Assembly (NCBI RefSeq): GCF_019222765.1
Contig: NZ_CP078145.1
Location: 2,108,001 to 2,172,000 of the forward strand
Source of the DNA: Nocardia iowensis
GTDB taxonomy: Bacteria > Actinomycetota > Actinomycetes > Mycobacteriales > Mycobacteriaceae
Reading direction: 5' to 3'
DNA length: 64,000 bases
Positions within the stretch are counted from its first letter, which is position 1. Each line of letters begins with the position of its first letter. The notes beneath the pieces were generated by a model. That model was not told the origin of the DNA and did no database searches. It saw nothing but the letters and a program-made list of their open reading frames with translations. The position numbers and the translations under genes were made by a program. This document shows, piece after piece, positions 1-64,000 of the stretch.

Positions 1-128
1 AGGCCGTGCCAGGCAGCGTTCGCGGAGACTTCGCCTTGGAAACCCAAGAGAACCTGGTACACGGGTCCGATTCGCCCGAATCGGCCAAGCGCGAGATTGC
101 TCTGTGGTTCCCGGAGTTCTCGGCCTGA
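1..128 (+). CDS. ndk: Nucleoside diphosphate kinase, C-terminal part (5' end outside window)
   Basis: Reading from base 3, the last 41 codons give the typical NDK C-terminus. It includes NLVHGSDS, where the His is the phospho-histidine of the ping-pong NTP/NDP transfer, and ends [10 protein letters not shown] before TGA at 126-128. NDK is a cytoplasmic hexamer that balances nucleoside triphosphates. It lies directly upstream of rne, as in mycobacteria. It is truncated only by the window edge. It is a useful comparator for the divergent NDK-like gene at 17585, whose motif is NLVHSPDD. Confidence 0.95.
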
Positions 129-156
129 AAATAGTTTGCGAGTTGGATAAGGTCGT

Positions 157-179
157 GCGCCGCGGTGAGCCCGCGGCGC
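157..179 (+). terminator. GC-rich hairpin after ndk
   Basis: A perfect 9-bp stem, GCGCCGCGG (157-165) and CCGCGGCGC (171-179), with a 5-nt loop, begins 29 nt after the ndk stop. There is no T-run, as is usual for actinobacterial terminators. It would separate ndk from rne. Confidence 0.55.
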
Positions 180-555
180 GCGGTGTGGGATACTGACATC
201 GGCTGCTTTTGATGCCGACTGTTCGCGCAGGTACGTGGACTATCGGGGCCATCGCAGCCGGATGACACACCGCGGTTCGATGCCGATCATCGCTGCCACG
301 GACAAACGGCCCGGTTGCTGGGCCCGCTGTTCGCGTCGGCACGCTGGATGAGCGCTCACACCGTGGAGTTCAGCCAACAGCCAGGCGCCGCGTGACCAGT
401 TAGCTCAACCGACGAACAATTTGGTGATAACCGGACATGCGGGGCGAGACCAGATGACCTTGCGCTGAACGGCGTGAGGCGAACGGACAGTGCCCCCGCG
501 TCGGCCGCTTCACTCCTTACCGGGAGGGACGCGCCCGGGGGTCCGAGGAGACTTC
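180..555 (+). other. rne upstream leader region, no gene seen
   Basis: This is 376 bp between the ndk hairpin and the preferred rne start. No open frame with a ribosome site and family resemblance was found. An upstream in-frame GTG at 490 exists, but its 22 codons are Arg/Pro-rich and have no ribosome site. A long rne 5' UTR is common because RNase E controls its own message; whether that holds here cannot be read from sequence. Confidence 0.4.
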
Positions 556-3500
556 GTGGCCGAAAAAGAGCCATTGGAAACAACACCACAGGATGCCGAA
601 CAATTGCCGGAGCGAATCCGAGTTCACGCACTCGCCAAGCTGCTGGGGGTAACGAGCAAGCGCATCCTGGCCAAGCTCACCGAGTTGGGGTCCGACGCGC
701 GCAGCGCGCAATCGAATGTCGACCGGGCGATCGCGGAATCCGTCCGCGACGCACTCGGCCCGCCGGAAGGCGACACCCCCGCGGCCCCGGCTGCCGAGGC
801 ACCGGTCGAGCAACAGGCCGAGGCACAGCAGCAGCCGGAAGCGCCGAGTAGAGGTCACGGCGGGCTGGTCTTTTCCGCACCCGAACCGCTGATCGGCAAC
901 TCCGAGTCGGAGAACCCGAACGAGGTCGCCCACCAGCCCTCAGTGCAGCTGTTCACCCATCCGGTCCGGGAAGAGCCGCACGTCGCGGCGCCGGTGGTCT
1001 TCGAGTCCGCCGCCGTCGTGCAGGCCCCGCTGTTCCTGCCGCCGGATGCCGCGGCCGCCGAACAGACCCGGCGCAAGCGCCGCACCGAGCGCGACGTCCG
1101 CCGTGAAGAGCCGGTGGTCGAGCAACAGCCCGAGGAAGAGCCCGAAGCGGTCGAGGACGACCAGGAATCGGCCGACCAGCAGGGCGATGCCGACGGTCAG
1201 CCGCGGCGCAGGCGCCGTGGCCGCCGTGGTCGTGGCCGCGGGCGTGGCGAACAACACAGCGACGCCGATGACGAGAACGATTCGGACGACAACGAGGACG
1301 AGCAGCACGGCGAGACCGCCGACTCGACCGAGTCCGCCGAGTCGCCCGACGACAACACCGACACCGAGGACGACGAGAACGAGCCCGAGGGCGCGAGCCG
1401 TCGCCGTCGTCGTCGCCGTCGCCGCAAGGTGGCGGGCGAGCCGGCCGAGTCCGAGGTCACCGAGGACGACCCGCCGAACACCGTCGTACACGAGCGCGAA
1501 CCGCGGAACAAGAGCCGCGCTCGCGCCACCGTCGACGAGGTGCAGGGCATCTCCGGTTCTACCCGGCTGGAAGCCAAGCGGCAGCGCAGGCGGGACGGCC
1601 GCGACGCGGGCCGCCGCAGGCCGCCGATCCTGACCGAGTCGGAGTTCCTGGCCCGCCGCGAATCGGTGGACCGGGTGATGGTGGTGCGCGAGAAGGCGTT
1701 CCCCGACCACCCGACCGCCACCCAGGTCGCCGTGCTCGAGGACAGCATCCTGGTCGAGCACTTCGTCACCAGTACCGGTTCCGCGTCGATGGTCGGCAAT
1801 GTCTACCTCGGCAAGGTGCAGAACGTGCTGCCCAGCATGGAGGCGGCGTTCGTCGACATCGGCCGCGGCCGCAACGGCGTGCTCTACGCCGGTGAGGTGA
1901 ACTGGGAGGCCGCCGGTCTCGGCGGCAAGGAACGCAAGATCGAGCAGGCGCTCAAGCCCGGCGATCAGGTGCTGGTCCAGGTCTCCAAGGATCCGGTCGG
2001 GCACAAGGGCGCCCGGCTGACCACACAGATCAGCCTCGCGGGCCGCTTCCTGGTGTACGTGCCAGGCGGCACCTCCACCGGCATCAGCCGCAAGCTGCCC
2101 GACACCGAGCGCAAGCGGCTCAAGGAAATCCTGCGCGACATCGTCCCCAACGACGCCGGTGTGATCATCCGTACCGCATCCGAGGGCGTGGCAGAGGACG
2201 AACTGGCCCGCGACGTGGAGCGACTGCAGGCGACCTGGCGCACCATCGAGAAGGCGGCCGAAGGGAAGAACGACGGCCAGCCCAAGACGCTGTACGAAGA
2301 GCCCGACCTGCTGGTCAAGGTCATCCGCGACCTGTTCAACGAGGACTTCTCCAAGCTCGTCATCGAAGGTGACCGGGCCTGGAGCACGGTCGAGAAGTAC
2401 ATCGGCACCGTCGCGCCGGAAATGCTCGCCAGGGTCTCCCGGCACGACAACAGCAACGGCGTCGACGTGTTCGAGGCCTACCGGATCGATGAACAGCTGG
2501 CCAAGGCGCTGGATCGCAAGGTGTGGCTGCCCTCGGGTGGCACGCTGGTGATCGACCGCACCGAGGCGATGACGGTGGTCGACGTGAACACCGGCAAGTT
2601 CACCGGTTCCGGCGGCAGCAACCTGGAAGAGACGGTCACCCGCAACAATCTGGAGGCGGCCGAGGAGATCGTGCGCCAGATGCGGCTGCGCGATATCGGC
2701 GGCATGATCGTCGTCGACTTCATCGACATGGTGCTGGAGTCGAACCGAGACCTGGTGCTGCGCAGGCTCACCGAGGCACTCGGCCGGGACCGTACTCGGC
2801 ACCAGGTGTCCGAGGTGACCTCGCTCGGCCTGGTGCAGATGACCCGTAAGAAGCTGGGCACCGGCCTGGTCGAGGCGTTCTCGACGACCTGTGAGCACTG
2901 CCATGGGCGCGGCATCCTGGTGCACGCCTACCCGGTGGAGCCGTCCGCGGGCGACGACGGTGGGGCCGGGCGTGGAACTCGGGAAACCGGTTCGCGTCGC
3001 CGCCGTGGTCGCGACAAGGGCGCGGCAGCCGCCGCACCCGCGGCCGCGAGCAATGGCACCGTGCCGGTCGAGGCCGAGGAGGATATCGCCGTCAAGCGGG
3101 CCCACCCGGTCGCGCTGGCGATGGCCGCGCATCACGGCGACGCCGACGAGGACGAATCGACCGACGACATCGAGCCGCTCGAGACCGAGGATGTCGAGGT
3201 CGTGACGACCGAAGCCGCGGTCGCCGTGCCCGCTGAGGACGTGGAGACCGAACCGGCCGAGGTCGTCGAGGTCGTCGAGACGGTCACCGAGACCACCCCG
3301 GCCGCCGAGGCACCGGCCCGCGAGGCACCGGCCCGCGCGGAATCGGCGCCGGAGCCGGCTGCGGATCGCGCGGTAACCAACGGTGCGCCAGAACCGGCCC
3401 CGCGTACCGGACGGCGTCGCAGGGTCGCTCGTTCGGCCGCCGCACCGGCCGCGGACAGCAGTGGTGCGGTGTTCGTGCTGCCGACCGCGGAGCAGGCTCC

Positions 3501-3609
3501 TGCCCCCGCTGTCGACTTCACCGCCGAGGTTCCGGTGGAGGTGCCGCAGCGTCGGCCACGCCGCCGTGCCGTCGGTCGTCCCGCTGGTCCGCCGCCCGCG
3601 GAGGCGTAG
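556..3609 (+). CDS. rne: Ribonuclease E/G, 1017 aa
   Basis: Endoribonuclease for rRNA maturation and mRNA decay. The GTG at 556 is chosen because CCGAGGAG ends 5 nt before it. Residues about 15-45 resemble an IF2-N-type helical module (VHALAKLLGVTSKRIL). Residues 60-390 are a disordered acidic and arginine-rich region with runs such as RRRRRRRRR. An S1 domain follows (about 410-455, NVYLGKVQNVLPSMEAAFVD). The DNase-I-like catalytic core has the metal-binding Asp in VVDVNTG (about 673) and VVDFIDM (about 719), and the Zn-link motif CEHCHGRG is near 778. The C-terminal 230 residues are again Ala/Glu/Pro-rich with basic patches, as in actinobacterial RNase E, where such tails recruit degradosome partners (family knowledge). 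Confidence 0.96.
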   Translation: MAEKEPLETTPQDAEQLPERIRVHALAKLLGVTSKRILAKLTELGSDARSAQSNVDRAIAESVRDALGPPEGDTPAAPAAEAPVEQQAEAQQQPEAPSRGHGGLVFSAPEPLIGNSESENPNEVAHQPSVQLFTHPVREEPHVAAPVVFESAAVVQAPLFLPPDAAAAEQTRRKRRTERDVRREEPVVEQQPEEEPEAVEDDQESADQQGDADGQPRRRRRGRRGRGRGRGEQHSDADDENDSDDNEDEQHGETADSTESAESPDDNTDTEDDENEPEGASRRRRRRRRRKVAGEPAESEVTEDDPPNTVVHEREPRNKSRARATVDEVQGISGSTRLEAKRQRRRDGRDAGRRRPPILTESEFLARRESVDRVMVVREKAFPDHPTATQVAVLEDSILVEHFVTSTGSASMVGNVYLGKVQNVLPSMEAAFVDIGRGRNGVLYAGEVNWEAAGLGGKERKIEQALKPGDQVLVQVSKDPVGHKGARLTTQISLAGRFLVYVPGGTSTGISRKLPDTERKRLKEILRDIVPNDAGVIIRTASEGVAEDELARDVERLQATWRTIEKAAEGKNDGQPKTLYEEPDLLVKVIRDLFNEDFSKLVIEGDRAWSTVEKYIGTVAPEMLARVSRHDNSNGVDVFEAYRIDEQLAKALDRKVWLPSGGTLVIDRTEAMTVVDVNTGKFTGSGGSNLEETVTRNNLEAAEEIVRQMRLRDIGGMIVVDFIDMVLESNRDLVLRRLTEALGRDRTRHQVSEVTSLGLVQMTRKKLGTGLVEAFSTTCEHCHGRGILVHAYPVEPSAGDDGGAGRGTRETGSRRRRGRDKGAAAAAPAAASNGTVPVEAEEDIAVKRAHPVALAMAAHHGDADEDESTDDIEPLETEDVEVVTTEAAVAVPAEDVETEPAEVVEVVETVTETTPAAEAPAREAPARAESAPEPAADRAVTNGAPEPAPRTGRRRRVARSAAAPAADSSGAVFVLPTAEQAPAPAVDFTAEVPVEVPQRRPRRRAVGRPAGPPPAEA

Positions 3610-3630
3610 CAGCTGCGCTGACAGCTTTGC

Positions 3631-3667
3631 TTCGGCCGGTCGCACCCCAACGGGGCGACCGGCCGAA
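3631..3667 (+). terminator. Strong rho-independent-like terminator of rne
   Basis: A 12-bp perfect stem, TTCGGCCGGTCG (3631-3642) with CGACCGGCCGAA (3656-3667), encloses a second CCCC/GGGG stem. It starts 21 nt after the rne stop. Confidence 0.85.
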
Positions 3668-3877
3668 TCGTTGCATGGTGGCGACACAGGGGCTTCTGTG
3701 CCCCGCACTCGGACTCGACGCGGGAAAGTCACCGAAATTCCGCTGGCAAAAGGGTTGCTCGTAGGCTGCCTACAGGCGGATTGTGTCGATGACGGAGTGC
3801 TCTGGTAACCTTGGTCGGTCGCTGCCTGGCGATGGGCGTTATACCACGCCCCGCGCAGCAAGCCAGCCAAGAACATC

Positions 3878-3901
3878 TCGCGTCGCGCAGTTGTGACGCG
3901 A
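3878..3901 (+). promoter_or_regulatory. Leader hairpin upstream of rplU
   Basis: TCGCGTC (3878-3884) pairs with GACGCGA (3895-3901) around a 10-nt loop, about 29 nt before the rplU ribosome site. It lies in a 277-nt gene-free leader (3668-3944). L21 operons in other bacteria have autoregulatory leaders, so this is a candidate, but no sequence match to a known leader class was established. Confidence 0.35.
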
Positions 3902-3944
3902 GCAGAAACATGACTGTACTTAATCGAGTGGAGGAAGCCGACCG

Positions 3945-4256
3945 ATGGCAACGTACGCGATCGTCAAGACCGGCGGAAAGCAGTACAAGGTCGCGGTCGG
4001 TGACCTGGTGAAGGTCGAGAAGATCGAGGGTAAGCCGGGTACTGCCGTCGCCCTGGATCCGGTTCTCGTCGTTGACGGGGCCGACCTGACCACCGACGCC
4101 GCGAAGCTGGCCAAGGTCTCCGTGGCCGCAGAGGTCGTCGAGCAGACCAAGGGCCCGAAGATCCGCATCCACAAGTTCAAGAACAAGACCGGCTACCACA
4201 AGCGTCAGGGTCACCGTCAGCCGCTGACGGTCATCAAGGTCACCGGCATCAAGTAA
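3945..4256 (+). CDS. rplU: 50S ribosomal protein L21, 103 aa
   Basis: Structural protein of the large ribosomal subunit that binds 23S rRNA. It is full length and begins [20 protein letters not shown], the family signature. The C-terminal basic segment [17 protein letters not shown] is the RNA-contacting part. GGAGGA (3930-3935) sits 9 nt before the ATG. rpmA follows after 22 nt, forming the universal L21-L27 pair. Confidence 0.97.
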
Positions 4257-4278
4257 GACATCCCGAGGAGATTCAGCT

Positions 4279-4545
4279 ATGGCACACAAGAAGGGTGCGT
4301 CCAGCTCCCGGAACGGTCGCGATTCCAACGCCCAGCGACTCGGCGTCAAGCGCTTCGGCGGCCAGAAGGTCAACGCAGGCGAGATCCTGGTGCGTCAGCG
4401 CGGAACCCACTTCCACCCCGGCGTGAACGTCGGCCGTGGCGGTGACGACACCCTATTCGCCCTCGCGGCGGGCGCGGTCGAGTTCGGCACCAAGCGTGGA
4501 CGCAAGACCGTCAACATCGTCGTCCCGGAGCCGGTTGAGGCCTGA
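4279..4545 (+). CDS. rpmA: 50S ribosomal protein L27, 88 aa
   Basis: Large-subunit protein near the peptidyl-transferase centre. The start [20 protein letters not shown] is the canonical L27 N-terminus without the cleavable Firmicutes extension. The ribosome site is CGAGGAG upstream of the ATG. It is co-transcribed with rplU and closed by the terminator at 4574. Confidence 0.97.
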
Positions 4546-4573
4546 CCGCCTAAACCTCTCTCCAGACACACCG

Positions 4574-4612
4574 AGCGGGTCAGGGTCGCAAACCCTGGCC
4601 CGCTTTTGTGTT
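4574..4612 (+). terminator. Intrinsic terminator after rplU-rpmA
   Basis: A 13-bp stem, AGCGGGTCAGGGT (4574-4586) with ACCCTGGCCCGCT (4592-4604), has one G-U pair and is followed by TTTGTGTTT. This is a classical hairpin plus T-run, which is uncommon in this GC range. Confidence 0.9.
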
Positions 4613-4703
4613 TCCGAAGACCCAGCGTGCTTTCCGAACCACCACGCGCTCTAGTTGGGCGCACTCTGCGATCGACCAGTCCTGAAGGAGGATGATTCGG
4701 CAT

Positions 4704-6158
4704 ATGTCCAAGTTCATCGACCGTGTCGTACTGCACGTGCGTGCCGGCAAGGGCGGACACGGCTGTGCTTCGGTGCTTCGCGAGAAGTTCATGCCGCTCG
4801 GCGGACCCAACGGTGGTAATGGCGGCAACGGCGGGGACGTGATCCTCGAGGTCGACCCCAACGTGCACACCCTGCTGGACTTCCACTTCCACCCGCACGC
4901 CAAGGCAGGCAACGGCAAGCCAGGCGAAGGCAGCAACCGCGACGGCAAGCAGGGCACCGACCTGCTGCTCAAGGTGCCCGACGGCACCATGGTGCTCGAC
5001 GGCAACGGCAAGGTCCTGATGGACCTGGTCGGCGCGGGCAACCGCTTCATCGCCGCCCGTGGCGGCCGCGGCGGACTCGGCAACGCCGCCCTCGCCTCGA
5101 AAGCGCGCAAGGCCCCCGGCTTCGCGCTGCTCGGCGAGGACGGCGAAGAGTGCGACCTGATCCTCGAGCTCAAGTCCGTCGCCGATGTCGGCCTGGTCGG
5201 CTTCCCGTCGGCGGGCAAGTCCTCGCTGGTTTCCGTGCTGTCGGCGGCCAAGCCGAAGATCGCGGACTACCCGTTCACCACCCTGGTGCCCAACCTCGGT
5301 GTGGTGCTCAGCGGCGACACCACCTTCACCGTCGCCGATGTGCCCGGCCTGATCCCGGGTGCCAGCGAAGGCCGTGGTCTCGGGCTGGACTTCCTGCGGC
5401 ACATCGAACGCTGCGCGGTACTCGCGCACGTCGTGGACTGCGCCACGCTCGAGCCCGGCCGTGACCCGGTCTCCGACGTGGACGCGCTCGAAGCGGAACT
5501 CGCGGCCTACAAACCGGCGCTGAGCGCCGATGCGACCCTGGGCGACCTGGCCGACCGCCCGCGCGTGGTGATCCTGAACAAGATCGACGTACCCGATGCC
5601 GCCGAGCTGGCCGAAATGGTCACCCCCGAATTCACCGCGCGCGGCTGGCCGGTCTTCGAGATCTCGGCGGTGAGCCGAGAGGGCTTGCGGCCCTTGACTT
5701 TCGCGCTCGCGGATCTGGTGCTCCAGTATCGTGAGGCACATCCCAAGGCGGCGCCGGCGCGTCCGGTGATCCGGCCGATCGCGGTGAACCAGTCCGGCTT
5801 CAGCGTGATCGCGGACCCGCAGGAGCCGGGCGGCTTCATCGTGCGCGGCTCGCAGCCCGAGCGCTGGGTGAAGCAGACGCAGTTCGACAACGACGAGGCC
5901 GTCGGTTACCTCGCGGACCGGCTTGCCCGCCTCGGTGTCGAAGACGAGCTGGTCAAGCAAGGTGCGGAGCCGGGTGCCCCGGTGACCATCGGCAACGTCA
6001 CCTTCGAATGGGAGCCGATGATCGCGGCGGGCATCGAACGGGTGCCCACCGGCCGCGGCACCGATATCCGGTTGGAACAGGACGAGCGCATCAGCGCCGC
6101 CGAGCGCAAGCACGCCTCGCGGGTGCGCCGCGGTCTGGTCAAGGACGACGAGGAGTAA
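4704..6158 (+). CDS. obg: GTPase Obg (CgtA), 484 aa
   Basis: Ribosome-associated GTPase for 50S assembly and stress signalling. It has a glycine-rich Obg fold (about residues 1-158, repeated GGxGG motifs), then a G domain with the P-loop [11 protein letters not shown] (about 165), the switch region [19 protein letters not shown] and NKID, and finally an OCT domain. ATG 4704 ([18 protein letters not shown]) is preferred over ATG 4692 because it aligns with known Obg N-termini and is well spaced from AAGGAGGAT (4685-4693). It sits between L27 and proB as in mycobacteria. Confidence 0.97.
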
Positions 6159-6162
6159 GCCA

Positions 6163-6318
6163 GTGGCCCGGTCCGGATTGCCCATCATCGCGGCCGACCT
6201 GGATCGCCCGTCGTTTCGGGTAGCTGGTCCGCCGAATCGGCCCGGGGTACGGGAACCGTCGGCCGGGACGATTGGTTCGGCGGATTCGATTGCTGTGCAG
6301 GGAGTTCAGGGGCTATGA
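6163..6318 (+). CDS. Possible 51-aa coupled leader ORF between obg and proB
   Basis: GTG 6163 opens 51 codons ending at TGA 6316-6318, which overlaps the proB ATG as ATGA. AGGAG (6151-6155), inside the last codons of obg, is 7 nt before the GTG, so initiation is plausible. The product (starts [18 protein letters not shown]) has no recognised domain. It may be a real small protein or simply a device that feeds ribosomes from obg into proB. Unrecognised; low confidence as a protein. Confidence 0.35.
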
Positions 6319-7451
6319 CGGTGAATTCGGGTGTTACCGAGGTGGATTCGGAGCTGAGTGAGGCGCGGCGAGCGATCGCGTCGGCGCGCCGGGTGGTCGT
6401 GAAGATCGGATCGTCGGCGCTCACCAGCCTGGCGGGTGGGCTCGATACGGCGCGCCTCGATCGGCTCGCCGATGCGGTAGAGGCGCGGATGCGCGCGGGA
6501 TCCGATGTGGTGGTGGTGTCTTCGGGCGCGATCGGCGCGGGTATCGCGCCGCTCGGCCTGAGCACCCGCCCCCGGGACCTCGCCACCAAGCAGGCCGCCG
6601 CGAGCGTCGGTCAGCTGGCGTTGGCGCACGCGTGGGGCACCTCGTTCGCGCGTTACGGCCGCACCGTCGGCCAAGTCCTGTTGAGCGCGGACGATTTCGC
6701 GCGCCGTGAGCACCACCGCAACGCGCAGCGCACCCTGGATCGATTGCGGTCGCTCGGCGCGATCGCCGTAGTGAACGAAAACGACACCGTCGCAACGGAA
6801 GAGATCCGGTTCGGCGACAACGATCGGCTCGCCGCACTGGTCGCTCACCTGGTCGGGGCCGACGCGCTGGTGCTGCTGTCCGATGTCGAGGGACTCTACG
6901 ACGGCGACCCGCGCAAGGGCGCGGCGAGCTTCATTCCCGAGGTGCGCAGCAGCGCCGACCTGGACGGCGTGATCGCGGGCAGCGGTGGGGCGCTCGGCAC
7001 CGGGGGGATGGCCTCGAAGTTGTCCGCGGCGCGGCTCGCCGCCGATGCGGGCGTTCCCGTACTGCTCGCCGCGGCCACCTCCGCCGCTGAGGCATTGACC
7101 AGCGGCAAGGTGGGTACGGCATTCGCGGCGCGCCCGGTTCGCCTGTCCGCCCGCAAGTTCTGGGTCCGGCACGCTGCCGACAGTCGTGGTGCGCTGCTCA
7201 TCGATGACGGCGCGGTGCGTGCTGTCGCCGACCGGCGTTCGCTGCTCGCGGCGGGTATCACCGGATTGCGTGGGCGGTTCTACGGCGGCGATGTCGTTGA
7301 TCTCGTTGGCAGCGACAATATCGTCGTCGCACGCGGCGTAGTCGCTTATGACAGCACCGAGCTGTCCGGCATGCTCGGGCGTTCCACCGCGGAACTGCCG
7401 GACACTATGCAGCGCCCGGTGATTCACGCCGACGACCTGGTGAAGGTCTAG
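6315..7451 (+). CDS. proB: Glutamate 5-kinase, 378 aa
   Basis: First step of proline synthesis: ATP plus glutamate gives gamma-glutamyl phosphate, used by ProA (encoded at 49520). The amino-acid-kinase fold is seen as [12 protein letters not shown] at the N-terminus, [30 protein letters not shown] (substrate site) and [19 protein letters not shown] domain occupies the last ~90 residues ([14 protein letters not shown]). The start overlaps the preceding small ORF by ATGA. It is separated from proA by about 42 kb. Confidence 0.97.
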
Positions 7452-7527
7452 CCGCACCGATACCCGCCGTACGGCTCCAGCGTGACGAGTCCGAGCGGTA
7501 GCCGCACAGCTGCTGATTTGTTGAAGT

Positions 7528-7551
7528 GCGCGCCAACGGAAGTTGGCGCGC
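7528..7551. terminator. Bidirectional terminator between proB and the PPE-like gene
   Basis: A perfect 10-bp stem, GCGCGCCAAC (7528-7537) and GTTGGCGCGC (7542-7551), is capped by a GGAA (GNRA-type) tetraloop. It lies between convergent genes. Confidence 0.85.
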
Positions 7552-7557
7552 TGACAC

Positions 7558-8679
7558 CTATTTCTGTGAGGGGACCACGCCTGGTTGGTTGGTGGTCGAC
7601 GGAGGTTGCGGCTGTTCGTCTTCCTCGGGGATCGGGCCGGTGACACCTGGCTGACCGCCCGGATCAGGAAGGGGCACAGGCGGTTCCGCTGGGCCGGGGA
7701 TCGGCGGTTGGGGTGGCGGTTCGGGCAGGGGTGGCTGAGCAGGGGGCTCCGGTAGGGGAGGTGCCTGCTCGGTCGGCGATGGAGGCGGTGCCTGGGTGGT
7801 CGGGGGTGGGGGCGGTGGTGCCTGTGTGGTCGGCGGTGGGGGAGGCGCCTGCTGAGTCGGGGGCGCTTCCGGAGTCGGCGTCGCGGAAGGTGGCGCCTGC
7901 TGAGTCGTCGGGGGTGAAGTTGGAGTCGGCGTCGGCGTTGGCGTCGGGTCCGGCACGGGCCGCGGCGGAGTCGTAGTGCTCGGTGGCGCTTGCGATTCCG
8001 GCGCCGAAGGTGCGGGCGCGGGCACGGTCGGATGAACGTTCGGCTGCTTGCCGTCCGGCTGACTGGGCTGCTGCGGCGTGTACTCCGTCGGCGGCACCGT
8101 CCGTTGCTGTGGCACGAACGGCGCGGGCTTGACGTCGGTGGGCAACTCGGGCGGCGGCGGCAGCGCGGGAACAGCTTTGCCCGCCATCCCGTAGGCCGGT
8201 TTGTACACCATGTTCATCGCCAGCACCGCCTCTTGGCGCATCGTCTCCTCGGCCATCTTCGCGTCGATGACGTGCGCGGCCTCGAGTAGTCGCGCGACCG
8301 CGCCGATCGGACCGGACGAGCCAGGCGGTGCTACCGCGATCTTGACCGCTTCGGCCGCCGCGGCGACGCCGCCGAGCCTCGCGCCGACCTGGCCCATGAT
8401 CGCGGCGAGTTCATCCACCGAGGACGCGAAGCTGCGAGTGCTCGCGTACGCCGCCTCGGCCGCCGCACCCTTCCACTCCATCGAGTTCATCACCCGGTCC
8501 ACGCTGCCGCGGGTAAGCGGGAACGAGGTGCTGAGCGTGGCTGCCACCTCCAGCCAGGCGACCGAGGCCTGCAGCACCTCGGCGGCGTTGATCTGCTGGG
8601 TCTTGGCGTAGATCTCTTCGTGCCGCATCGACTCGAAGTGCTCCATCGAGCTGATGTAGTCGGGATCGGTGCCGCTCAT
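7558..8679 (-). CDS. PPE/WXG100-like ESX substrate with proline-rich tail, 373 aa
   Basis: The N-terminal ~180 residues are helical and carry a WxG motif (MEWKG, Trp about 69), typical of WXG100/PPE proteins exported by type VII (ESX) systems. From about 185 to 373 the sequence is a low-complexity Pro/Thr region with repeated PTQQAPPPPPTTQAPP-like units, probably crossing or decorating the envelope. The stop is just downstream of the terminator at 7528. Its start overlaps the PE-like gene by 4 nt, and EspG follows upstream, matching the PE-PPE-EspG partnership of ESX loci. No ESX core gene (eccC, mycP) is visible nearby. Function of the cargo is unknown. Confidence 0.75.
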   Translation of the reverse strand: MSGTDPDYISSMEHFESMRHEEIYAKTQQINAAEVLQASVAWLEVAATLSTSFPLTRGSVDRVMNSMEWKGAAAEAAYASTRSFASSVDELAAIMGQVGARLGGVAAAAEAVKIAVAPPGSSGPIGAVARLLEAAHVIDAKMAEETMRQEAVLAMNMVYKPAYGMAGKAVPALPPPPELPTDVKPAPFVPQQRTVPPTEYTPQQPSQPDGKQPNVHPTVPAPAPSAPESQAPPSTTTPPRPVPDPTPTPTPTPTSPPTTQQAPPSATPTPEAPPTQQAPPPPPTTQAPPPPPPTTQAPPPSPTEQAPPLPEPPAQPPLPEPPPQPPIPGPAEPPVPLPDPGGQPGVTGPIPEEDEQPQPPSTTNQPGVVPSQK

Positions 8680-9050
8680 CGGGGGAGCCTCGATGCGACG
8701 GCGCGCAGGGCGGCGGCGTTGGCGGCATCGGCCTCGTCGAGTAACCCGCCGCTGATCAGAAACGCCTCTTTCAGGCGGTAGGCAGCCTCGATGTAGTGAT
8801 CCAGCAACGCTGCGGCATCCCGCGCTTTGTGATTGAACCCGGCCTGTAACTGCTGCGCCGAGACGAATCCGCCGAATCCGCCGAGCTCTGCGGCGGTTTC
8901 GAGACGTTGTTGCAGGTAGATCAACCGCTCAGCCTGCCGGTCGTACATCTCGGCGCATCGTCGCGCCGCGGCCGGATCGAATTGGACGGTGCCTGCCTGG
9001 GCCGCTTGCTTGAACCGGACGATATCGGCTCGGCTGGTCTCGATCGTCAT
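8676..9050 (-). CDS. PE-like small helical ESX partner, 124 aa
   Basis: Two predicted helical stretches are separated by a GGFGGF turn (residues about 57-62). Near the end of the second helix is YRLKE, fitting the YxxxD/E export signal of type VII substrates. It has no WxG of its own; the PPE-like neighbour supplies it, as in PE/PPE heterodimers. It overlaps the downstream gene (8679) by ATGA-type coupling. A conserved name for this exact family is not known to me, and the assignment rests on architecture and context. Confidence 0.65.
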   Translation of the reverse strand: MTIETSRADIVRFKQAAQAGTVQFDPAAARRCAEMYDRQAERLIYLQQRLETAAELGGFGGFVSAQQLQAGFNHKARDAAALLDHYIEAAYRLKEAFLISGGLLDEADAANAAALRAVASRLPR

Positions 9051-9142
9051 CGCACACCCCTGAGATGGTCGGTCAGCCTCAGACTAGCCCGAAGTGGAGC
9101 CAACGGGCAGCAGTGGTTATCGGTTGGCATCGAAGAACGGGT

Positions 9143-9859
9143 TCACGCCTGAATGCGTTTCTGTAGTTGCGCGGCGATCTGTTCGGTCGAGGCGGGGGTG
9201 AGGTGAACTTCCGCGCCCGCCCTGATGAGGTAGCGGCCGTCGCCCTTGACGTCGAACCAGGTGTAGTGGACCGGCGGTGCCGGTGTCTGCTGGTCCAGCC
9301 TGGACTCGATCCGGATATGGCCTTCCGCGCTATGCGGTTTCAGCAGCAGCTTGCGGATGCGTGGCGCGGTCGGCTGTTGCGCGACCACGACCTCCTCGTC
9401 GCGGACGGCCGCTGTCGGCGCCACCCTGGCCGGTTCCCGGCCGGGCGGAGTATCGGGCAGCAGACCGGCGATCCGGGCGCCCAGTTTGCCGCTGTGCCCG
9501 ATGGTGAGGCGCACCCGGCCACCGAAATCCGGGGACGAGCCCGGTTCCTGCACGGCGAGTACGGCCCGGTCGTAGATCGCCGCGGCCAGCAACCGGATCT
9601 CGCTGCCCGCGGTGTGCGCGCCGCCGATCGCGACGATCCTGGTGTGTGGTGCCGCCAGGATGCGCAGGCAGGCGCTCAGGTCGGGGTCGGCGCCGAGCGG
9701 TAGCCGTTCGTCGAGGGTGGCGCGCAGCCGATCGGCCTCGTCCTCGGTGCGCGGCGTTTCCAGAATGCGGAGCGGATACGGGTGCCGATCGAGGTCGGTT
9801 TCGCGCCAGACGTGGGCGAACTCGTCCGGACTTAAGGTCCAACTCACCGCCCGAATCAC
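9143..9859 (-). CDS. EspG-family ESX secretion-associated chaperone, 238 aa
   Basis: The N-terminus SWTLSPDEFAHVWRETDLDR followed by PYPLRI is the EspG pattern; EspG proteins bind the tip of cognate PPE proteins in the cytosol. GTG 9859 is used, and GTG 9847 (VSWTLSPDEF) is equally possible. A longer frame back to 10042 would invade the upstream region of the next operon and lacks family resemblance. The C-terminus (VHYTWFDVKGDGRYLIRA) forms the beta-rich end. It is the first gene of the minus-strand trio, 92 bp before the PE-like gene. Confidence 0.75.
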   Translation of the reverse strand: MIRAVSWTLSPDEFAHVWRETDLDRHPYPLRILETPRTEDEADRLRATLDERLPLGADPDLSACLRILAAPHTRIVAIGGAHTAGSEIRLLAAAIYDRAVLAVQEPGSSPDFGGRVRLTIGHSGKLGARIAGLLPDTPPGREPARVAPTAAVRDEEVVVAQQPTAPRIRKLLLKPHSAEGHIRIESRLDQQTPAPPVHYTWFDVKGDGRYLIRAGAEVHLTPASTEQIAAQLQKRIQA

Positions 9860-9897
9860 ATCCTCACCGAACCCACGGAAACTGCTTCGTAGCTTAA

Positions 9898-9922
9898 CGG
9901 CCGCCGCGGGCGACGGCGGCCG
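9898..9922. promoter_or_regulatory. Perfect inverted repeat between divergent espG and the main operon
   Basis: CGGCCGCCG (9898-9906) and CGGCGGCCG (9914-9922) form a 9-bp dyad with a 7-nt centre, in the 203-bp region between divergently transcribed genes. It could be an operator or a hairpin; the sequence alone does not decide. Confidence 0.4.
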
Positions 9923-10062
9923 CCGCACCGAGCACCTAGGATTGTGGGCTAACGCTGCGGTGAATTCTCGGATATATCCAAACAACCCCTTTAGTTTGCT
10001 GGCCCACCCGTGCCGGAGCGCTGTGCTCCGGACGACGACCAAGGGGTGAATGGGAGTATGCC

Positions 10063-12762
10063 GTGCAGGTGCTTGGACCGTGGACCGATATCGCGACGAT
10101 CGCCGCCGTTGGCGGCGGTAAAGCGCGCGGCTTGCACAGCCTGGGGCAGTGCGGGTTTCGGGTCCCGGACTGGACCGTGCTCGGCACCGATGTCTTCGCG
10201 CGGTTCACCGCCGAAGACGAGCTCGAGCGGGCAGTGATAGAGGTCACAGGGCTGGACGAGCTCGACGCGGCACTCGGAGCAGGTGCTGAATTGCGCGCCC
10301 GGATTCGCGCGACACCGCTGCCGCAGGAGATTCGCGAGTTGATCGTCGACGCCTACGAGCGGCTCGGCGGCGGACCGATCGCGGTGCGCTCGTCCGTCGT
10401 CGCGGAGGACGGGCCGGAGCACTCGTATGCGGGCCAGTTCGATTCCTTCCTGAACGTCAACGGCGTCGACGCGGTGCTGGACCGGGTGCGCGACTGCTGG
10501 GCGTCGGCATTCTCCGAGCGATCGCTCCGCTATGCCTTCGCGAACAAACAGCCGCGGGCGTCCGCGGTCGCCGTTGTGCTGCAACGCCTGATCGTGGCGC
10601 GGGCCAGCGGCGTCATGTTCACCGCGAATCCGATCAGCGGCGCGCGCGACGAACTGGTGATCAGCGCGGTCTACGGGCTCGGTGAGGGCCTGGTGTCCGG
10701 CGCGGTGGATGCGGACTCGGTGGTGGTCGACAAATCCTCCGGCGTGGTGCTGGAAACCGTGGTGGGCGACAAGGACCGCTCGTATGTGGTCGCGGGCGAT
10801 CAGGGCTGTGCCATCAGCGAAATCGATCCGGCGCGGCGGGAACTGCCCGTGCTGATCGACGCCGAGATCGCCGAGGTGGCCGAACTCGGGCGCAAGGTGG
10901 AGGCGGAATTCGATGCGCCGCAAGACGTGGAGTGGGCCATCGATGACGACGGGCTCTGGTTCCTGCAATCGCGGCCGATCACCACGGCGCTCGGTGTCCG
11001 TCCCGGCGCGCTCATTCGTGGCGCGGGCGAGGTCGTTCCGGATGGCGAACAACGAATCTGGGACAACTCCAACATCATCGAGAGCTTCAACGGCCTCACC
11101 TCGCCGCTGACCTACACCACCGCCGCCGACATCTACGGCCGCGTGTACCACGGCTACGCGAAATCTCTGCGGGTACCCGACGAGCAGGTGCGGCAGACCG
11201 AGCAGTGGACTCCGGTGCTGCTCGGCTACTTTCACGGTCGCGTCTACTACAACCTGCTGCACTGGTACCGGATGGTGGGCATCGCGCCGGGCTACCCGCT
11301 GAATCGCAAGGTGCTCGAGGCCGCGCTCGGCGTGGACGAGCCGCTACCCGACGACGTCGCGAAGACATTGCGCCCGTTCACCTTCGACAACCCAGTGCGC
11401 AGGCTGCGGTCACGGTCGGTGACCACGCTGACCTATCTGCGCCGCCTGTTCGGCATCGATGACATCGTCGAACAGTTCATGACCGACTTCTATCGCGTCT
11501 ACGACGAATACGAGGCCATCGACTACACCACGCTGACCGGCGCGCAAGCCTACGCGGCATACCGGAAGGTGGACCGCGACCTGGTCGAGCGCTGGGGCCC
11601 GCTGATGGTGCTCGACGCGATCCTGCTGACCTGCACCGGATTGATGTTCCTGCTGACCAAACTGCTGCTGCCGAAGGCGCCGGAGTGGTTCCTGTACGCG
11701 GTGGTCGGCCCCGGCGCCGATGTCGAATCCGCCGAACCCGCCCGCGCGATGAAGGCACTCGCCGACAAGGTGCGTGCCGACCCCGAACTGACCGCACTGG
11801 TGAATTCGACAGCGCCGGAACAAATCTACCCGGCGCTGGCGGACCGGCCGGACTTCCGCGCCGAGGTCGACGCCTACGTCGATCGTTACGGCTACCGCAG
11901 CCTGGACGAACTCAAGCTGGAAACACCCGACCTGCGCGAAGATCCGGCGAGCCTGTTCGTCATGCTGCGCAGCGCCATGCCGGACGCGCCGCTCGGGCAC
12001 CGTGACGAAGCCGAGGAATATCTCGACGCGCACCTGCACGGATTCCGGCGCCGGATCTATGAACTGCTGCGCGGCAAGGTTTCCCGGTGTGCCGCACACC
12101 GCGAACGGCTGCGGTTCTGCCGGACCAGGGCCTTCGGCATGGTCAAACGGATGATCCGGGTGATGGGTCGCGACCTGGCCGAGCGCGGCGTCATCGACGA
12201 GTTCGCCGATGTCTTCTACCTGACCGTGCAGGAGCTGCGCGGCTGCTACGAAGACGCCGATACCGCCGCGCTGCGCGAGCTCGTCGCGGCGCGAAAGGCA
12301 CAGCGCGCCAAGGACGCCGAGCTGGTGGCTCCGGCCCGGTTCGTCACCACGGGGTCGACGTTCGGCCGCGCCGAACTGGCGAGCCAGGGCTGGGTGCCGA
12401 TCACCGACACCCCGGCCGCCGAGGCGGGGACCGTGCTCGCGGGTACGCCGTCGGCGTCCGGGATCGTCGAGGGGGTGGCCGTCGTCGTGGACGAGCCGCG
12501 CGACGTCGCGGGTGGCATCCTGGTGGCTTACCGGACCGATCCCGGCTGGGTGGCCGCGCTGCCCTCCGCGTCGGCCCTGGTCATCGAGCGCGGCAGCCCG
12601 CTCACCCACGTCGCCATCGTGGCGCGGGAACTCGGGGTGCCGACGGTGGTGCAGGTGAAAGACGTGACCAAACGGGTCCGGACCGGTATGCGGATCCGGG
12701 TCGATGGCACCCATGGGACCGTTACCGTGCTGGCCGAAGGAGATGTCCGCGATGGATCATGA
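10063..12762 (+). CDS. PEP-synthase / rifampicin phosphotransferase-like enzyme, 899 aa
   Basis: The architecture matches dikinase-type phosphotransferases. An N-terminal ATP-grasp PEP/pyruvate-binding domain spans about 1-320 (GGGKARGLHSLGQCGFRVPD; IAVRSSVVAEDG; YAGQFDSFLN). A large middle region (about 330-760) has no classic motif. The C-terminal swivelling domain carries the phospho-acceptor His in GSPLTHVAIVARELGVPTVV (His about 849). This order equals rifampicin phosphotransferase, which moves the beta-phosphate of ATP to a substrate via His; the PEP-synthase TIM barrel is absent. Substrate is unknown. As first gene of the eight-gene operon, it more likely phosphorylates a pathway intermediate than a drug. 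Its end overlaps the next gene by 11 nt. Confidence 0.85.
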   Translation: MQVLGPWTDIATIAAVGGGKARGLHSLGQCGFRVPDWTVLGTDVFARFTAEDELERAVIEVTGLDELDAALGAGAELRARIRATPLPQEIRELIVDAYERLGGGPIAVRSSVVAEDGPEHSYAGQFDSFLNVNGVDAVLDRVRDCWASAFSERSLRYAFANKQPRASAVAVVLQRLIVARASGVMFTANPISGARDELVISAVYGLGEGLVSGAVDADSVVVDKSSGVVLETVVGDKDRSYVVAGDQGCAISEIDPARRELPVLIDAEIAEVAELGRKVEAEFDAPQDVEWAIDDDGLWFLQSRPITTALGVRPGALIRGAGEVVPDGEQRIWDNSNIIESFNGLTSPLTYTTAADIYGRVYHGYAKSLRVPDEQVRQTEQWTPVLLGYFHGRVYYNLLHWYRMVGIAPGYPLNRKVLEAALGVDEPLPDDVAKTLRPFTFDNPVRRLRSRSVTTLTYLRRLFGIDDIVEQFMTDFYRVYDEYEAIDYTTLTGAQAYAAYRKVDRDLVERWGPLMVLDAILLTCTGLMFLLTKLLLPKAPEWFLYAVVGPGADVESAEPARAMKALADKVRADPELTALVNSTAPEQIYPALADRPDFRAEVDAYVDRYGYRSLDELKLETPDLREDPASLFVMLRSAMPDAPLGHRDEAEEYLDAHLHGFRRRIYELLRGKVSRCAAHRERLRFCRTRAFGMVKRMIRVMGRDLAERGVIDEFADVFYLTVQELRGCYEDADTAALRELVAARKAQRAKDAELVAPARFVTTGSTFGRAELASQGWVPITDTPAAEAGTVLAGTPSASGIVEGVAVVVDEPRDVAGGILVAYRTDPGWVAALPSASALVIERGSPLTHVAIVARELGVPTVVQVKDVTKRVRTGMRIRVDGTHGTVTVLAEGDVRDGS

Positions 12763-15700
12763 CAAAGACGTTGCGGCCGTCCGGGATTGGCTAGCCGGCC
12801 GGGCCGGACAGGCCGGGATCCACTTGGCCGACGAGGCCGACGGCTGGGAGTACCGGAGCTACGCCGAACTGGCCGAGCAGACCTGGTCCATCGCCGCACT
12901 GATGCGGCAGCACGGGATGGGCAGCGGCGACGGCGCCTGCGTCATCATGCCGACCGGCTTCCCCTGCGTCGCCGCGTTCTACGCGGTATGGGCGTGCGGC
13001 GGAGTGTTCACGCCGGTCGCACCGCCGATGTTCGGTGACCTGGACCAGATCATCGCCCACATCGCCGCGATCCTGACCCAGGCGAATCCCCGGCTGGTGG
13101 TCACCTCGACCGAATTCGAGCAGTTGGTGCGGCAGGCGGCGACGGCGGCCGGACGCACCGACGAACCACTGGTGATCGACCCGGCGACGCTGAACCCGTG
13201 CCCGCCCGCCGAGCGAGTATTCGGTGCGCCCGACGAATGCGCGCTGCTGCAATTCACCTCCGGGTCCACCGCCGCCCCGCGCGGCGTGCGGGTGAGCTGG
13301 CACAACCTGGCGAACAACATCGCGATGATCTCCGCGCTGGTCGAGTGGCGCCGCGGCGAGGCGATGGTCTCCTGGCTGCCGCTCTATCACGACATGGGTC
13401 TGGTCGGTGCGTTCCTCACCACCGTCACCAACCAGGGCGATCTGTACCTCATGCGCCCGGACCAGTTCGTCCGCGAACCCGTGCGCTGGCTGCGGGCGAT
13501 GGCGCACGCTCAGCACTCCCCGTCGCCATCGTTCGCGCTCGGCTATGTGGCGCACCGGGTTTCGCCCGAGGAGATCGCCGACCTCGACCTGTCCGGTTGG
13601 CGCACGCTCGCCGTCGGATCCGAGCCCGTGGAGGTGGCCGATCTCCAGTCGTTCGCGAAACTCACCGGCCCGCGCGGATTTTCGATGGACGCCTACACGC
13701 TGGCCTACGGGTTGGCGGAGGCGACGCTGATGGTGACCTCCTCGGCGCGGCACCGACCCATCACCGCCTTGCGCCTCGACACCGCGACGCTGCGGTTCGG
13801 CGAACCCGTCACGGTCCTCGAAGAGCAGTTGCTCGATGACACCCACCGCGTCGACGGCGCGGGATGGATCACCGGGCTCGGCTATTCGACTCCGGAATCG
13901 ACCGTCACGGTGGTCGATGAAGAGGGGCGGGTGCTGCCGGACGGCACGCTCGGCGAGATGGTGGTGGTCGGGGACTCGGTGGCGCTTGGCTATTCCGACG
14001 AGTCCGATACCGCGTCTACCCGGATCGTCGACGGCGCGCTGTACTCCGGTGACGCCGGATTCCAGCATCGCGGTGAGGTTTTCGTGCTCGGCCGGATGGG
14101 CTCGAGCCTGAAGGTGCGCGGCCGGTCGGTGTTCATGGAGGACATCGAATCGCGCGTTGCCCAGGAAACCGGGCTCACCAAGGGCAAACTCGCCGCTGTG
14201 GCGATCACCGAACCGGGCGAGCAGGGGATCGCGCTGTTCGCCGAATCCAAGCCGGGCGATTGGATTTCCGAGGCGCGCAAGATTATTCGCAGTGAACTGG
14301 GGCCCGCGCAGACGGTCACCATCGTCACCGGCCCACGCGGCATCATCCGGCGTACCTCCAGCGGTAAGCCACGCAGGCGGCACATGTGGGAGCAGTTCCG
14401 CAGCGGTGCGCTGGCGGATGCGGTCGTCCACGAACCTCCCGGTCTCTCCGGCGAGAGCCCGAATCGAGTCGTTGCCGACGGGCCCGAACCGACACTGGCG
14501 GCCGAACGGGTGCGCCAGCTGCTCGACCGCGCACTGGAAAGCGTGGCGGTGCCCGCGAATTCGACCGTGTTGTTCGAGGGATCGCTGGCCGAGGGATTCG
14601 GCAACGAGGGGTCCGACGTGGACTTCCTCGTGCTCGCGCCCGGCGACGAGGAACTGCCGACGTTGCCGACGGTGCTGTTCATCGACGGCCGCCGGGTGGA
14701 GGTGCGCACCCGCTCCGAGGCGCAGCTGCGACGGCAGCTCGAACAGGTGGCGAACGCCGCGCAGGTGTCGGAGCTGGAGGAAGACCTGCTCAACCGGTGT
14801 CAGCGATTCCTGCGGGCGACGGTGGTCCGCCGCGGCGGACCCGACGTCGATGCCTTGCGTGCGCTGCTGCCGCACAGCACGTTTACGACACTGATCGCCG
14901 ACTGGTGGTTCGCCAGGGCGGTGCATGCGCTGCGGTACGCCGGCGCACTGCGCGCGCTGCGGGCGCGCGACGAAGCGATCGGCTGGGCCCGCGACGGCTT
15001 GCTCCAGGCCATGAAGGGCTGGGCCGCGCGCCGCGGCGAAAGCTATCTGGAGACCAAATGGCTGCCGCAGCAGCTGGATCGGATCGGCGGCGACGAACTC
15101 ATCGATCGCTACCGCGACCTCAGCGATCCCGGCGCATGGGCGGGCGACGATACGACGCGGACCCACGGTGACGCGCTACCGGGTGTGCTCGGCGACGCGC
15201 AGGCGCGGGCACTGTCCGAGCAGGCGACCTGGGCGCAGCTGCTCGAACTCGCCCAGGCGCTTGGGGTCGCGGACGTCGTCGACGATCCCGACCAGCTCCT
15301 GTTCGCCAGGGTGCCCGAGGTGACGACTTGGACGATCGGCAAGCGAGTGCACGTCATCCGTGGTGACAGCGAGGTGTTCGCGCTGTCGGACAGCGGTGCT
15401 CGCGCCTGGCGCTCGGTGGTGTTCCGTCATTCGCTCGCCGCAGTGCTCGCCCGGCAGCCGCATGACATCACCGCCGAACTGGCGGAGTTCCTTCGGCTCG
15501 GCTTCGTCGGATTGCAGTGGCGGCGTGGCGAAGTGCTTACACCCGCGCTCGCCATGTGCAAACCAGTGCGGCCATACACCCCGGTGGCGTCCGCACTGGC
15601 GCCCGCTCTCGGCGTGTCCGGTGCGGCGCGCGAGGAGGCGATCGCGACATTGTCGCCACTGCCCGCCCGCCGTTTCACCGAGTGCGCGCTGAACCTGGTG

Positions 15701-16234
15701 TGGTCGAACATCGTGCTGGAGAACGCCCGCGAGGACCTGGCGGGTGCCGTCAAGGACGGGCAGGGGGCAGTCGCCGATATCGCGGCGCACCGGATGATCG
15801 CCATGGGCGTGCGGGTGGTGTTGTCCGCCTTTGGTATTCACCCGCTACCGGCCGATGTCGCTCCGATAGTGACCTTGCGCCGCATCCTGCCACCGCACGC
15901 CCAGCACCGTGCCGACCTGCTCGCGCGGCTGGAAACCGCTGGGCGGGTGCGGTTCTCGGAGACCAGCGCGACCGGCGGTGACCCGCTGGCAGGTGTCGCG
16001 ATCCTCGACGATTTCGTGACGCTGGTGCGCTCCGTCGCCGCGGACCCGGACGTGACCGGGTTCCCGGCTTCGTTCGACTCACGCGAACAGTGGCGGCGCA
16101 CCCTGGCCATCGGCTACGACTGGCTGCGCGTCGCAGGCTATCTCGACACCGACCTGCCTCTGGACGAGGCCCGAGACCTGCTGGCCTCCGGCGGGCAGCA
16201 ACCACATCTGCGCGACGAAGGGATCCGGTCATGA
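12752..16234 (+). CDS. Fatty acyl-AMP ligase fused to a nucleotidyltransferase domain, 1160 aa
   Basis: ATG 12752 is chosen for CGAAGGAGA 9 nt upstream. Residues 1 to about 560 form an acyl-adenylating enzyme of FAAL type: FTSGSTAAPRGV (ATP loop), SWLPLYHDMGLVG, YGLAEATLMV, and a C-terminal subdomain with RRTSSGKPRRR carrying the catalytic Lys. Residues about 590-700 are a polymerase-beta-like nucleotidyltransferase: FEGSLAEGFGNEGSDVDFLV gives the GS and DxD metal motif, with a third acid likely in RRVEVRT. The remaining ~450 residues are helical and unrecognised. FAALs load fatty acids as AMP esters onto an ACP, and an ACP gene follows immediately. The NTase fusion is unusual; what it nucleotidylates is unknown. 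Confidence 0.85.
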   Translation: MDHDKDVAAVRDWLAGRAGQAGIHLADEADGWEYRSYAELAEQTWSIAALMRQHGMGSGDGACVIMPTGFPCVAAFYAVWACGGVFTPVAPPMFGDLDQIIAHIAAILTQANPRLVVTSTEFEQLVRQAATAAGRTDEPLVIDPATLNPCPPAERVFGAPDECALLQFTSGSTAAPRGVRVSWHNLANNIAMISALVEWRRGEAMVSWLPLYHDMGLVGAFLTTVTNQGDLYLMRPDQFVREPVRWLRAMAHAQHSPSPSFALGYVAHRVSPEEIADLDLSGWRTLAVGSEPVEVADLQSFAKLTGPRGFSMDAYTLAYGLAEATLMVTSSARHRPITALRLDTATLRFGEPVTVLEEQLLDDTHRVDGAGWITGLGYSTPESTVTVVDEEGRVLPDGTLGEMVVVGDSVALGYSDESDTASTRIVDGALYSGDAGFQHRGEVFVLGRMGSSLKVRGRSVFMEDIESRVAQETGLTKGKLAAVAITEPGEQGIALFAESKPGDWISEARKIIRSELGPAQTVTIVTGPRGIIRRTSSGKPRRRHMWEQFRSGALADAVVHEPPGLSGESPNRVVADGPEPTLAAERVRQLLDRALESVAVPANSTVLFEGSLAEGFGNEGSDVDFLVLAPGDEELPTLPTVLFIDGRRVEVRTRSEAQLRRQLEQVANAAQVSELEEDLLNRCQRFLRATVVRRGGPDVDALRALLPHSTFTTLIADWWFARAVHALRYAGALRALRARDEAIGWARDGLLQAMKGWAARRGESYLETKWLPQQLDRIGGDELIDRYRDLSDPGAWAGDDTTRTHGDALPGVLGDAQARALSEQATWAQLLELAQALGVADVVDDPDQLLFARVPEVTTWTIGKRVHVIRGDSEVFALSDSGARAWRSVVFRHSLAAVLARQPHDITAELAEFLRLGFVGLQWRRGEVLTPALAMCKPVRPYTPVASALAPALGVSGAAREEAIATLSPLPARRFTECALNLVWSNIVLENAREDLAGAVKDGQGAVADIAAHRMIAMGVRVVLSAFGIHPLPADVAPIVTLRRILPPHAQHRADLLARLETAGRVRFSETSATGGDPLAGVAILDDFVTLVRSVAADPDVTGFPASFDSREQWRRTLAIGYDWLRVAGYLDTDLPLDEARDLLASGGQQPHLRDEGIRS

Positions 16235-16500
16235 CCGCTGTAACCGACGCCGCCGTGGCCGAGCGGGTGCGCACCCTGGTCAACGCCATGGCGCCGAACC
16301 CGCAGGCAACAACCGACGATGGTCAACGGCTCATCGAGGACCTGGGCTTCGACTCGTTGCGGTTGATGGAGCTCACCGTCGTATTGGAGCGGGCGTTCGA
16401 CCTGCCGCGCTACAAGCCGGAGCAACTCGTCGGTGTGCGACGGGTCGGTGAGGTCATCGGTTTGATTTCGGGTTCCCTAGCCGAGGGAGGCCGGTCATGA
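16231..16500 (+). CDS. Acyl carrier protein, 89 aa
   Basis: A small acidic four-helix carrier with the phosphopantetheine attachment motif GFDSLRLMEL (Ser about 41). It would receive the acyl group from the FAAL domain encoded just upstream and present it to the AfsA-like and reductase proteins. The ATG overlaps the upstream TGA (ATGA), and its own stop overlaps the next start in the same way, so expression is translationally coupled on both sides. Length is normal for a free-standing ACP. Confidence 0.92.
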   Translation: MTAVTDAAVAERVRTLVNAMAPNPQATTDDGQRLIEDLGFDSLRLMELTVVLERAFDLPRYKPEQLVGVRRVGEVIGLISGSLAEGGRS

Positions 16501-17588
16501 GTGGGCGCGACACCGTGTTGGTCACCGGTGCGACAGGGCTGGTCGGCGCGGAAGTGGTGGCCCGCCTGGCCGCCGCCAGCCGACCGGTCGCCGCTGTGCT
16601 GCACAGCAATTCGCGCATCGTTCGCAATGACGGCACCGTCCTTGGTGCGGGCAGTCAGGTCGCCGGTGACATTCGGAGCCCGGGATTCGGGCTGTCCGAG
16701 CGTGATCGCGTTGACCTGTCCGAACGCGTCGGCATGATCGTGCACTGCGCGGCCACCACGGCGTTCGATGCCACGGCGACGGACTACGAAGAACTCAATG
16801 TGCGCGGCACCGCCAACGCCATCGCGCTCGCGCAGGCGTGGGATGTGCCGCTCGTGCACGTCAGCACGGCCTACGTGTGCGGACGGCGCGGCGGCACCAT
16901 CACCGAGGAAGAACTCGAAGCGGGCCAGACCTTCGGAAACGGCTACGAGGAGAGCAAGTTCCGCGCCGAACAGCTGGTGCGCGCGGCCGGGGAACAGGGC
17001 CTGCGCTGGGCTATCGTGCGACCGGGCATTGTGACCGGCGCGACCGGAACCGGCGTGATCCGCGAGTACAAGAACCTCTACACCGTCGTCAAACTGATGG
17101 TCGAGGGCAAGTTGCGGTCGCTGCCCGGACGATACGACGCGACCCTCTCACTGGCGCCGGTCGATCATGTCGCCGACGTGATCGCCGCGGCCGTACTGGA
17201 TTTCGACTCGGCGCATCATCGCACCTTCCACGCGGTCGGCCAGGACACGCTGTCGTTGCGCGAGGTGTCGGATGTCCTCGCCGAATATCCGTCCTTCGAG
17301 GTCGCGACCTTCGTGCCAGCGGCGACCTTCGACATCAACGATCTCGACGCCATCGAGCGGGAGTACTACCTGCGCATCGGCTCGCTCTACACCAGTTACT
17401 TCGAGCGCCGTCTGGTCTTCGGCACGGTGAATGTCGAAGTGCTGCTCGGTAAACCGTCTCCCTCGACCGGCAAGGAGTATCTGCGGGTGCTGCTGGACTA
17501 CTGTCTCGAATCCGGCTATCTCGGCGTGCCGCTGCCGTCGATCGAAGAAGTGCTGGCAGGCAATGACTTCGGCGGGGTGGACCGATGA
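16497..17588 (+). CDS. Thioester-reductase-like extended SDR, 363 aa
   Basis: Extended Rossmann protein with the NAD(P) motif VTGATGLVGAEVVARL near the N-terminus, the Ser of HVSTAYVCG, and YEESK as catalytic Tyr-x3-Lys. These features and WAIVRPGIVTG resemble the reductase domain that releases acyl-thioesters from carrier proteins (NAD-binding-4/male-sterility type). In context it may reduce an ACP-bound acyl group to an aldehyde or alcohol, or reduce a keto group; sequence does not decide. ATGA overlaps join it to the ACP and to the NDK-like gene. Confidence 0.8.
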   Translation: MSGRDTVLVTGATGLVGAEVVARLAAASRPVAAVLHSNSRIVRNDGTVLGAGSQVAGDIRSPGFGLSERDRVDLSERVGMIVHCAATTAFDATATDYEELNVRGTANAIALAQAWDVPLVHVSTAYVCGRRGGTITEEELEAGQTFGNGYEESKFRAEQLVRAAGEQGLRWAIVRPGIVTGATGTGVIREYKNLYTVVKLMVEGKLRSLPGRYDATLSLAPVDHVADVIAAAVLDFDSAHHRTFHAVGQDTLSLREVSDVLAEYPSFEVATFVPAATFDINDLDAIEREYYLRIGSLYTSYFERRLVFGTVNVEVLLGKPSPSTGKEYLRVLLDYCLESGYLGVPLPSIEEVLAGNDFGGVDR

Positions 17589-18505
17589 CCCCGCCGCTGC
17601 GTGAGCTGCTCGCCGCGCTGACGCCGCAGCCGGAGAAGGTGACGGCCTATGTCGACGACACCTACGTACAGGAGACTGTCGAGCATCTCGACCGCCTCGG
17701 TGTCGACGCCGCGAAGTTCGCCAGGGAGCACTCGCTGCTGCTGCTCAAACCGGATGCCATCGTCGCCAGATCGGTCGAGCCGACGCTGAAATGGCTGGCG
17801 GACAATAACTTCCGGGTCGTGTCCGCCTTCCGGGTCGCGGTCGATCGGCATTTCGCCCGCGCGCTGTGGTATTTCGCCTGGAATATCGCCTCGCCCGAAC
17901 GTAGGCGGCTGGCCGACCTGCTGGTGGGCATCTCGGACGTGTTGGTGCTTGTGGTCCGCGGGGTAGACGCGGAACTGCCGGTCCCGGTGCGGCTCACCGA
18001 GGCCAAGGGCGCGACCGACCCGCGCAAACGCAAGCCCGGCGAGCTGCGCTACCTGCTCGGCCGCCACAACTATCTGCTGAATCTGGTGCATTCGCCCGAC
18101 GATCCCGCCGATGTGCTGCGGGAGCTCGCCATCCATCTGGACGAGCGAAGCCGGGCGACGGTGGTCGCACAGGCGGGCACGGGCGACGATCGCTCCGCCG
18201 ACGCCCTGGTGATCGCGGACGACCTTTACGCGCAGGCACCCGCTCGCAGCTTCGACCGCGCCACCGCGGTCGAAACGATCCTGCGCGACCTCGAGCGGAC
18301 CGGTTCGACGGCCCCACCCGGTTTCGACCCGCAGGACGACGCGGAGTGCGCGCGCCTGCTGTATTCCGCGTGGGCCGACGGCCGGGAACTCGATCCCTGG
18401 TCGGTCATCGTGCTCGGGTCCTATGTACTCCCGATGCGGGTCGGCACGCAGCCGCAAACGCTGCGACCGGTAACCGCGCAAGACTGGCTGGAGGAACGAC
18501 CGTGA
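17585..18505 (+). CDS. Divergent nucleoside-diphosphate-kinase-like protein, 306 aa
   Basis: Residues about 48-185 follow the NDK fold. LLLLKPDAIV retains the nucleotide-binding Lys (Lys55), and LLNLVHSPDDPADVLREL matches [16 protein letters not shown] of the authentic NDK at the left window edge, keeping the phospho-His (His169). The protein is twice the usual NDK length. It has an N-terminal extension, an insertion around TEAKGATDPRKRKPGE, and a unique C-terminal ~120 residues. It may act as a phosphotransferase on a non-nucleotide or nucleotide-activated intermediate; that is inference. Coupled by ATGA upstream and GTGA downstream. Confidence 0.75.
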   Translation: MTPPLRELLAALTPQPEKVTAYVDDTYVQETVEHLDRLGVDAAKFAREHSLLLLKPDAIVARSVEPTLKWLADNNFRVVSAFRVAVDRHFARALWYFAWNIASPERRRLADLLVGISDVLVLVVRGVDAELPVPVRLTEAKGATDPRKRKPGELRYLLGRHNYLLNLVHSPDDPADVLRELAIHLDERSRATVVAQAGTGDDRSADALVIADDLYAQAPARSFDRATAVETILRDLERTGSTAPPGFDPQDDAECARLLYSAWADGRELDPWSVIVLGSYVLPMRVGTQPQTLRPVTAQDWLEERP

Positions 18506-19494
18506 CGGCGAACGTGGAAACGGTAAAGACAGCAACCCATCTCCGCACCATCTCGCGCGCGCTGGCGCACCGGTGCGCGGTGTCCGAGGTGTTCGTCACC
18601 TCGCTGGACACGGTGGCCGAGAACGAGTTCGTGGTCGGCGCCCAATTACCGAGAATGCACGCCTATTACGGCGATCACACCGGCTCGCTCGCCCTGCGCC
18701 ACGATCCGCTGCTGGTGATGGAGGCCGCCAGGCAGGCCGCGATCGCGCTGAGCCACGAGTTCTACGGGGTGCCCGCCGATATGGCGTTCATCGTGCGCAC
18801 CTTCAACGGCACCGGCGCGGATACGCCCGCGTGGGAAGTCGGCACCGCGCCCGCCGATCTCGTGATGCGGGTGCGGGTACCGCGGCGGCACGTGCGCGGC
18901 GAGACGGTGCACGGGCTGGACATGGTGCTGGAAATCGACTGCGGCAACGAGTCGATGATGACCGTGGACGGTTCGTTCTCGTGGATGACCCAGCGACAGT
19001 GGTCCGCACTGCGCGGCGCCTTCCGGAAAAGCCTTGGGCTCGGGCCGTATCGGGGTGCGTCGGCGCTCTCCGACCGCGCCGCCTCGGTCGACGTCGGGCG
19101 GGAGAACTGGCGCAATGTCGTGATCGCGCCGCCGCAACTGTCCGGGACCACCGCTCGCGCGCTGCTCGTCCCCGATCTCGGCCACCCGTTCCTGTTCGAT
19201 CATCAGCTCGACCACGTGCCGGGCAGCCTGCTGATCGAGGCGTGCAGGCAGACCGCGTTGGCCATGGTGCTGCACCGCGCACCCCGATTGGAGTGCGTCG
19301 GAAGCGCTTTCGAGCGCTTCGTGGAGTTGGACCGTCCGGCGGAATGCGTTGCCGAGATCACCGGCCAGCAGGCCGACCGTACCGTGATCCACTGTGAGAT
19401 CCGGCAGGCCGACGCGGTAGCGGCCGAGATCGATCTCGAATTCGCCGACGACGAACTGGGTTTCGGCGCCGAAGGAACGGAGGCGGGCCGTTGA
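18502..19494 (+). CDS. AfsA-family double-hotdog protein, 330 aa
   Basis: GTG 18502 overlaps the upstream TGA. Two hotdog repeats are visible: LPRMHAYYGDHTG with DPLLVMEAARQAAIALSHEF in the first half, and HPFLFDHQLDHVPGSLLIEA with CRQTALAMV in the second. This is the A-factor biosynthesis (AfsA/ScbA) pattern; AfsA condenses a beta-ketoacyl chain with dihydroxyacetone phosphate in gamma-butyrolactone synthesis. Here a dedicated FAAL-ACP module could supply the acyl thioester. No ArpA-type receptor is adjacent, so the product may be a metabolite rather than a hormone. Confidence 0.85.
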   Translation: MTANVETVKTATHLRTISRALAHRCAVSEVFVTSLDTVAENEFVVGAQLPRMHAYYGDHTGSLALRHDPLLVMEAARQAAIALSHEFYGVPADMAFIVRTFNGTGADTPAWEVGTAPADLVMRVRVPRRHVRGETVHGLDMVLEIDCGNESMMTVDGSFSWMTQRQWSALRGAFRKSLGLGPYRGASALSDRAASVDVGRENWRNVVIAPPQLSGTTARALLVPDLGHPFLFDHQLDHVPGSLLIEACRQTALAMVLHRAPRLECVGSAFERFVELDRPAECVAEITGQQADRTVIHCEIRQADAVAAEIDLEFADDELGFGAEGTEAGR

Positions 19495-20102
19495 GCGGCA
19501 CCGAACTGCTCACCACCACCCGATCGATCCGCCGTCGCCTCGACCTGTCGCGTCCGGTCGAGCGGCGGGATCTGCTGGAGTGCCTGGATATCGCGGTGCA
19601 GGCGCCCAGCGGCAGTAATCGGCAGCCGTGGCGATTCCTGATTGTGCAGGACGGCGATACCAAGGAACGGATCGCGGGCTACTACCGGAAAGGGTTCGCT
19701 GCCAATCTTTCCGGCCGCACGCCGCGACCCGACCAGCTCGGGGACCTCGCCTCCGGGCAGTATCTCGCCGAACACTTGGCCGAGGTACCCGCGCTGGTGG
19801 TCGTCTGCTCGCTGGGCCGACTGCCGGAGCCCGCGTCGGCGCTGCGGCTGGCGAGCTTCTACGGTTCGGTCTATCCGGCCGTATGGAACTTCATGCTCGC
19901 GCTGCGTGCGCGCGGACTCGGGTCGTGCCTGACGACGGCCCACCTGGCCTACGAGCGGGAGATCGCGGAGCTGTTGGGCATCCCGTTCGATGAGGTGACC
20001 CAGGTGGCCATGGTCCCGGTCGCGCATCTGTTGCCCGGAAGCGACGGGCCCGGTCGGCGGGTCCCGGCCGCCGAGGTGACCATGTGGGATCGATGGGTGT
20101 GA
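19491..20102 (+). CDS. Nitroreductase-family flavoprotein, 203 aa
   Basis: FMN-dependent fold with TTRSIRRRLDLSRPV at the N-terminus and AVQAPSGSNRQPWRFLIV, the standard phosphate-binding segment. A C-terminal GLGSCLTTAHLAYERE lies near the isoalloxazine site. The start is TTG 19491 (TTGA overlap with the AfsA-like stop), preceded by GGAGG-like sequence. Such enzymes reduce nitro groups, enones or quinones, or cut flavin. Here a double-bond reduction is plausible by analogy with butenolide reduction in butyrolactone pathways, but this is inference. Confidence 0.8.
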   Translation: MSGTELLTTTRSIRRRLDLSRPVERRDLLECLDIAVQAPSGSNRQPWRFLIVQDGDTKERIAGYYRKGFAANLSGRTPRPDQLGDLASGQYLAEHLAEVPALVVVCSLGRLPEPASALRLASFYGSVYPAVWNFMLALRARGLGSCLTTAHLAYEREIAELLGIPFDEVTQVAMVPVAHLLPGSDGPGRRVPAAEVTMWDRWV

Positions 20103-21013
20103 CCCGGCCGCTGGTGTCCGCCACGCGGATCGCCCGGTTCACCGCGGTGATGTACAAGCCGCACTACCTGCTGTACGGCGTGCTGTGGGTGCTCGCGTTG
20201 GAGGGCACGGCTTCGCTTGTGACGCAGCCGGATTCGCCGTGGCGTCCGACCTTGGCCACTGTGGTCCGGATCGCGGTGGTCGCGTTCGTCCTGCTGTACC
20301 TGCGGATGGTCGATGAGCAGAAGGATTTGGAATACGACCGGGTGCATAATCCGGACCGTCCGCTGGTGACCGGTGCGGTGAGCGCCGTCGAGCTGCGTGT
20401 CGCCATGGGTCTCATCGCGATCGGCGCCGTCGCGGGCAGTCTCGCGCTGTCCGTGGGTTCGGCCGTAATGATCACTGTCGCAATGGCTTACGGGCTGGCG
20501 CTATGGGGGTTCGAGCGGCTGTTCGCCACCGTGCGGACCAACATTCTGGTGAATCTGGTCGTCACCTATCCGGTGCAGCTGCTCGTCACCGGTTACGTCG
20601 TGGTGTCGGCGATCGACACCGGCGAGGTGCGTGCGCACTGGCAGGCAGCGGCGGTCGCCGTTATCTTCGCCGGTGCATTCCTTCAGTTCGAGTTCGCCAG
20701 GAAGACTTCCCGCGAACGTCGGCCCGATGAGCTGCTGTACTCGAATGCGTTGGGTGCCAAGGGCAGCACCGCGGCGTCTGTGCTGTGCGCGGGTGCCGCC
20801 GTGCTGTGTGCTCTCGTGCTCGTCCGGCCGTGGGAGTATTCGCTGCCGTCGTCGCTCCTCGGCTGGCTCCCCGTGCCGCTGCTGGCGATTCCGGCGTTCG
20901 GCGCGGTGAAGTTCTTGCGCAGTGACCGCGTCGACTATCCGGTGCTGCCCGCGGTGGTCTTCATCCTCACCCTCTATCTCGCGCTGATCGGCCAGGCCCT
21001 GGCCCTGCCGTAG
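20093..21013 (+). CDS. UbiA-family membrane prenyltransferase, 306 aa
   Basis: A polytopic membrane protein with about seven to eight hydrophobic segments. The first Asp-rich motif is in RMVDEQKDLEYDR followed by HNPDRPLVTGAV, the UbiA signature that binds prenyl diphosphate through Mg. A second Asp-bearing loop is probable near FEFARKTSRERRPDE, and DRVDYPVLP lies close to the last helix. It transfers a polyprenyl chain to a small acceptor. The start may be GTG 20084, ATG 20093 or GTG 20099; all overlap the nitroreductase end, so coupling is kept. Last gene of the operon; its presence suggests a lipid-anchored product. Confidence 0.87.
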   Translation: MGVTRPLVSATRIARFTAVMYKPHYLLYGVLWVLALEGTASLVTQPDSPWRPTLATVVRIAVVAFVLLYLRMVDEQKDLEYDRVHNPDRPLVTGAVSAVELRVAMGLIAIGAVAGSLALSVGSAVMITVAMAYGLALWGFERLFATVRTNILVNLVVTYPVQLLVTGYVVVSAIDTGEVRAHWQAAAVAVIFAGAFLQFEFARKTSRERRPDELLYSNALGAKGSTAASVLCAGAAVLCALVLVRPWEYSLPSSLLGWLPVPLLAIPAFGAVKFLRSDRVDYPVLPAVVFILTLYLALIGQALALP

Positions 21014-21206
21014 CCGGACGTGGCAAAACGTCCAGGTGCGCCACCGTCGTGTCCTGCTCGGGTCTGGTGAAATACGGCAGAGGACGGTAGGCGATAGGCA
21101 TTGACGCCGATGCGGTGGTCCGGGCAATCCTCCTCGGCCGCACCGAGATACACCGCCAACGCATACGCGAGCGGCCCGCGGTGCGACTCCGGAATCCTGG
21201 CGAGCG

Positions 21207-22034
21207 CTACTCGTCGGCGCTTCTTACTGCCGTAACGACCGCTGCGGTGTACTGCGTTGTGAAGCTGCCGCCTACCGCGTCGATCGCGGCGCCGAGGCCG
21301 ACCAGCACTTCGTTCAGCACTTCCTGCGGGAGCCGGGTGGTGAGGCCGGTAGTGGCCGACAGTTCCAGCCACTCGTCGCGAGTGTAGGACTGACGCCAGT
21401 CGAATCGGCGCAGCTCCGGCTCGCCGAAAGCGCTTGTCCGGCGGATACCTTCGGATGCTGTGTCGCCCATCGTCGTGTACACCTCCCGGACGGGAGTCGC
21501 GGCCATGCGGGCGATGGGTGAGTCCGGTAGCACCTGGCGATAGACCTCGGCGAATGCCTCCGCCAGTTCGGGTGGTGGCTGATTCACGTTCCAGAACACG
21601 GCCAACTGGCCGCCGGGCCGCAGGACCTCGGCCGCCTTCGTCGCGCCCGCGACGGGGTCCACCCAGTGCCAGGCCTGCCCGGAGACGACGGTGTCGAAGG
21701 TCCGGCCCCTGGGATCCCAGGCTTCGAAGGTGGCCACTTCGACCTCGGTGCCATTGCGACGGGCGAATTCGGCCATGCGGTCGTCGGGTTCGACGCCGAG
21801 GACCGTGCAACCGGCGGCTTGGAACTGACGGGCGACGATGCCGGTGCCGATACCTACGTCGAGGAAATCGCGACCCGGGCTGGCGGCGACGATCGCCGCC
21901 ACCATGGCGTCGGGGTAGCGCGGTCTGGATCGGTCGTAGCGTTCGGGGTCCACCCCGAACGACTCCGCCACTTCGCGGATTCGATGCGGCTCGTGCTGGG
22001 AGCGGGGCGATTGCCCCGTCGGTATAGTGGGCAT
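21207..22034 (-). CDS. Class I SAM-dependent methyltransferase, 275 aa
   Basis: The SAM-binding motif FLDVGIGTGIVARQF, then GVEPDDRM and FDTVVSGQAWHWVDP, identify a UbiE/methyltransferase-11-type enzyme. The ATG at 22034-22032 (MPTIPTGQSPRSQ) lies within the first operator copy and 6 nt from a TATAGT -10 box, so the message is probably leaderless. It is transcribed away from the TetR gene and convergent to the UbiA gene. Substrate unknown. Confidence 0.85.
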   Translation of the reverse strand: MPTIPTGQSPRSQHEPHRIREVAESFGVDPERYDRSRPRYPDAMVAAIVAASPGRDFLDVGIGTGIVARQFQAAGCTVLGVEPDDRMAEFARRNGTEVEVATFEAWDPRGRTFDTVVSGQAWHWVDPVAGATKAAEVLRPGGQLAVFWNVNQPPPELAEAFAEVYRQVLPDSPIARMAATPVREVYTTMGDTASEGIRRTSAFGEPELRRFDWRQSYTRDEWLELSATTGLTTRLPQEVLNEVLVGLGAAIDAVGGSFTTQYTAAVVTAVRSADE

Positions 22035-22064
22035 GTGCCCACTATAAGTGGGCACATGCCCACT
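22023..22064. promoter_or_regulatory. Tandem palindromic operator, probable TetR binding site
   Basis: Site 1 (22023-22046) has 11-bp perfect arms, TATAGTGGGCA and TGCCCACTATA, around TG. Site 2 (22047-22064) has 8-bp arms, AGTGGGCA and TGCCCACT, around CA. Centres are 21 bp apart, about two helical turns. It lies between the divergent methyltransferase and tetR genes. Confidence 0.88.
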
Positions 22065-22070
22065 CTTCAA
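22041..22070 (-). promoter_or_regulatory. Promoter of the methyltransferase gene (leaderless)
   Basis: On the minus strand, TTGAAG (22070-22065), an 18-nt spacer, and TATAGT (22046-22041). The spacer is exactly operator site 2. The ATG begins 7 nt after the -10 box, so transcription likely starts at the A of ATG. Confidence 0.75.
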
Positions 22071-22104
22071 CCGTTCGGGCTGGCGAAGCAAGGAGAAGTA
22101 CACG

Positions 22105-22695
22105 GTGCCAACAGGTGTGGCGATGCGCGATGTGCGCGAGCAGTTGTTCGATGCTGCCGAGCGCATTCTGTTGCAGGACGGGCCGAGTGCGCTGACCAGC
22201 CGGGCGGTCACCGCGGCGGCGGGCTGTGCCAAGGGGGTGCTGCACCGGCACTTCGCCGACTTCGACGCCTTCCTGGCCGAGCTCGTGCTGGACCGCATCG
22301 CGCGGGTCGACCAGCAGGCGGCTGCTCTGCGCGAGTCCGCCGGGACCGGCACTGTCGTGGGCAACCTCACCGCTGCGCTGACTACCGTGTTCGGATCGGT
22401 GGCCGTGGCCATCATCAGCCTCGTCACGTTCCGGGATGAGTTGCGCGCCAGGCTCCGTCAGGCCAGGCCGACCGGTGTTCCGCTGTTGGCCGAAGCGACA
22501 GCGATGATCGCCTCCTACCTCGTCGCCGAGCAAGCACAGGGGCGTATCGCGGCGGACGCCGACGTAGATGTGCTCGCTCCCACGCTGATCGGGGCGGGAC
22601 ATCTACTGTTCGCCGATCGGAAAGGCACACCACCGGAGGCCGAAGCCGTCGGCAAGGTCGTCACCGCAGTCATCGCCGGGGCGTTGACGGGTTAA
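22105..22695 (+). CDS. TetR-family transcriptional regulator, 196 aa
   Basis: The N-terminal helix-turn-helix is VREQLFDAAERILLQDG, SALTSRAVTAAAGCAKGVLHRHFADFDAFL, the TetR DNA-binding pattern. The C-terminal ~130 residues are the ligand-binding helices. GTG 22105 is preferred because AAGGAGAA (22090-22097) is 7 nt upstream; a longer frame from GTG 22048 would start inside the operator. It probably represses itself and the divergent methyltransferase through the tandem palindrome. It does not look like an ArpA/ScbR butyrolactone receptor. Its stop overlaps that of the convergent methyltransferase by 4 nt. Confidence 0.9.
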   Translation: MPTGVAMRDVREQLFDAAERILLQDGPSALTSRAVTAAAGCAKGVLHRHFADFDAFLAELVLDRIARVDQQAAALRESAGTGTVVGNLTAALTTVFGSVAVAIISLVTFRDELRARLRQARPTGVPLLAEATAMIASYLVAEQAQGRIAADADVDVLAPTLIGAGHLLFADRKGTPPEAEAVGKVVTAVIAGALTG

Positions 22696-23786
22696 GCAGG
22701 TCTGGCCTCGAGAACGTTGTCCGGGGAGGCGGTCGGTATCACGTTGGTCAGGGTGAATCCGAAGCGTGCCAGTAACTTTCGGTACTCGGCCGCGGTGCGT
22801 TCGCGGCCGCCGGTATTGATGAGCATTTCCAGGTCGACGAACTTGCCTGGATGCGGGCGAGTGTTCTCCGGGACGACCAGTTCGATGATCAGCAGGCGGG
22901 CATCGGGTTTCATCGCGGCGCGGACGGCGGCCAGGATTCGGCCCGCGTCGTCTTCCGGCCAGTCGTGCAGGACGTGTTTGAGGAGATAGGCGTCGCCGCC
23001 CTGGGGGACGGAGTCGAAGAAGGATCCGCGTTCGATCGTGCAGCGGTCGATCAGTCCCAGATCGGCCAGGCGAGTCGTCGCCGACTCGACCACCCCTGGT
23101 AGCTCCAACAGCACGCCCCGGGAACGTGGTGCGCGGCGCAGGATTTCGGCGAGCAGCGTGCCGTCGCCCCCGCCCACATCGACCACGGTGCCGAAGCGAG
23201 TGAAGTCGTAGGCCGCGAGCACGGGTTCCAGCCCGAGGCTGCCGATGCTGGTCATCGCGTTGTCGAACAGCGTGCCGAGTTTCCGGTCGGCCCGCACCTG
23301 GTCGAAGAACGACATGCCGTGCAGCGCTTCGCCCACCGGCTTGCCGGTGCGCACCGCGTCGACGAGATGCGACCAGTTGTCCCGGTGGATCGGGGAGCCG
23401 AAGAACAGGGCGGCATCGCGTAGCGAGACGTCGGCGTCGCGTCGCAGCGCTCGCGCCATCGAAGTGAGCGCGTACCTGCCGTCCCGGCGCTCGGTGAAGA
23501 TGCCGTGACTGATCAGCAGCCGGAGCAGCCGATGCAGCGCCTGCTCGTCGGCCCCTATCTGCGCTGCCAGTTCGGCGCCGCTTCGCGGCCCGTCGGCGAG
23601 GGCGTCGGCGACACCGAGTTCGGCGGCGGCGTGGATCGCCTGCGACAGCCAACCGGCGGCGAGCAGCTCCATAGTCGCGACATGCCCCGGCACCAGCTTG
23701 CGATAGGCGAGCGCCAAACCGTTGCGCACCAGCTCTACCGCGCGGATCACTGCCTGCGGCGGCATTCTCGGTTCGCGGGAAGCCAT
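22692..23786 (-). CDS. O-methyltransferase of the COMT/acetylserotonin type, 364 aa
   Basis: An N-terminal dimerisation and winged-helix region (LGVADALADGPRSGAELAAQ) precedes a Rossmann SAM site, FGTVVDVGGGDGTLLAEILR, and the catalytic segment LLKHVLHDWPEDDAGRIL, whose His acts as base. Such enzymes methylate hydroxyls of phenols, polyketides or carotenoids. Located 48 nt downstream of a broken oxidase fragment and of the glycosyltransferase-P450 gene on the same strand, so it may tailor the same product. Confidence 0.88.
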   Translation of the reverse strand: MASREPRMPPQAVIRAVELVRNGLALAYRKLVPGHVATMELLAAGWLSQAIHAAAELGVADALADGPRSGAELAAQIGADEQALHRLLRLLISHGIFTERRDGRYALTSMARALRRDADVSLRDAALFFGSPIHRDNWSHLVDAVRTGKPVGEALHGMSFFDQVRADRKLGTLFDNAMTSIGSLGLEPVLAAYDFTRFGTVVDVGGGDGTLLAEILRRAPRSRGVLLELPGVVESATTRLADLGLIDRCTIERGSFFDSVPQGGDAYLLKHVLHDWPEDDAGRILAAVRAAMKPDARLLIIELVVPENTRPHPGKFVDLEMLINTGGRERTAAEYRKLLARFGFTLTNVIPTASPDNVLEARPA

Positions 23787-23834
23787 GCGACTCCTCCCTG
23801 GCCGACGAATGAGACGTGGCCAGCCTAGCCGCGG

Positions 23835-24032
23835 TCAGAAGCGCCAGCGGGTCGCACCGCCGGGTTCCACTGTGCCGAGCGCCATCGCGATGTTCGGGGT
23901 GATGCGGTAGACGTGCCACGGTGGGGGGCCCGCGGACTGGGCGCTGTACTCGGCGGTGAGTGCCTCGCCGGTGTCATCGACCGCGGCGGGCCAGCCGCCT
24001 GACGAGATGGCCGCACCGAATTCATCTGGCAT
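23835..24032 (-). pseudogene. Truncated pyridoxamine-phosphate-oxidase-like fragment, 65 aa
   Basis: The C-terminal part, WHVYRITPNIAMALGTVEPG and ATRWRF, resembles the end of PNPOx/F420-type split-barrel oxidases, which normally span 130-170 residues. The N-terminal barrel is missing. The ATG (24032) overlaps the stop of the upstream glycosyltransferase-P450 gene by 11 nt, so the fragment may still be translated by coupling. It is either a decayed remnant left by a deletion or a very short active protein; the former seems likelier. Confidence 0.5.
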
Positions 24033-26586
24033 GCAGGACCACCGGAAGCCGGGACGGGGAAGCGACGAAATCGCGGTTCGACGGCTTCACCTGATAGTCA
24101 GGATCGGCGACCGGCCGCCAGCGGGCGAACAGGGCCGCGGTGGCGAGGGTGATGGTCATCAGCGCGAAGTTGTTGCCCGGACAGTGCCGGATGCCGACCC
24201 CGAACGGCAAAATGGCTTTCTTGTCGATCTCCTCGACTCGGCCGGGGAACCAGCGATCGGGATCGAAGGATTCCGGGTTGGGGTAGTAGTGCGGATTGTG
24301 GTGAATCATGTACGGACTGAAAACGACCATGGCGCCGTCGGGCAGCGTGGTGCCGCCCAAGGTCACCGGGCCGTCGGCGGTGTGCGTGCTGACCCACGGC
24401 CCCCAGAAACGCAGTGTTTCCAGCACGACCAGTCGCAGATACGGCAGCCGCGCGACATGGTCGGGCGTGACCGGTGCAGCCCCGACGAAATCGGCCAGCT
24501 CCCGGTGTAATTCGTCGGCGATATCCGGATTGCGCATGATCTCGTGCCATACCCAGCCGAGGATGGACGCGGTCGAGCCGACTCCGGCGGCCAGCATCAG
24601 CAGCAGCTCATCGATGATCTCCTCATCGGAGAGGCGGGTGCCGGTCTCCGGGTCGCTGTGCTGGACCAGCGCGGAGAGCACATCGTGGAAATCCCGGTCG
24701 GCACGGCGATATTCGGCCACCACGGCCCCGATCTCGGCCCGCAGCCGACGGGACTTGGTGGTGAACCGCCGATTGGCGATCAACCGCAGGCGGCGCACCG
24801 GCGGCGGCAGCGCGGCGCGCTGGATCACCTGGCCGAGTAGCCACGGGATGTTCTGCTGGACTTCACGTTTCGCGTCCGCGCCGAAGTCGGCGGTGAACAA
24901 GGTCGAGGAGATGGTGTCGAGGACGAGCCGGTGTGCCTCGTCCACCAGGTTCAACTGCTGGCCCGGGCGTAGCGAATTCGACCACGCGTTCGCGAGATCG
25001 GCGGCCACCACGGCGTATTCGTTCAACCGGCGCTGGCGCAGCGCGGGCGCGATCATTCGGCGGCGCAGCTCGTGCGGTTTGCCGCTGAGCACGTTGGACG
25101 CGCCGCGAATGACCTCCTGGATGGCGTCGCGCAACTCCTCGCGATGGAATTCGCCTGCCTCGCCGAAGCTCACCTCGCGGATGAGCTCCGGTGTGGTGAG
25201 TACGTAGGCCGGTCGCGGCCCGAGATAGATCCGGACGATCGGGCCGACCTCGGCCAGCGACGTCACGAACTTCAGGCCGTCACGCAGCGCCACCACGCTG
25301 TGGCCGAGCAGGGGCAGGCGTCCGGGAGCGGTGGGGACATTCGGAACAGGATGCGGCATAGCGGGTTCGGCACCTCCGACCAAGTCGGTGTAGATCGAGA
25401 GGATCGCTTCGGTGAGGCGTGACTGCCGGGCGGCATCGGCGCGCTCGGTGAGGATCTTGCGCATCGGCGCCAATTGTTCCGGGTCATCGGCGAGTTCGCG
25501 CAACGTCTCGGCGATCGCGGCCACCGAAGGATTCGGCGTACACACGCCACCGCCGTCCGGCACCGTCTCCGCCAGGTCCGGATCGCAGTAGACGACCGGC
25601 AGCCGCATCGCCACCGCCTCCAGCAGTGCCATGCCCTGGGTATCGAAACCCGAGGAGGGGAAAAGCAATACATCGTGCGCCGCCATGGCGGCCAGGCAAT
25701 CCGCCTGACTCACCGCGCCGTGCAGCCGTACCCGCTCGCCCAGCCCGGCCGCGTCGATCATCGCCCGTGCCCGGTCCCACAGATCGCCGGTGCCGTAGAC
25801 GTCGAACGTGCAGTTCTCGACCAGCCGCACCGCTTCGATGGCCTCGAGCAGCCGCTTCTCACCGGATAGCCTGGCGCACCAGAGAACTCGCAGCGGGCCG
25901 CTTCGGATCGGGCTGGATTCGGGCGGCGCCGAGGCCTGCGCATTGTCCAGGAGATCGTCGTCGATGCCGTTGGAGATCACCTGCGTCGGCCGGTCCAGCC
26001 CATGCGCCAGAATGCGTTCGGCGAAGTGCCGGGTCGGTACGATCACCCGGTCGGCGGCCTGCGCCTGGGCGACCATGGTGCGCCAGGCGTGCCGGGCCGC
26101 GCGGGACTCGTTGTTGCGCGGCATATGTCCGCGATGGGAGACGAAACGGCCGTGCAGGGCGCGCATGGTGAGCGCGGAGAGGTACGGAACGGGTGAGGTG
26201 TTGGCGATGAAGACGTCGTCGCGGCTGTGCACGGTGTGCACCACGGGGATGCTGTGGCGGCGGGCGGCACGGAGTCCGGCGATGGCGACACCGTAGGTGG
26301 TCTGGGTGTGCACGACGTCGATCGGACCGCGCTCGGCGAAGGCCGCGTCGATCAACCGGGTGTTCGCCGGTGTCGGCAGCACCATGGCGAAACCGTTCAC
26401 CACGACGCCCCCGAGCGCGGAAAGGGCCACCACGTTCGGGTCCGGTTCGGTAGATTCCGGCGTGGGCGCGGTGAACACGGTGACGCGGTGGCCGAGCCGT
26501 TCGAGCCCACGACGCTGGGCATGTACCGAGGTCTGGATCCCGCCGAGGGTGGCGGGATGGAAGTCCGTGAACAGCGCGACGTGCAT
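24022..26586 (-). CDS. Glycosyltransferase family 4 - cytochrome P450 fusion, 854 aa
   Basis: Residues 1 to about 395 are a GT-B glycosyltransferase (GT4): MHVALFTDFHPATLGGIQTS, HTQTTYGVAIAGL, VISNGIDDDLL, LRVLWCARLSGEKRLLEA and the donor-site loop FPSSGFDTQGMALLEAVAM. Residues from about 410 to 854 are a complete P450: I-helix LAAGVGSTAS, ExxR in ETLRFWGPW (about 722), and heme loop PFGVGIRHCPGNNFAL (Cys about 802). The frame is open through the junction. An internal ATG at residue 410 (25359) is preceded at 12 nt by GGAGGT (25377-25372), suggesting two former genes. A sugar-transferring and hydroxylating bifunctional enzyme is inferred; substrate unknown. Confidence 0.88.
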   Translation of the reverse strand: MHVALFTDFHPATLGGIQTSVHAQRRGLERLGHRVTVFTAPTPESTEPDPNVVALSALGGVVVNGFAMVLPTPANTRLIDAAFAERGPIDVVHTQTTYGVAIAGLRAARRHSIPVVHTVHSRDDVFIANTSPVPYLSALTMRALHGRFVSHRGHMPRNNESRAARHAWRTMVAQAQAADRVIVPTRHFAERILAHGLDRPTQVISNGIDDDLLDNAQASAPPESSPIRSGPLRVLWCARLSGEKRLLEAIEAVRLVENCTFDVYGTGDLWDRARAMIDAAGLGERVRLHGAVSQADCLAAMAAHDVLLFPSSGFDTQGMALLEAVAMRLPVVYCDPDLAETVPDGGGVCTPNPSVAAIAETLRELADDPEQLAPMRKILTERADAARQSRLTEAILSIYTDLVGGAEPAMPHPVPNVPTAPGRLPLLGHSVVALRDGLKFVTSLAEVGPIVRIYLGPRPAYVLTTPELIREVSFGEAGEFHREELRDAIQEVIRGASNVLSGKPHELRRRMIAPALRQRRLNEYAVVAADLANAWSNSLRPGQQLNLVDEAHRLVLDTISSTLFTADFGADAKREVQQNIPWLLGQVIQRAALPPPVRRLRLIANRRFTTKSRRLRAEIGAVVAEYRRADRDFHDVLSALVQHSDPETGTRLSDEEIIDELLLMLAAGVGSTASILGWVWHEIMRNPDIADELHRELADFVGAAPVTPDHVARLPYLRLVVLETLRFWGPWVSTHTADGPVTLGGTTLPDGAMVVFSPYMIHHNPHYYPNPESFDPDRWFPGRVEEIDKKAILPFGVGIRHCPGNNFALMTITLATAALFARWRPVADPDYQVKPSNRDFVASPSRLPVVLHAR

Positions 26587-26602
26587 GGGACCACGGTACG
26601 GA

Positions 26603-26617
26603 CATGTGCGACACGTG
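26603..26617. promoter_or_regulatory. Imperfect palindrome between divergent glycosyltransferase genes
   Basis: CATGTG-CGA-CACGTG, six-base arms with one mismatch, lies 17 bp before the GT4-P450 start and 84 bp before the GT1 start. A possible shared operator; weak evidence. Confidence 0.3.
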
Positions 26618-26700
26618 CATGCTGGAAGAACGATGAGTCGCCGACGCGGCGCTCATTTGCGCAACAATCGCGGGGTTGCCCGCCGAGTACAGGAGCTGGC

Positions 26701-27981
26701 ATGAAAGTGGCGATTCCGCTGACGGGCACCCGTGGCGACGTGCAACCCGCGGTGGCGCTCGGACTGGAGCTGCGCAGGCGCGGCCACGACGTGCTCCTCG
26801 GCGCGCCGCCCAACCTGGTCGACTTCGCCACCCGCACCGGTCTCGCCGCCGTCACCTGCGGCCCGGACGTGCAGCAGCTCTACTCCTCCGATGAAGGCCA
26901 GAAGGCACTTGCCGCGGGCAGCAGCTTCCGGCTGATGCAGCTGGTCGGCAAGCAGATGGCCGACTACGCCGAGCAGATGAACCGCGAGGTGATCGGCGTC
27001 TGCGAGGGCGCGGACGTCATCGTGTCGACGATGCTCACCGAGGACCGGGCCGCGTCGGTCGCCGAGGCGATGCACGTGCCGCTGGTGTCGCTGCACGGAT
27101 TCCCGTGCCGCAAGAACTCCGCGTATCCGTTCCCCGGCGCGCTGCCCGCGACCTGGCGCCCGCCCGCCGCGGTGAACCGGGCCACCTGGCTGCTCGCCGA
27201 GAATCTGCGCCGCGTCGTCTTCATGCGGTACCTCAACCAGCTCCGGCACGAACTCGGCTTGCCGCGCTCGGCCGCCAGCCCGGCCGCCGTCCTCGAACGC
27301 CGAGGCGTGCCCGAGGTGCAGATCTACGACCCCGCCCTGGTGCCCGGCCTGGCCGAGGAATGGGGCGAGCGCAGGCCGCTCGTCGGCTTCCTGCCGCTGG
27401 AACGGACCGCGCGAGAGGCGCTGGGCGAGTTGGCCGCCGACCACGGCGAGGTCATCGCCTGGATCGGCGAGGGCGAGCCGCCGGTGTATTTCGGCTTCGG
27501 CAGTATGCCCATCCGGGACACCCACGCGGTGCTCGCGATGGTCGAGGAGGTGTGCGGCCGCCTCGGCATCCGCGGCTTGGTGAGTGCGGGCTGGAGTGAT
27601 CTGGCCGCCGCCGACGCGGAGACCAGCTCGCGGATCAAAGTTGTCGGTCCGGTGGCCCACGACATCGTGTTCCCGGTCTGCGCCGCCGCGGTCCACCACG
27701 GCGGTATCGGCACCACCTTCGAGAGCTTGCGCGCCGGACTGCCGACGATGGTGTGTTCGGTGTCGTTCGATCAGCCGATGTGGGGCGGCCAGGTCGAGCG
27801 CCTCGGCGTCGGGGCGCACCTGGACTTCCGCAAGCTCAACAGCGACCGGCTGGCGGCCGGGGTGCGGACGCTGCTCGACCAGGGGACCGCGCAACGCGCG
27901 AAAAACCTTGCCGGAGAGCTGCAATCGCACTCTGACGCGACGACCCGGACGGCCGACATCGTCGAGGCGGCGGCGGGATGA
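26701..27981 (+). CDS. GT1 (UGT-type) glycosyltransferase, 426 aa
   Basis: The N-terminus MKVAIPLTGTRGDVQPAVAL is the acceptor-domain signature of UDP-glucose sterol/macrolide-type glycosyltransferases. The donor domain has VYFGFGSMPIRD and VGPVAHDIVFPVCAAAVHHG with GGIGTTFESLRAGLP, the sugar-nucleotide motif. CAGGAG is 6 nt before the ATG. It is divergent from the GT4-P450 gene, so two sugar transferases sit head to head. The permease gene follows after a 13-codon coupled ORF. It may add a sugar to a lipid or polyketide; the acceptor is not known. Confidence 0.9.
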   Translation: MKVAIPLTGTRGDVQPAVALGLELRRRGHDVLLGAPPNLVDFATRTGLAAVTCGPDVQQLYSSDEGQKALAAGSSFRLMQLVGKQMADYAEQMNREVIGVCEGADVIVSTMLTEDRAASVAEAMHVPLVSLHGFPCRKNSAYPFPGALPATWRPPAAVNRATWLLAENLRRVVFMRYLNQLRHELGLPRSAASPAAVLERRGVPEVQIYDPALVPGLAEEWGERRPLVGFLPLERTAREALGELAADHGEVIAWIGEGEPPVYFGFGSMPIRDTHAVLAMVEEVCGRLGIRGLVSAGWSDLAAADAETSSRIKVVGPVAHDIVFPVCAAAVHHGGIGTTFESLRAGLPTMVCSVSFDQPMWGGQVERLGVGAHLDFRKLNSDRLAAGVRTLLDQGTAQRAKNLAGELQSHSDATTRTADIVEAAAG

Positions 27982-28019
27982 GCGACGGAGTCTGGAGCCC
28001 GACCGGCGCGGTGGCATGA
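27978..28019 (+). CDS. 13-codon micro-ORF coupled at both ends
   Basis: ATG 27978 overlaps the TGA of the GT1 gene (ATGA), and the ORF ends in TGA 28017-28019, which overlaps the permease ATG (ATGA). The peptide is MSDGVWSPTGAVA. It may be a ribosome relay or the scar of a deleted ABC-ATPase gene that would normally precede a DrrB permease. Not supported as a functional protein. Confidence 0.25.
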   Translation: MSDGVWSPTGAVA

Positions 28020-28783
28020 GCCGACCGGCAACGGCTTTCACTGATTCCGCTGTCATGTTCCGGCGTGCGGTGCGGCACACGGTGCGCAGCCGGGACACGC
28101 TGTTGATCTCGTTGTTGCTGCCGGTGCTGATCATGTTGCTGTTCGTATATGTGTTCGGTGGTGCGATCCAGGTCGACGGCCCGTACATCGACTACGTGAT
28201 TCCGGGAATCATCTTGTTGTGCACCGGGTTCGGGGCGTCCATCACCGCCACGGCAGTGGCCACGGATTTGCGCACCGGTGCAGTGGACCGGTTTCGCACG
28301 TTGCCGATCTTCCGGCAAGCACTGCTGGCCGGGCACGTGGGAGAAGGGGTTGTGCGCAACATGATCGCTGTGGCCATCGTGCTGGTGGTCGGCGTGATCC
28401 TGGGATTCCGTTCGAGCGCAGGTTTTTTCGCGTGGCTGGCCGCTGGTGCGGTGATCGTGTTGTTCGTGCACGCGATTACCTGGCTGGCGGTCGCGTTGGG
28501 GCTGTTGGCGCAAAATCCGGAAGCGGCAGGGGGATTCACCTACGCGATCATGTTCATCCCGTATATCAGCAGTGCGTTCGTGCCGACCGACAGCATGCCG
28601 TCCTGGCTGCGCGGTTTCGCGGAGCATCAGCCCGCGACGCCGGTGATCGATACGCTCCGCAGTCTGCTCGTCGGCGCCGAATCGCGGAACAGCGCGGGGC
28701 TCGCGGTGGCGTGGTCGGTCGGCCTCGCCGTCGTCGGATACGTCTGTGCCGCAGGGCTCTTCGCTCGCCGGACGCGCGCTTGA
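28016..28783 (+). CDS. ABC-2 type permease, DrrB-like, 255 aa
   Basis: Six hydrophobic segments, starting LLISLLLPVLIMLLFVYVFG, with GILLFCTG-like and ATAVATDLRTGAVDRFRTLP loops, and the family ending PSWLRGFAEHQPATPVIDTL. DrrB-type permeases export hydrophobic antibiotics or glycolipids together with a DrrA ATPase. No ATPase gene is seen next to it, so it must borrow one from elsewhere or be an orphan. ATG 28016 is used; it overlaps the micro-ORF stop. It is co-oriented with the GT1 gene, hinting at export of a glycosylated product. Confidence 0.88.
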   Translation: MSRPATAFTDSAVMFRRAVRHTVRSRDTLLISLLLPVLIMLLFVYVFGGAIQVDGPYIDYVIPGIILLCTGFGASITATAVATDLRTGAVDRFRTLPIFRQALLAGHVGEGVVRNMIAVAIVLVVGVILGFRSSAGFFAWLAAGAVIVLFVHAITWLAVALGLLAQNPEAAGGFTYAIMFIPYISSAFVPTDSMPSWLRGFAEHQPATPVIDTLRSLLVGAESRNSAGLAVAWSVGLAVVGYVCAAGLFARRTRA

Positions 28784-28799
28784 CCCGCCCGTCATGCGG

Positions 28800-28824
28800 G
28801 CACCCGCCGCGCGGCGACGGGTGC
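28800..28824. terminator. Bidirectional hairpin between permease and secreted-protein genes
   Basis: GCACCCG (28800-28806) pairs with CGGGTGC (28818-28824), and the loop contains further GC pairing. It lies between convergent genes. Confidence 0.6.
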
Positions 28825-28841
28825 TACCGCGTGTTCGCCGA

Positions 28842-29381
28842 TCAGTTGAACGCCACCTGCGCGGTGACGGCTAGGGTCGACAGGCCGTTGGTGGCGCAGC
28901 CTTGGTTGGGTTGCGCACTCCGTGGGACCACGGTGATCGTGTCACCGTTCAACTGTCCGCCGGTGACGTTGGCGCTGAATGACATTCCGGTGATCGGGTC
29001 GGGGGTGATCCGCCAGGCGAAGGTGCTGTCGCTGCCCGCGGACCAGTCGATCGTGCCGTTTCCGTTCGCGCTGACCAGCAACCTGCACGGATTGAAGCCC
29101 CCGGCGGTGGCGGTGGCCGAGCCCGTGCCGGTCAGTGTGCCCGAGCGGATGCTGGTGTACCGGCCGTTGGGTGATGTGCAGTTGTCGAGGTTGCCGCTGA
29201 TCGCGACGCTCGCGGCAGCACCGGCCCGCAGCGGCGGATCGAGGGTGAGATTGAAGGTTGCCGAGCAGGTCAGGTCGCCTTGGGCGGCTTGAGCGGGGGC
29301 CGCCGGAAGGGCTACCAGGGCCGCGGCCAGTGGTGCCGCCGCCGCGATCATGGTCATTGCTCGGATGCGTCGTCGTGCCAT
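28842..29381 (-). CDS. Secreted protein of unknown function, 179 aa
   Basis: The start is ATG 29381 with a strong GGAGGTG ribosome site. Residues 1-33 are a Sec signal peptide: MARRRIRAMTMIAAAAPLAA, a hydrophobic core, then ALPAAPAQAAQ as probable cleavage site. The mature part (~145 aa) is Thr/Ser/Gly-rich with four Cys (DLTCSATF, NLDNCTSP, FNPCRLLV, NQGCATNG), suggesting two disulfides in a beta-rich fold. No known family recognised. It stands alone between a convergent permease gene and the merR gene. Confidence 0.8.
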   Translation of the reverse strand: MARRRIRAMTMIAAAAPLAAALVALPAAPAQAAQGDLTCSATFNLTLDPPLRAGAAASVAISGNLDNCTSPNGRYTSIRSGTLTGTGSATATAGGFNPCRLLVSANGNGTIDWSAGSDSTFAWRITPDPITGMSFSANVTGGQLNGDTITVVPRSAQPNQGCATNGLSTLAVTAQVAFN

Positions 29382-29607
29382 TTTCGCACCTCCTACTACT
29401 GTGCTGTGCGTACTGTGCTGTGCGCACGCTGATTCAGGGGACGAGCAAGCGACTCGGCGGAATGTTCCTCCGCCGAGGGGCGAGACAACGATACGAGTTC
29501 TGCCGGGTCGACGATGAGACCCGTTGTTCCCCACTGTGTGACGTGCGGCAATGCGCGACTGGGGAATTCGCTTCCCGGGTGTTGTCGTCGACGGGCCGTC
29601 GGCGTCG

Positions 29608-30378
29608 CTAGGAGTCGGTCTCCTGGCCGGAATCCGCCCTGGCGCGTTCGCGTTCGGCGGCGGTGGCGAGGTAGTCGCCGAGTTCGCGGCGCAGCGTGAC
29701 ATCCAGCGAGCGGGCGAGGGTGGAGTGCACCGAGGCGACCGCCAGCTCGCGCATCTTGCTCAACATCGTTGTGGTGTCCGCGATTTCGGTGCTGGTGTGG
29801 GGCAGCCAGCCGGGGCCGTGCTCGTCGACGATGTGCTGTTTGGCCGCCGTGATCATGATGTGGGTGATGTCATCGATCCGGTCGGCCACCTTGGCGTAGA
29901 TCTCGATGAGCGTGCGCAGTTCGAGGCCGTACTCGTGCAACTCGGCGAACGAGGTGAGCAGCTGGGTCTCGGTGAACACCACGGTGTCACCTTCCAGCCG
30001 GACCAGGTTCATCTCGCGCAGCCGGTCCACCAGTTCGTCGGCCTCGGCGCCGAGGATGGTGCCGATCAGCTCGCGCGGCACCTCGAACGTTTCGTCCTTG
30101 GCCCAGGATGCCGTCACCGCGTGCTGCAGGCCGAGCACCTCGGTGAGGTCCTTGCCGGTTTCCCAACTGGTGATGAAGTCGCCGATGTGCGAGGTGGTGA
30201 ACCCGCGCTGCAACAGCGCGTCGATCAGCCGCAGCCGCTCCAGGTGCGAATTGTCGTAGATGCTGGCCCGGCCGTCCTTGCCGATGGGCGGGGGTAGCAG
30301 TCCGCGCTCCTGGTAGGCCCGCACATTGCGGGTGGTGGTGCCCGCGGCGCGCGCGAGGTCATCGATCCGGTATTCCAT
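29608..30378 (-). CDS. MerR-family transcriptional regulator, 256 aa
   Basis: The winged helix-turn-helix MEYRIDDLARAAGTTTRNVR followed by AYQERGLLPPP is the MerR signature. The remaining ~170 residues are a large helical effector or dimer domain, longer than metal-sensing MerR and without Cys clusters. ATG 30378 has AGGAGGTGG upstream and the usual MerR N-terminus; an upstream frame from 30480 is rejected. It is 102 bp downstream of the monooxygenase gene on the same strand, so it may control the mymA-like operon, taking the place of the AraC-type VirS of M. tuberculosis (inference). Confidence 0.87.
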   Translation of the reverse strand: MEYRIDDLARAAGTTTRNVRAYQERGLLPPPIGKDGRASIYDNSHLERLRLIDALLQRGFTTSHIGDFITSWETGKDLTEVLGLQHAVTASWAKDETFEVPRELIGTILGAEADELVDRLREMNLVRLEGDTVVFTETQLLTSFAELHEYGLELRTLIEIYAKVADRIDDITHIMITAAKQHIVDEHGPGWLPHTSTEIADTTTMLSKMRELAVASVHSTLARSLDVTLRRELGDYLATAAERERARADSGQETDS

Positions 30379-30480
30379 CGATTCCACCTCCTCGCCCACC
30401 ACGGAGCCGGGTTGCCGGCGACCGAACAGTACGGTCATTGATCGACCGAGTCTATCGCCAAGGCCGCCGGCGCCGGTCAT

Positions 30481-31986
30481 CTAGGAAACCGCCGCGATCC
30501 GGGGCTTCCGGACGGTCGCGTCCGACGGCACGATCGTGTAGTCGGCCAGATCTACGGTGCGTAGCTGGTTGACGTACTGCGTGGCGAACCCCGGGTACAT
30601 GGTCGCGTTGAAGCCGTCCTCGGTGAGGTACCAGCTGCGGCAGCCCGAGTTCCAGGTGGTGCTGGTCAGCCTGCGCTGCATGCCCGCGTTGTAGCGGTCC
30701 TGCCGGTCCTTCTTGACGTCGAGGACCCGCAGATCCTGTTCCAGGATGGTGCCGATCGCACTCACCAGGTAGTCGATCTGCGCCTCCATGTACACCAGTG
30801 CCGAGTTGTGGCCGGGCCCGGAATTCGGCCCGAAGGTGAGGAACATGTTCGGGTACCCCGACACCGCGACGCTCTTGAAGGCGTACGCGCCGCGCGACCA
30901 TTCGTCGGCGAGTACCCGTCCGTCGCGGCCGACGACCGGGATCGGGGTACCGGTCTTGGAGACATCGAAGCCGGTCGCGAACACGATGCAATCAGCTTGG
31001 TGCTCAACACCTTCCGCAGTGCGGATGCCGTGCTCGGAGAGGCGGGCGATGGGCCAGGTGATCAGCTTGCAGTTGTCGCGTTGCAGGGCCGGGTAGTAGT
31101 CGTCGGTCATCAGCAGCCGCTTGCAGCCTGCCCGGAAGTCCGGCGTCAGCTGACGCCGCAGCCAGGGATCCTTGACCTGCCTACGCAATTGAGCCCGCCC
31201 GACCAGCTCGACCACCCTGGTCAGCGGCGTGTTCCAGACGACGCCGATGGCGACCGACTCGTGTCCGTAGAACCAGGCTTGCCGAGCGAGTTGTTCGGCG
31301 GCGGGCACCCGGCGATAGAGCTCCTTGGTCACGGGGTTGGTGCGCCGGTTGACCCGGGGCAGCACCCAGCCGGGCGTGCGCTGGAAGACCTTGACCGAGG
31401 CGGCCTTATCGACCAGCTCGGGAATGATCTGTACCGCGCTCGCACCGGTGCCGACGACCGCTACCTTCTTGCCGGTGAAGTCGTAGTCGTGATCCCAACG
31501 GGCACTGTGGATCTTGTGCCCGGCGTAGTCCTCGATACCGCGGATGTTCGGGAAGCTGACGTTGGCAAGGGGTCCCGAGGCGAGCACCACGGTACGCGCG
31601 CGCACGGTGCCTGCGTGGCCTTCGATGGTGATGTCCCACAGCCCGGCCGCCTCGTCGAAGACGATGCCGGTCACGTTGTGGCCGAATCGGAAGTGCGGTC
31701 CGAGTCCGAATTCGGCGGCCATCGTCTGGATATAGCCCAGGATTTCGTTGCTGCCGGAGTAGGTGTGCGACCAGTTCGGGTTCGGCGCGAAACTGTAGGA
31801 GTACAGCCGCGACGGAATATCGCACGCCGCACCGGGATAAGTGTTGTCGCGCCAGGTACCGCCGATCGCGTCGCCGCGCTCGAAGATGGCGAAACCGTCG
31901 ATACCCTTTTGTTTCAGGCGAATCGCGGTGCCGATGCCCGCGAAGCCGCCGCCGATGACGGCGACGTCGAGTGTCTTGTCGCTCAT
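30481..31986 (-). CDS. Flavin-containing Baeyer-Villiger-type monooxygenase, 501 aa
   Basis: FAD site VAVIGGGFAGIGTAIRL, the second NADPH Rossmann VAVVGTGASAVQIIPEL, and the BVMO fingerprint in the form YAGHKIHSARW (Phe replaced by Tyr). RDNTYPGAACDIPSRLYSYS is typical of the class. It resembles MymA of M. tuberculosis, which helps modify mycolic acids under acid stress. ATG 31986 is used; GTG 31992 overlaps the TGA of the upstream gene. Fourth gene in the operon hydrolase - SDR - ferritin-like - monooxygenase. Confidence 0.88.
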   Translation of the reverse strand: MSDKTLDVAVIGGGFAGIGTAIRLKQKGIDGFAIFERGDAIGGTWRDNTYPGAACDIPSRLYSYSFAPNPNWSHTYSGSNEILGYIQTMAAEFGLGPHFRFGHNVTGIVFDEAAGLWDITIEGHAGTVRARTVVLASGPLANVSFPNIRGIEDYAGHKIHSARWDHDYDFTGKKVAVVGTGASAVQIIPELVDKAASVKVFQRTPGWVLPRVNRRTNPVTKELYRRVPAAEQLARQAWFYGHESVAIGVVWNTPLTRVVELVGRAQLRRQVKDPWLRRQLTPDFRAGCKRLLMTDDYYPALQRDNCKLITWPIARLSEHGIRTAEGVEHQADCIVFATGFDVSKTGTPIPVVGRDGRVLADEWSRGAYAFKSVAVSGYPNMFLTFGPNSGPGHNSALVYMEAQIDYLVSAIGTILEQDLRVLDVKKDRQDRYNAGMQRRLTSTTWNSGCRSWYLTEDGFNATMYPGFATQYVNQLRTVDLADYTIVPSDATVRKPRIAAVS

Positions 31987-31988
31987 GC

Positions 31989-32915
31989 TCACGCCGCCGG
32001 CTCGTAGGTGACTTCCTTGACCCAGGTCGGGTCCTTGCGCAGCAGTGCCTTCGGCACCCTGGCGGTGATCTTCACCAGTGCGTCGGCGACGAGGTGATAG
32101 GGGTTGCCGCGGTCGATCACCCAGCCGCCGTGCATCTTCACGAGCTGATACATCGGCAGCCTGCGGGCGAATTCGCTGCGCTCACCGACATTGGCGTAGC
32201 GCTTGAGCGCGGAGTACAGCTTCTCCTCGTCCACGCCCATCTCGACGATGTTGTCGCGCATCTTGTTCAGCAGCGGCACGTAGCTCAGTACGCCGATGAT
32301 CAGCGACGGTTTGGTCCACCCGCCGACCAAGTCGATCAGCAGCTTGCGGGCCGTCGCGTGCCCGAGCAGATCCATCACCGCGAAATCGACGGCGAGATGC
32401 CGGGATTCGTCGCTATTGATCTTCTTGAACGCTTCCTGGCAGATGGGGTCGTCGATCTCGTCCATGATGAACTTGATCAGCGCGCCGTCCAGCGCGACCT
32501 CGAGCATCGGGATCACGGTGCCGAGGAACGACAGCGACATCTGGTCGGAGTACTTGTCCAGGAAGTCGATTACCAGCTTGACGTTCACGTTCGGCTGCGG
32601 GATCTCGTCGCCGTCGAGCATGCCCCAGCGCCGCATCAGTGCCAGTTCGGCATTGGCGTGCTTCTGCTCCTCGGCGTGGAAGTAGCGGTAGATCTCGCGC
32701 AGCGTCTCGGTGGGCGCCTTCTTCGCCATGGCGGCGAAGCCGCGCGCGCCGACGTTCTCGATCCACATCAGATCGGCCATGAACGGCTTGAGCTTGGCGT
32801 GCAGTTCGGGCGTGATCCGCTCGGCACCCGGTGCGTCCCAATCGATGTCGGCCAGCGCCCACTGGCGGTCTTTGATTTTAGCGAGCATGTCGTCGAAGTC
32901 CATCGCGATGGCCAT
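31989..32915 (-). CDS. Ferritin-like diiron-type protein, 308 aa
   Basis: Helical protein with two ExxH-type elements, YFHAEEQKHANAELAL and NSDESRHLAVDFAV, about 90 residues apart, which is the spacing of a diiron four-helix bundle; MWIENVGARG may supply the first Glu. Such proteins act as oxygenases, desaturases or metal stores. AGGAGT precedes ATG 32915. One base separates it from the SDR gene. M. tuberculosis has no such gene between its mymA, lipR and sadH genes as far as I recall, so its role in lipid oxidation here is inference. Confidence 0.75.
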   Translation of the reverse strand: MAIAMDFDDMLAKIKDRQWALADIDWDAPGAERITPELHAKLKPFMADLMWIENVGARGFAAMAKKAPTETLREIYRYFHAEEQKHANAELALMRRWGMLDGDEIPQPNVNVKLVIDFLDKYSDQMSLSFLGTVIPMLEVALDGALIKFIMDEIDDPICQEAFKKINSDESRHLAVDFAVMDLLGHATARKLLIDLVGGWTKPSLIIGVLSYVPLLNKMRDNIVEMGVDEEKLYSALKRYANVGERSEFARRLPMYQLVKMHGGWVIDRGNPYHLVADALVKITARVPKALLRKDPTWVKEVTYEPAA

Positions 32916-32916
32916 G

Positions 32917-33822
32917 TCAGACTCCTGTCTTGTCGGTGACCGACGTGCGGTCGGTGGCGGGGGAGTTGTCCTGGGGCAGAACCCGATCCAGGAGGCCGAG
33001 GACATAGGTGTACTGGGCGGGGAAATAGCGCTTGAGCCGCCAGACGACGTGGGCGTCCAGCTGCGGCAGCACATACAGCTGCCCGCGGTCATGTGCGTCG
33101 AGTGTGTTGCGGGCGACGTGTTCCGGCGTGAAACCGGTCCACCGCATGAGGGTGTCGGCCAGCCGCGCGGACTGCTGGGTGATCCGGCCGTCCCGTGCCA
33201 CATTGGTTTTCACGAAGGTGGGGCACAGCACGGTGACCGCGACACCGGTGCCACTCAGTTCGGCCGCCATCGTCTCCGACAATGACATCACGGCCGCCTT
33301 GGAGACGTTGTACACCGCCATCGACGGGGCGGCGGCGAATCCGGCGGCGGAGGCGACATTGATGATTCCGCCGCGTCGTGCGGCACGCAGTTGCGGAGTG
33401 AACACCTCGCACCCGTGCACCACGCCCCACAGATTGATGCCGAGCGCCCACTCCCAGTCCTCGAAACCGACCTGGCCGACCCGTTTTCCGCCGATGCCGA
33501 CGCCAGCGTTGTTGATCACCAGGCTGACCGGGCGTTCGAACAGCGATTCGGCAAAGCTGGCAAGGACTTCCACGTCCTCGCGGCGGGCGACATCGCAGCG
33601 GAACGCGTGCGCCTTGCCGGGATGCTTGCGTTCGATCAGCGCGACGGTCTCGTCGGCGCGTGTCTCATCGATATCGGCGCAGATCACCTGACCGCCGCGA
33701 TCGGCGAGCTCGAGCGCGAAGGCCCGGCCGATGCCGCTGCCCGCGCCGGTCACCACGGCCCGCGCGCCATAGCTGCGCCGTGGCCGATTGCCGAGCGGCA
33801 GCAGCTTTTCCAGTCCGAACAT
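32917..33822 (-). CDS. Classical short-chain dehydrogenase, SadH-like, 301 aa
   Basis: Cofactor motif VVTGAGSGIGRAFALELADR, LVINNAGVGIGG, catalytic Ser in INVASAAGF and YNVSK. The C-terminal ~70 residues (RRYFPAQ-like KRYFPAQYTYVLGLLDRVLP) extend the SDR as in mycobacterial SadH proteins. It would oxidise or reduce a long-chain alcohol/ketone before the Baeyer-Villiger step. Start ATG 33822 directly follows the hydrolase stop (33825). Confidence 0.88.
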   Translation of the reverse strand: MFGLEKLLPLGNRPRRSYGARAVVTGAGSGIGRAFALELADRGGQVICADIDETRADETVALIERKHPGKAHAFRCDVARREDVEVLASFAESLFERPVSLVINNAGVGIGGKRVGQVGFEDWEWALGINLWGVVHGCEVFTPQLRAARRGGIINVASAAGFAAAPSMAVYNVSKAAVMSLSETMAAELSGTGVAVTVLCPTFVKTNVARDGRITQQSARLADTLMRWTGFTPEHVARNTLDAHDRGQLYVLPQLDAHVVWRLKRYFPAQYTYVLGLLDRVLPQDNSPATDRTSVTDKTGV

Positions 33823-33824
33823 TG

Positions 33825-34811
33825 TCAGCTCACCTTCTCGGAGACGGAGCGGGCGGCCAGTGCCGCGCGCAAGAAGTCGGCCGCGCGGGTGAGAGCCTGA
33901 TCGGCTTCGGGCACCAGCGTCGGCAACGCCTGGAAGACGTGCACCTGGCCCGGCCACACCTCCAGCTCGCAGCTGCCGCCCGCGGCACGCACCATCTCGC
34001 ACAGCGCTCGCGCGTCCGCGCTGAGCATTTCGGTGCCGCCGACCTGGACCAGCATCGGCGGCAGGTCGAGTCCGTCCGGCACGGTCAGGCGCAGCCGCGG
34101 CGTGTCATCGGGCAGGCCGCGGGTGTAGGCGCGCGGCATCCGGCTGGCCGCCTTCGCGGAAATCAGTGGATCACGTTGGCGCCGTTCCTGTTCGGCGGCC
34201 AGCCGCAGGGTCAGGTCGAACAGCGGCGAGAACATCACCACGCCCGCGGGCTGCGGCAGGCGACGGCGTTCGTTCTCGATGAGCAGGTCGAGCGCGAGAT
34301 GTCCGCCCGCCGAGTCACCGGCGATCACCAGGTCGTTCGCGGCGTAGCCGCGGTCGAGCAACCAGCGGTAGCCTGCCTCGACATCGTCGGCGGCGGCCGG
34401 GAAACGGTGCTCCGGGGCGAGCCGGTAGTCGGTCAGGAAGACCGGGAGTCCGGTCTTGCGCGACAGTTGGGCGGCCAGCCCGCGGTGGGTGCGCGCGGAG
34501 CAGATGACGTAGCCGCTGCCGTGAATGTAATAGATCGCGCGGGAGCCGAAGGAGACGCCGGGCGCTCGGACCCATTCGCCACGCACCGCCCCCGACCGAA
34601 CTGGAGTGACGGCGGTGCCGCGTGGAACAGGACCGCCGACGGCCATGAAGGTGGCGACGAGCTTGCGGGCGAACCAGACTCCCGGGGCATTCATCGGCAC
34701 CACATTGTTCAGCGGCCGCAACCCGAACTGGGTGGCCGCCGCGGCCAGGGTGGCCCGGGTGGAGGGTGCGGTGGGCACCCCGGGGATCGAGGTCCTCGTT
34801 GACCTTGTCAT
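33825..34811 (-). CDS. Alpha/beta hydrolase of the hormone-sensitive-lipase group (LipR-like), 328 aa
   Basis: Oxyanion motif IYYIHGSGYVICSA (HGSG variant of HGGG), nucleophile elbow VIAGDSAGGHLAL, the catalytic Asp near LVQVGGTEML and His in GQVHVFQAL. First gene of the mymA-like operon. ATG 34811 is chosen because it lies 7 nt after the -10 of a TTGACA promoter, giving a leaderless message; ATG 34847 would start inside the promoter. Confidence 0.86.
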   Translation of the reverse strand: MTRSTRTSIPGVPTAPSTRATLAAAATQFGLRPLNNVVPMNAPGVWFARKLVATFMAVGGPVPRGTAVTPVRSGAVRGEWVRAPGVSFGSRAIYYIHGSGYVICSARTHRGLAAQLSRKTGLPVFLTDYRLAPEHRFPAAADDVEAGYRWLLDRGYAANDLVIAGDSAGGHLALDLLIENERRRLPQPAGVVMFSPLFDLTLRLAAEQERRQRDPLISAKAASRMPRAYTRGLPDDTPRLRLTVPDGLDLPPMLVQVGGTEMLSADARALCEMVRAAGGSCELEVWPGQVHVFQALPTLVPEADQALTRAADFLRAALAARSVSEKVS

Positions 34812-34818
34812 GTGCCCA

Positions 34819-34847
34819 GAATCATCCATGAATGTGCCAGTTGTCAA
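34819..34847 (-). promoter_or_regulatory. Promoter of the mymA-like operon
   Basis: On the minus strand, perfect TTGACA (34847-34842), a 17-nt spacer and TGATTC (34824-34819); the ATG of the hydrolase gene follows 7 nt later. Confidence 0.6.
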
Positions 34848-34963
34848 TGGCTCATTTATTGCAGGCTTATTGCGGTGGGTTCGACCTGCGACGATGACCG
34901 CGGTATCAGCTGTGTGCTGGTGCCGCGGTCATCGGGGTGGGGAGTGTTTGGTTGTTGGGGTGG

Positions 34964-35389
34964 TCACTGTGCTTTGCGCAGGCCCAGGTATTGCAGGGCG
35001 GCGAAGCCGCCGACGGTGCCTGCTTGCATGACTGTCCAGATGGAGCCGATCAGGTTCAGGTCCAGAGTGTCTGTGATGAAGAGGGCGGTGAGGCTGGCGA
35101 GGACCCAGGTGGTGTTGGCTGCGATCACGAGGCGGGTGGCGGTGGGGTTGATCGTGGGCCGGGTGCCGATGAGGGCGACGGCGAGGCCGTAGAGGGTCAG
35201 GAAGATCCCGATCGGGATGCCGATCGCGGTGTCGAGGCCGAGCAGTGATTCAAGAGGTCCGGCCAGGGCGAGGTAGGCCAGGCCGTTGACGGTGGTGATG
35301 ACGGCGTCCAGGCGCAGGGACAGGCGAAGCAGGGCAGGGCCGGGGGCCATCAGAGTGGACAGGTAGGACGGGGCGGTGGTGGTGGTCAT
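34964..35389 (-). CDS. Small four-helix membrane protein, 141 aa
   Basis: Four hydrophobic stretches (LDAVITTVNGLAYLALAG; IGIPIGIFLTLYGLAVALIG; LVIAANTTWVLASLTALF; IGSIWTVMQAGTVGGFAALQ). No catalytic motif. AAGGAACACCTGCC precedes the ATG. It is 53 bp downstream of the SnoaL-like gene on the same strand, so probably one transcript. No named family recognised. Confidence 0.75.
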   Translation of the reverse strand: MTTTTAPSYLSTLMAPGPALLRLSLRLDAVITTVNGLAYLALAGPLESLLGLDTAIGIPIGIFLTLYGLAVALIGTRPTINPTATRLVIAANTTWVLASLTALFITDTLDLNLIGSIWTVMQAGTVGGFAALQYLGLRKAQ

Positions 35390-35442
35390 GGCAGGTGTTC
35401 CTTCGGTGAATCCGGGTGTGGCGGAGCGTGGTTCGGTTTGGG

Positions 35443-35799
35443 TTAGACGGTGGCGGGGACTTTGTCGAGGAAGCCGTAGACGTTGGCGATGCGGCCGTTG
35501 TCGATGATGGCGACGTCGAAGCCGATCACGACTGCGGGTGCGTCGGCGGGTCCGAGTTCCCAGGTGAAGCGGACTTGGTCGTGGTGGGCGTCGACGGGTC
35601 CGGTCAGGCGGAAGGTCCAGCCGGGGAATTGTGCTTGGGCGGCGGCGATTGCGGCGTCGATGCCCTGGTGTCCGGTCACGGCCATCAGTGGGTCGGTGTA
35701 GGTGGCGGTGTCGGTGAAGACGCGGGTGATAGCGGCTTTGCGTGCGGTGGCCTCGGTGGTGTTCCAGGCTTCGAGGTACTGGGCGACAAGAGTGTTCAT
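35443..35799 (-). CDS. SnoaL-like / NTF2-fold protein, 118 aa
   Basis: Short alpha+beta cone fold: VAQYLEAWNTTEATARKAAI, DTATYTDPLMAVTGHQGIDA and GFDVAIIDNGRIANVYGFLD, the pattern of SnoaL-like domains (polyketide cyclases, isomerases, or ligand-binding stress proteins). AAGGAG is upstream of the ATG. Actual reaction unknown; pairs with the membrane protein gene downstream. Confidence 0.82.
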   Translation of the reverse strand: MNTLVAQYLEAWNTTEATARKAAITRVFTDTATYTDPLMAVTGHQGIDAAIAAAQAQFPGWTFRLTGPVDAHHDQVRFTWELGPADAPAVVIGFDVAIIDNGRIANVYGFLDKVPATV

Positions 35800-35940
35800 G
35801 GTGTGCTCCTTCAGGGGTTGTGATCTGCGGTTTCGTTGTCGTCGTGGTGACAGGAACTACGTTATGGCCGCGGCGGTATGCCCCGAATCAGTCACCTATA
35901 GGTACTTTCGGCACCGGTATACGTATCCGGCCACCGCCCC

Positions 35941-35985
35941 CGGGGAGCCCGCCCTCGGGGAGCCCGCGCTCCCGGGGAGCCTGCG
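35941..35985 (+). repeat. Short tandem repeat, three copies
   Basis: CGGGGAGCC starts at 35941, 35956 and 35973; the units are 15 and 17 bp. Non-coding. Confidence 0.6.
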
Positions 35986-36064
35986 GCCAACGGCTGGTCA
36001 CCGGCGACTCTCGCGCCTGGCGCGCGGCTTCGTCGCGACGTTGGGCGATGAGGCCGTGCGCTGG

Positions 36065-36126
36065 TGATCAATGGGACACGGTGGAGGCTCTACTCGCACA
36101 ACGGCGCAGCCAGGCCCCGTTGATCA
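36065..36126. repeat. Dispersed palindromic element, copy 1
   Basis: 62 bp with ends TGATCAATGG and CCGTTGATCA. The interior holds CTCTACTCGC. Related in ends, size and loop to the element at 48492-48549. Confidence 0.6.
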
Positions 36127-36479
36127 TGAGCGGGCGCGGGTGGTCGCTGCGCGAATGGACAGTCGCACAGCGAGTTTGCGTGTAGACCCGGAGCCCGTGT
36201 CCGATTCGAGCGGGGTCCGTCCCGCTGGTCATGGTCGGGTAAATGCGGGCCGGGTCAGTAACAGCGGCCCGAATGGAGTGGGGCCCTTAGTTTTTCGCCC
36301 GTGGCGACCGCGTCCGCCCTCGTCCCTGCCCGCCCGGCTGAAGCGGTCAGGCGTGCGCGGTGTGAGTTAGGCACCCGCTCCGAATCGATGGAGGCCAGGG
36401 GGCTTCGTCTCCGGCGACCGCATCCGACAGGGGCTAACGGGGCGTCCCGCTGAGCGTGGTCGGGCGTGCGGGGATGCAG

Positions 36480-37430
36480 TCAGTAGCCGCGGTCTGGATC
36501 GATCGGGGCCAAGAGGTCTTTGCCTTCGACGAAGCGCTGGACGTTCGCGCCTACATGGTCGGCGAAGGCGGCGAAACGTAGTTGCGGTGGGTTCGAATCA
36601 TGCGGTGTGACAATAGCATTCGGTAGTACCCAGAGGGGGTGGCCGTCGGGGAGGGGTTCGGGTTCGGTGACATCGAGGCCGGCGCCGGCGATCGCGCCGG
36701 AGGCGAGCGCGGCCACCAGCGCGTCGGTATCGATGAGGCTGCCGCGGGCCACGTTGATCACCCATGAGGACGGCTTCAGGCGGGCCAGGACGTCCGCGCC
36801 GATCAGGTGGTTGGTGGCGGCGGTGGCGGGGGCCGCGACGACCACGTGATCGGTGCGCGGCCACACCCGGGAGAGATGGTCGGTGGAGATGGTCTCGATC
36901 GTCTCGGGGATGCCGGGACCGGTCACCGGGCGGCCGGAACGGTTGACGGCGATCACGTGCGCGCCGAGCGGAACGAGCATCGGGATCAGCGCGCGGCCGA
37001 TACCGCCCGCACCGACAATGGTGACGGTCTTGCCGCGCAGCGAGCCGACGTGCGGGAAGAAGTCCTGTTGCCGCCAGCTGGCCGCACGCAGGTGCTCGGG
37101 CAGATACCGCACCCCGGCGAGCAGCAGCGCCAGCGCGTGCTCGGCGACGCTGGCGGCGAAAGCGCCTGCCGCGGAAGTGAATTGCGCCTTCGGATGCCTG
37201 GCGAAGATGCCCGCGGTGAACCAGTCCTCCACGCCGGCGGCAGGCAACTGCACCCACTCGATCGTGTCCGGCAACTCATCCGGAAACTCCCCGGGCCCAC
37301 CCGCCCAGATCAACCCCCGCGCCTCGCCGAGGTCGGCCAGCGCCGCACCACCCTCCACGACCGCCTTCTCCAACAGCGCAGGCGGCGGCTCACCCGGCCC
37401 GATCGCTATCCCTACTGCCGGTCGGTTCAT
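36480..37430 (-). CDS. D-isomer-specific 2-hydroxyacid dehydrogenase, 316 aa
   Basis: NAD-binding motif TVTIVGAGGIGRALIPMLVP, the Arg-bearing VINVARGSLIDTDALVAAL, the Glu-bearing GAGLDVTEPEPLPDGHPLW and the His in IVTPHDSNP, all typical. It reduces 2-keto acids to D-2-hydroxy acids or the reverse. AAGGAGGTCC lies before ATG 37430. It is a single-gene unit; substrate cannot be assigned. Confidence 0.9.
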   Translation of the reverse strand: MNRPAVGIAIGPGEPPPALLEKAVVEGGAALADLGEARGLIWAGGPGEFPDELPDTIEWVQLPAAGVEDWFTAGIFARHPKAQFTSAAGAFAASVAEHALALLLAGVRYLPEHLRAASWRQQDFFPHVGSLRGKTVTIVGAGGIGRALIPMLVPLGAHVIAVNRSGRPVTGPGIPETIETISTDHLSRVWPRTDHVVVAAPATAATNHLIGADVLARLKPSSWVINVARGSLIDTDALVAALASGAIAGAGLDVTEPEPLPDGHPLWVLPNAIVTPHDSNPPQLRFAAFADHVGANVQRFVEGKDLLAPIDPDRGY

Positions 37431-37560
37431 GGATGGACCTCCTTCGAAGCAGCACAGCGAACTCGCGAGGCACAACCAAAGCGCCCCAGCGACGTTATCA
37501 CCGCCCCCGACCCGGCCACCCGGCGCACTTTTGCTCCCTCGCGCACGAACTCGCGAGCGG

Positions 37561-38535
37561 CTAGTCCTCGTCGAGGTCGGTTTGTTCGTCCAGGTCGGCG
37601 TCTACCTTGTCGCGGTCGGCCCATTCCAGTAGCTGATCGATGGCGAAGACCGCGTCGTCTATACCTTCATGCAGGTCGCCGAGTTCGGCGAAGCGGGCGG
37701 GGACGGTCTTGATGGTGAAGTCGCGGGGGTCGATGTGGGGGATCTCGTCCCAGCGGACGGGGGTGGAGACGGTGGCCGAGGGGACGCCGCGGACCGAGTA
37801 GGCGGCGGCGATGGTGTGGTCGCGGGCGTTCTGGTTGTAGTCGACGAACAGCAGCTCGGGATCGCGGTCGCGGCGCCACCAGGTGGTGGTGACGTCGTCG
37901 GGGGCGCGGCGTTCGACTTCACGGGCAAACGCGAGGGCGGCGCGGCGCACCTCCTTGAATCCCCATTGCGGCGCGATGCGGACGTAAACGTGTAAACCGT
38001 TGCCGCCGGAAGTCTTCGGCCAGCCGACCGCGCCGAGTTCGTCGAGCACCTCGTGCACCACACCGGCAACCCGCTGCACCCGCGACCACGGGCAGTCCGG
38101 CATAGGATCCAGATCGATGCGCCACTCGTCGGGACTCTCGGTGTCGGCCGCGCGGGAGTTCCACGGATGGAACTCCACCGTCGACATCTGCACGGCCCAG
38201 ATGACGTCGGCCAGTTCGTGGACGCAGAGCTCGTCGGCGTGCCTGCCGTAGCGCGGGAAGAAGACGCGCACCGTCGGAATCCAGTCCGGCGCACCCGCGG
38301 GCAACCGCTTCTGGTGCACCTTGTCCCCGGCCAGGCCCTTCGGGAAGCGATGCAGCATGCACGGCCGATCGTGCAGTGCGCGGACGATGCCGTCACCGAC
38401 GCTCAGGTAGTACTGCACCAAGTCGAGCTTGGTCGCCCCGATCTCGGGGAAATACACCCGGTCCGGGTTGGAGATGCGGATCGTGCGGTCGCCGACATCC
38501 AGTTCGATGGCCGACGACGCAGACTTGCTGGCCAC
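37561..38535 (-). CDS. LigD-type polymerase/primase domain protein, 324 aa
   Basis: An archaeo-eukaryotic primase-like NHEJ polymerase domain: RPCMLHRFPKGLAGDKVHQK, MSTVEFHPWNSR, catalytic WRIDLDP (Asp pair) and TSGGNGLHVYVRI. Stand-alone, without the ligase or nuclease domains of LigD. Mycobacteria also encode extra LigD-Pol-like proteins. GTG 38535 (VASKSASSAIELDVG) is preferred; ATG 38598 would add 21 residues and crowd the divergent antitoxin promoter. The tail is acidic (DADLDEQTDLDED). Probably fills gaps or adds ribonucleotides at DNA ends. Confidence 0.87.
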   Translation of the reverse strand: MASKSASSAIELDVGDRTIRISNPDRVYFPEIGATKLDLVQYYLSVGDGIVRALHDRPCMLHRFPKGLAGDKVHQKRLPAGAPDWIPTVRVFFPRYGRHADELCVHELADVIWAVQMSTVEFHPWNSRAADTESPDEWRIDLDPMPDCPWSRVQRVAGVVHEVLDELGAVGWPKTSGGNGLHVYVRIAPQWGFKEVRRAALAFAREVERRAPDDVTTTWWRRDRDPELLFVDYNQNARDHTIAAAYSVRGVPSATVSTPVRWDEIPHIDPRDFTIKTVPARFAELGDLHEGIDDAVFAIDQLLEWADRDKVDADLDEQTDLDED

Positions 38536-38619
38536 GCGTCCGACGATAGTCGATGTGATGCCGTGCTCGTCGTCAGAAAAGGAGCCCGTGAACTGCATCG
38601 TTCTGGTATGCATGAAGGT

Positions 38620-38868
38620 ATGAGCAAGGCGACGCGTGTAACCGTGACGCTGGACCCGCAGGTGGCCGAATGGGCGAAACAGGCGGCCGACCAGCAGAAC
38701 CGCAGCCTGTCCTCGGTGATCAACGCCTCGCTGCGCACCGCGCTCGTGCACGAAAGCCTGGCCAAGCTGACCGTGGACGAGGACGCGGAACGCGCGGCGG
38801 CCTACGACGACCTGAATATCACCGAGGCGGCCGAAACCGACGCCCGCCGCAACCGCGGCGCGGCATGA
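38620..38868 (+). CDS. Ribbon-helix-helix antitoxin (MazE-like), 82 aa
   Basis: The N-terminus TRVTVTLDPQVAEWAKQAAD followed by SLSSVINASLRTAL is a ribbon-helix-helix DNA-binding fold. The C-terminal half is acidic and probably disordered, fit to cover a toxin. ATG 38620 lies 7 nt after an extended -10 (TGGTATGCA, 38604-38612), so a leaderless start is likely; ATG 38608 is an alternative. Stop overlaps the toxin start (ATGA). Confidence 0.82.
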   Translation: MSKATRVTVTLDPQVAEWAKQAADQQNRSLSSVINASLRTALVHESLAKLTVDEDAERAAAYDDLNITEAAETDARRNRGAA

Positions 38869-39173
38869 GGCGCGGCGAGGTCTGGCGTTATTCTCCCGCC
38901 CTCAGCGACGGCACCCCGCTGCCCCGACGCATGTCGGTCGTGCTGGTCTCCGACTCGGCGGTGATCACCTCTCCGTACCGCTGGCTGCACGTCGTCCCAC
39001 TGCGCGACGCCGACCCCGGCCACGTGCTGGCCACGCACACCGAACACGGCTGGGCCGACACCCTCGAACTGCACCGCGCCTACCGCCCTTGGCTCACTGA
39101 ACAACTCGGCGAACTGACATCCAGCGAATCCGAATCCCTGAACGCCCGCCTACGCGCCACCCTCAGCCTGTGA
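38865..39173 (+). CDS. MazF/PemK-type mRNA interferase toxin, 102 aa
   Basis: Starts MRRGEVWRYSPALS, the MazF opening with the conserved Arg-Gly-x-Val-Trp, followed by RRMSVVLVSDSAVITSPYRW (the usual Arg-Pro-x-Val-Val strand varied to RRMSVV) and LHVVPL. Length is normal for a ribosome-independent endoribonuclease. ATGA overlap with the antitoxin gene is the classic type II arrangement. Whether the toxin is active is not visible, but no frameshift or stop is present. Confidence 0.82.
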   Translation: MRRGEVWRYSPALSDGTPLPRRMSVVLVSDSAVITSPYRWLHVVPLRDADPGHVLATHTEHGWADTLELHRAYRPWLTEQLGELTSSESESLNARLRATLSL

Positions 39174-39236
39174 TCCATACTTCGCTGCCCGTGAACATCG
39201 GCTGTGCCGGTGCATTCGGCACGCACACTGGAGCGC

Positions 39237-39437
39237 ATGATGCGAAAACTACTGGGAGCAATACGAAGACTCTTGGGCGGCAAGGTGACCGGAGGCGGTC
39301 CACCCGGTAGCGCGGGCGGCGGCACAGCGGGCGTCCGCGAGCCCCGGCGACCCATACCGCCGGACAGTCAGTTGACCGCGGCCCGGCCGATCGAACCGGA
39401 CCCGCGGACCATCAACCTGCCGGACGCCCGCCAGTGA
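39237..39437 (+). CDS. Possible small basic protein, 66 aa
   Basis: ATG 39237 (or 39240) with GGAG 4 nt upstream opens MMRKLLGAIRRLLGGKVTGG, an amphipathic cationic helix, followed by a Gly/Pro-rich tail ending INLPDARQ. It fits neatly between the toxin gene and convergent recQ. No family recognised; coding status is uncertain. Confidence 0.4.
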   Translation: MMRKLLGAIRRLLGGKVTGGGPPGSAGGGTAGVREPRRPIPPDSQLTAARPIEPDPRTINLPDARQ

Positions 39438-39456
39438 CTTCAGCTGCCTCGTTTGC

Positions 39457-41580
39457 CTAGGTGACGGACGCGAGCGCGAACGGCAGCACCCCGTCGGCGC
39501 CCGCGGTGCGCAGGGCGTGGGCGGCGAGGGTGAGGGTCCAGCCGGTGTCGGAAAGGGCGTCCACCAACAGGATCGGGCCCTCGACATCGGTGAGGTCGGG
39601 GACTTCCCATGAGTCGAACAGGCCCGCGACGCGGTGTGCGGAATTGGCGGCGGAAACCGGCGGGCGGTCCGGACGCGTTTGCAGCGTGCCCAGGTCGGTG
39701 AGCCGACCGACCTCGGCGAGGCGAGCGGCCAAGGTGGCGGTCAGCACCGGGTAACGCGGGGATTCGAGGGCCATGACCGACGTCGGGCGAGTGGCCCAAT
39801 CCCAGTCGCGCAGCACAGCGATGCACGCATCGAAGACCGCATCGGGGATCGGATCGTCCGGCCCGTCGAGCAGGGTGCGCAAGCGTTGGCCCCAGCCGAG
39901 GTCGGTAAGCCTGCCGAGGACCCGACCGGTCTCGGCGCCGTTGGTGATCTTGCCGGACAGCGGAACGCCGAGCTTCGCCATGCCGGTAGGCCATTGCTTG
40001 CGCGGACTCAGGTCGAGGCCGGGACGGTCGAGACGGGCCCGGGTGGCGGCGATGGCGTCGGCGTCGACCGTGACATCCGGCCGAGTGCCGGTGCAGTTGT
40101 CGCAGCGACCGCAGCCGGGCGAATCCGATTGTTCCGCAGTCAATCCCGGGTCGTCGAGCTGACGGCGCAGGAACTCCATCCGGCAGCTGGTGGTCGACTG
40201 GTAATCGACCATCGCCTGCTGCTCGACCTCGCGGGCCGCGGACAACCGTTCGTACCGTTCGGTGTCATAGATCCACGGCTGGCCGGTGGAAATCCAGCCG
40301 CCGCGCACCCGGCGCACCGCTCCGTCCACGTCGAGCACCTTGAGCACCATCTCCAACCGGGAGCGGTTCAGTTCGACAAGTGGTTCGAGTGCGGCCGTGG
40401 ACAGTGCCCGGTCGGTGTCCAGCGCATCGAGTACCGAGCGCACGATGTGTTCGCGTGGAAAGGCAACGGAGGCAAAGTAACTCCAGATCCGCGCGTCCTC
40501 GGGGCCGGGCAGCAGCACCACCTCGGCGCGGTCGGTGCCACGACCCGCACGACCGACCTGTTGGTAGTAGGCGATGGGCGAGGACGGCGCGCCGACATGC
40601 ACGACGAAGCCGAGATCGGGCTTGTCGAAACCCATGCCCAGCGCCGAGGTGGCGATGAGCGCCTTCACCTCGTTGTTCAGCAGCGCCGACTCCAGCGCCT
40701 CGCGTTCGGCCGGGTCGGTCTGACCGGTGTAGGCGGCGACGGTGTGCCCATGCGAATTCAGCACGTCGGCCAAGTCGTGCGCGGCCGCGACGGTGAGCGT
40801 GTAGACGATGCCGGACCCGGTCAGCGTGTGCAGGTGCTTGCTGAGCCAGGCGGTGCGTTCCACCGCGTCGTCGAAGCGCACCACCGACAGGTGCAGCGAC
40901 TCGCGGTCCAGCGTGCCGCGCAGCACCAGGGTGTCGGTGCCGATCTGGGTGGCGACGTCGGTGACCACCCGGTCGTTCGCGGTCGCCGTGGTGGCCAGCA
41001 CCGGCACGTCCGAGCCGAGATCGGCGATCAGCGTGCGGATGCGCCGGTAGTCGGGCCGGAAGTCGTGGCCCCAGTCGGAGACGCAGTGCGCCTCATCGAT
41101 CACCACGAGGCCCGCGTCGGCGGCGAGTTTCGGCAGCACCTGGTCGCGGAAGTCCGGATTGTTCAGCCGCTCCGGGCTGACCAGCAACACGTCGACCTCG
41201 CCCGACGCGACCTGGGTGTGGATCTCGTCCCATTCGGTCATATTGCCCGAATTGATGGTCGCGGCAACCACTCCCGCGCGTTGTGCGGCGGCGACCTGGT
41301 TGCGCATCAACGCGAGCAGCGGCGACACGATCACCGTCGGCCCGCGCCCGGCCCCGCGCAGCAACTTGGCGGCGATGAAGTAGACCGCCGACTTACCCCA
41401 GCCGGTGCGCTGCACGACCAGCGCTCGGCGCCGTTGCACCACCAGCGCCTCGATCGCCGTCCACTGATCCTCCCGTAGCCGGGCATCGGGTCCGGCCAGT
41501 TCGCGCAGCAAATGTTCCGCGCGGTCGCGAAGGTCGGGTGCGGTGAGGTCGATCGCCGGGACATCGGTCGCCGTGGTCAT
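39457..41580 (-). CDS. recQ: RecQ-family DNA helicase with phosphoribosyltransferase-like C-terminus, 707 aa
   Basis: 3'-5' DNA helicase. Motif I is varied (RTGWGKSAVYFIAA for the usual TGxGKS), motif II DEAHCVSDWGHDFRPDYRRI, motif VI QQVGRAGRGTDRAEVVLLPG. A RecQ zinc site is formed by SCRMEFLRRQLDD and GCGRCDNC. The last ~60 residues, GPILLVDALSDTGWTLTLAA followed by HALRTAGADGVLPFALA, look like the PRPP loop strand of phosphoribosyltransferases. ATG 41580 is preferred (ATG 41589 possible). Single gene, convergent with the small ORF upstream of 39437. Confidence 0.9.
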   Translation of the reverse strand: MTTATDVPAIDLTAPDLRDRAEHLLRELAGPDARLREDQWTAIEALVVQRRRALVVQRTGWGKSAVYFIAAKLLRGAGRGPTVIVSPLLALMRNQVAAAQRAGVVAATINSGNMTEWDEIHTQVASGEVDVLLVSPERLNNPDFRDQVLPKLAADAGLVVIDEAHCVSDWGHDFRPDYRRIRTLIADLGSDVPVLATTATANDRVVTDVATQIGTDTLVLRGTLDRESLHLSVVRFDDAVERTAWLSKHLHTLTGSGIVYTLTVAAAHDLADVLNSHGHTVAAYTGQTDPAEREALESALLNNEVKALIATSALGMGFDKPDLGFVVHVGAPSSPIAYYQQVGRAGRGTDRAEVVLLPGPEDARIWSYFASVAFPREHIVRSVLDALDTDRALSTAALEPLVELNRSRLEMVLKVLDVDGAVRRVRGGWISTGQPWIYDTERYERLSAAREVEQQAMVDYQSTTSCRMEFLRRQLDDPGLTAEQSDSPGCGRCDNCTGTRPDVTVDADAIAATRARLDRPGLDLSPRKQWPTGMAKLGVPLSGKITNGAETGRVLGRLTDLGWGQRLRTLLDGPDDPIPDAVFDACIAVLRDWDWATRPTSVMALESPRYPVLTATLAARLAEVGRLTDLGTLQTRPDRPPVSAANSAHRVAGLFDSWEVPDLTDVEGPILLVDALSDTGWTLTLAAHALRTAGADGVLPFALASVT

Positions 41581-41864
41581 GCGCTCCATCGTGCCCGACG
41601 GTACCGACACGAACCGCGCTCGTCGCGCGCGCCCGCCCCGGCCGTGCATGTCGTGGCCGCATCCGAACGATTTCGGCACGGGCTATCGGTGTCAACCAGG
41701 CCAACCGGTCGGTGACGTGGCTTACACTGCCTGAATCGCTGCGGCACGCCGAAAACCCCCGGCGCCCGCGGCGGCGTTCACCACAGTGAGTGCGGGTTCG
41801 AGACGATACGAGGCCTCCGTCGACGCCGAGGACGAGTCGAATGAGCGAGCGCAGCGAGCGAAGC

Positions 41865-42965
41865 ATGAACGGTTACCTTCAGTTGCTTCGGGATTGGTGG
41901 CGCGACGGCGTCGACTATCGCTGGGTGGTGGACGCGCTCGCGTCCCGTTCGGCGCTCGGCGTGGTGAAATTCGCCATCGGACTGTGCGGATTGGCGACGC
42001 CGTTCATCAGTCTGCTGACGGTGACGTCGTCGGCGGGCCCGGAAAGCGTGCTCGGCCGAACGGTGTTGTGGTGCATTGTCGCGATGGCGGCGGTGTGGGT
42101 CGTGCGCTGGTGGTCGCTGCCGTGGCCGAGCCGAGTGGAATCGCTGACGTTGATCGCGATCGGCGATGTGTGTATCACGGTGGTCTGTGTGCTGAGCCCC
42201 GGTTATGTGGTCCGGTCGGTCGGGATGATGCTGTTGTTGATCGTCGGCATCTACGTCAGCGCCTTCCACAGCCCGCAGGTCCTCGCCGCTCATACCGCGT
42301 GGTCGCTGGTGTCGGCCGTCGTGCTGGCGGTTCCGCTGTTCGGGGTCGGTGACACGGCGTCGGCGGCGATCATGATTCTGGGCATGGTCGCGGCCACGGT
42401 GGTGCCGCCGGGGCTGCAGTTCTGCTACTGGGTACTACGGACCGACATGCTCTCGGACCCGTTGACGACGCTGTTGAGCAGGCGCGGCTTCGAGTATCAC
42501 TCCGCGATGCTGGTCGGTTGCTCCGCCGCGGATCCGGTCTGCGTCATGATGGTCGATCTGGATCGCTTCAAAGTCGTCAACGACACCTTCGGGCACCATG
42601 CGGGCGACAAGGTGCTGGTGCGTACCGCCCAGCGGTTGCAGCACAGCGCGCCCGCGGGCAGCATCGTCTCCCGCCTCGGCGGCGAGGAGTTCGCGATCGT
42701 CGCTCGCCTGCCCGTGCGCACCGCGGTCGATGCGGCCGAGCGGTTGCGCAATGCCGTCGCCGAACCCGCGGGGGCGATTTCGGTTACCGCCAGCATCGGC
42801 ATCGCCGTCGCCGACGCGGGCGCCACCGGCTATCACCGCAGCCGCCAGCTGATGCAGGACTTGATCCGGTGCGCCGACAGCGCGATGTATCAGGCGAAAC
42901 AACGTGGTGGCAACACCGTCGTTGTCGAGAACATCAGCGTGCTGCATGGCATCGACAATCACTGA
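41865..42965 (+). CDS. Membrane-bound diguanylate cyclase (GGDEF), 366 aa
   Basis: Five to six transmembrane helices fill residues about 25-200. The GGDEF domain follows: MVDLDRFKVVNDTFGHHAGDKVL (Mg/GTP site), SRLGGEEFAIVAR (active GGEEF) and ISVTASIGIAVAD. No RxxD inhibitory site is present before GGEEF, so product feedback is probably missing. ATG 41865 is used; ATG 41841 would add MSERSERS, encoded by a GAGCGAGCGCAGCGAGCG repeat common near actinobacterial starts. Makes cyclic di-GMP from GTP at the membrane. Confidence 0.9.
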   Translation: MNGYLQLLRDWWRDGVDYRWVVDALASRSALGVVKFAIGLCGLATPFISLLTVTSSAGPESVLGRTVLWCIVAMAAVWVVRWWSLPWPSRVESLTLIAIGDVCITVVCVLSPGYVVRSVGMMLLLIVGIYVSAFHSPQVLAAHTAWSLVSAVVLAVPLFGVGDTASAAIMILGMVAATVVPPGLQFCYWVLRTDMLSDPLTTLLSRRGFEYHSAMLVGCSAADPVCVMMVDLDRFKVVNDTFGHHAGDKVLVRTAQRLQHSAPAGSIVSRLGGEEFAIVARLPVRTAVDAAERLRNAVAEPAGAISVTASIGIAVADAGATGYHRSRQLMQDLIRCADSAMYQAKQRGGNTVVVENISVLHGIDNH

Positions 42966-42971
42966 TTCGGA

Positions 42972-43901
42972 TCAGGCGGGGGCCGTTTCGGCCGCGAGGG
43001 CGATCAGGCGGGCGCGGACCAGATCGGGGCGTTCCTCGGTGATGAAATGTCCGCAGTTCGCCACCCGCTCGAGGGTGTAATCGTCGGCCTGCGCGGTTTC
43101 GGCGGCGGCGAGCGAGTGGTGGACGGCGCCGTCGTCCACCCCGAACAGGGCGCGGATCGGGATGGTCGCGCGCCTGGTCTCGGCGTGGCGGCCCGCGCGG
43201 GGCAGTTCGCGGAGCAGGAAGGTGCGATAGGTGTCGGTCGCGGCGCGAGCGCAGACCGGGTCGCGGAAGCGATCGGTATACACGCGCACCACTTCCGGAC
43301 CGAATTCCGCGGGGTTCTCGACCGCCTTGGCGAAGACCAGGTCGAGCAGCCGAGTGTGCTGATGCAGGTACTTTCCGAACGCGGCGACCGGCGGTTGATA
43401 GACCATGAACCGCCACAGATGCGGCAGGACGGTGCGCGGCGTCTGCCACGGGTGCGCGATGTTCAACGCCAGGAATCCGTCGAACCGCTCGGGCTCCCGC
43501 AGTACCAGCAGGTGGCCGATGTAGCCGCCCCAGTCGTGGCCGACGAGCAGCACTCGGTCCAGTCCGAGTTCGTCGAGCAGCGCGAGGACATCGGCGGCCA
43601 CGTCGTCCTTGGCCCAGCGATGCGGCGCCGGACCGGACCAGCCGTAGCCCGGCAGATCGGGCGCGATGATCCGCAGCCCCGGCGGCGGATCGGCCAGCAG
43701 GTGACGGAAGGCGTAGTGGTGTTGCGGCCATCCGTGCAGCGCGAGCACCGGTCGTCCGTCCGTGGGCCCGGCCTCGGTCAGGTGGAAGCGGACGCCACGC
43801 GCGGTGACGAAGGATCGGCGAACGCCCGCGATCGCTGGGGGATCTGCCGTTTCCGTTGCTGTCGAGGTCGCTGAGCCGGAATCGTGTTGCCGCTGGCGCA
43901 T
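42972..43901 (-). CDS. Alpha/beta hydrolase, epoxide-hydrolase/haloalkane-dehalogenase-like, 309 aa
   Basis: Oxyanion segment LALHGWPQHHYAFRHLL, nucleophile elbow LLVGHDWGGYIGHLL (Asp nucleophile, GHDWGG), acid near FGVDDGAVH and His in VANCGHFITEERP. The Asp nucleophile favours epoxide hydrolase or dehalogenase over esterase. Ends 6 nt from the convergent diguanylate cyclase gene. Substrate unknown. Confidence 0.87.
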   Translation of the reverse strand: MRQRQHDSGSATSTATETADPPAIAGVRRSFVTARGVRFHLTEAGPTDGRPVLALHGWPQHHYAFRHLLADPPPGLRIIAPDLPGYGWSGPAPHRWAKDDVAADVLALLDELGLDRVLLVGHDWGGYIGHLLVLREPERFDGFLALNIAHPWQTPRTVLPHLWRFMVYQPPVAAFGKYLHQHTRLLDLVFAKAVENPAEFGPEVVRVYTDRFRDPVCARAATDTYRTFLLRELPRAGRHAETRRATIPIRALFGVDDGAVHHSLAAAETAQADDYTLERVANCGHFITEERPDLVRARLIALAAETAPA

Positions 43902-44053
43902 ACTCGATGGTAACCAGACGGGCCGAACCCGCGTCCGAATTACCCTCGGCCTGATCGCGAGCAACGGCGCGGCATTCGCCGCGAAATGACCATGAACGAC
44001 GGAGAATAGGCGGACAGGATTCCCGGTACCGGGGACCGTGCAGGAGGCCAACC

Positions 44054-44536
44054 ATGTCGAGCCAATATCAGCCGCCCGCGGGCTGGTCGCCGCCGGGCGC
44101 CCAGTTCCAGAGTCGCAGCGGCGTCGGCCGCACGCTGACCGGCACGCTGATCGCGTTGGTGATCACGCCGATCGGGATCGGGCTCGCCGCGCACGGCGCG
44201 CTGGACACCAGGCAGTGGGTCATTCTCGGCGGCTCGGCCGACCGGTGGGGTTCGAACTTCCAGATCATCGGCGGTGCGGTGCTGCTGTTCCTGGTTGCGG
44301 CGCTGGCCGCGTTCTCCCCGGTGGGCACGGCGATCGCGGGCCTGGTGTGGGGTCTGATCCCCGGGGTGTTGCACATCCTGTTCCCGGAAGACACCTACCG
44401 GCAGATCGAGAATTTGCCCGAGCTGGCCGACGATTTTCATCTCGCACTGCACAATTGGGTGCTGAACGGCTTCGCGCTGCTTACCGGAGTGTTCCTGATC
44501 GGCGCGGGTATCGCGGCCACCTTGCGGCGCAAATGA
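44054..44536 (+). CDS. Hypothetical membrane protein, 160 aa
   Basis: A Pro/Gln-rich cytoplasmic N-terminus (SSQYQPPAGWSPPGAQFQ) and four hydrophobic segments, TLIALVITPIGIGLAAHGAL, FQIIGGAVLLFLVAALAAFS, AIAGLVWGLIPGVLHILF and NGFALLTGVFLIGAGIAA. GCAGGAGG is upstream of the ATG. No domain or catalytic residue recognised. Closed by the hairpin at 44544. Confidence 0.82.
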   Translation: MSSQYQPPAGWSPPGAQFQSRSGVGRTLTGTLIALVITPIGIGLAAHGALDTRQWVILGGSADRWGSNFQIIGGAVLLFLVAALAAFSPVGTAIAGLVWGLIPGVLHILFPEDTYRQIENLPELADDFHLALHNWVLNGFALLTGVFLIGAGIAATLRRK

Positions 44537-44543
44537 ACCAGGA

Positions 44544-44569
44544 CCGCGCCCACATCCCGGTGGGCGCGG
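44544..44569. terminator. Bidirectional terminator before rtcB end
   Basis: A perfect 10-bp stem, CCGCGCCCAC (44544-44553) with GTGGGCGCGG (44560-44569), and a 6-nt loop, lies between convergent genes. Confidence 0.82.
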
Positions 44570-44576
44570 CCCGAAT

Positions 44577-45800
44577 TCAGCCCTTGACGCAGAGCACCTG
44601 CCGCAGTGTCGCGACGACATCGACCAGGTCGCGCTGCGCGGCGATGACCTCGTCGATGTCCTTGTAGGCGGCCGGGATCTCGTCCACCACGCCCGCGTCC
44701 TTGCGCGATTCGACGCCCTCGGTCTGGGCGACGAGGTCGGCGACGGTGAACTGCTTCTTCGCCGCATTGCGGCTCATCCGCCGTCCCGCACCGTGCGAGG
44801 CCGACTGGAACGAGGCCGGATTTCCCTTGCCGCGCACCACATAGGAGCGGGTGCCCATCGAACCCGGAATCAGCGCGAGATCACCCGCGCCCGCCCGGAC
44901 CGCACCCTTGCGAGTCACCAGCATCGGGATGCCGTCGATGAGCTCCTCGGCCACATAATTGTGGTGGCAGGAGATCGGCTGCTCGAAACGTACCTCGCGC
45001 TCGGCGAATTCGTCGCGGACCGCGCGGCACACCAGCGCGAGCATCACCGCGCGATTGCGTGCGGCGTACTCCTGCGCCCAGCTGAGGTCGCGCCGGTAGG
45101 CATCCATTTCCGGTGTGCCGGAAAGGAATACGGCGAGATCGCGATCGGGTAGGTCGACGTTGTGCGGCAGCTTCCTGGCCACGGCCATGTGCCGCTCGGC
45201 GAGTTCCTTGCCGATATTGCGGCTGCCGGAATGCAGCAGGATCCACACCGCGTCGTCCTGGTCGAGGCAGACCTCGATGAAGTGATTGCCGCCGCCGAGG
45301 GTGCCCATCTGCTTGTGCGCCTTGGTCTCTCGTGCGCGCACGCCCTCGTCAAGCGAGGCGAACGAACCCCAGAAACGATCCCAGCCCGCCCGCAGCGTCG
45401 CGGTGCTCGCGCCGAGCGAGGCAACCGCTGAGCCGAGCTCGGCGACGTTGACCGCGTCGTCGTGCGCGTGGAAGCCGACCGGCACCGCGGCCTCGATCCG
45501 GGACCGCAGCGAGCGTAGGTCGTCCGGCAGATCCGCGGCGGTGAGATCGGTCTTGACGCTCTCCATGCCGCAGCCGATGTCCACCCCGACCGCGGCCGGG
45601 GACACCGCGTCCTGCATCGCGATCACCGAGCCGACCGTGGCACCCTTGCCGAGGTGCACGTCCGGCATGACGCGGACGCCGTGGACCCATTTCAGCGCGG
45701 CGATATTCCGCAGCTGCTGCAGCGCGGCCTGCTCGACCGCGTGCTCGTCGGCCCACATAAGCGTCTGCGCCCGGGTACCGCGCAGCTCGACGGGAAACAT
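44577..45800 (-). CDS. rtcB: RNA-splicing ligase RtcB, 407 aa
   Basis: GTP-dependent ligase joining 3'-phosphate or 2',3'-cyclic phosphate to 5'-OH RNA ends. Mn-binding residues are seen in MPDVHLGKGATVGSV, VGVDIGCGM, GGGNHFIEV and SHGAGRRMSR (His that takes the GMP). Full length. AAAGGATC precedes the ATG. No rtcA, rtcR or archease gene is nearby. A short dyad, CCTAC-N9-GTAGG, lies about 25 nt upstream in the leader. Confidence 0.93.
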   Translation of the reverse strand: MFPVELRGTRAQTLMWADEHAVEQAALQQLRNIAALKWVHGVRVMPDVHLGKGATVGSVIAMQDAVSPAAVGVDIGCGMESVKTDLTAADLPDDLRSLRSRIEAAVPVGFHAHDDAVNVAELGSAVASLGASTATLRAGWDRFWGSFASLDEGVRARETKAHKQMGTLGGGNHFIEVCLDQDDAVWILLHSGSRNIGKELAERHMAVARKLPHNVDLPDRDLAVFLSGTPEMDAYRRDLSWAQEYAARNRAVMLALVCRAVRDEFAEREVRFEQPISCHHNYVAEELIDGIPMLVTRKGAVRAGAGDLALIPGSMGTRSYVVRGKGNPASFQSASHGAGRRMSRNAAKKQFTVADLVAQTEGVESRKDAGVVDEIPAAYKDIDEVIAAQRDLVDVVATLRQVLCVKG

Positions 45801-45937
45801 TGTTTCGATCCTTTCGTTGTCCTACTGATCAACGGTAGGGATCGCCGGGGTGCGGTGCACTCGAATAAATACGTGGCGTGGACGAGTAGTTCTACCGGAG
45901 TTACCGGGCAGTGGTGTTGGGGTAGGTGAACCTCCGC

Positions 45938-47032
45938 CTACGCTCCGGCCGTGCGCGGTCTGCTGATGGACTTCGCCCGCCCATAAGCGTCCTCGGCATT
46001 GATGTGGGCGATACCCGCGGCCAGGCGTTCGGCGTCGGCGGTGGTGATCAGGTCATCGGCGATCCATTCGTCGAGCAGTCGGCCGAGCCCGCGCCGCCAC
46101 CAGAGGGCGCCGAGGAAGTGCAGCTCCGGCAGGCCGTAGCCGTCCGACGAGTAACACAGCGAGCGGAAGGGCGCGAGCTCGAGCGCTTCGGCCAGCACGG
46201 CTTGGGCGCGATGTCCCACATAGGGAACGGTGAGTCCGACATCCATTCGGACATGCCCGAAGGCGTGCGCCAGGTAGGCGGCATTGCGATGGAACGGCCA
46301 GCAGTGCAGCAGCATCACCAGGAGACCGGTGTCCGCGGTTTTCCGGAGAAAGTCGGTGAGCAGCAAGGGATCCGCGCGATGCAGCCGCAGATCGGTGTCG
46401 CCGAAGCCGGTGTGGAATTGCAGGGGCAGGCCGAATTCGGCGCCGATGCGGGCCCCGAGACCCACTAGCCAGCCCAGGAGGTCCGGATCGGTGAGGCGGC
46501 GCTCGGGAATCACCGCGCGCGGCGGTCGATCACGTAGCGGGAAGTCCAGGCCGCACCGGTAGCCGACGATGGTCTTGAGCCCGACGGCGGTTCGGGCCCG
46601 CTCGCGCAGCCTGGCCTCGATCTGATCGAATACCGTCTTGCCCGCGCCCACTTCGGCGATCACCTGTTCGGCGACGTGTTCGAGCCGCACGACCTCGCGC
46701 ACCTCGCCGTCGGTCAGCGAACCGAAATCCGCTGTCCCACCGCCGAACCCGGTGTCGAGGAACCAGCTGGTGGTACCGGTGGCGCGCAGCAGCCGGACGG
46801 CGACTTCGCGCCAGCCGAGTTCGGCGCGGTGGGTCAGGTACGCGTCCGGGCCGACATGCGGCGGCAGATCGAGTGCCGGTGCGCACCATCGCCGGACGGC
46901 GAGGCCGATGGTGGAATCGAAGCTGCCGGTGGGTCCCTCGCTGAGCAGTCGCTCGAACCCGGCCCGGTCCAGATCGCGGGGGACGACACCGTGGCAATGG
47001 TGATCGGTGAGGGTGAGGCCTTCGGTCAGCAC
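45938..47032 (-). CDS. Amidohydrolase-family metal hydrolase, 364 aa
   Basis: Metal-binding start LTDHHCHGVV (HxH), LQFHTGFGDTDLRLH, MLLHCWPFHRNAAYLAHAFG and the Asp of LCYSSDGYGLPELH fit a TIM-barrel amidohydrolase (amidohydrolase-2 type). The GTG start at 47032 is 1 nt from the stop of the glutamine synthetase-like gene, so they are coupled. This pairing equals the two halves of FluG-type proteins. It may hydrolyse a gamma-glutamyl compound made by its neighbour; inference. Confidence 0.85.
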   Translation of the reverse strand: MLTEGLTLTDHHCHGVVPRDLDRAGFERLLSEGPTGSFDSTIGLAVRRWCAPALDLPPHVGPDAYLTHRAELGWREVAVRLLRATGTTSWFLDTGFGGGTADFGSLTDGEVREVVRLEHVAEQVIAEVGAGKTVFDQIEARLRERARTAVGLKTIVGYRCGLDFPLRDRPPRAVIPERRLTDPDLLGWLVGLGARIGAEFGLPLQFHTGFGDTDLRLHRADPLLLTDFLRKTADTGLLVMLLHCWPFHRNAAYLAHAFGHVRMDVGLTVPYVGHRAQAVLAEALELAPFRSLCYSSDGYGLPELHFLGALWWRRGLGRLLDEWIADDLITTADAERLAAGIAHINAEDAYGRAKSISRPRTAGA

Positions 47033-47033
47033 G

Positions 47034-48404
47034 TCAGAACCGCCAACGAGTCAGTGCGACAAGCTCTTCCGGGCTGGTGTCCGAGTAGCGTGTGGCCTCC
47101 GCGCGGCGCACGGTGAGCAGCGCGTCGTGCAGTTCGGGCCCCATGGCCTCGGCCAAGATCGCGGAATCCGCCAGCCGGTCGGCCGCCTCGGCGGGGCCGG
47201 TCGGCAGCCTGCGCACGCCAGAGATGAGCAGCTGTTCGGCATCGAAGGTGACCGGGTCGCCGCTGATTTCGGCGGGCAGCCGCAGTTCCTCGGCGACACC
47301 GGCCAACCCGGCGGCGATGACCGAACCCACGATGAGATAGGGGTTGCCGGTCGCATCGAAGCATTTGACCTCGGCATTGGCGGCCCACTCTTCGGTGCCG
47401 CGCACGCCGGTGACGAAACGCAATGCCGCCTCCCGGGTTTCCCGGCCCCAGCATTGCCAGATGCCCGCCCAGCGGGACGGGACCAACCGCAGGAAGCTCG
47501 CCGGATTGCCGGCACCCACGGCGACCAGTGCGGGCAGTTCGCGCAGCACGCCGGCCAGGAATGCCTCGCCGGTCCGGCGCATGCCGTAGGGGCCGTCGCC
47601 GGTGGCGAACAGCGGACCTTCGTCGTCTTGGGCGGAAAAGTGCAGGTGCGCACCGGATCCGGTGCCGCCGGGCTCGAGACAGGGGGCAAGCAGCGCACGC
47701 CAGCCGTACTGCAGGCTGACCTGGCGGATGGTGTGCCGCACCAGTATCGCGTCGTCGGCGGCGCCGACCGGATCGGACGGTTGGACGGACAGTTCCAGCT
47801 GGCCTGGCGCGTATTCCGGATGGAACTGGTCGACGAGGATTCCCTGCCGGTCCAGCACGGCGATCAGTTCCCTGGCGTAGTCGGCGACCTGCCCGAGTCG
47901 CACCATGCCGTAGGCGGGGCCATAGGCGGCCGGGGTGAAGTCGGCGGAGTCGTCCCGGCCAACAGACCATTCGGTCTCGAATGCCATGGACAGTCGAAGC
48001 CCCGCTCGCCGCGCGCTCTCGGCCTGGCGGGCCGCGAATCCGCGCTGGCAGGCGGCGAAACGGGTGCCGTCCTGGGTGTATTTGTCGGTGGGCGCCCACG
48101 CCCAACCCGGCTGACAGGCGAGTTCGGTCAGCATCGAGAGGTCAGGAACCAGCCGCAGGTCGCCGTCGGGTCCGCCGAGGTACTTTCCGACCGCCATCAC
48201 ATCGTCGAAGCCGAACGTCTCGAAGCACGGCGACACCCCGATCCCGTGCCGCGCCGCCTGCGCGAGCCGCCGCATCGGCACCGTCTTCACCCGGGTGATC
48301 CCGGCGTTGTCGACGAACGTCAACGCGACAATGTCGGCATCCAGCCTGCCGATCAGTGCCGAATTGTCGTCATCGGACGGTATGCGCTCCGGCATGGTTG
48401 CCAT
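47034..48404 (-). CDS. Glutamine synthetase-like ligase, 456 aa
   Basis: The C-terminal catalytic domain keeps MAFETEWSV, HPEYAPGQLELSV and GGTGSGAHLHFSAQD, the metal and ATP ligands of the glutamine synthetase superfamily. The N-terminal beta-grasp part (FVDNAGITRVKTVPM) is degenerate. It resembles GlnA3/FluG-type gamma-glutamyl ligases for amines rather than the housekeeping enzyme. Start ATG 48404, with ATG 48395 also possible. Followed by the amidohydrolase; upstream is the palindromic element at 48492 and then rbsK. Confidence 0.85.
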   Translation of the reverse strand: MATMPERIPSDDDNSALIGRLDADIVALTFVDNAGITRVKTVPMRRLAQAARHGIGVSPCFETFGFDDVMAVGKYLGGPDGDLRLVPDLSMLTELACQPGWAWAPTDKYTQDGTRFAACQRGFAARQAESARRAGLRLSMAFETEWSVGRDDSADFTPAAYGPAYGMVRLGQVADYARELIAVLDRQGILVDQFHPEYAPGQLELSVQPSDPVGAADDAILVRHTIRQVSLQYGWRALLAPCLEPGGTGSGAHLHFSAQDDEGPLFATGDGPYGMRRTGEAFLAGVLRELPALVAVGAGNPASFLRLVPSRWAGIWQCWGRETREAALRFVTGVRGTEEWAANAEVKCFDATGNPYLIVGSVIAAGLAGVAEELRLPAEISGDPVTFDAEQLLISGVRRLPTGPAEAADRLADSAILAEAMGPELHDALLTVRRAEATRYSDTSPEELVALTRWRF

Positions 48405-48491
48405 GAGCACCAACGATAGCCCGCCAGGTTGCCCCCTGAAGTCGACTCGCCCCCGAACCCACTGCGCGCCACCGAGTTCACGGTGACGCCA

Positions 48492-48549
48492 TGATCAACG
48501 GCACGTGCTGGTCTACTCAGCGAATGCCGCCGTCATGTGCCGTTGATCA
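48492..48549. repeat. Dispersed palindromic element, copy 2
   Basis: 58 bp with perfect 13-bp arms TGATCAACGGCAC and GTGCCGTTGATCA and a 32-nt centre containing GTCTACTCAGCG. It lies 12 bp past the rbsK stop and could fold as a long hairpin. Related to copy 1 at 36065. Confidence 0.7.
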
Positions 48550-48561
48550 GGGTCGGCGCCG

Positions 48562-49440
48562 CTACTGTGCCGCGAGTGCGGCGCTGATTTCTTCGCTGGT
48601 GGGAATCGAAGTGCTTGCGCCGAGCTTGGTGGTAGCCAGTGCGCCTGCGGTGCCTGCCCAGGTCAACGCCCATTCCGGGCCGCGATGCCAGGCGGCGGCC
48701 AGTGCACCGGTGAAGCTGTCGCCCGCGCCGGTGGTGTCGACGACGTCGACCCTGGGGCTCGGCTGGGACAGTTGCGCACCGTCCGGGCCTCGGTAGGCGG
48801 CGCCGTCCGCGCCGCGCGTCACGACCACATGGGCGACCGGATCGAGGGCGGCGCCGAGCTGTTCGGCCTCGCCCGAATTCACCACCGCCACATCGACATT
48901 CGCCCACAGTTCGGCGGGCAGCTGTTGGGCCGGGGACGGATTGAGCAGCACCGTGGTGCCGTTCGCGCGGGCGTGCCGCGCGGCCGCCGTTACCGTGTCG
49001 ATCGGAATCTCCAACTGGCACAACAGCAGATCGGCGGCGGCGATCACGTCGAGGTCTTCCTCGGTGAGCTCGGTCAGCCGGGCGTTCGCACCACCGACCA
49101 CGATGATGCTGTTCTCACCGCCGCTGTCCACCACGATCGCGGCCACGCCGCTCGGCCCGTCGACGGTCCGCAGTCGCTCGACGCCGACCGCCGAATCGGT
49201 CAGCGCGCGCCGTAGTTCGGCGGCGAACACGTCGTCGCCGACCGCGCCGAGGAACTGCACGGCGCCACCGGCCCGCTGCGCGGCGATCGCCTGATTCGAC
49301 CCCTTGCCGCCGGGCACCGTCGCGAAGCCCGTGCCGAGCACCGTCTCGCCGGGCACCGGGCGTCGCTCGGTGATGGTCACCAGATCCATGTTGATACTGC
49401 CGAGCACAGCGATCGAGGGCGTGTCCGTCTTTTCGGCCAT
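48562..49440 (-). CDS. rbsK: Ribokinase, 292 aa
   Basis: PfkB-family sugar kinase: [20 protein letters not shown] and [15 protein letters not shown] (ribose site), and [20 protein letters not shown] with the catalytic Asp (GAGD). Phosphorylates D-ribose to ribose-5-phosphate. A ribokinase gene lies between proB and proA in M. tuberculosis too, so this marks the right edge of the accessory insertion. Divergent from proA with a 79-bp gap. Confidence 0.92.
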
Positions 49441-49519
49441 GCCGTCAGAGGCTAGTAGAGGCGCTGCGGTGTCCCACAGCGGTGGTTTTTGCCCTGGACC
49501 GGATCAGTAGGCTGTACCC

Positions 49520-50785
49520 ATGACGGTAGGAACGACGACCGGGCCCGATGTCCGCGAGGTGGTGCACGATGCCGCGCGCAAGGCTCGCGTCGCGTCGCGG
49601 GTGCTGGCCCAGCTGACCACCGCGCGGAAGAACGCCGCACTGCACGCCGCCGCCGACGCGCTCCTCGCCGCGGCGGACACGGTGCTCGAGGCCAACGCCG
49701 AGGATCTCGCCGAGGCGCAGGCCGCGGGTACCGAGGAGTCGCTGTTGGATCGGCTCCGGCTGACCAAGGCGCGCATCGACGGCATCGCCTCCGGCCTGCG
49801 TCAGGTGGCCGCGCTGCCCGATCCGGTCGGTGACGTGGTGCGCGGCTCGACGCTGCCGAACGGCCTGGAAATCCGCCAGGTCCGGGTGCCGCTCGGGGTG
49901 GTCGGCATGGTCTACGAGGCCCGGCCGAACGTCACCGTGGACGCCTTCGGGTTGGCGCTCAAATCCGGCAACGCGGCCCTGCTGCGCGGTTCATCCTCGG
50001 CCGCGCACTCGAATGCGGCGTTGGTCGCGGTGCTGCGGGAATCGCTTGTCGCGCAGGACATCCCGGCCGACGCCGTGCAGCTGCTGCCGAGCGCGGACCG
50101 CTCCAGCGTCACCCACCTGATCCAGGCTCGCGGACTGGTCGACGTGGTCATCCCGCGCGGTGGCGCCGGTCTGATCAGCGCCGTCGTCCGCGACGCCACC
50201 GTGCCGACCATCGAGACCGGTACCGGCAACTGCCACGTCTACGTGCACGCCGCCGCCGACCTGGACATGGCCGAGCAGATCCTGCTCAATGCCAAGACCC
50301 GCCGCCCCAGCGTCTGCAATGCCGCCGAGACGGTGCTCATCGATGACGCGATCGCCACCACCGCGGTGCCCCGGCTGATCGAGGCGCTGGAACGCCACGG
50401 CGTCACCGTGCACGGCGACCTGCCCGGCCTGGTGCCCGCGAACAGCAAGGACTGGGGCGAGGAGTATCTCACCCTCGATATCGCGCTCAAGGTGGTCGAC
50501 GGCCTGGACGCGGCCATCGAGCACATCAACACCTGGGGCACCGGGCACACCGAGGCCATCGTCACCGCCGAACTGGCCGCCGCCCGCGAATTCACCAGCC
50601 GGGTCGACGCCGCGGCGGTCATGGTGAATGCTTCTACCGCGTTCACCGACGGCGAGCAGTTCGGGTTTGGTGCCGAGATCGGCATCTCCACCCAGAAGCT
50701 GCACGCCCGCGGCCCCATGGCGCTACCGGAACTGACCTCCACCAAGTGGATCGTGTGGGGCGACGGCCAGATTCGGCCCGTATAG
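49520..50785 (+). CDS. proA: Gamma-glutamyl phosphate reductase, 421 aa
   Basis: Second step of proline synthesis, reducing gamma-glutamyl phosphate with NADPH to the semialdehyde. [40 protein letters not shown] and the catalytic Cys in [19 protein letters not shown] are all present, and the ending [18 protein letters not shown] is canonical. Full length. Start ATG 49520. The gene that supplies its substrate, proB, is 42 kb away. Confidence 0.97.
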
Positions 50786-50809
50786 GCATATAGGGAGCGA
50801 GCGGCGCGC

Positions 50810-51724
50810 ATGCCACTCGATTCCGAGGAAGGACTGCACGTGGCCCCCATTCCCGAGGCGCCCCAGGAGCCGATCTTCGCGTCGGTCGACGATGTGATCG
50901 ATCAGCTGGCCGGCACGGGCTATCTCGCCGACAAGGCCACTGCCACCTCGGTGTTCCTCGCCGACCGGCTCGGCAAGCCACTGCTCGTCGAGGGTCCGGC
51001 CGGCGTCGGCAAGACCGAGCTGGCGCGCGCGGTCGCGCAGACCTCCGGCGCCGAACTGGTCCGTCTGCAGTGCTACGAGGGTGTCGACGAGGCTCGCGCT
51101 TTGTACGAGTGGAACCACGCCAAGCAGATCCTGCGGATCCAGGCGTCCAGTGAGAACGCCTGGGAAGAAACCAAGGCCGACGTCTTCACCGAGGAATTTC
51201 TGCTGTCGCGGCCGCTGCTCACCGCGATCCGGCGCAGCGATCCGACGGTGCTGCTGATCGACGAGACCGACAAGGCCGACGTCGAAATCGAGGGTCTGCT
51301 GCTCGAGGTGCTCAGCGATTTCGCGGTGACCGTCCCGGAGCTGGGTACCATCACCGCGAGTCGCAAGCCGTTCGTCGTGCTGACCTCCAACGCCACCCGC
51401 GAGCTATCCGAGGCGCTCAAGCGCCGCTGCCTCTACCTGCACCTGGACTTCCCGGACGAGGAGTTGGAGCGGCGCATCCTGGCCAGCCGGGTGCCGGAGC
51501 TGTCCGCCGCCGTCGCCGCCCAGCTGGTGCGGATCGTGCACGTGCTGCGCGGCATGCAGCTGAAGAAGCTGCCCTCGGTGGCCGAGTCGATCGACTGGGG
51601 TCGCACGCTGCTCGCGCTCGGCATGCACGACCTGGACGACAGCGCGGTGCGCGCCACGCTCGGCGTCGTGCTCAAGCATCAGAGCGATCACCAGCGCGCA
51701 CTGGCCGAGCTGAAGCTGGCCTGA
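50810..51724 (+). CDS. MoxR-family AAA+ ATPase, 304 aa
   Basis: Walker A LLVEGPAGVGKTELARAVAQ, Walker B TVLLIDETDKAD, sensor VVLTSNATRELSEAL and arginine finger in KRRCLYLHLDFP. MoxR ATPases work with VWA-domain partners to assemble or load metal/cofactor on enzymes. The VWA partner starts 5 nt downstream. A pair like this follows proA in M. tuberculosis (Rv2426c-Rv2425c). Confidence 0.93.
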   Translation: MPLDSEEGLHVAPIPEAPQEPIFASVDDVIDQLAGTGYLADKATATSVFLADRLGKPLLVEGPAGVGKTELARAVAQTSGAELVRLQCYEGVDEARALYEWNHAKQILRIQASSENAWEETKADVFTEEFLLSRPLLTAIRRSDPTVLLIDETDKADVEIEGLLLEVLSDFAVTVPELGTITASRKPFVVLTSNATRELSEALKRRCLYLHLDFPDEELERRILASRVPELSAAVAAQLVRIVHVLRGMQLKKLPSVAESIDWGRTLLALGMHDLDDSAVRATLGVVLKHQSDHQRALAELKLA

Positions 51725-51728
51725 GCCG

Positions 51729-53156
51729 ATGGCCGCGCGATCGCTGCCCGCGCCCGGCGTGGAACTGACCGCGCCGCACGGGCTGCCCGGGCATCTCGTC
51801 GGGTTCGTCGAAGCGCTGCGTGAGCGCGGCATTCCGGTGGGTCCGTCGGAAACCGTGGACGCGGGCCGGGTGGTGACCGTGCTCGACCTGCTGGACCGCG
51901 AGGTGCTGCGCGAGGGCCTGGCGTGTGCGCTGCTGCGCCGGACCACGCATCGCGCGACGTTCGACGGACTGTTCGATCTGTGGTTCCCGATCACGGTAGG
52001 GGAGCGCACCGCCGGACGTGACGAAGTGGAGATTCCCAGGACACCTACGGGCGAAGTGGACATCGCGGCGCTGCGGGAATTGCTCGCGGAACTGTTGACC
52101 GAGGAAGCCTCCGACGCGCGTTTGGAGGCATTGGCTGCCCAGCTGGTCGAGCAACTCGGCCAGTATCAGTCGGCGAGTGGGCCGTCGTTCTCGGCCTATC
52201 AGGCGTTGAAAGATGTTCAGCCGCAGACGTTGCTGGCCAAGATCCTGGCCGGGCTCGCGGCCGGGCCGGATGTCAGCGCATTCGACACCGAGGTCGCCCG
52301 GCGGACCGCGCGCGGGCGCATCGATCAGTTCCGGGCCTCCGTGGAAGCGGAAACGCGGCGGCGGGTGGCCGAGCGGATCGGACGCGAACGCGTCGCCAGC
52401 TATGGCGTACCGCGCCAATCCGAAGACATCGACTTCCTGCGCGCCTCCGAGTCCGAGCTGGCCGCGATGCGGCGCAGCACCCAGCAGTTGGCGCGCATCC
52501 TGGCCTCGCGGCTTGCCGTGCGGCGCAGACATTCCCGGCGTGGCGAGATCGATTTGCGGAAGACGCTGCGCAAGTCGATGTCGACCGGTGGCGTGCCCAT
52601 CGACCTGGTGAACCGCAAGCCTCGGCCCGGGCGCCCGGAGCTCGTCCTGCTGTGCGACGTGTCCGGCTCGGTGGCAGGCTTCAGCAACTTCACCCTGCTG
52701 CTGGTCAACGCGCTGCGCGAACAGTTCTCGCGGGTGCGGATTTTCGCGTTCGTCGACCAGACCGATGAGGTGACCCAGTTCTTCGATCCGCGCACGCAGT
52801 TGGACAAGGCGATGGCCCGGATCTTCACCGAGGCACGCGTTGTCGGCATGGACGGGCACTCCGATTACGGCAACGCGCTGGCCGGATTCGCCAGAGACTT
52901 TCCAGATGCCGTCACCGCCCGCAGCTCACTGCTGATTCTCGGCGACGCGCGCACCAATTACCGTGACCCCGAACTGGAGACGCTGCGATCGCTGGTGCGT
53001 ACCGCCAAGCACGCGCACTGGCTCAATCCGGAGATGCGAACCAATTGGGGTTCGGGCGATTCCGCCGCCGACAAGTACCGGCAGGTGATCGAGATGCACG
53101 AATGCCGCTCGGCCAGTCAGCTGACGGCCGTGGTGTCGCGCCTGCTTCCGGTGTGA
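51729..53156 (+). CDS. VWA domain (CoxE-type) protein, 475 aa
   Basis: The N-terminal ~270 residues are helical. The VWA domain has the MIDAS motif LVLLCDVSGSVAGFSNFTLL, and SDYGNALAGFARDF and SLLILGDARTNYRDPEL complete the metal site. This is the usual partner of the MoxR ATPase just upstream; together they act as a metal-insertion or protein-remodelling chaperone. Start ATG 51729, 5 nt after the moxR stop. Confidence 0.9.
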   Translation: MAARSLPAPGVELTAPHGLPGHLVGFVEALRERGIPVGPSETVDAGRVVTVLDLLDREVLREGLACALLRRTTHRATFDGLFDLWFPITVGERTAGRDEVEIPRTPTGEVDIAALRELLAELLTEEASDARLEALAAQLVEQLGQYQSASGPSFSAYQALKDVQPQTLLAKILAGLAAGPDVSAFDTEVARRTARGRIDQFRASVEAETRRRVAERIGRERVASYGVPRQSEDIDFLRASESELAAMRRSTQQLARILASRLAVRRRHSRRGEIDLRKTLRKSMSTGGVPIDLVNRKPRPGRPELVLLCDVSGSVAGFSNFTLLLVNALREQFSRVRIFAFVDQTDEVTQFFDPRTQLDKAMARIFTEARVVGMDGHSDYGNALAGFARDFPDAVTARSSLLILGDARTNYRDPELETLRSLVRTAKHAHWLNPEMRTNWGSGDSAADKYRQVIEMHECRSASQLTAVVSRLLPV

Positions 53157-53217
53157 GGATCGGCGTCATCAGCGTTCGTTAAGAGAACCATTGGGCCTTG
53201 CCGCGAGGATGCCCACC

Positions 53218-55068
53218 ATGGTGGAGAGAGCGCCCAATGGTGTGGCGGCGGTGCAGGACAGCTATACGTTCCAGGTGGATCTGCGCGGGATCGTCGATTT
53301 GCTGTCCCACCACCTGTATTCCAGTCCTCGGGTGTATCTGCGTGAGTTGCTGCAGAACGCGGTGGACGCCGTCACGGCACGTGCTGGGCGAGACCGGTTG
53401 GCGCCTACCGCGATTCGGATCGCCGTCGATGCGACCGGGTTACGGATCACCGACCCGGGGGTGGGTCTGACCGAGGCGGATGTGCATCGGTTCCTGGCGA
53501 CGATCGGGCGATCGTCGAAACGTGACGACATCGAGGGCGCGCGGCGAGAGTTTCTCGGGCAGTTCGGCATCGGGCTGCTGGCCTGCTTCACCGTGGCCGA
53601 GACGATCCGCGTGGTCACCCACTCCGCCGACGATCCGGCTGCCGCGCCGGTCGAATGGCTGGCCGCCGCGGATGGCACCTACTCGGTGCGGTTGCTGGAA
53701 CCAGCGGAGTACCCCGAGCCCGGTACCACGGTGCAGTTGACGCCGCGGGCGGGTGCGGAGTCGTGGTTCGCGCCGCGCCGCGTCATCGAACTCGCCCGCG
53801 AATACGGCTCCTTGCTGCCCTATGCGGTGACCGTCGAGTCCGATGGCGTCATCGTGCCGGTCACCGATGGCCCGGCCGTGTGGCATCGCGACTATTCCTC
53901 CGCCGCGGAACGGCGGGCTGCCCTGCTCGAATTCGGCGAGCGCACACTCGGCTTCGCGCCCCTCGACGTCATCGATCTGGACGCGGAACTGGCCGGGGTG
54001 AGCGGCGTCGCGTATGTGCTCGCGCAGCCGGGCAATCCGGCGGAGAGCAGCGCGCACCGGGTGTATCTGAAGGGCATGCTGCTCGGCGACGCGGTGCGCG
54101 GACTGCTGCCGGACTGGGCGTTCTTCGTGCGGTGCGTGATCGATACCGACTCATTGCGCCCCACCGCATCCCGCGAGGGACTGTACGAGGACGACCGGCT
54201 GGCCATTATTCGGGAGGTACTCGGCGACCGGGTGCGCGACTGGCTCACCGAGATCGCGGCCGAGCAGCCGCAGCGGCTGGCCGCGTTCCTGTCGGTGCAC
54301 GCACTCGGTGTCAAGGCGATGGCCCGGCACTCGGCCGAACTGTTCCGGATCATGCTGCCGCACTTGACCTTCGAGACGAGCGACGGCCGAGTTCCGCTGA
54401 CCGAGTTCGCCCGCAACCACCCGGTCATCCGGGTGACGGCGACGGTGGAGGAGTTCCGTCAAGTGGCGTCGACCGCGGCGGCGCAGGGCATCGGGATCGT
54501 CAACGGTGGCTACGCCTACGACCGGGAACTGGTGGTGGCGCTGCCGCGGTTGCTGCCAGGTGTCGAGGTGATCGACCTCGACACCGACGCCATCACGGCT
54601 GCGCTGGATCTGGTCGACCCGGCCGACGAACTGGCGCTGACACCGGTGTTGACCATTGCCCGCGCGGCGCTCGACCCACTGTCCTGCGACGTGATCGTGC
54701 GAGCGTTTCACCCGGTTTCGGTGCCCGCGTTGTACTTGGACGGACGGAGTGCGCGCAACGAACGGACCAGAGCGGAGACCGCGCTCGGCGCGGACGAGCT
54801 GTGGAGCGAGATCCTCGGTGCGCTCGACGCCGCCGCGCCGCGTGCCAAGCTCGTGCTGAACCACCACAGTCCGGTAGTCCGCAGGCTGGCCCGCATCGGC
54901 GATCCGGCCTTCCTGAAGACGGCGGTGGAATCGCTGTACGGGCAGGCCCTGCTGATGACGCACCGGCCGCTGCGGCCCGCCGACACGGCGCTGCTCAATC
55001 GCGCCTTCGGTGAATTCCTCAGCTGGGCAACGCAACGTGCCGCGGGCACCGCCGACGAGACGGAGTGA
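53218..55068 (+). CDS. HSP90-family (HtpG-like) chaperone, 616 aa
   Basis: GHKL ATPase N-domain: VYLRELLQNAVDAVTARAGR, GLRITDPGVGLTEADVHRFL and FLGQFGIGLLACFTVAETIR, the HSP90 nucleotide lid. SRDVIVTSREGL-like TASREGLYEDDRLAIIREVL is the middle-domain loop with the catalytic Arg region. The C-terminus ends in the acidic TADETE. GAGG is 9 nt before ATG 53218. Directly followed by a TPR protein, which suggests a client/co-chaperone pair. Confidence 0.87.
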   Translation: MVERAPNGVAAVQDSYTFQVDLRGIVDLLSHHLYSSPRVYLRELLQNAVDAVTARAGRDRLAPTAIRIAVDATGLRITDPGVGLTEADVHRFLATIGRSSKRDDIEGARREFLGQFGIGLLACFTVAETIRVVTHSADDPAAAPVEWLAAADGTYSVRLLEPAEYPEPGTTVQLTPRAGAESWFAPRRVIELAREYGSLLPYAVTVESDGVIVPVTDGPAVWHRDYSSAAERRAALLEFGERTLGFAPLDVIDLDAELAGVSGVAYVLAQPGNPAESSAHRVYLKGMLLGDAVRGLLPDWAFFVRCVIDTDSLRPTASREGLYEDDRLAIIREVLGDRVRDWLTEIAAEQPQRLAAFLSVHALGVKAMARHSAELFRIMLPHLTFETSDGRVPLTEFARNHPVIRVTATVEEFRQVASTAAAQGIGIVNGGYAYDRELVVALPRLLPGVEVIDLDTDAITAALDLVDPADELALTPVLTIARAALDPLSCDVIVRAFHPVSVPALYLDGRSARNERTRAETALGADELWSEILGALDAAAPRAKLVLNHHSPVVRRLARIGDPAFLKTAVESLYGQALLMTHRPLRPADTALLNRAFGEFLSWATQRAAGTADETE

Positions 55069-55070
55069 AG

Positions 55071-57065
55071 ATGGACACCGTCGAGATCAACGAGGCACTG
55101 GCACAGGTCTATACGCTGCCGCAAGGACGAGTACGCGTCGAACGACTGGAAATCCTTGCGGCGGCCGCGAAGTCGGGACCGGACCGGCACCTCGAAGGTC
55201 GCGTGCTGCTGGAGCTGGCCGAATCCTATGCCTACGCGAGCGAACGTGACCTGGCGCCGGTCGCCTACGCCAGGCTGCTGCGGATCTATGACGAGCACCC
55301 GGTCGAGTTGGGGCCACTGACCTATTCGGTGCATTGGTACCTCAAGTGGATGACCTGGGGGCTCATCGACGATCCCGCGGTACCGCTGCCGACCGTCTAC
55401 CGCTGGTTCGACGAGCTCGAAAATCGCTATGGCCAGCGCGGTTACAGCCTGCGGCCGGTGTTCGCGCTGCGCGCCCAACTGGCCAGGCAGCTGGGCGACC
55501 GCGAAGGTACCGCCCGGTGGCACGAGCAGGCGATGGCGGCACCGCGCGACAGCATGTCCGACTGCGAGGCCTGCGAGCGCAATGAATGGGGTAGCGGCAG
55601 TGCGGCTTCGGGGGATGACGTGGGCGCGCTCGCGCACTGGCAGCCGGTGATCGATGGTGAGCTCGGCTGCGCCGAAGAGCCGCATCGCGTGCTGGCTCAG
55701 GCACTGCTGCCACTGCTGCGCACGGGCCGCGTCGCGGCGGCGCGCGGCGCGCACTTGACGGGGTATCCGCTGGTTCGGCACAGCGAGAGCTTGCGGCCGT
55801 CGGTGGCGGCGCATATCGAGTTCTGTGCGCTGACCGGGAACGAAGGGCGGGGACTGGAGATTCTGGCCGAGCACAGTCGTTGGGTCGGTGATCCCGGCGC
55901 GGACGTCGGTGCGCGTCTCGCGTTCATCACCGGGGTTTGTGTGCTGTTGCGCAGGCTGGTCACGCTTGGACTGGGGTATGTACGGGTCGCGGACGGGACC
56001 GTGGATTCGGTACTGGTGGAACTCGATACGGAGATCGCGGGGCTGTGCGCGCGGTACGACCTTCGTAACCGGAATGGCGCGGTCAGTAGCCGGGTGGCCG
56101 CGCGGCTGGCGGGACAACCACTGGTGGAACGGCTTCCGCTCGGCTTGCGTAGCAGACTGCCGAGGGTCGTGCGCACCTCGGCAGCCGTTGCGCTCGATTC
56201 CGAACCATCTCCGGAAGTTGTGAGCTCCGAGGATGACCGGCTGGCCGAGGTGTTGCGGCTGGCGGAATTCGGTGCCGCTCAGCTGGCCGATGCCCCGGAA
56301 GTCGCGGAAGCCCGCCTGCGGGAAGCGTTGGCGATCGGTGGCGCGGTACTGCCCGCGGAACATTTGGCACGGCTCAGCTCACAACTGTGCATCGCGATCG
56401 CCGGGCAACCGAATCGCGAGCTGGACCTGGCGGACGCGGCGATCCGCGCCGCCGCTCGCTGGGAGGCGCTGTCCGAACCGGATCTGCTGCACCACACCGT
56501 GATTGCCGCGCGCGCCTGCCATCGCGGTCGGCGCCACGGCGAGGCCGTCGCCCTGTTCGAGGAGGCCTTGGCGGCCGACGGGCTGCCCTACCCACCCGCC
56601 GAAATAGCAACGGTTCGTGCGCAATTCGGTGAATCGTTGAACGCACTGCACCGCTACCACGAGGCCGCCCGGCAATTCGCCGAAGCCGCCCGGCTCGTCG
56701 AGCGTGACCCCGACCGCCGCGAGCAGCACGCCGGACTCGCCTTGGCGGCCGCCACCGCGCTGGAATACTGCGATCAGGACGAAGCGGCGGGGGCCGCCTA
56801 TCAGCGGGCCGCCGCATTGTTCGGCGACCTCGGACAGGTCGTGTCGCGGGCGCGCTGCCTGCGGTCGGCGGCGTGGTTGCAGGTGTGGGGGTCCGCCGGG
56901 CCGGATCGGCCGTGGTTGAGCGCGATGCAGGCATTGATCGCCGAGTTGGCAGGGATCGATGGCGACTCGTCGACCGCGGCGGTGGCCGCCGAACTCGCAC
57001 AGACCCGCCGCGAGCTGCGGGAAATGCTGGACGCGGCGGACGGGGACCGGGTGGCGGGCGAGTAG
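55071..57065 (+). CDS. TPR-repeat protein, probable HSP90 partner, 664 aa
   Basis: An all-helical protein rich in Ala/Leu/Glu with tetratricopeptide-like units, clearest in the second half: [40 protein letters not shown] and [20 protein letters not shown]. No enzyme motif. ATG 55071 is 5 nt after GGAG; GTG 55065 overlaps the HSP90 stop. HSP90 proteins of eukaryotes bind TPR co-chaperones through an acidic tail; a parallel here is inference. Confidence 0.82.
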
Positions 57066-57147
57066 CTGCCTGCGGTCGCCAGCAGTTGACCGCGCCCCGG
57101 CTTGCCGCCCAGGGTTGCCCGGAGCCGACCGATTAAGCTCGGCACTC

Positions 57148-57789
57148 ATGCAAGAGACAGGTCGGCGCGGCCGCAAACTGGGCGTGATGGGCGGCACCTT
57201 CGACCCCATCCACCACGGTCACCTGGTCGCCGCCAGCGAGGTCGCCAATCGGTTCGAGCTCGACGAAGTGATCTTCGTCCCCACCGGTCAGCCCTGGCAG
57301 AAGTCGGATAAACAGGTCAGTCCGGCCGAGGACCGCTACTTGATGACCGTGATCGCGACCGCCTCGAACCCCAGTTTCTCGGTCAGTCGCGCCGACATCG
57401 ACCGGGAAAAGGTCACCTACACCGTCGACACGCTGCGCGAGATGCGCAGCAAGCATCCGGACGCCGAGCTGTACTTCATCACCGGAGCGGATGCGCTGGC
57501 CAACATCCTGACATGGCAGGATTGGGCCGAACTGTTCGAACTGGCGAGGTTTGTCGGGGTGAGCCGTCCGGGGTACGAGCTGAATACCGATCATCTCGAG
57601 GAGCATCTGCGCGATCTTCCAGCCGATGCGGTGACCATGGTCGAAATCCCGGCACTGGCGATCTCGTCGAGCGAATGCCGTCGCCGCGCCGCCGAGAACC
57701 GGCCGGTGTGGTACCTCGTCCCCGATGGCGTGGTGCAGTACATATCGAAGCGGCACCTCTATGTGCCCGCAGGAGCGGAAGGTAGCTGA
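57148..57789 (+). CDS. nadD: Nicotinate-nucleotide adenylyltransferase, 213 aa
   Basis: NAD synthesis step joining ATP and nicotinate mononucleotide. [20 protein letters not shown] holds the HxGH signature and [10 protein letters not shown] the second nucleotide motif (SSxxxR). [11 protein letters not shown] and [18 protein letters not shown] are typical. Start ATG 57148. It opens the conserved nadD-rsfS-gpgP-octT string. Confidence 0.96.
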
Positions 57790-57815
57790 GTGAGCGAGCG
57801 TAGCGGGGGGCAGGC

Positions 57816-58232
57816 ATGAGTGCGTCCGTGGAGTCGGTTGAGATCGCGCAGGTCGCTGCGCGGGCGGCGGATGAGAAGTTGGCCTCCGACGTGGTGGTGC
57901 TCGACGTGTCCGAGCAGCTGGTGATCACCGACTGCTTCGTCATCGCGTCCGCGCCGAACGAGCGTCAGGTGAACGCCATCGTCGACAACATCGAGGACAA
58001 GCTCCGCGAGGCCGGGCACAAGCCGGTCCGGCGCGAGGGCACCCGCGAGGGACGCTGGGCGCTGCTCGACTACGTCGATGTCGTGGTGCACGTGCAGCAC
58101 AACGACGAGCGCAACTTCTATGCGCTGGAACGGTTGTGGAAGGACTGCCCGGTGGTGCCGGTGGACGGCATCGGTGCGCCGGAAGCGCGGGCCGCGGCGG
58201 TGAACGGTGATGCGGAGAGCGACGCCGAGTGA
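57816..58232 (+). CDS. rsfS: Ribosome silencing factor RsfS, 138 aa
   Basis: DUF143/Iojap family; binds L14 and blocks subunit joining in starved cells. LASDVVVLDVSEQLVITDCF and GTREGRWALLDYVDVVVHVQ are the family motifs. Located 26 nt after nadD. The C-terminal tail (EARAAAVNGDAESDAE) is extra and probably flexible. Confidence 0.96.
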   Translation: MSASVESVEIAQVAARAADEKLASDVVVLDVSEQLVITDCFVIASAPNERQVNAIVDNIEDKLREAGHKPVRREGTREGRWALLDYVDVVVHVQHNDERNFYALERLWKDCPVVPVDGIGAPEARAAAVNGDAESDAE

Positions 58233-58296
58233 ATGAACGAGTCATCGGTACGGCAGTCTTGTTAGCGGCAGAGTCGAGCGTCAGAAAGGCGCGACC

Positions 58297-58956
58297 GTGA
58301 GTAAGTACGCCGGCGTGCGCACACTGATCCTGTTGCGCCACGGGCAGACCGAATGGAATGCCGCCGACCGGATGCAGGGCCAGATCGATACCGATCTCAC
58401 CGAGCTCGGTCGCCGTCAGGCGAAAGAGGCCGCGCGCGAACTGGTTTCGCGCAATGCGATCGCCATCGTCTCCTCCGACCTGCGCCGGGCCTTCGAGACC
58501 GCGACCGCGCTCGCCGATCACACGTCACTCGACGTGGTGCCCGACCCACGACTGCGGGAAACCGATCTCGGCGACTGGGAGGGGCTGACGCACCTCGAGG
58601 TGGACGCCGACTTCCCCGGCGCGCGCCAGGCCTGGCGGCTCGACGCCACCTATCGGCCGCCCAATGGAGAGAGCAAACTCGAGGTCGGCGCGCGAGCGCT
58701 GCCGGTTGTCCAGGAATTGCTTGTCGAGCGGCAGGACTGGCCGGGCCGGACTATCATCCTGGTGGCGCACGGCGGGCTGATCGCCGGCCTCACGGCCGCG
58801 CTGCTCGATCTGCCGCCAGCGAATTGGCCCGTCCTCGGCGGACTGGCCAATACCAGCTGGGTGCAGCTGAGCAGTCACGGTCCGAGCATCGACCAGCCCG
58901 GTTGGCGCCTTGACGTGTGGAACGCATCGGCGAAGGTGGCCTCGGATGTCCTCTGA
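58297..58956 (+). CDS. gpgP: Histidine phosphatase, glucosyl-3-phosphoglycerate phosphatase, 219 aa
   Basis: RHG motif [30 protein letters not shown] and the second His in [13 protein letters not shown]. In mycobacteria this gene, next to rsfS, encodes GpgP, which dephosphorylates glucosyl-3-phosphoglycerate in methylglucose lipopolysaccharide synthesis. GTG 58297 start. Its end overlaps the octT start by 11 nt, in keeping with a joint pathway. Confidence 0.9.
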
Positions 58957-60163
58957 AGATCCGATTCGGCAGGTGCCGGACGAACTGTTCCGGAAGGCCT
59001 CGGCGAAACCGGAACGCTCGATCCCGGACGCGTTGTTCGGTCCGCCTCCGGTGCCGCCGGTGGAGCCCGAAGCTGCTGAGTCGGGGGCCGAGGAGGGAGA
59101 GTCGGCTGAGCCCGAAGGTTCCGCTCCGGCCAGTTCGGTAGACCCACCTCCTGAGCGGTCGGTTGTGGTCGCAGAGTCGAGCGGGGCCTCGGTTGTTGCG
59201 GGCGGTTCTGAGTCAGGGCGGACTGCCGATTCGGTCGGTGCTGCTGACGAGTCCGCCGCGCCCGCGGGAGTACCCGCCGAGTCCGGCGCTGGTGAATTGG
59301 CTGCCGCTGTCGGCGTCGCTGGCGGCTCTTCGGTATCGGCGGACGCGTCGGCTGCTGTGGCCGCCGGTTCGAGTGCGTCGGCTGCGGTAGCGCAGGGCGA
59401 GTCGGCTGAAGTGGCGCGGGACGAGTCGGCTGAGGTGGCGCAGGGCGCGTCGGCCACCGGGCGACCGGTGCTGCTGGTCATCGCGGATTCGCTGTCGTAC
59501 TTCGGGCCAAAGGGTGGGCTCCCCGCCGATCACCCGCAAATTTGGCCGAACCTGGTCGGCGCCGAGCTGGATTGGGACGTCGAGATAGTCGGGCGGATCG
59601 GCTGGACCTGCCGGGACGCGTACTGGGCGTTGATCGGTGATCCGCGGGTATGGGCGGCGGTGCCGCGCGCCGGTGCCGTGGTGTTCGCCGTCGGCGGCAT
59701 GGACACCTTGCCGTCGCCGCTGCCGACCGCGCTGCGTGAACTGATTCGATACGTGCGCCCGCCCGCGCTGCGCCGCAGCGTCCGCGCCACCTACACCTGG
59801 TTGCAGCCGAAACTGTCGAAACTCGGTCGCCCCGTCGCGCTGCCACCGAAGGTGAGCGTGGACTACCTGGAGCAGTCGCGAGAAGCGTTGGCGCAGTTGC
59901 GGCCCGAGCTGCCGGTGGTCGCGGTGCTGCCGTCCGTGCACAACTGTGCCGCCTACGGGCGAGTGCACTCCGGGCGTGCGCGTGCCGTCAAAGCGTTGCG
60001 GGCGTGGTCGGCGCGCACCTCGGTGCCGCTGGTCGATCTCGGCGAAGCGGTGCGCGACAACATCTTCTCCGGTGAGGCGAATCCGGACGGTATCCACTGG
60101 GGTTGGGCGGGGCACACGGCCGTGGCCAACGCGATGGTGAAGACCCTGCAGGAGGTTCGGTAG
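58946..60163 (+). CDS. octT: SGNH-type acyltransferase, diglucosylglycerate octanoyltransferase, 405 aa
   Basis: SGNH block I is [20 protein letters not shown] (Ser nucleophile), block [13 protein letters not shown], and block [11 protein letters not shown] (Asp-His). Order after gpgP equals Rv2418c, the octanoyltransferase of MGLP synthesis. It carries a ~170-residue N-terminal extension, first a [20 protein letters not shown] segment and then Ala/Ser/Glu-rich repeats ([18 protein letters not shown]). Start ATG 58946. Confidence 0.85.
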
Positions 60164-60166
60164 TCC

Positions 60167-61009
60167 GTGGCCGTCGTGGTCGTGACAGATTCGTCCGCCA
60201 GCCTCCCTGCCGAACTCGCCGCCGAGCTCGATATCGCCGTCGTCCCGCTGCATGTGCTGATCGGGGACCGCGCGATCCGCGAGGGTGTCGACGCCGTAGA
60301 CATCGACTATGCCTCCGACACGGTGACCACCTCGGCGGCATCGCCGGGTGAGCTGCGTGCCGTATACGAGCAGGCCTGGGCGCGCAGTGGTGGCGATGGT
60401 GTTGTCGCCGTGCATATTTCGCGTCAACTCTCCGGGACCTGGGAGGCGGGCAGGCAGGCCGTCCGCGATATGGACGCCGCCGACCGGGTACGTCTTGTCG
60501 ATTCGCTCGGCGCGGGTCTGGCCACCGGGCTGCCGGTGCTGGCCGCGGCGCGCCGGGCCCACGACGGAGCGCCGCTGGATGTCGTCTACGACACCGCGGT
60601 CGCCGCGTCGAGCCGCGCCCGCACATTCATCCTGGTGAACCGCACCGAACAGCTGCGCCGCGGCGGCCGACTGAGCTCCGCTGCCGCCTTCTTCGGCAGT
60701 GAACTGGTCACCAAGCCGCTGCTACAGATCGTCGAAGGGCGCCTCGAACTCCGCGAGAAGGTTCGGACACGCTCCAAAGCCTTCGCGAAACTCGTTGCGG
60801 CAGCGGTGGATGCGGCAGGCGAGGACGGTGCGGCCGTCGCTGTCCAGCACCTCGGCGCCGAAGACGCCGCCAATACCGTCGCCGCCCAACTGCGTGACCT
60901 GGTCCCCGGCATCCGCGAACTCATCGTCGCCGAATTCGGTCCCGCGCTTGGCATCCACCTCGGCATCGGGGCCGTAGGCGTCCTGGTACTCCCCGGCGGC
61001 TGCACCTAG
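60167..61009 (+). CDS. DegV-family fatty-acid-binding protein, 280 aa
   Basis: The start VVVTDSSASLPAELAAELDI, then TSAASPGELRAVYEQ and VAVHISRQLSGTWEAGRQA, define DegV/FakB-type proteins, which bind a fatty acid for phosphorylation by FakA. GTG 60167 is 3 nt after octT. It follows octT as in M. tuberculosis (Rv2417c). A role in delivering acyl groups to octT is an attractive inference. No fakA gene is in the window. Confidence 0.9.
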   Translation: MAVVVVTDSSASLPAELAAELDIAVVPLHVLIGDRAIREGVDAVDIDYASDTVTTSAASPGELRAVYEQAWARSGGDGVVAVHISRQLSGTWEAGRQAVRDMDAADRVRLVDSLGAGLATGLPVLAAARRAHDGAPLDVVYDTAVAASSRARTFILVNRTEQLRRGGRLSSAAAFFGSELVTKPLLQIVEGRLELREKVRTRSKAFAKLVAAAVDAAGEDGAAVAVQHLGAEDAANTVAAQLRDLVPGIRELIVAEFGPALGIHLGIGAVGVLVLPGGCT

Positions 61010-61166
61010 CCCTGGCTGTTTCGCCGAGCGGGACATAGCCGTGTCGAAACGCGAGTAGAGGGCTCCGTCAGGTCTCGTTCGCCGCATTGGTTGGGTCCGG
61101 TTGTGGGCGGGTGGCTGGGGCACCTCGGCGTGCGCCGCGCGCTGACAGGTGTGCGGCTTCGGCGAG

Positions 61167-61193
61167 TTGTCCACATCCCCGTAGTTGTCAACA
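61167..61193 (+). promoter_or_regulatory. Pair of DnaA-box-like nonamers upstream of comEA
   Basis: TTGTCCACA (61167-61175), a perfect actinobacterial DnaA box, is followed 9 nt later by TTGTCAACA (61185-61193) in the same orientation. They lie in the 246-bp region between degV and comEA. May bind DnaA or simply resemble it. Confidence 0.45.
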
Positions 61194-61255
61194 GGACGGC
61201 TGAATCGCCTGGTCGGGCAAGACCTTTCGGCTTCGGGCCGGAATACGGTCGCCTC

Positions 61256-62548
61256 ATGTCACGACAGGACGAACGCGAACGGATCCGGCGGCGGCTGGGC
61301 GCGCTGACCACCCGCGTCAGTGCCAGTAGGACTGGGATCGCGGGTGCGGCCGAAGCCGCGCATCCCCTTGGGGGTCGCTCGCGGGATTTGTCGAGCGGGC
61401 GGACGGCTGGAGCAGGGGTGGCCGGTCAGGGGTGGGGTGAGGTCGGTACGAAACTGATGCCCGCTGGCCGGAGCGGGCGCTGGGATCTTGCGGAGGTGCC
61501 GTCCGAGGCGGGCAGTGCCGGTCAGCGACGGGGTGAGGTCGGTACGAGACCGGTGGGCGCTGGCCGGAGCGGGCGCTGGGATCTTGCGGAGGTGCCGTCC
61601 GAGGCGGGCAGTGCCGGTCAGCGACGGGGTGAGGTCGGTACGAGACCGGTGGGCGCCGGTCGTAGCGGGCGCTGGGATTTTGCGGAGGTGCCGTCCGAGG
61701 CGGGCAGTGGTGGTGACGACGGGGATGACGAGGTGGGGGAGGTGCGTGCGCCCAAGTGGCTGGAGGAACCCGTGGCTGGTTCCGGGTGGCGGGATCGGCT
61801 GGTGCCGGAGCGGTTTCGAGGTATTCGGTTCGATCCTGGGCGGCGCGGTGTCGGCACCCTGCTGGTGATCGGGGTGGTGGCGATGGTGGTTGCGGCTGTC
61901 GTTGTGTTCCGTGAGCGGCCTGTCGCGCAACCGGTGCCGCCATTGCCCGCGGTGCGGACCAGCACTACGACTCCGGCTGTGGCACGGTCGAATTCCACCA
62001 CTCCGGCGAGTGCGGCCGCATTGCCCGGTGCGGCACCGCAGCCCGCCGAGTCGGGCGCGGCACCGGGTGCCGACGAATTGGTGGTCAGCGTGGTCGGGTT
62101 GGTGCATCACACCGGTCTGGTGCGGCTGCCAGCCGGATCGCGCGTCGCCGACGCCCTCGCGGCCGCGGGTGGTACCCGGGACGGCGCCGACCTCGCTGGC
62201 CTCAACCTGGCGCAGCGACTGTTCGACGGAGATCAGGTGCTGGTCGGTCCGGCGGGTCCGAACCCTGGACCACCGCAGCTCGGCAGTACCACGATCAACA
62301 CGGGCGGCCGTACCTCCACCGCGCCGTCCGGGTCGGCCGGTGCACCATCGCCGTCCGGCCGAGTCGACCTCAACACCGCGACCGAATCCGACCTCGACGC
62401 TCTTCCCGGCGTCGGCCCCGTGACAGCCAAGGCCATCATCGCCTGGCGCACCGCCAACGGGCGTTTCACCGCCATCGATCAACTCGGCCAAGTAGATGGC
62501 ATCGGTCCCGCCCGCTTGGCCCGCCTGCGCGAGCTGGTGAAGGTATGA
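61256..62548 (+). CDS. comEA: ComEA-family helix-hairpin-helix DNA-binding protein, 430 aa
   Basis: Order of parts: basic N-terminus; three 32-residue repeats (about 57-152); one transmembrane helix (LLVIGVVAMVVAAVVVF, about 202-218); a Thr/Pro/Ala linker; a SLBB domain (VGLVHHTGLVRLPAGSRVAD); and two HhH motifs at the C-terminus (VDLNTATESDLDALPGVGPV and IDQLGQVDGIGPARLARLRE). Membrane-anchored DNA receptor of competence-type uptake. Overlaps comEC by ATGA. The N-terminal repeats are not typical of the family. Confidence 0.92.
   Translation: MSRQDERERIRRRLGALTTRVSASRTGIAGAAEAAHPLGGRSRDLSSGRTAGAGVAGQGWGEVGTKLMPAGRSGRWDLAEVPSEAGSAGQRRGEVGTRPVGAGRSGRWDLAEVPSEAGSAGQRRGEVGTRPVGAGRSGRWDFAEVPSEAGSGGDDGDDEVGEVRAPKWLEEPVAGSGWRDRLVPERFRGIRFDPGRRGVGTLLVIGVVAMVVAAVVVFRERPVAQPVPPLPAVRTSTTTPAVARSNSTTPASAAALPGAAPQPAESGAAPGADELVVSVVGLVHHTGLVRLPAGSRVADALAAAGGTRDGADLAGLNLAQRLFDGDQVLVGPAGPNPGPPQLGSTTINTGGRTSTAPSGSAGAPSPSGRVDLNTATESDLDALPGVGPVTAKAIIAWRTANGRFTAIDQLGQVDGIGPARLARLRELVKV
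61424..61711 (+). repeat. In-frame 96-bp tandem repeat, three copies, in comEA
   Basis: Units start at 61424, 61520 and 61616. Copies 2 and 3 are nearly identical, and copy 1 differs mainly at its start. Each encodes 32 residues ending GRWDLAEVPSEAGSA (copy 3 GRWDFAEVPSEAGSG). Recent slippage or unequal exchange is likely. Confidence 0.9.
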
Positions 62549-64000
62549 ACGCTGATGGAGCGCGACCGGGTGGTCCGAGACAGAGTGGTTCGCCGAACGG
62601 CGACGATGCGGAAAGTCCCGCCCCGGGATCGGATGACGAGCCGCAGGTGCTCGATGCTCGGCTGCTACCTGCCGCGTTGTGTTGTTGGGGGGCAACGATT
62701 GTGGCGCTGACGGCGGGGTGGGTGGCCGGGTTGTGGCTTGCGGTGGCGCTGGTCGTGTTGGCAATCGGGTTGTGGGTGTTGCTGCTGTGGGCGATGGCAC
62801 ATCGGGGTGAGCGGTGGCGGGCAGTGGCAGTGGTGGCGCTGGCGGCGGTGCTGCTTGCCGCCGGGTTCGCGGTGGCGGCGGCTTGGCGGGAGTATCGGGC
62901 GGCGACGCATCCGATGCGGGCGGCGGCGGGGCTTTCGCTGCGGGTAGTGGTGACGCCGAGCGGGGATCCGAAGCCTGTGCGCGGCAACTCATTCGGTGGT
63001 CGGCAGTGGGTTGTTCGGGCGAGCCTGCACGAGTATCGGTTGGGTGAGTCGGCGGTGCGGGCTGGTGGCGCGGTGGTGATTCTGGCGTCCGGAGACGGAT
63101 GGGCCGGGCTGTCGCCCGGCCAGGCGGTGGAATTCCAGGCAAGGGTGGCTCCACCGCGGCACCGTGATCTCACGGTGGCGACACTGCGGGCACAGGGATC
63201 GCCCGAGTTGGTCGGAGCTTTGCCGTGGTGGCAGCGGGTAGCTCGGTCGGTGCGTACCGATTTCGCCGACGCGACATCGCGAGCGCTGCCGATGGAACCG
63301 GCTGGGGTGCTACCCGCGCTGGTCGTCGGGGACACCTCCGCGCTGCCGGATCATCTCCGCGAGGAGTTCGAAATCGCGGGGCTGGCACACCTTTGCGTGG
63401 TCAGCGGTGCCAATTTCACTATCCTGCTGACGGTCGTGCTGTTCTCGGTGCGGGTGCTGACCCTTGGTCCGCGCGCCGGGGCGCTAGTCGCGGGAGCGGC
63501 GTTGGTGATGTTCGTGGTTGTCGCACGGCCTGATCCCAGTGTGCTGCGGGCCGGGGCCATGGGCGCGATCACCTTGTTGGCTTTGGTGACCGGGCGGCGG
63601 AAGCAGGCCTTGCCCGCACTCTGTGCCGCGGTCATCGGTCTGCTCGCCGTGTGGCCCGCGCTTGCGGTGTCCGCGGGTTTCGCACTGTCGGTATTCGCGA
63701 CCGCCGGATTGATCCTGCTGGCCCCGAGTTGGGCGGACTGGCTGCGGGCCCGGGGGTGGTGGCGCCTGCCAGCCGAGTTGTTCGCGGTGGCGGCGGGTGC
63801 CTTCGTTGTCACCACGCCGCTGATGGTCGCATTGACCGGGCAGCTCAGCTTGGTGGCTATTCTCGCGAATGTTCTTGTGGCGCCGGTTATTGCGCCGATC
63901 ACCGTGATCGGCGCGACCGGTGCGATCCTCGCCGTTATCTGGTTGCCACTGGCCGAATGCGTTGTGCGTTGTGCCGCACCGCCGTTGTGGTGGTTGCTGT
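62545..64000 (+). CDS. comEC: ComEC/Rec2-type DNA channel protein, N-terminal part (cut by window end)
   Basis: ATG 62545 overlaps the comEA stop. 485 codons are visible, open to the end. A soluble Gly/Asp-rich N-terminus is followed by hydrophobic helices (LVVLAIGLWVLLLWAMAHRG; VVALAAVLLAAGFAVAAAW), an OB-like DUF4131 region, and the competence core with FEIAGLAHLCVVSGANFTIL, the family HLxxxSGxN motif. The C-terminal metallo-beta-lactamase part, if any, lies outside. Inner-membrane pore for single-stranded DNA. Confidence 0.9.
   Translation, partial: MNADGARPGGPRQSGSPNGDDAESPAPGSDDEPQVLDARLLPAALCCWGATIVALTAGWVAGLWLAVALVVLAIGLWVLLLWAMAHRGERWRAVAVVALAAVLLAAGFAVAAAWREYRAATHPMRAAAGLSLRVVVTPSGDPKPVRGNSFGGRQWVVRASLHEYRLGESAVRAGGAVVILASGDGWAGLSPGQAVEFQARVAPPRHRDLTVATLRAQGSPELVGALPWWQRVARSVRTDFADATSRALPMEPAGVLPALVVGDTSALPDHLREEFEIAGLAHLCVVSGANFTILLTVVLFSVRVLTLGPRAGALVAGAALVMFVVVARPDPSVLRAGAMGAITLLALVTGRRKQALPALCAAVIGLLAVWPALAVSAGFALSVFATAGLILLAPSWADWLRARGWWRLPAELFAVAAGAFVVTTPLMVALTGQLSLVAILANVLVAPVIAPITVIGATGAILAVIWLPLAECVVRCAAPPLWWLL

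Follow-up and report, generated by a model that had tools for sequence, protein, structure and literature searches.

Cyclophostin, the cyclipostins and the salinipostins form a set of related enol phosphates that act as serine hydrolase inhibitors and have been studied against mycobacteria and malaria (PMC6681047, in the part available). In the literature searched, some of it in partial form, no description was found of how the phosphotriester of these compounds is assembled biosynthetically. The salinipostin (spt) cluster of Salinispora is given in a table excerpted from PMC7888443 as butyrolactone and salinipostin, at RS20900–RS20940 and with a size of 11.1 kb; its product was not detectable by LC-MS according to PMC8609351. 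Salinispora oceanensis has a locus of nine co-directional genes spanning 11.1 kb – dikinase, FAAL, nucleotidyltransferase, ACP, acyl-reductase SDR, NDK-like, UbiA, luciferase-like reductase and AfsA, in that order – which holds the genome's only AfsA and which, by gene number and size, fits the published spt cluster.

The DNA analysed here, a stretch of 64,000 nucleotides from Nocardia iowensis (referred to as the window), carries a related operon. ORF analysis of the window gave eight plus-strand frames at 10063–21013 that are free of internal stops (Table 1). All seven junctions overlap, by 11, 4, 4, 4, 4, 4 and 10 nt; the 4-nt overlaps read, in order, ATGA, ATGA, ATGA, GTGA and TTGA, and the last junction, between nitroreductase and UbiA, would also be 4 nt if UbiA started at the GTG at 20099. 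The first-pass annotation had described eight overlapping genes with these domains, and at least 4 nt of overlap before UbiA, and is borne out on both counts by the frames, the overlaps and the Pfam and NCBIfam profile matches from which the domain labels are taken. Upstream lies a candidate operator. Its exact motif occurs only once in the window's genome, and 7 of the 10 Nocardia genomes searched have an exact copy approximately 95 bp ahead of the operon.

Table 1. Features of the Nocardia operon, its candidate operator and the GT-P450 gene (window coordinates)
Feature	Position	Strand	Details
Candidate operator CGGATATATCCA, core palindrome GGATATATCC	9969..9980	+	94 bp upstream of DIK start
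DIK, dikinase-type phosphotransferase	10063..12762	+	899 aa; Pfam PPDK_N and PEP-utilizers; equivalent of spt gene 1
FAAL fused to nucleotidyltransferase (NT)	12752..16234	+	1160 aa; spt genes 2 and 3 as one protein
ACP	16231..16500	+	89 aa; Pfam PP-binding; attachment Ser42 (DSL), by sequence
SDR, acyl/thioester reductase	16497..17588	+	363 aa; NAD_binding_4; Y150xxxK
NDK-like kinase with C-terminal extension	17585..18505	+	306 aa; Pfam NDK; His169 and Lys55 kept
AfsA/ScbA-type butyrolactone synthase, two hotdog domains	18502..19494	+	330 aa; Pfam AfsA; NF041195
Nitroreductase-family flavoprotein	19491..20102	+	203 aa; Pfam Nitroreductase
UbiA-fold membrane transferase	20093..21013	+	306 aa; DExxDxxxD kept; second Asp motif replaced by EFARK
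GT4 glycosyltransferase–cytochrome P450 fusion (GT-P450)	24022..26586	-	854 aa; Pfam

Like spt, the Nocardia operon encodes DIK, FAAL, NT, ACP, SDR, NDK-like, UbiA and AfsA proteins within about 11 kb, and in both the genes overlap on one strand, the first six in identical order. The FAAL and NT genes are separate in Salinispora but fused in one frame in Nocardia, AfsA follows UbiA in the former and precedes it in the latter, and Nocardia has a nitroreductase instead of the luciferase-like reductase. As the luciferase-like enzyme is missing, we class the Nocardia operon, which is accompanied by a co-occurring GT-P450 fusion, as a variant rather than as spt itself. The two DIKs are 49% identical, and AfsA and UbiA share approximately 30–34% identity with their Salinispora counterparts. 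An earlier statement that no pathway combines these families does not survive the comparison: loci of Salinispora, Paractinoplanes, Kutzneria, Streptomyces, Rhodococcus, Gordonia and Antrihabitans contain these families in full or for the most part. Because the set recurs in other genera and the Salinispora locus fits spt, the operon family can largely be tied to a known product, an outcome that the first-pass annotation had itself named as refuting its idea, though this does not extend to the Nocardia product.

The presence of these families together in other genomes, a check the first-pass annotation had proposed, was surveyed across 80 named loci. The core set was found in 70 of them, from several genera, with its genes together on one strand and in 22 cases in exactly the window's order; as the core is defined by the co-presence of DIK, NT, NDK, AfsA and UbiA, this count is not independent evidence, although such grouping on one strand in 70 of 80 loci lies far beyond chance. 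FAAL and ACP come and go jointly, both being present in 47 of the 70 core loci, neither in 23 and one alone in none. The SDR occurs in all 70 and so, being retained in the 23 loci without FAAL and ACP, does not depend on an operon ACP everywhere. The reductase is a nitroreductase in 43 core loci and luciferase-like in 7, with neither in 20 and both in none; since only 7 of 70 have it, the luciferase-like enzyme is no hallmark of the wider operon type. A paralogous locus in the window's own genome (L027) has no FAAL, ACP or SDR, and could use an isoprenyl diphosphate donor.

A further gene that goes with the operon, and that the first-pass annotation had missed, encodes the GT-P450 fusion. It was seen in 68 of 68 Nocardia genomes with the operon UbiA (66 in full, 2 in part) and not found in any of the 80 without it, among 148 Nocardia genomes sampled – a contrast to which shared ancestry may contribute – and it lies away from the operon in 29 of the 68. 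From this distribution, GT-P450 is likely to be a tailoring enzyme of the operon's system.

The identity of DIK bears directly on the chemistry. Pfam places PPDK_N at residues 18–308 and PEP-utilizers at the C-terminus (817–885), and finds no match in the middle, presumably substrate-binding, part; the C-terminal swivelling histidine is H849, kept in all 13 intact DIKs aligned. DIK passes the cut-off of NCBIfam NF004881, a PEP synthase model (1016.9 bits against 883). PEP synthases carry a PEP/pyruvate-binding barrel C-terminal to the His domain, and Pfam found none there in DIK, so we reject this identity; with PPDK_N and PEP-utilizers as the only Pfam matches, the NF004881 name is likely a misnomer for DIK. 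The best PDB matches, in two stretches, are 5fbs/5hv1, named PEP synthase in the PDB, which we take to be Listeria rifampin phosphotransferase. DIK resembles that enzyme, and the PigC/RedH ligases, in joining an ATP-grasp N domain to a C-terminal swivelling His with no barrel found, but scores far below their NCBIfam cut-offs; rifampin phosphotransferase proper was rejected, with 350.8 bits for NF041857 against a cut-off of 999, the architecture alone being alike. In a DIK tree, the operon enzymes of Salinispora, Streptomyces, Kutzneria and Nocardia group into a single clade of 31 rows (100/100). As this clade also takes in L117, L123 and L128, which are DIKs from Plantactinospora and Lentzea genomes that have no AfsA or UbiA, DIK kinship alone does not predict a lactone.

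In the fused protein, the AMP-binding part scores best with FAAL subfamilies, and the NT half matches NTP_transf_2 weakly (21.9 bits, cut-off 21), with a GS...DxD motif and an aminoglycoside-type nucleotidyltransferase fold both present. Nucleoside diphosphate kinases depend on a catalytic His and a nucleotide-binding Lys: in the NDK-like protein, His169 is invariant in 19 of 19 and 25 of 25 sequences in two alignments that have sequences in common, and Lys55 is kept in 18 of the 19, being lost in the reduced locus L065. AfsA scores 213.6 bits with NF041195, the ScbA/BarX equivalog (cut-off 200), with the Salinispora AfsA (184.5) and the own-genome paralog (198.3) just below. UbiA falls below its Pfam cut-off (30.4 against 34.2 bits), and its AlphaFold model has the UbiA fold. 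UbiA prenyltransferases have two Asp-rich motifs; compared with archaeal DGGGP synthase – its nearest solved sequence, which ties for best fold match – and other UbiA enzymes, the operon protein shares the fold and the first motif but not the second.

The genes present, their order and overlaps, the retention of catalytic residues, the Salinispora relation and the GT-P450 co-occurrence are observed directly; the pathway steps we infer. We consider it probable (about 0.72) that this is a Nocardia-type spt operon, in which a phosphate would link a gamma-butyrolactone to a fatty-alcohol chain, with GT-P450 likely oxidising and glycosylating the result; a hormone-like lactone–phosphate–fatty chain product is likely because the operon matches the likely salinipostin operon of Salinispora. 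In the alkyl arm, FAAL would activate a fatty acid and load it onto ACP, the SDR would reduce the acyl thioester to the alcohol, DIK – built like rifampin phosphotransferase – would phosphorylate the alcohol (ATP to AMP and Pi) to an alkyl phosphate, and the NDK-like kinase would phosphorylate this further to an alkyl diphosphate, while NT probably attaches a nucleotide to one of the intermediates in this arm. The chemistry of AfsA, its dihydroxyacetone phosphate (DHAP) substrate and the diphosphate donors used by UbiA relatives are established. In the lactone arm, AfsA would condense a beta-ketoacyl thioester with DHAP, and the flavin reductase, here the nitroreductase, would reduce the butenolide to the lactone phosphate. 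UbiA would then couple the two arms, alkyl diphosphate and lactone phosphate; ring closure onto the enol would give a cyclic phosphotriester, the spt type being marked by a bicyclic enol phosphotriester as its product, and GT-P450 would hydroxylate and glycosylate the product. Several points count against this pathway: next to an allylic diphosphate, an alkyl diphosphate that is not activated makes a poor electrophile, UbiA has no second Asp motif, 20 of 70 core loci have neither reductase, AfsA and UbiA are only distantly similar to the Salinispora proteins, and both the reductase and the arrangement of the three final genes differ. More tentatively, Nocardia, Gordonia and Tsukamurella may make unreported glycosylated, oxidised salinipostin-like phospho-lactones, with UbiA taking a fatty alkyl diphosphate from the dikinase and NDK-like kinase in lieu of a prenyl diphosphate and the one-protein GT-P450 finishing the molecule.

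The two arms also appear separable. Six genomes have DIK–NT–ACP–SDR loci, four of them including FAAL; none has the spt UbiA, five have no AfsA and one has a weak AfsA on a separate contig. In the five of these loci whose neighbours were scanned, DIK or NT is adjoined by a thymidylate-kinase-like protein, which is of the same reaction class as NDK acting on phosphate. More broadly, other DIK clusters (L067–L069, L117, L123, L128, L132, L138 and L149) combine DIK with SDR and mostly FAAL, NT or ACP, with a nucleotide-kinase-like partner in all six scanned (L069, L117, L123, L132, L138 and L149) and no AfsA or UbiA found in the stretch fetched around each; L069 has PEP mutase, NUDIX and transketolase, and others have transporters or acyl-CoA dehydrogenase. 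Judged by gene content, the parts fall into two arms: one for fatty-alkyl phosphorylation, which other genomes carry without UbiA, and one for the lactone and the joining step.

This separation weighs against a route in which phosphorylation takes place on the lactone side: NT would nucleotidylate the lactone phosphate, UbiA would exchange the nucleotide for the fatty alcohol in the manner of a CDP-alcohol phosphotransferase, and DIK with the NDK-like kinase would activate the phosphodiester for ring closure. Such a lactone phosphate already has its phosphorus from DHAP, NT is similar to nucleotidyltransferases with small-molecule substrates, and 8j8j – a UbiA-fold membrane PRTase whose acceptor is presumably a lipid phosphate – is listed near the UbiA model in the fold matches. 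We nevertheless hold this route to be unlikely, since those six genomes, which have no spt UbiA and, in five cases, no AfsA, carry NT and DIK alongside SDR and ACP, with FAAL in four and a kinase in the five loci scanned, so that these enzymes do not need the lactone. A PigC/RedH-like ligase in place of a kinase, activating the aldehyde released by the SDR and condensing it with a second piece, would recall tambjamine pathways, in which a PigC-like enzyme is found together with FAAL–ACP and a thioester reductase; the better NCBIfam matches of DIK include the RedH and PigC models (360 and 315 bits, with far higher cut-offs of 1350 and 1300). The much higher NF004881 score, the 5fbs/5hv1 matches and the phosphate kinases that recur as DIK's partners make this highly improbable.

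The first-pass annotation had suggested a butyrolactone-like acyl product that is phosphorylated or nucleotidylated, which stands close to the spt comparison, and then prenylated, which we doubt, since a fatty alkyl from the operon's own FAAL–ACP–reductase system is a likelier chain than a prenyl group. A true prenylated glycerolipid, with UbiA adding an isoprenoid from isoprenyl diphosphate to a glycerol-type phosphate, would suit the kinship with DGGGP synthase, yet we judge it improbable, given the operon's acyl-reducing system and a conserved gene set that includes no isoprenoid-chain gene. Very improbable, in our estimate, is a plain A-factor-like butyrolactone hormone, with the remaining genes serving an unrelated lipid. 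The AfsA does exceed the ScbA/BarX cut-off, as expected of A-factor/ScbA biosynthesis, and the spt operon reportedly (work by Kudo, 2020) makes butyrolactones too. Phosphotransfer, FAAL–ACP–SDR and UbiA genes are not known to be involved in A-factor synthesis. Nocardia inohanensis produces a butyrolactone, inohanalactone (PMC11364655, in the part available). Against a plain hormone, AfsA sits mid-operon and overlaps both neighbours, the SDR accompanies it in every core locus, and no ScbR-type receptor above the cut-off was found in the window's genome, the best scoring 132.5 of the required 150 bits, which is close.

The co-occurrence of GT-P450, the separation of the arms and the joint presence or absence of FAAL and ACP are new here. 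The comparison assigns each gene a testable place – in the alkyl arm, in the lactone arm, as the joining enzyme or as the tailoring enzyme, the last of which would escape notice if the operon alone were examined. Pathway and probable tailoring enzyme are found in 68 of the 148 sampled Nocardia genomes, including species from infections.

The first-pass annotation had read every junction of the operon as overlapping, and so it proved at all seven (11, 4, 4, 4, 4, 4 and 10 nt), in a host genome of 8.95 Mb on one contig; its domain labels for the eight genes – dikinase-type phosphotransferase (DIK), FAAL–nucleotidyltransferase (NT) fusion, ACP, acyl/thioester reductase (SDR), NDK-like protein, AfsA, nitroreductase and UbiA – agree with Pfam and NCBIfam. 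The operon, whose nearest kin are from Nocardia, is probably (about 0.9) of the type of the salinipostin cluster (spt) of Salinispora, judging from gene content, gene order and the DIK tree.

The stand-alone NT of a second operon in the same genome (L027) matches proteins in Salinispora, Solwaraspora and Streptomyces, an alignment of which was used to scan named genomes; this gave 126 relatives, the best 80 loci being kept. The Salinispora oceanensis locus L077 carries nine genes on one strand (DIK, FAAL, NT, ACP, SDR, NDK-like, UbiA, luciferase-like reductase and AfsA), and its AfsA is the only one in that genome. A table in PMC7888443, citing Amos 2017, lists S. tropica spt as butyrolactone, with salinipostin as product, at RS20900–RS20940 and 11.1 kb; if tag numbers advance by five, that span is consistent with nine genes. 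In an excerpt of PMC8609351, spt is among nine experimentally characterised clusters (112 strains, seven species), its product undetected in that study's own LC-MS. Given the gene set, extent and sole AfsA of L077 alongside these two entries, we infer that L077 is spt and the window operon its Nocardia relative. Identity between window and Salinispora is 49% for DIK, 45% for SDR, 40% for NT, 39% for FAAL, 38% for ACP, 36% for the NDK-like protein, 33–34% for UbiA and 30% for AfsA. Cyclophostin, the cyclipostins and the salinipostins are related bicyclic enol phosphates, according to an excerpt of PMC6681047.

Features of the window and of the compared loci
Feature	Locus	Position	Strand	Remark
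Eight-gene operon	window	10063-21013	+	eight frames
Palindromic site CGGATATATCCA	window	9969-9980		candidate operator ~95 bp before operon
EspG-family gene and two neighbours	window	7558-9892		divergent from operon
Two methyltransferase genes and TetR gene	window	21207-23765		between UbiA and GT-P450
GT4 glycosyltransferase fused to P450 (GT-P450)	window	24022-26586	-	Pfam
Second, spt-like operon	L027 (C1:3568001-3588000)	7698-16929		genome ~3.576-3.585 Mb
Salinispora oceanensis operon	L077	DIK start 5608 to 5683, DIK end 8322; AfsA (last gene) end 16765		11.1 kb
Reduced loci	L055, L062, L064, L065, L071, L073, L074			DIK and NDK frames still open
Cluster with FAAL, SDR, DIK and NDK-like genes	L067, L068, L069 (G096, G124, G069)			
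NRPS module (condensation, adenylation, carrier)	L138 (Gordonia MAG)	5172-8234		

The first-pass annotation proposed to look for co-occurrence of the eight families; 70 of these 80 loci hold DIK, NT, NDK, AfsA and UbiA, all core genes being co-directional, together with SDR in every case. Gene order is as in the window in 22, the same without nitroreductase in 19, DIK-NT-SDR-NDK-AfsA-UbiA-nitroreductase in 17 and different again in five; a luciferase-like gene is present in seven, six with FAAL and ACP and one without. FAAL and ACP are both present (47/70) or both missing (23/70), never single, a count that leaves out a distant, 25%-identical FAAL match upstream in L095; FAAL and NT share a frame in 30 loci and are separate in 18, including the L095 match. 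As for the other ten loci, contig ends cut two (L116, L145), L118 lies on a contig that starts within the operon, and seven are of another kind (L117, L123, L128, L132, L134, L138, L149). The NRPS module of L138 adjoins a FAAL-NT-ACP-SDR-ABC transporter-DIK locus. In the DIK tree, Nocardia, Antrihabitans and Gordonia operons form one clade of 13. This is nested in a larger clade of 31 rows, which includes those of Salinispora, Kutzneria and Streptomyces and also takes in Plantactinospora and Lentzea loci without AfsA and UbiA.

The L027 operon runs DIK-NT-NDK-AfsA-nitroreductase-UbiA-P450, with its own P450 but lacking FAAL, ACP and SDR; the overlap at its first five junctions is 4 nt, except at one, where it is 17 nt. 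Its NT is 42% identical to the closest other protein among the matches listed (Nocardia sp. NPDC050175), and its DIK sits on a long branch of unsure position.

Across 148 Nocardia genomes, the NDK-like gene is matched in 82 (E 0.001 or better; some weakly, e.g. G060, G089 and G096) and the operon's UbiA in 68 (E 1e-15 or better). Fourteen genomes have the NDK match without UbiA; in all seven such loci fetched, DIK and NDK are the sole operon genes left. The swivelling His of DIK is gone in six and the ATP domain absent in four, so these loci resemble remnants, whose proteins may be pseudoenzymes or in slow decay. The EspG gene adjoins all seven, and with its two neighbours adjoins the operon in most Nocardia loci fetched. 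Of ten Nocardia genomes scanned for the palindrome, seven have an exact copy ~95 bp ahead of the operon, and the first methyltransferase has matches in some closer Nocardia loci only. The cluster of L067–L069 possibly encodes a phosphonate or nucleotide-like lipid pathway; L069, the one scanned, adds PEP mutase, guanylate-kinase-like, NUDIX and transketolase-half genes.

The GT-P450 fusion is a likely further part of the operon's system. With six candidates scored per genome, it occurs, among the matches listed, whole or as two adjacent pieces in 66 of the 148 genomes and in two more, G013 and G135, where the listed match starts at residue 222 or 230. This set of 68 coincides exactly with the genomes that have the operon's UbiA; among the matches listed, none of the 80 UbiA-less genomes has the fusion (strict Fisher p 2e-40, a statistic that ignores shared ancestry). 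GT-only relatives exist in UbiA-less genomes, with P450 attached in 0 of 9 checked. Fusion and UbiA lie <12 kb apart in 39 genomes, distant on one contig in 7 and on different contigs in 22, some perhaps through broken assemblies; linkage alone thus does not explain the match. Fusion relatives are also present in Gordonia and Tsukamurella, directly after UbiA in Gordonia polyisoprenivorans. Antrihabitans stalactiti has at this place a P450 gene and a GT87 glycosyltransferase gene that share 4 nt, as do the P450 and GT28-type genes just upstream of DIK in Kutzneria sp. CA-103260; the P450–glycosyltransferase pairing thus recurs near spt-type operons, with differing GT families. The glycosyltransferase half scores weakly against glycerolipid glycosyltransferases.

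AfsA chemistry, the salinipostin structure and UbiA donors are background to this reading. Nocardia inohanensis, to which a locus with the full operon (L040) was matched, makes the butyrolactone inohanalactone, according to an excerpt of PMC11364655. The window's genome has no ScbR-type receptor above the cut-off, the best match, at 789527, scoring 132.5 against 150 bits. The proposed mechanism as a whole is less sure than the operon type, and its exact order of phosphorylations is tentative, with the odds somewhat against it; that the operon is of the spt type and its product also of the expected general class, a lactone linked via phosphate to a fatty chain, is likely.
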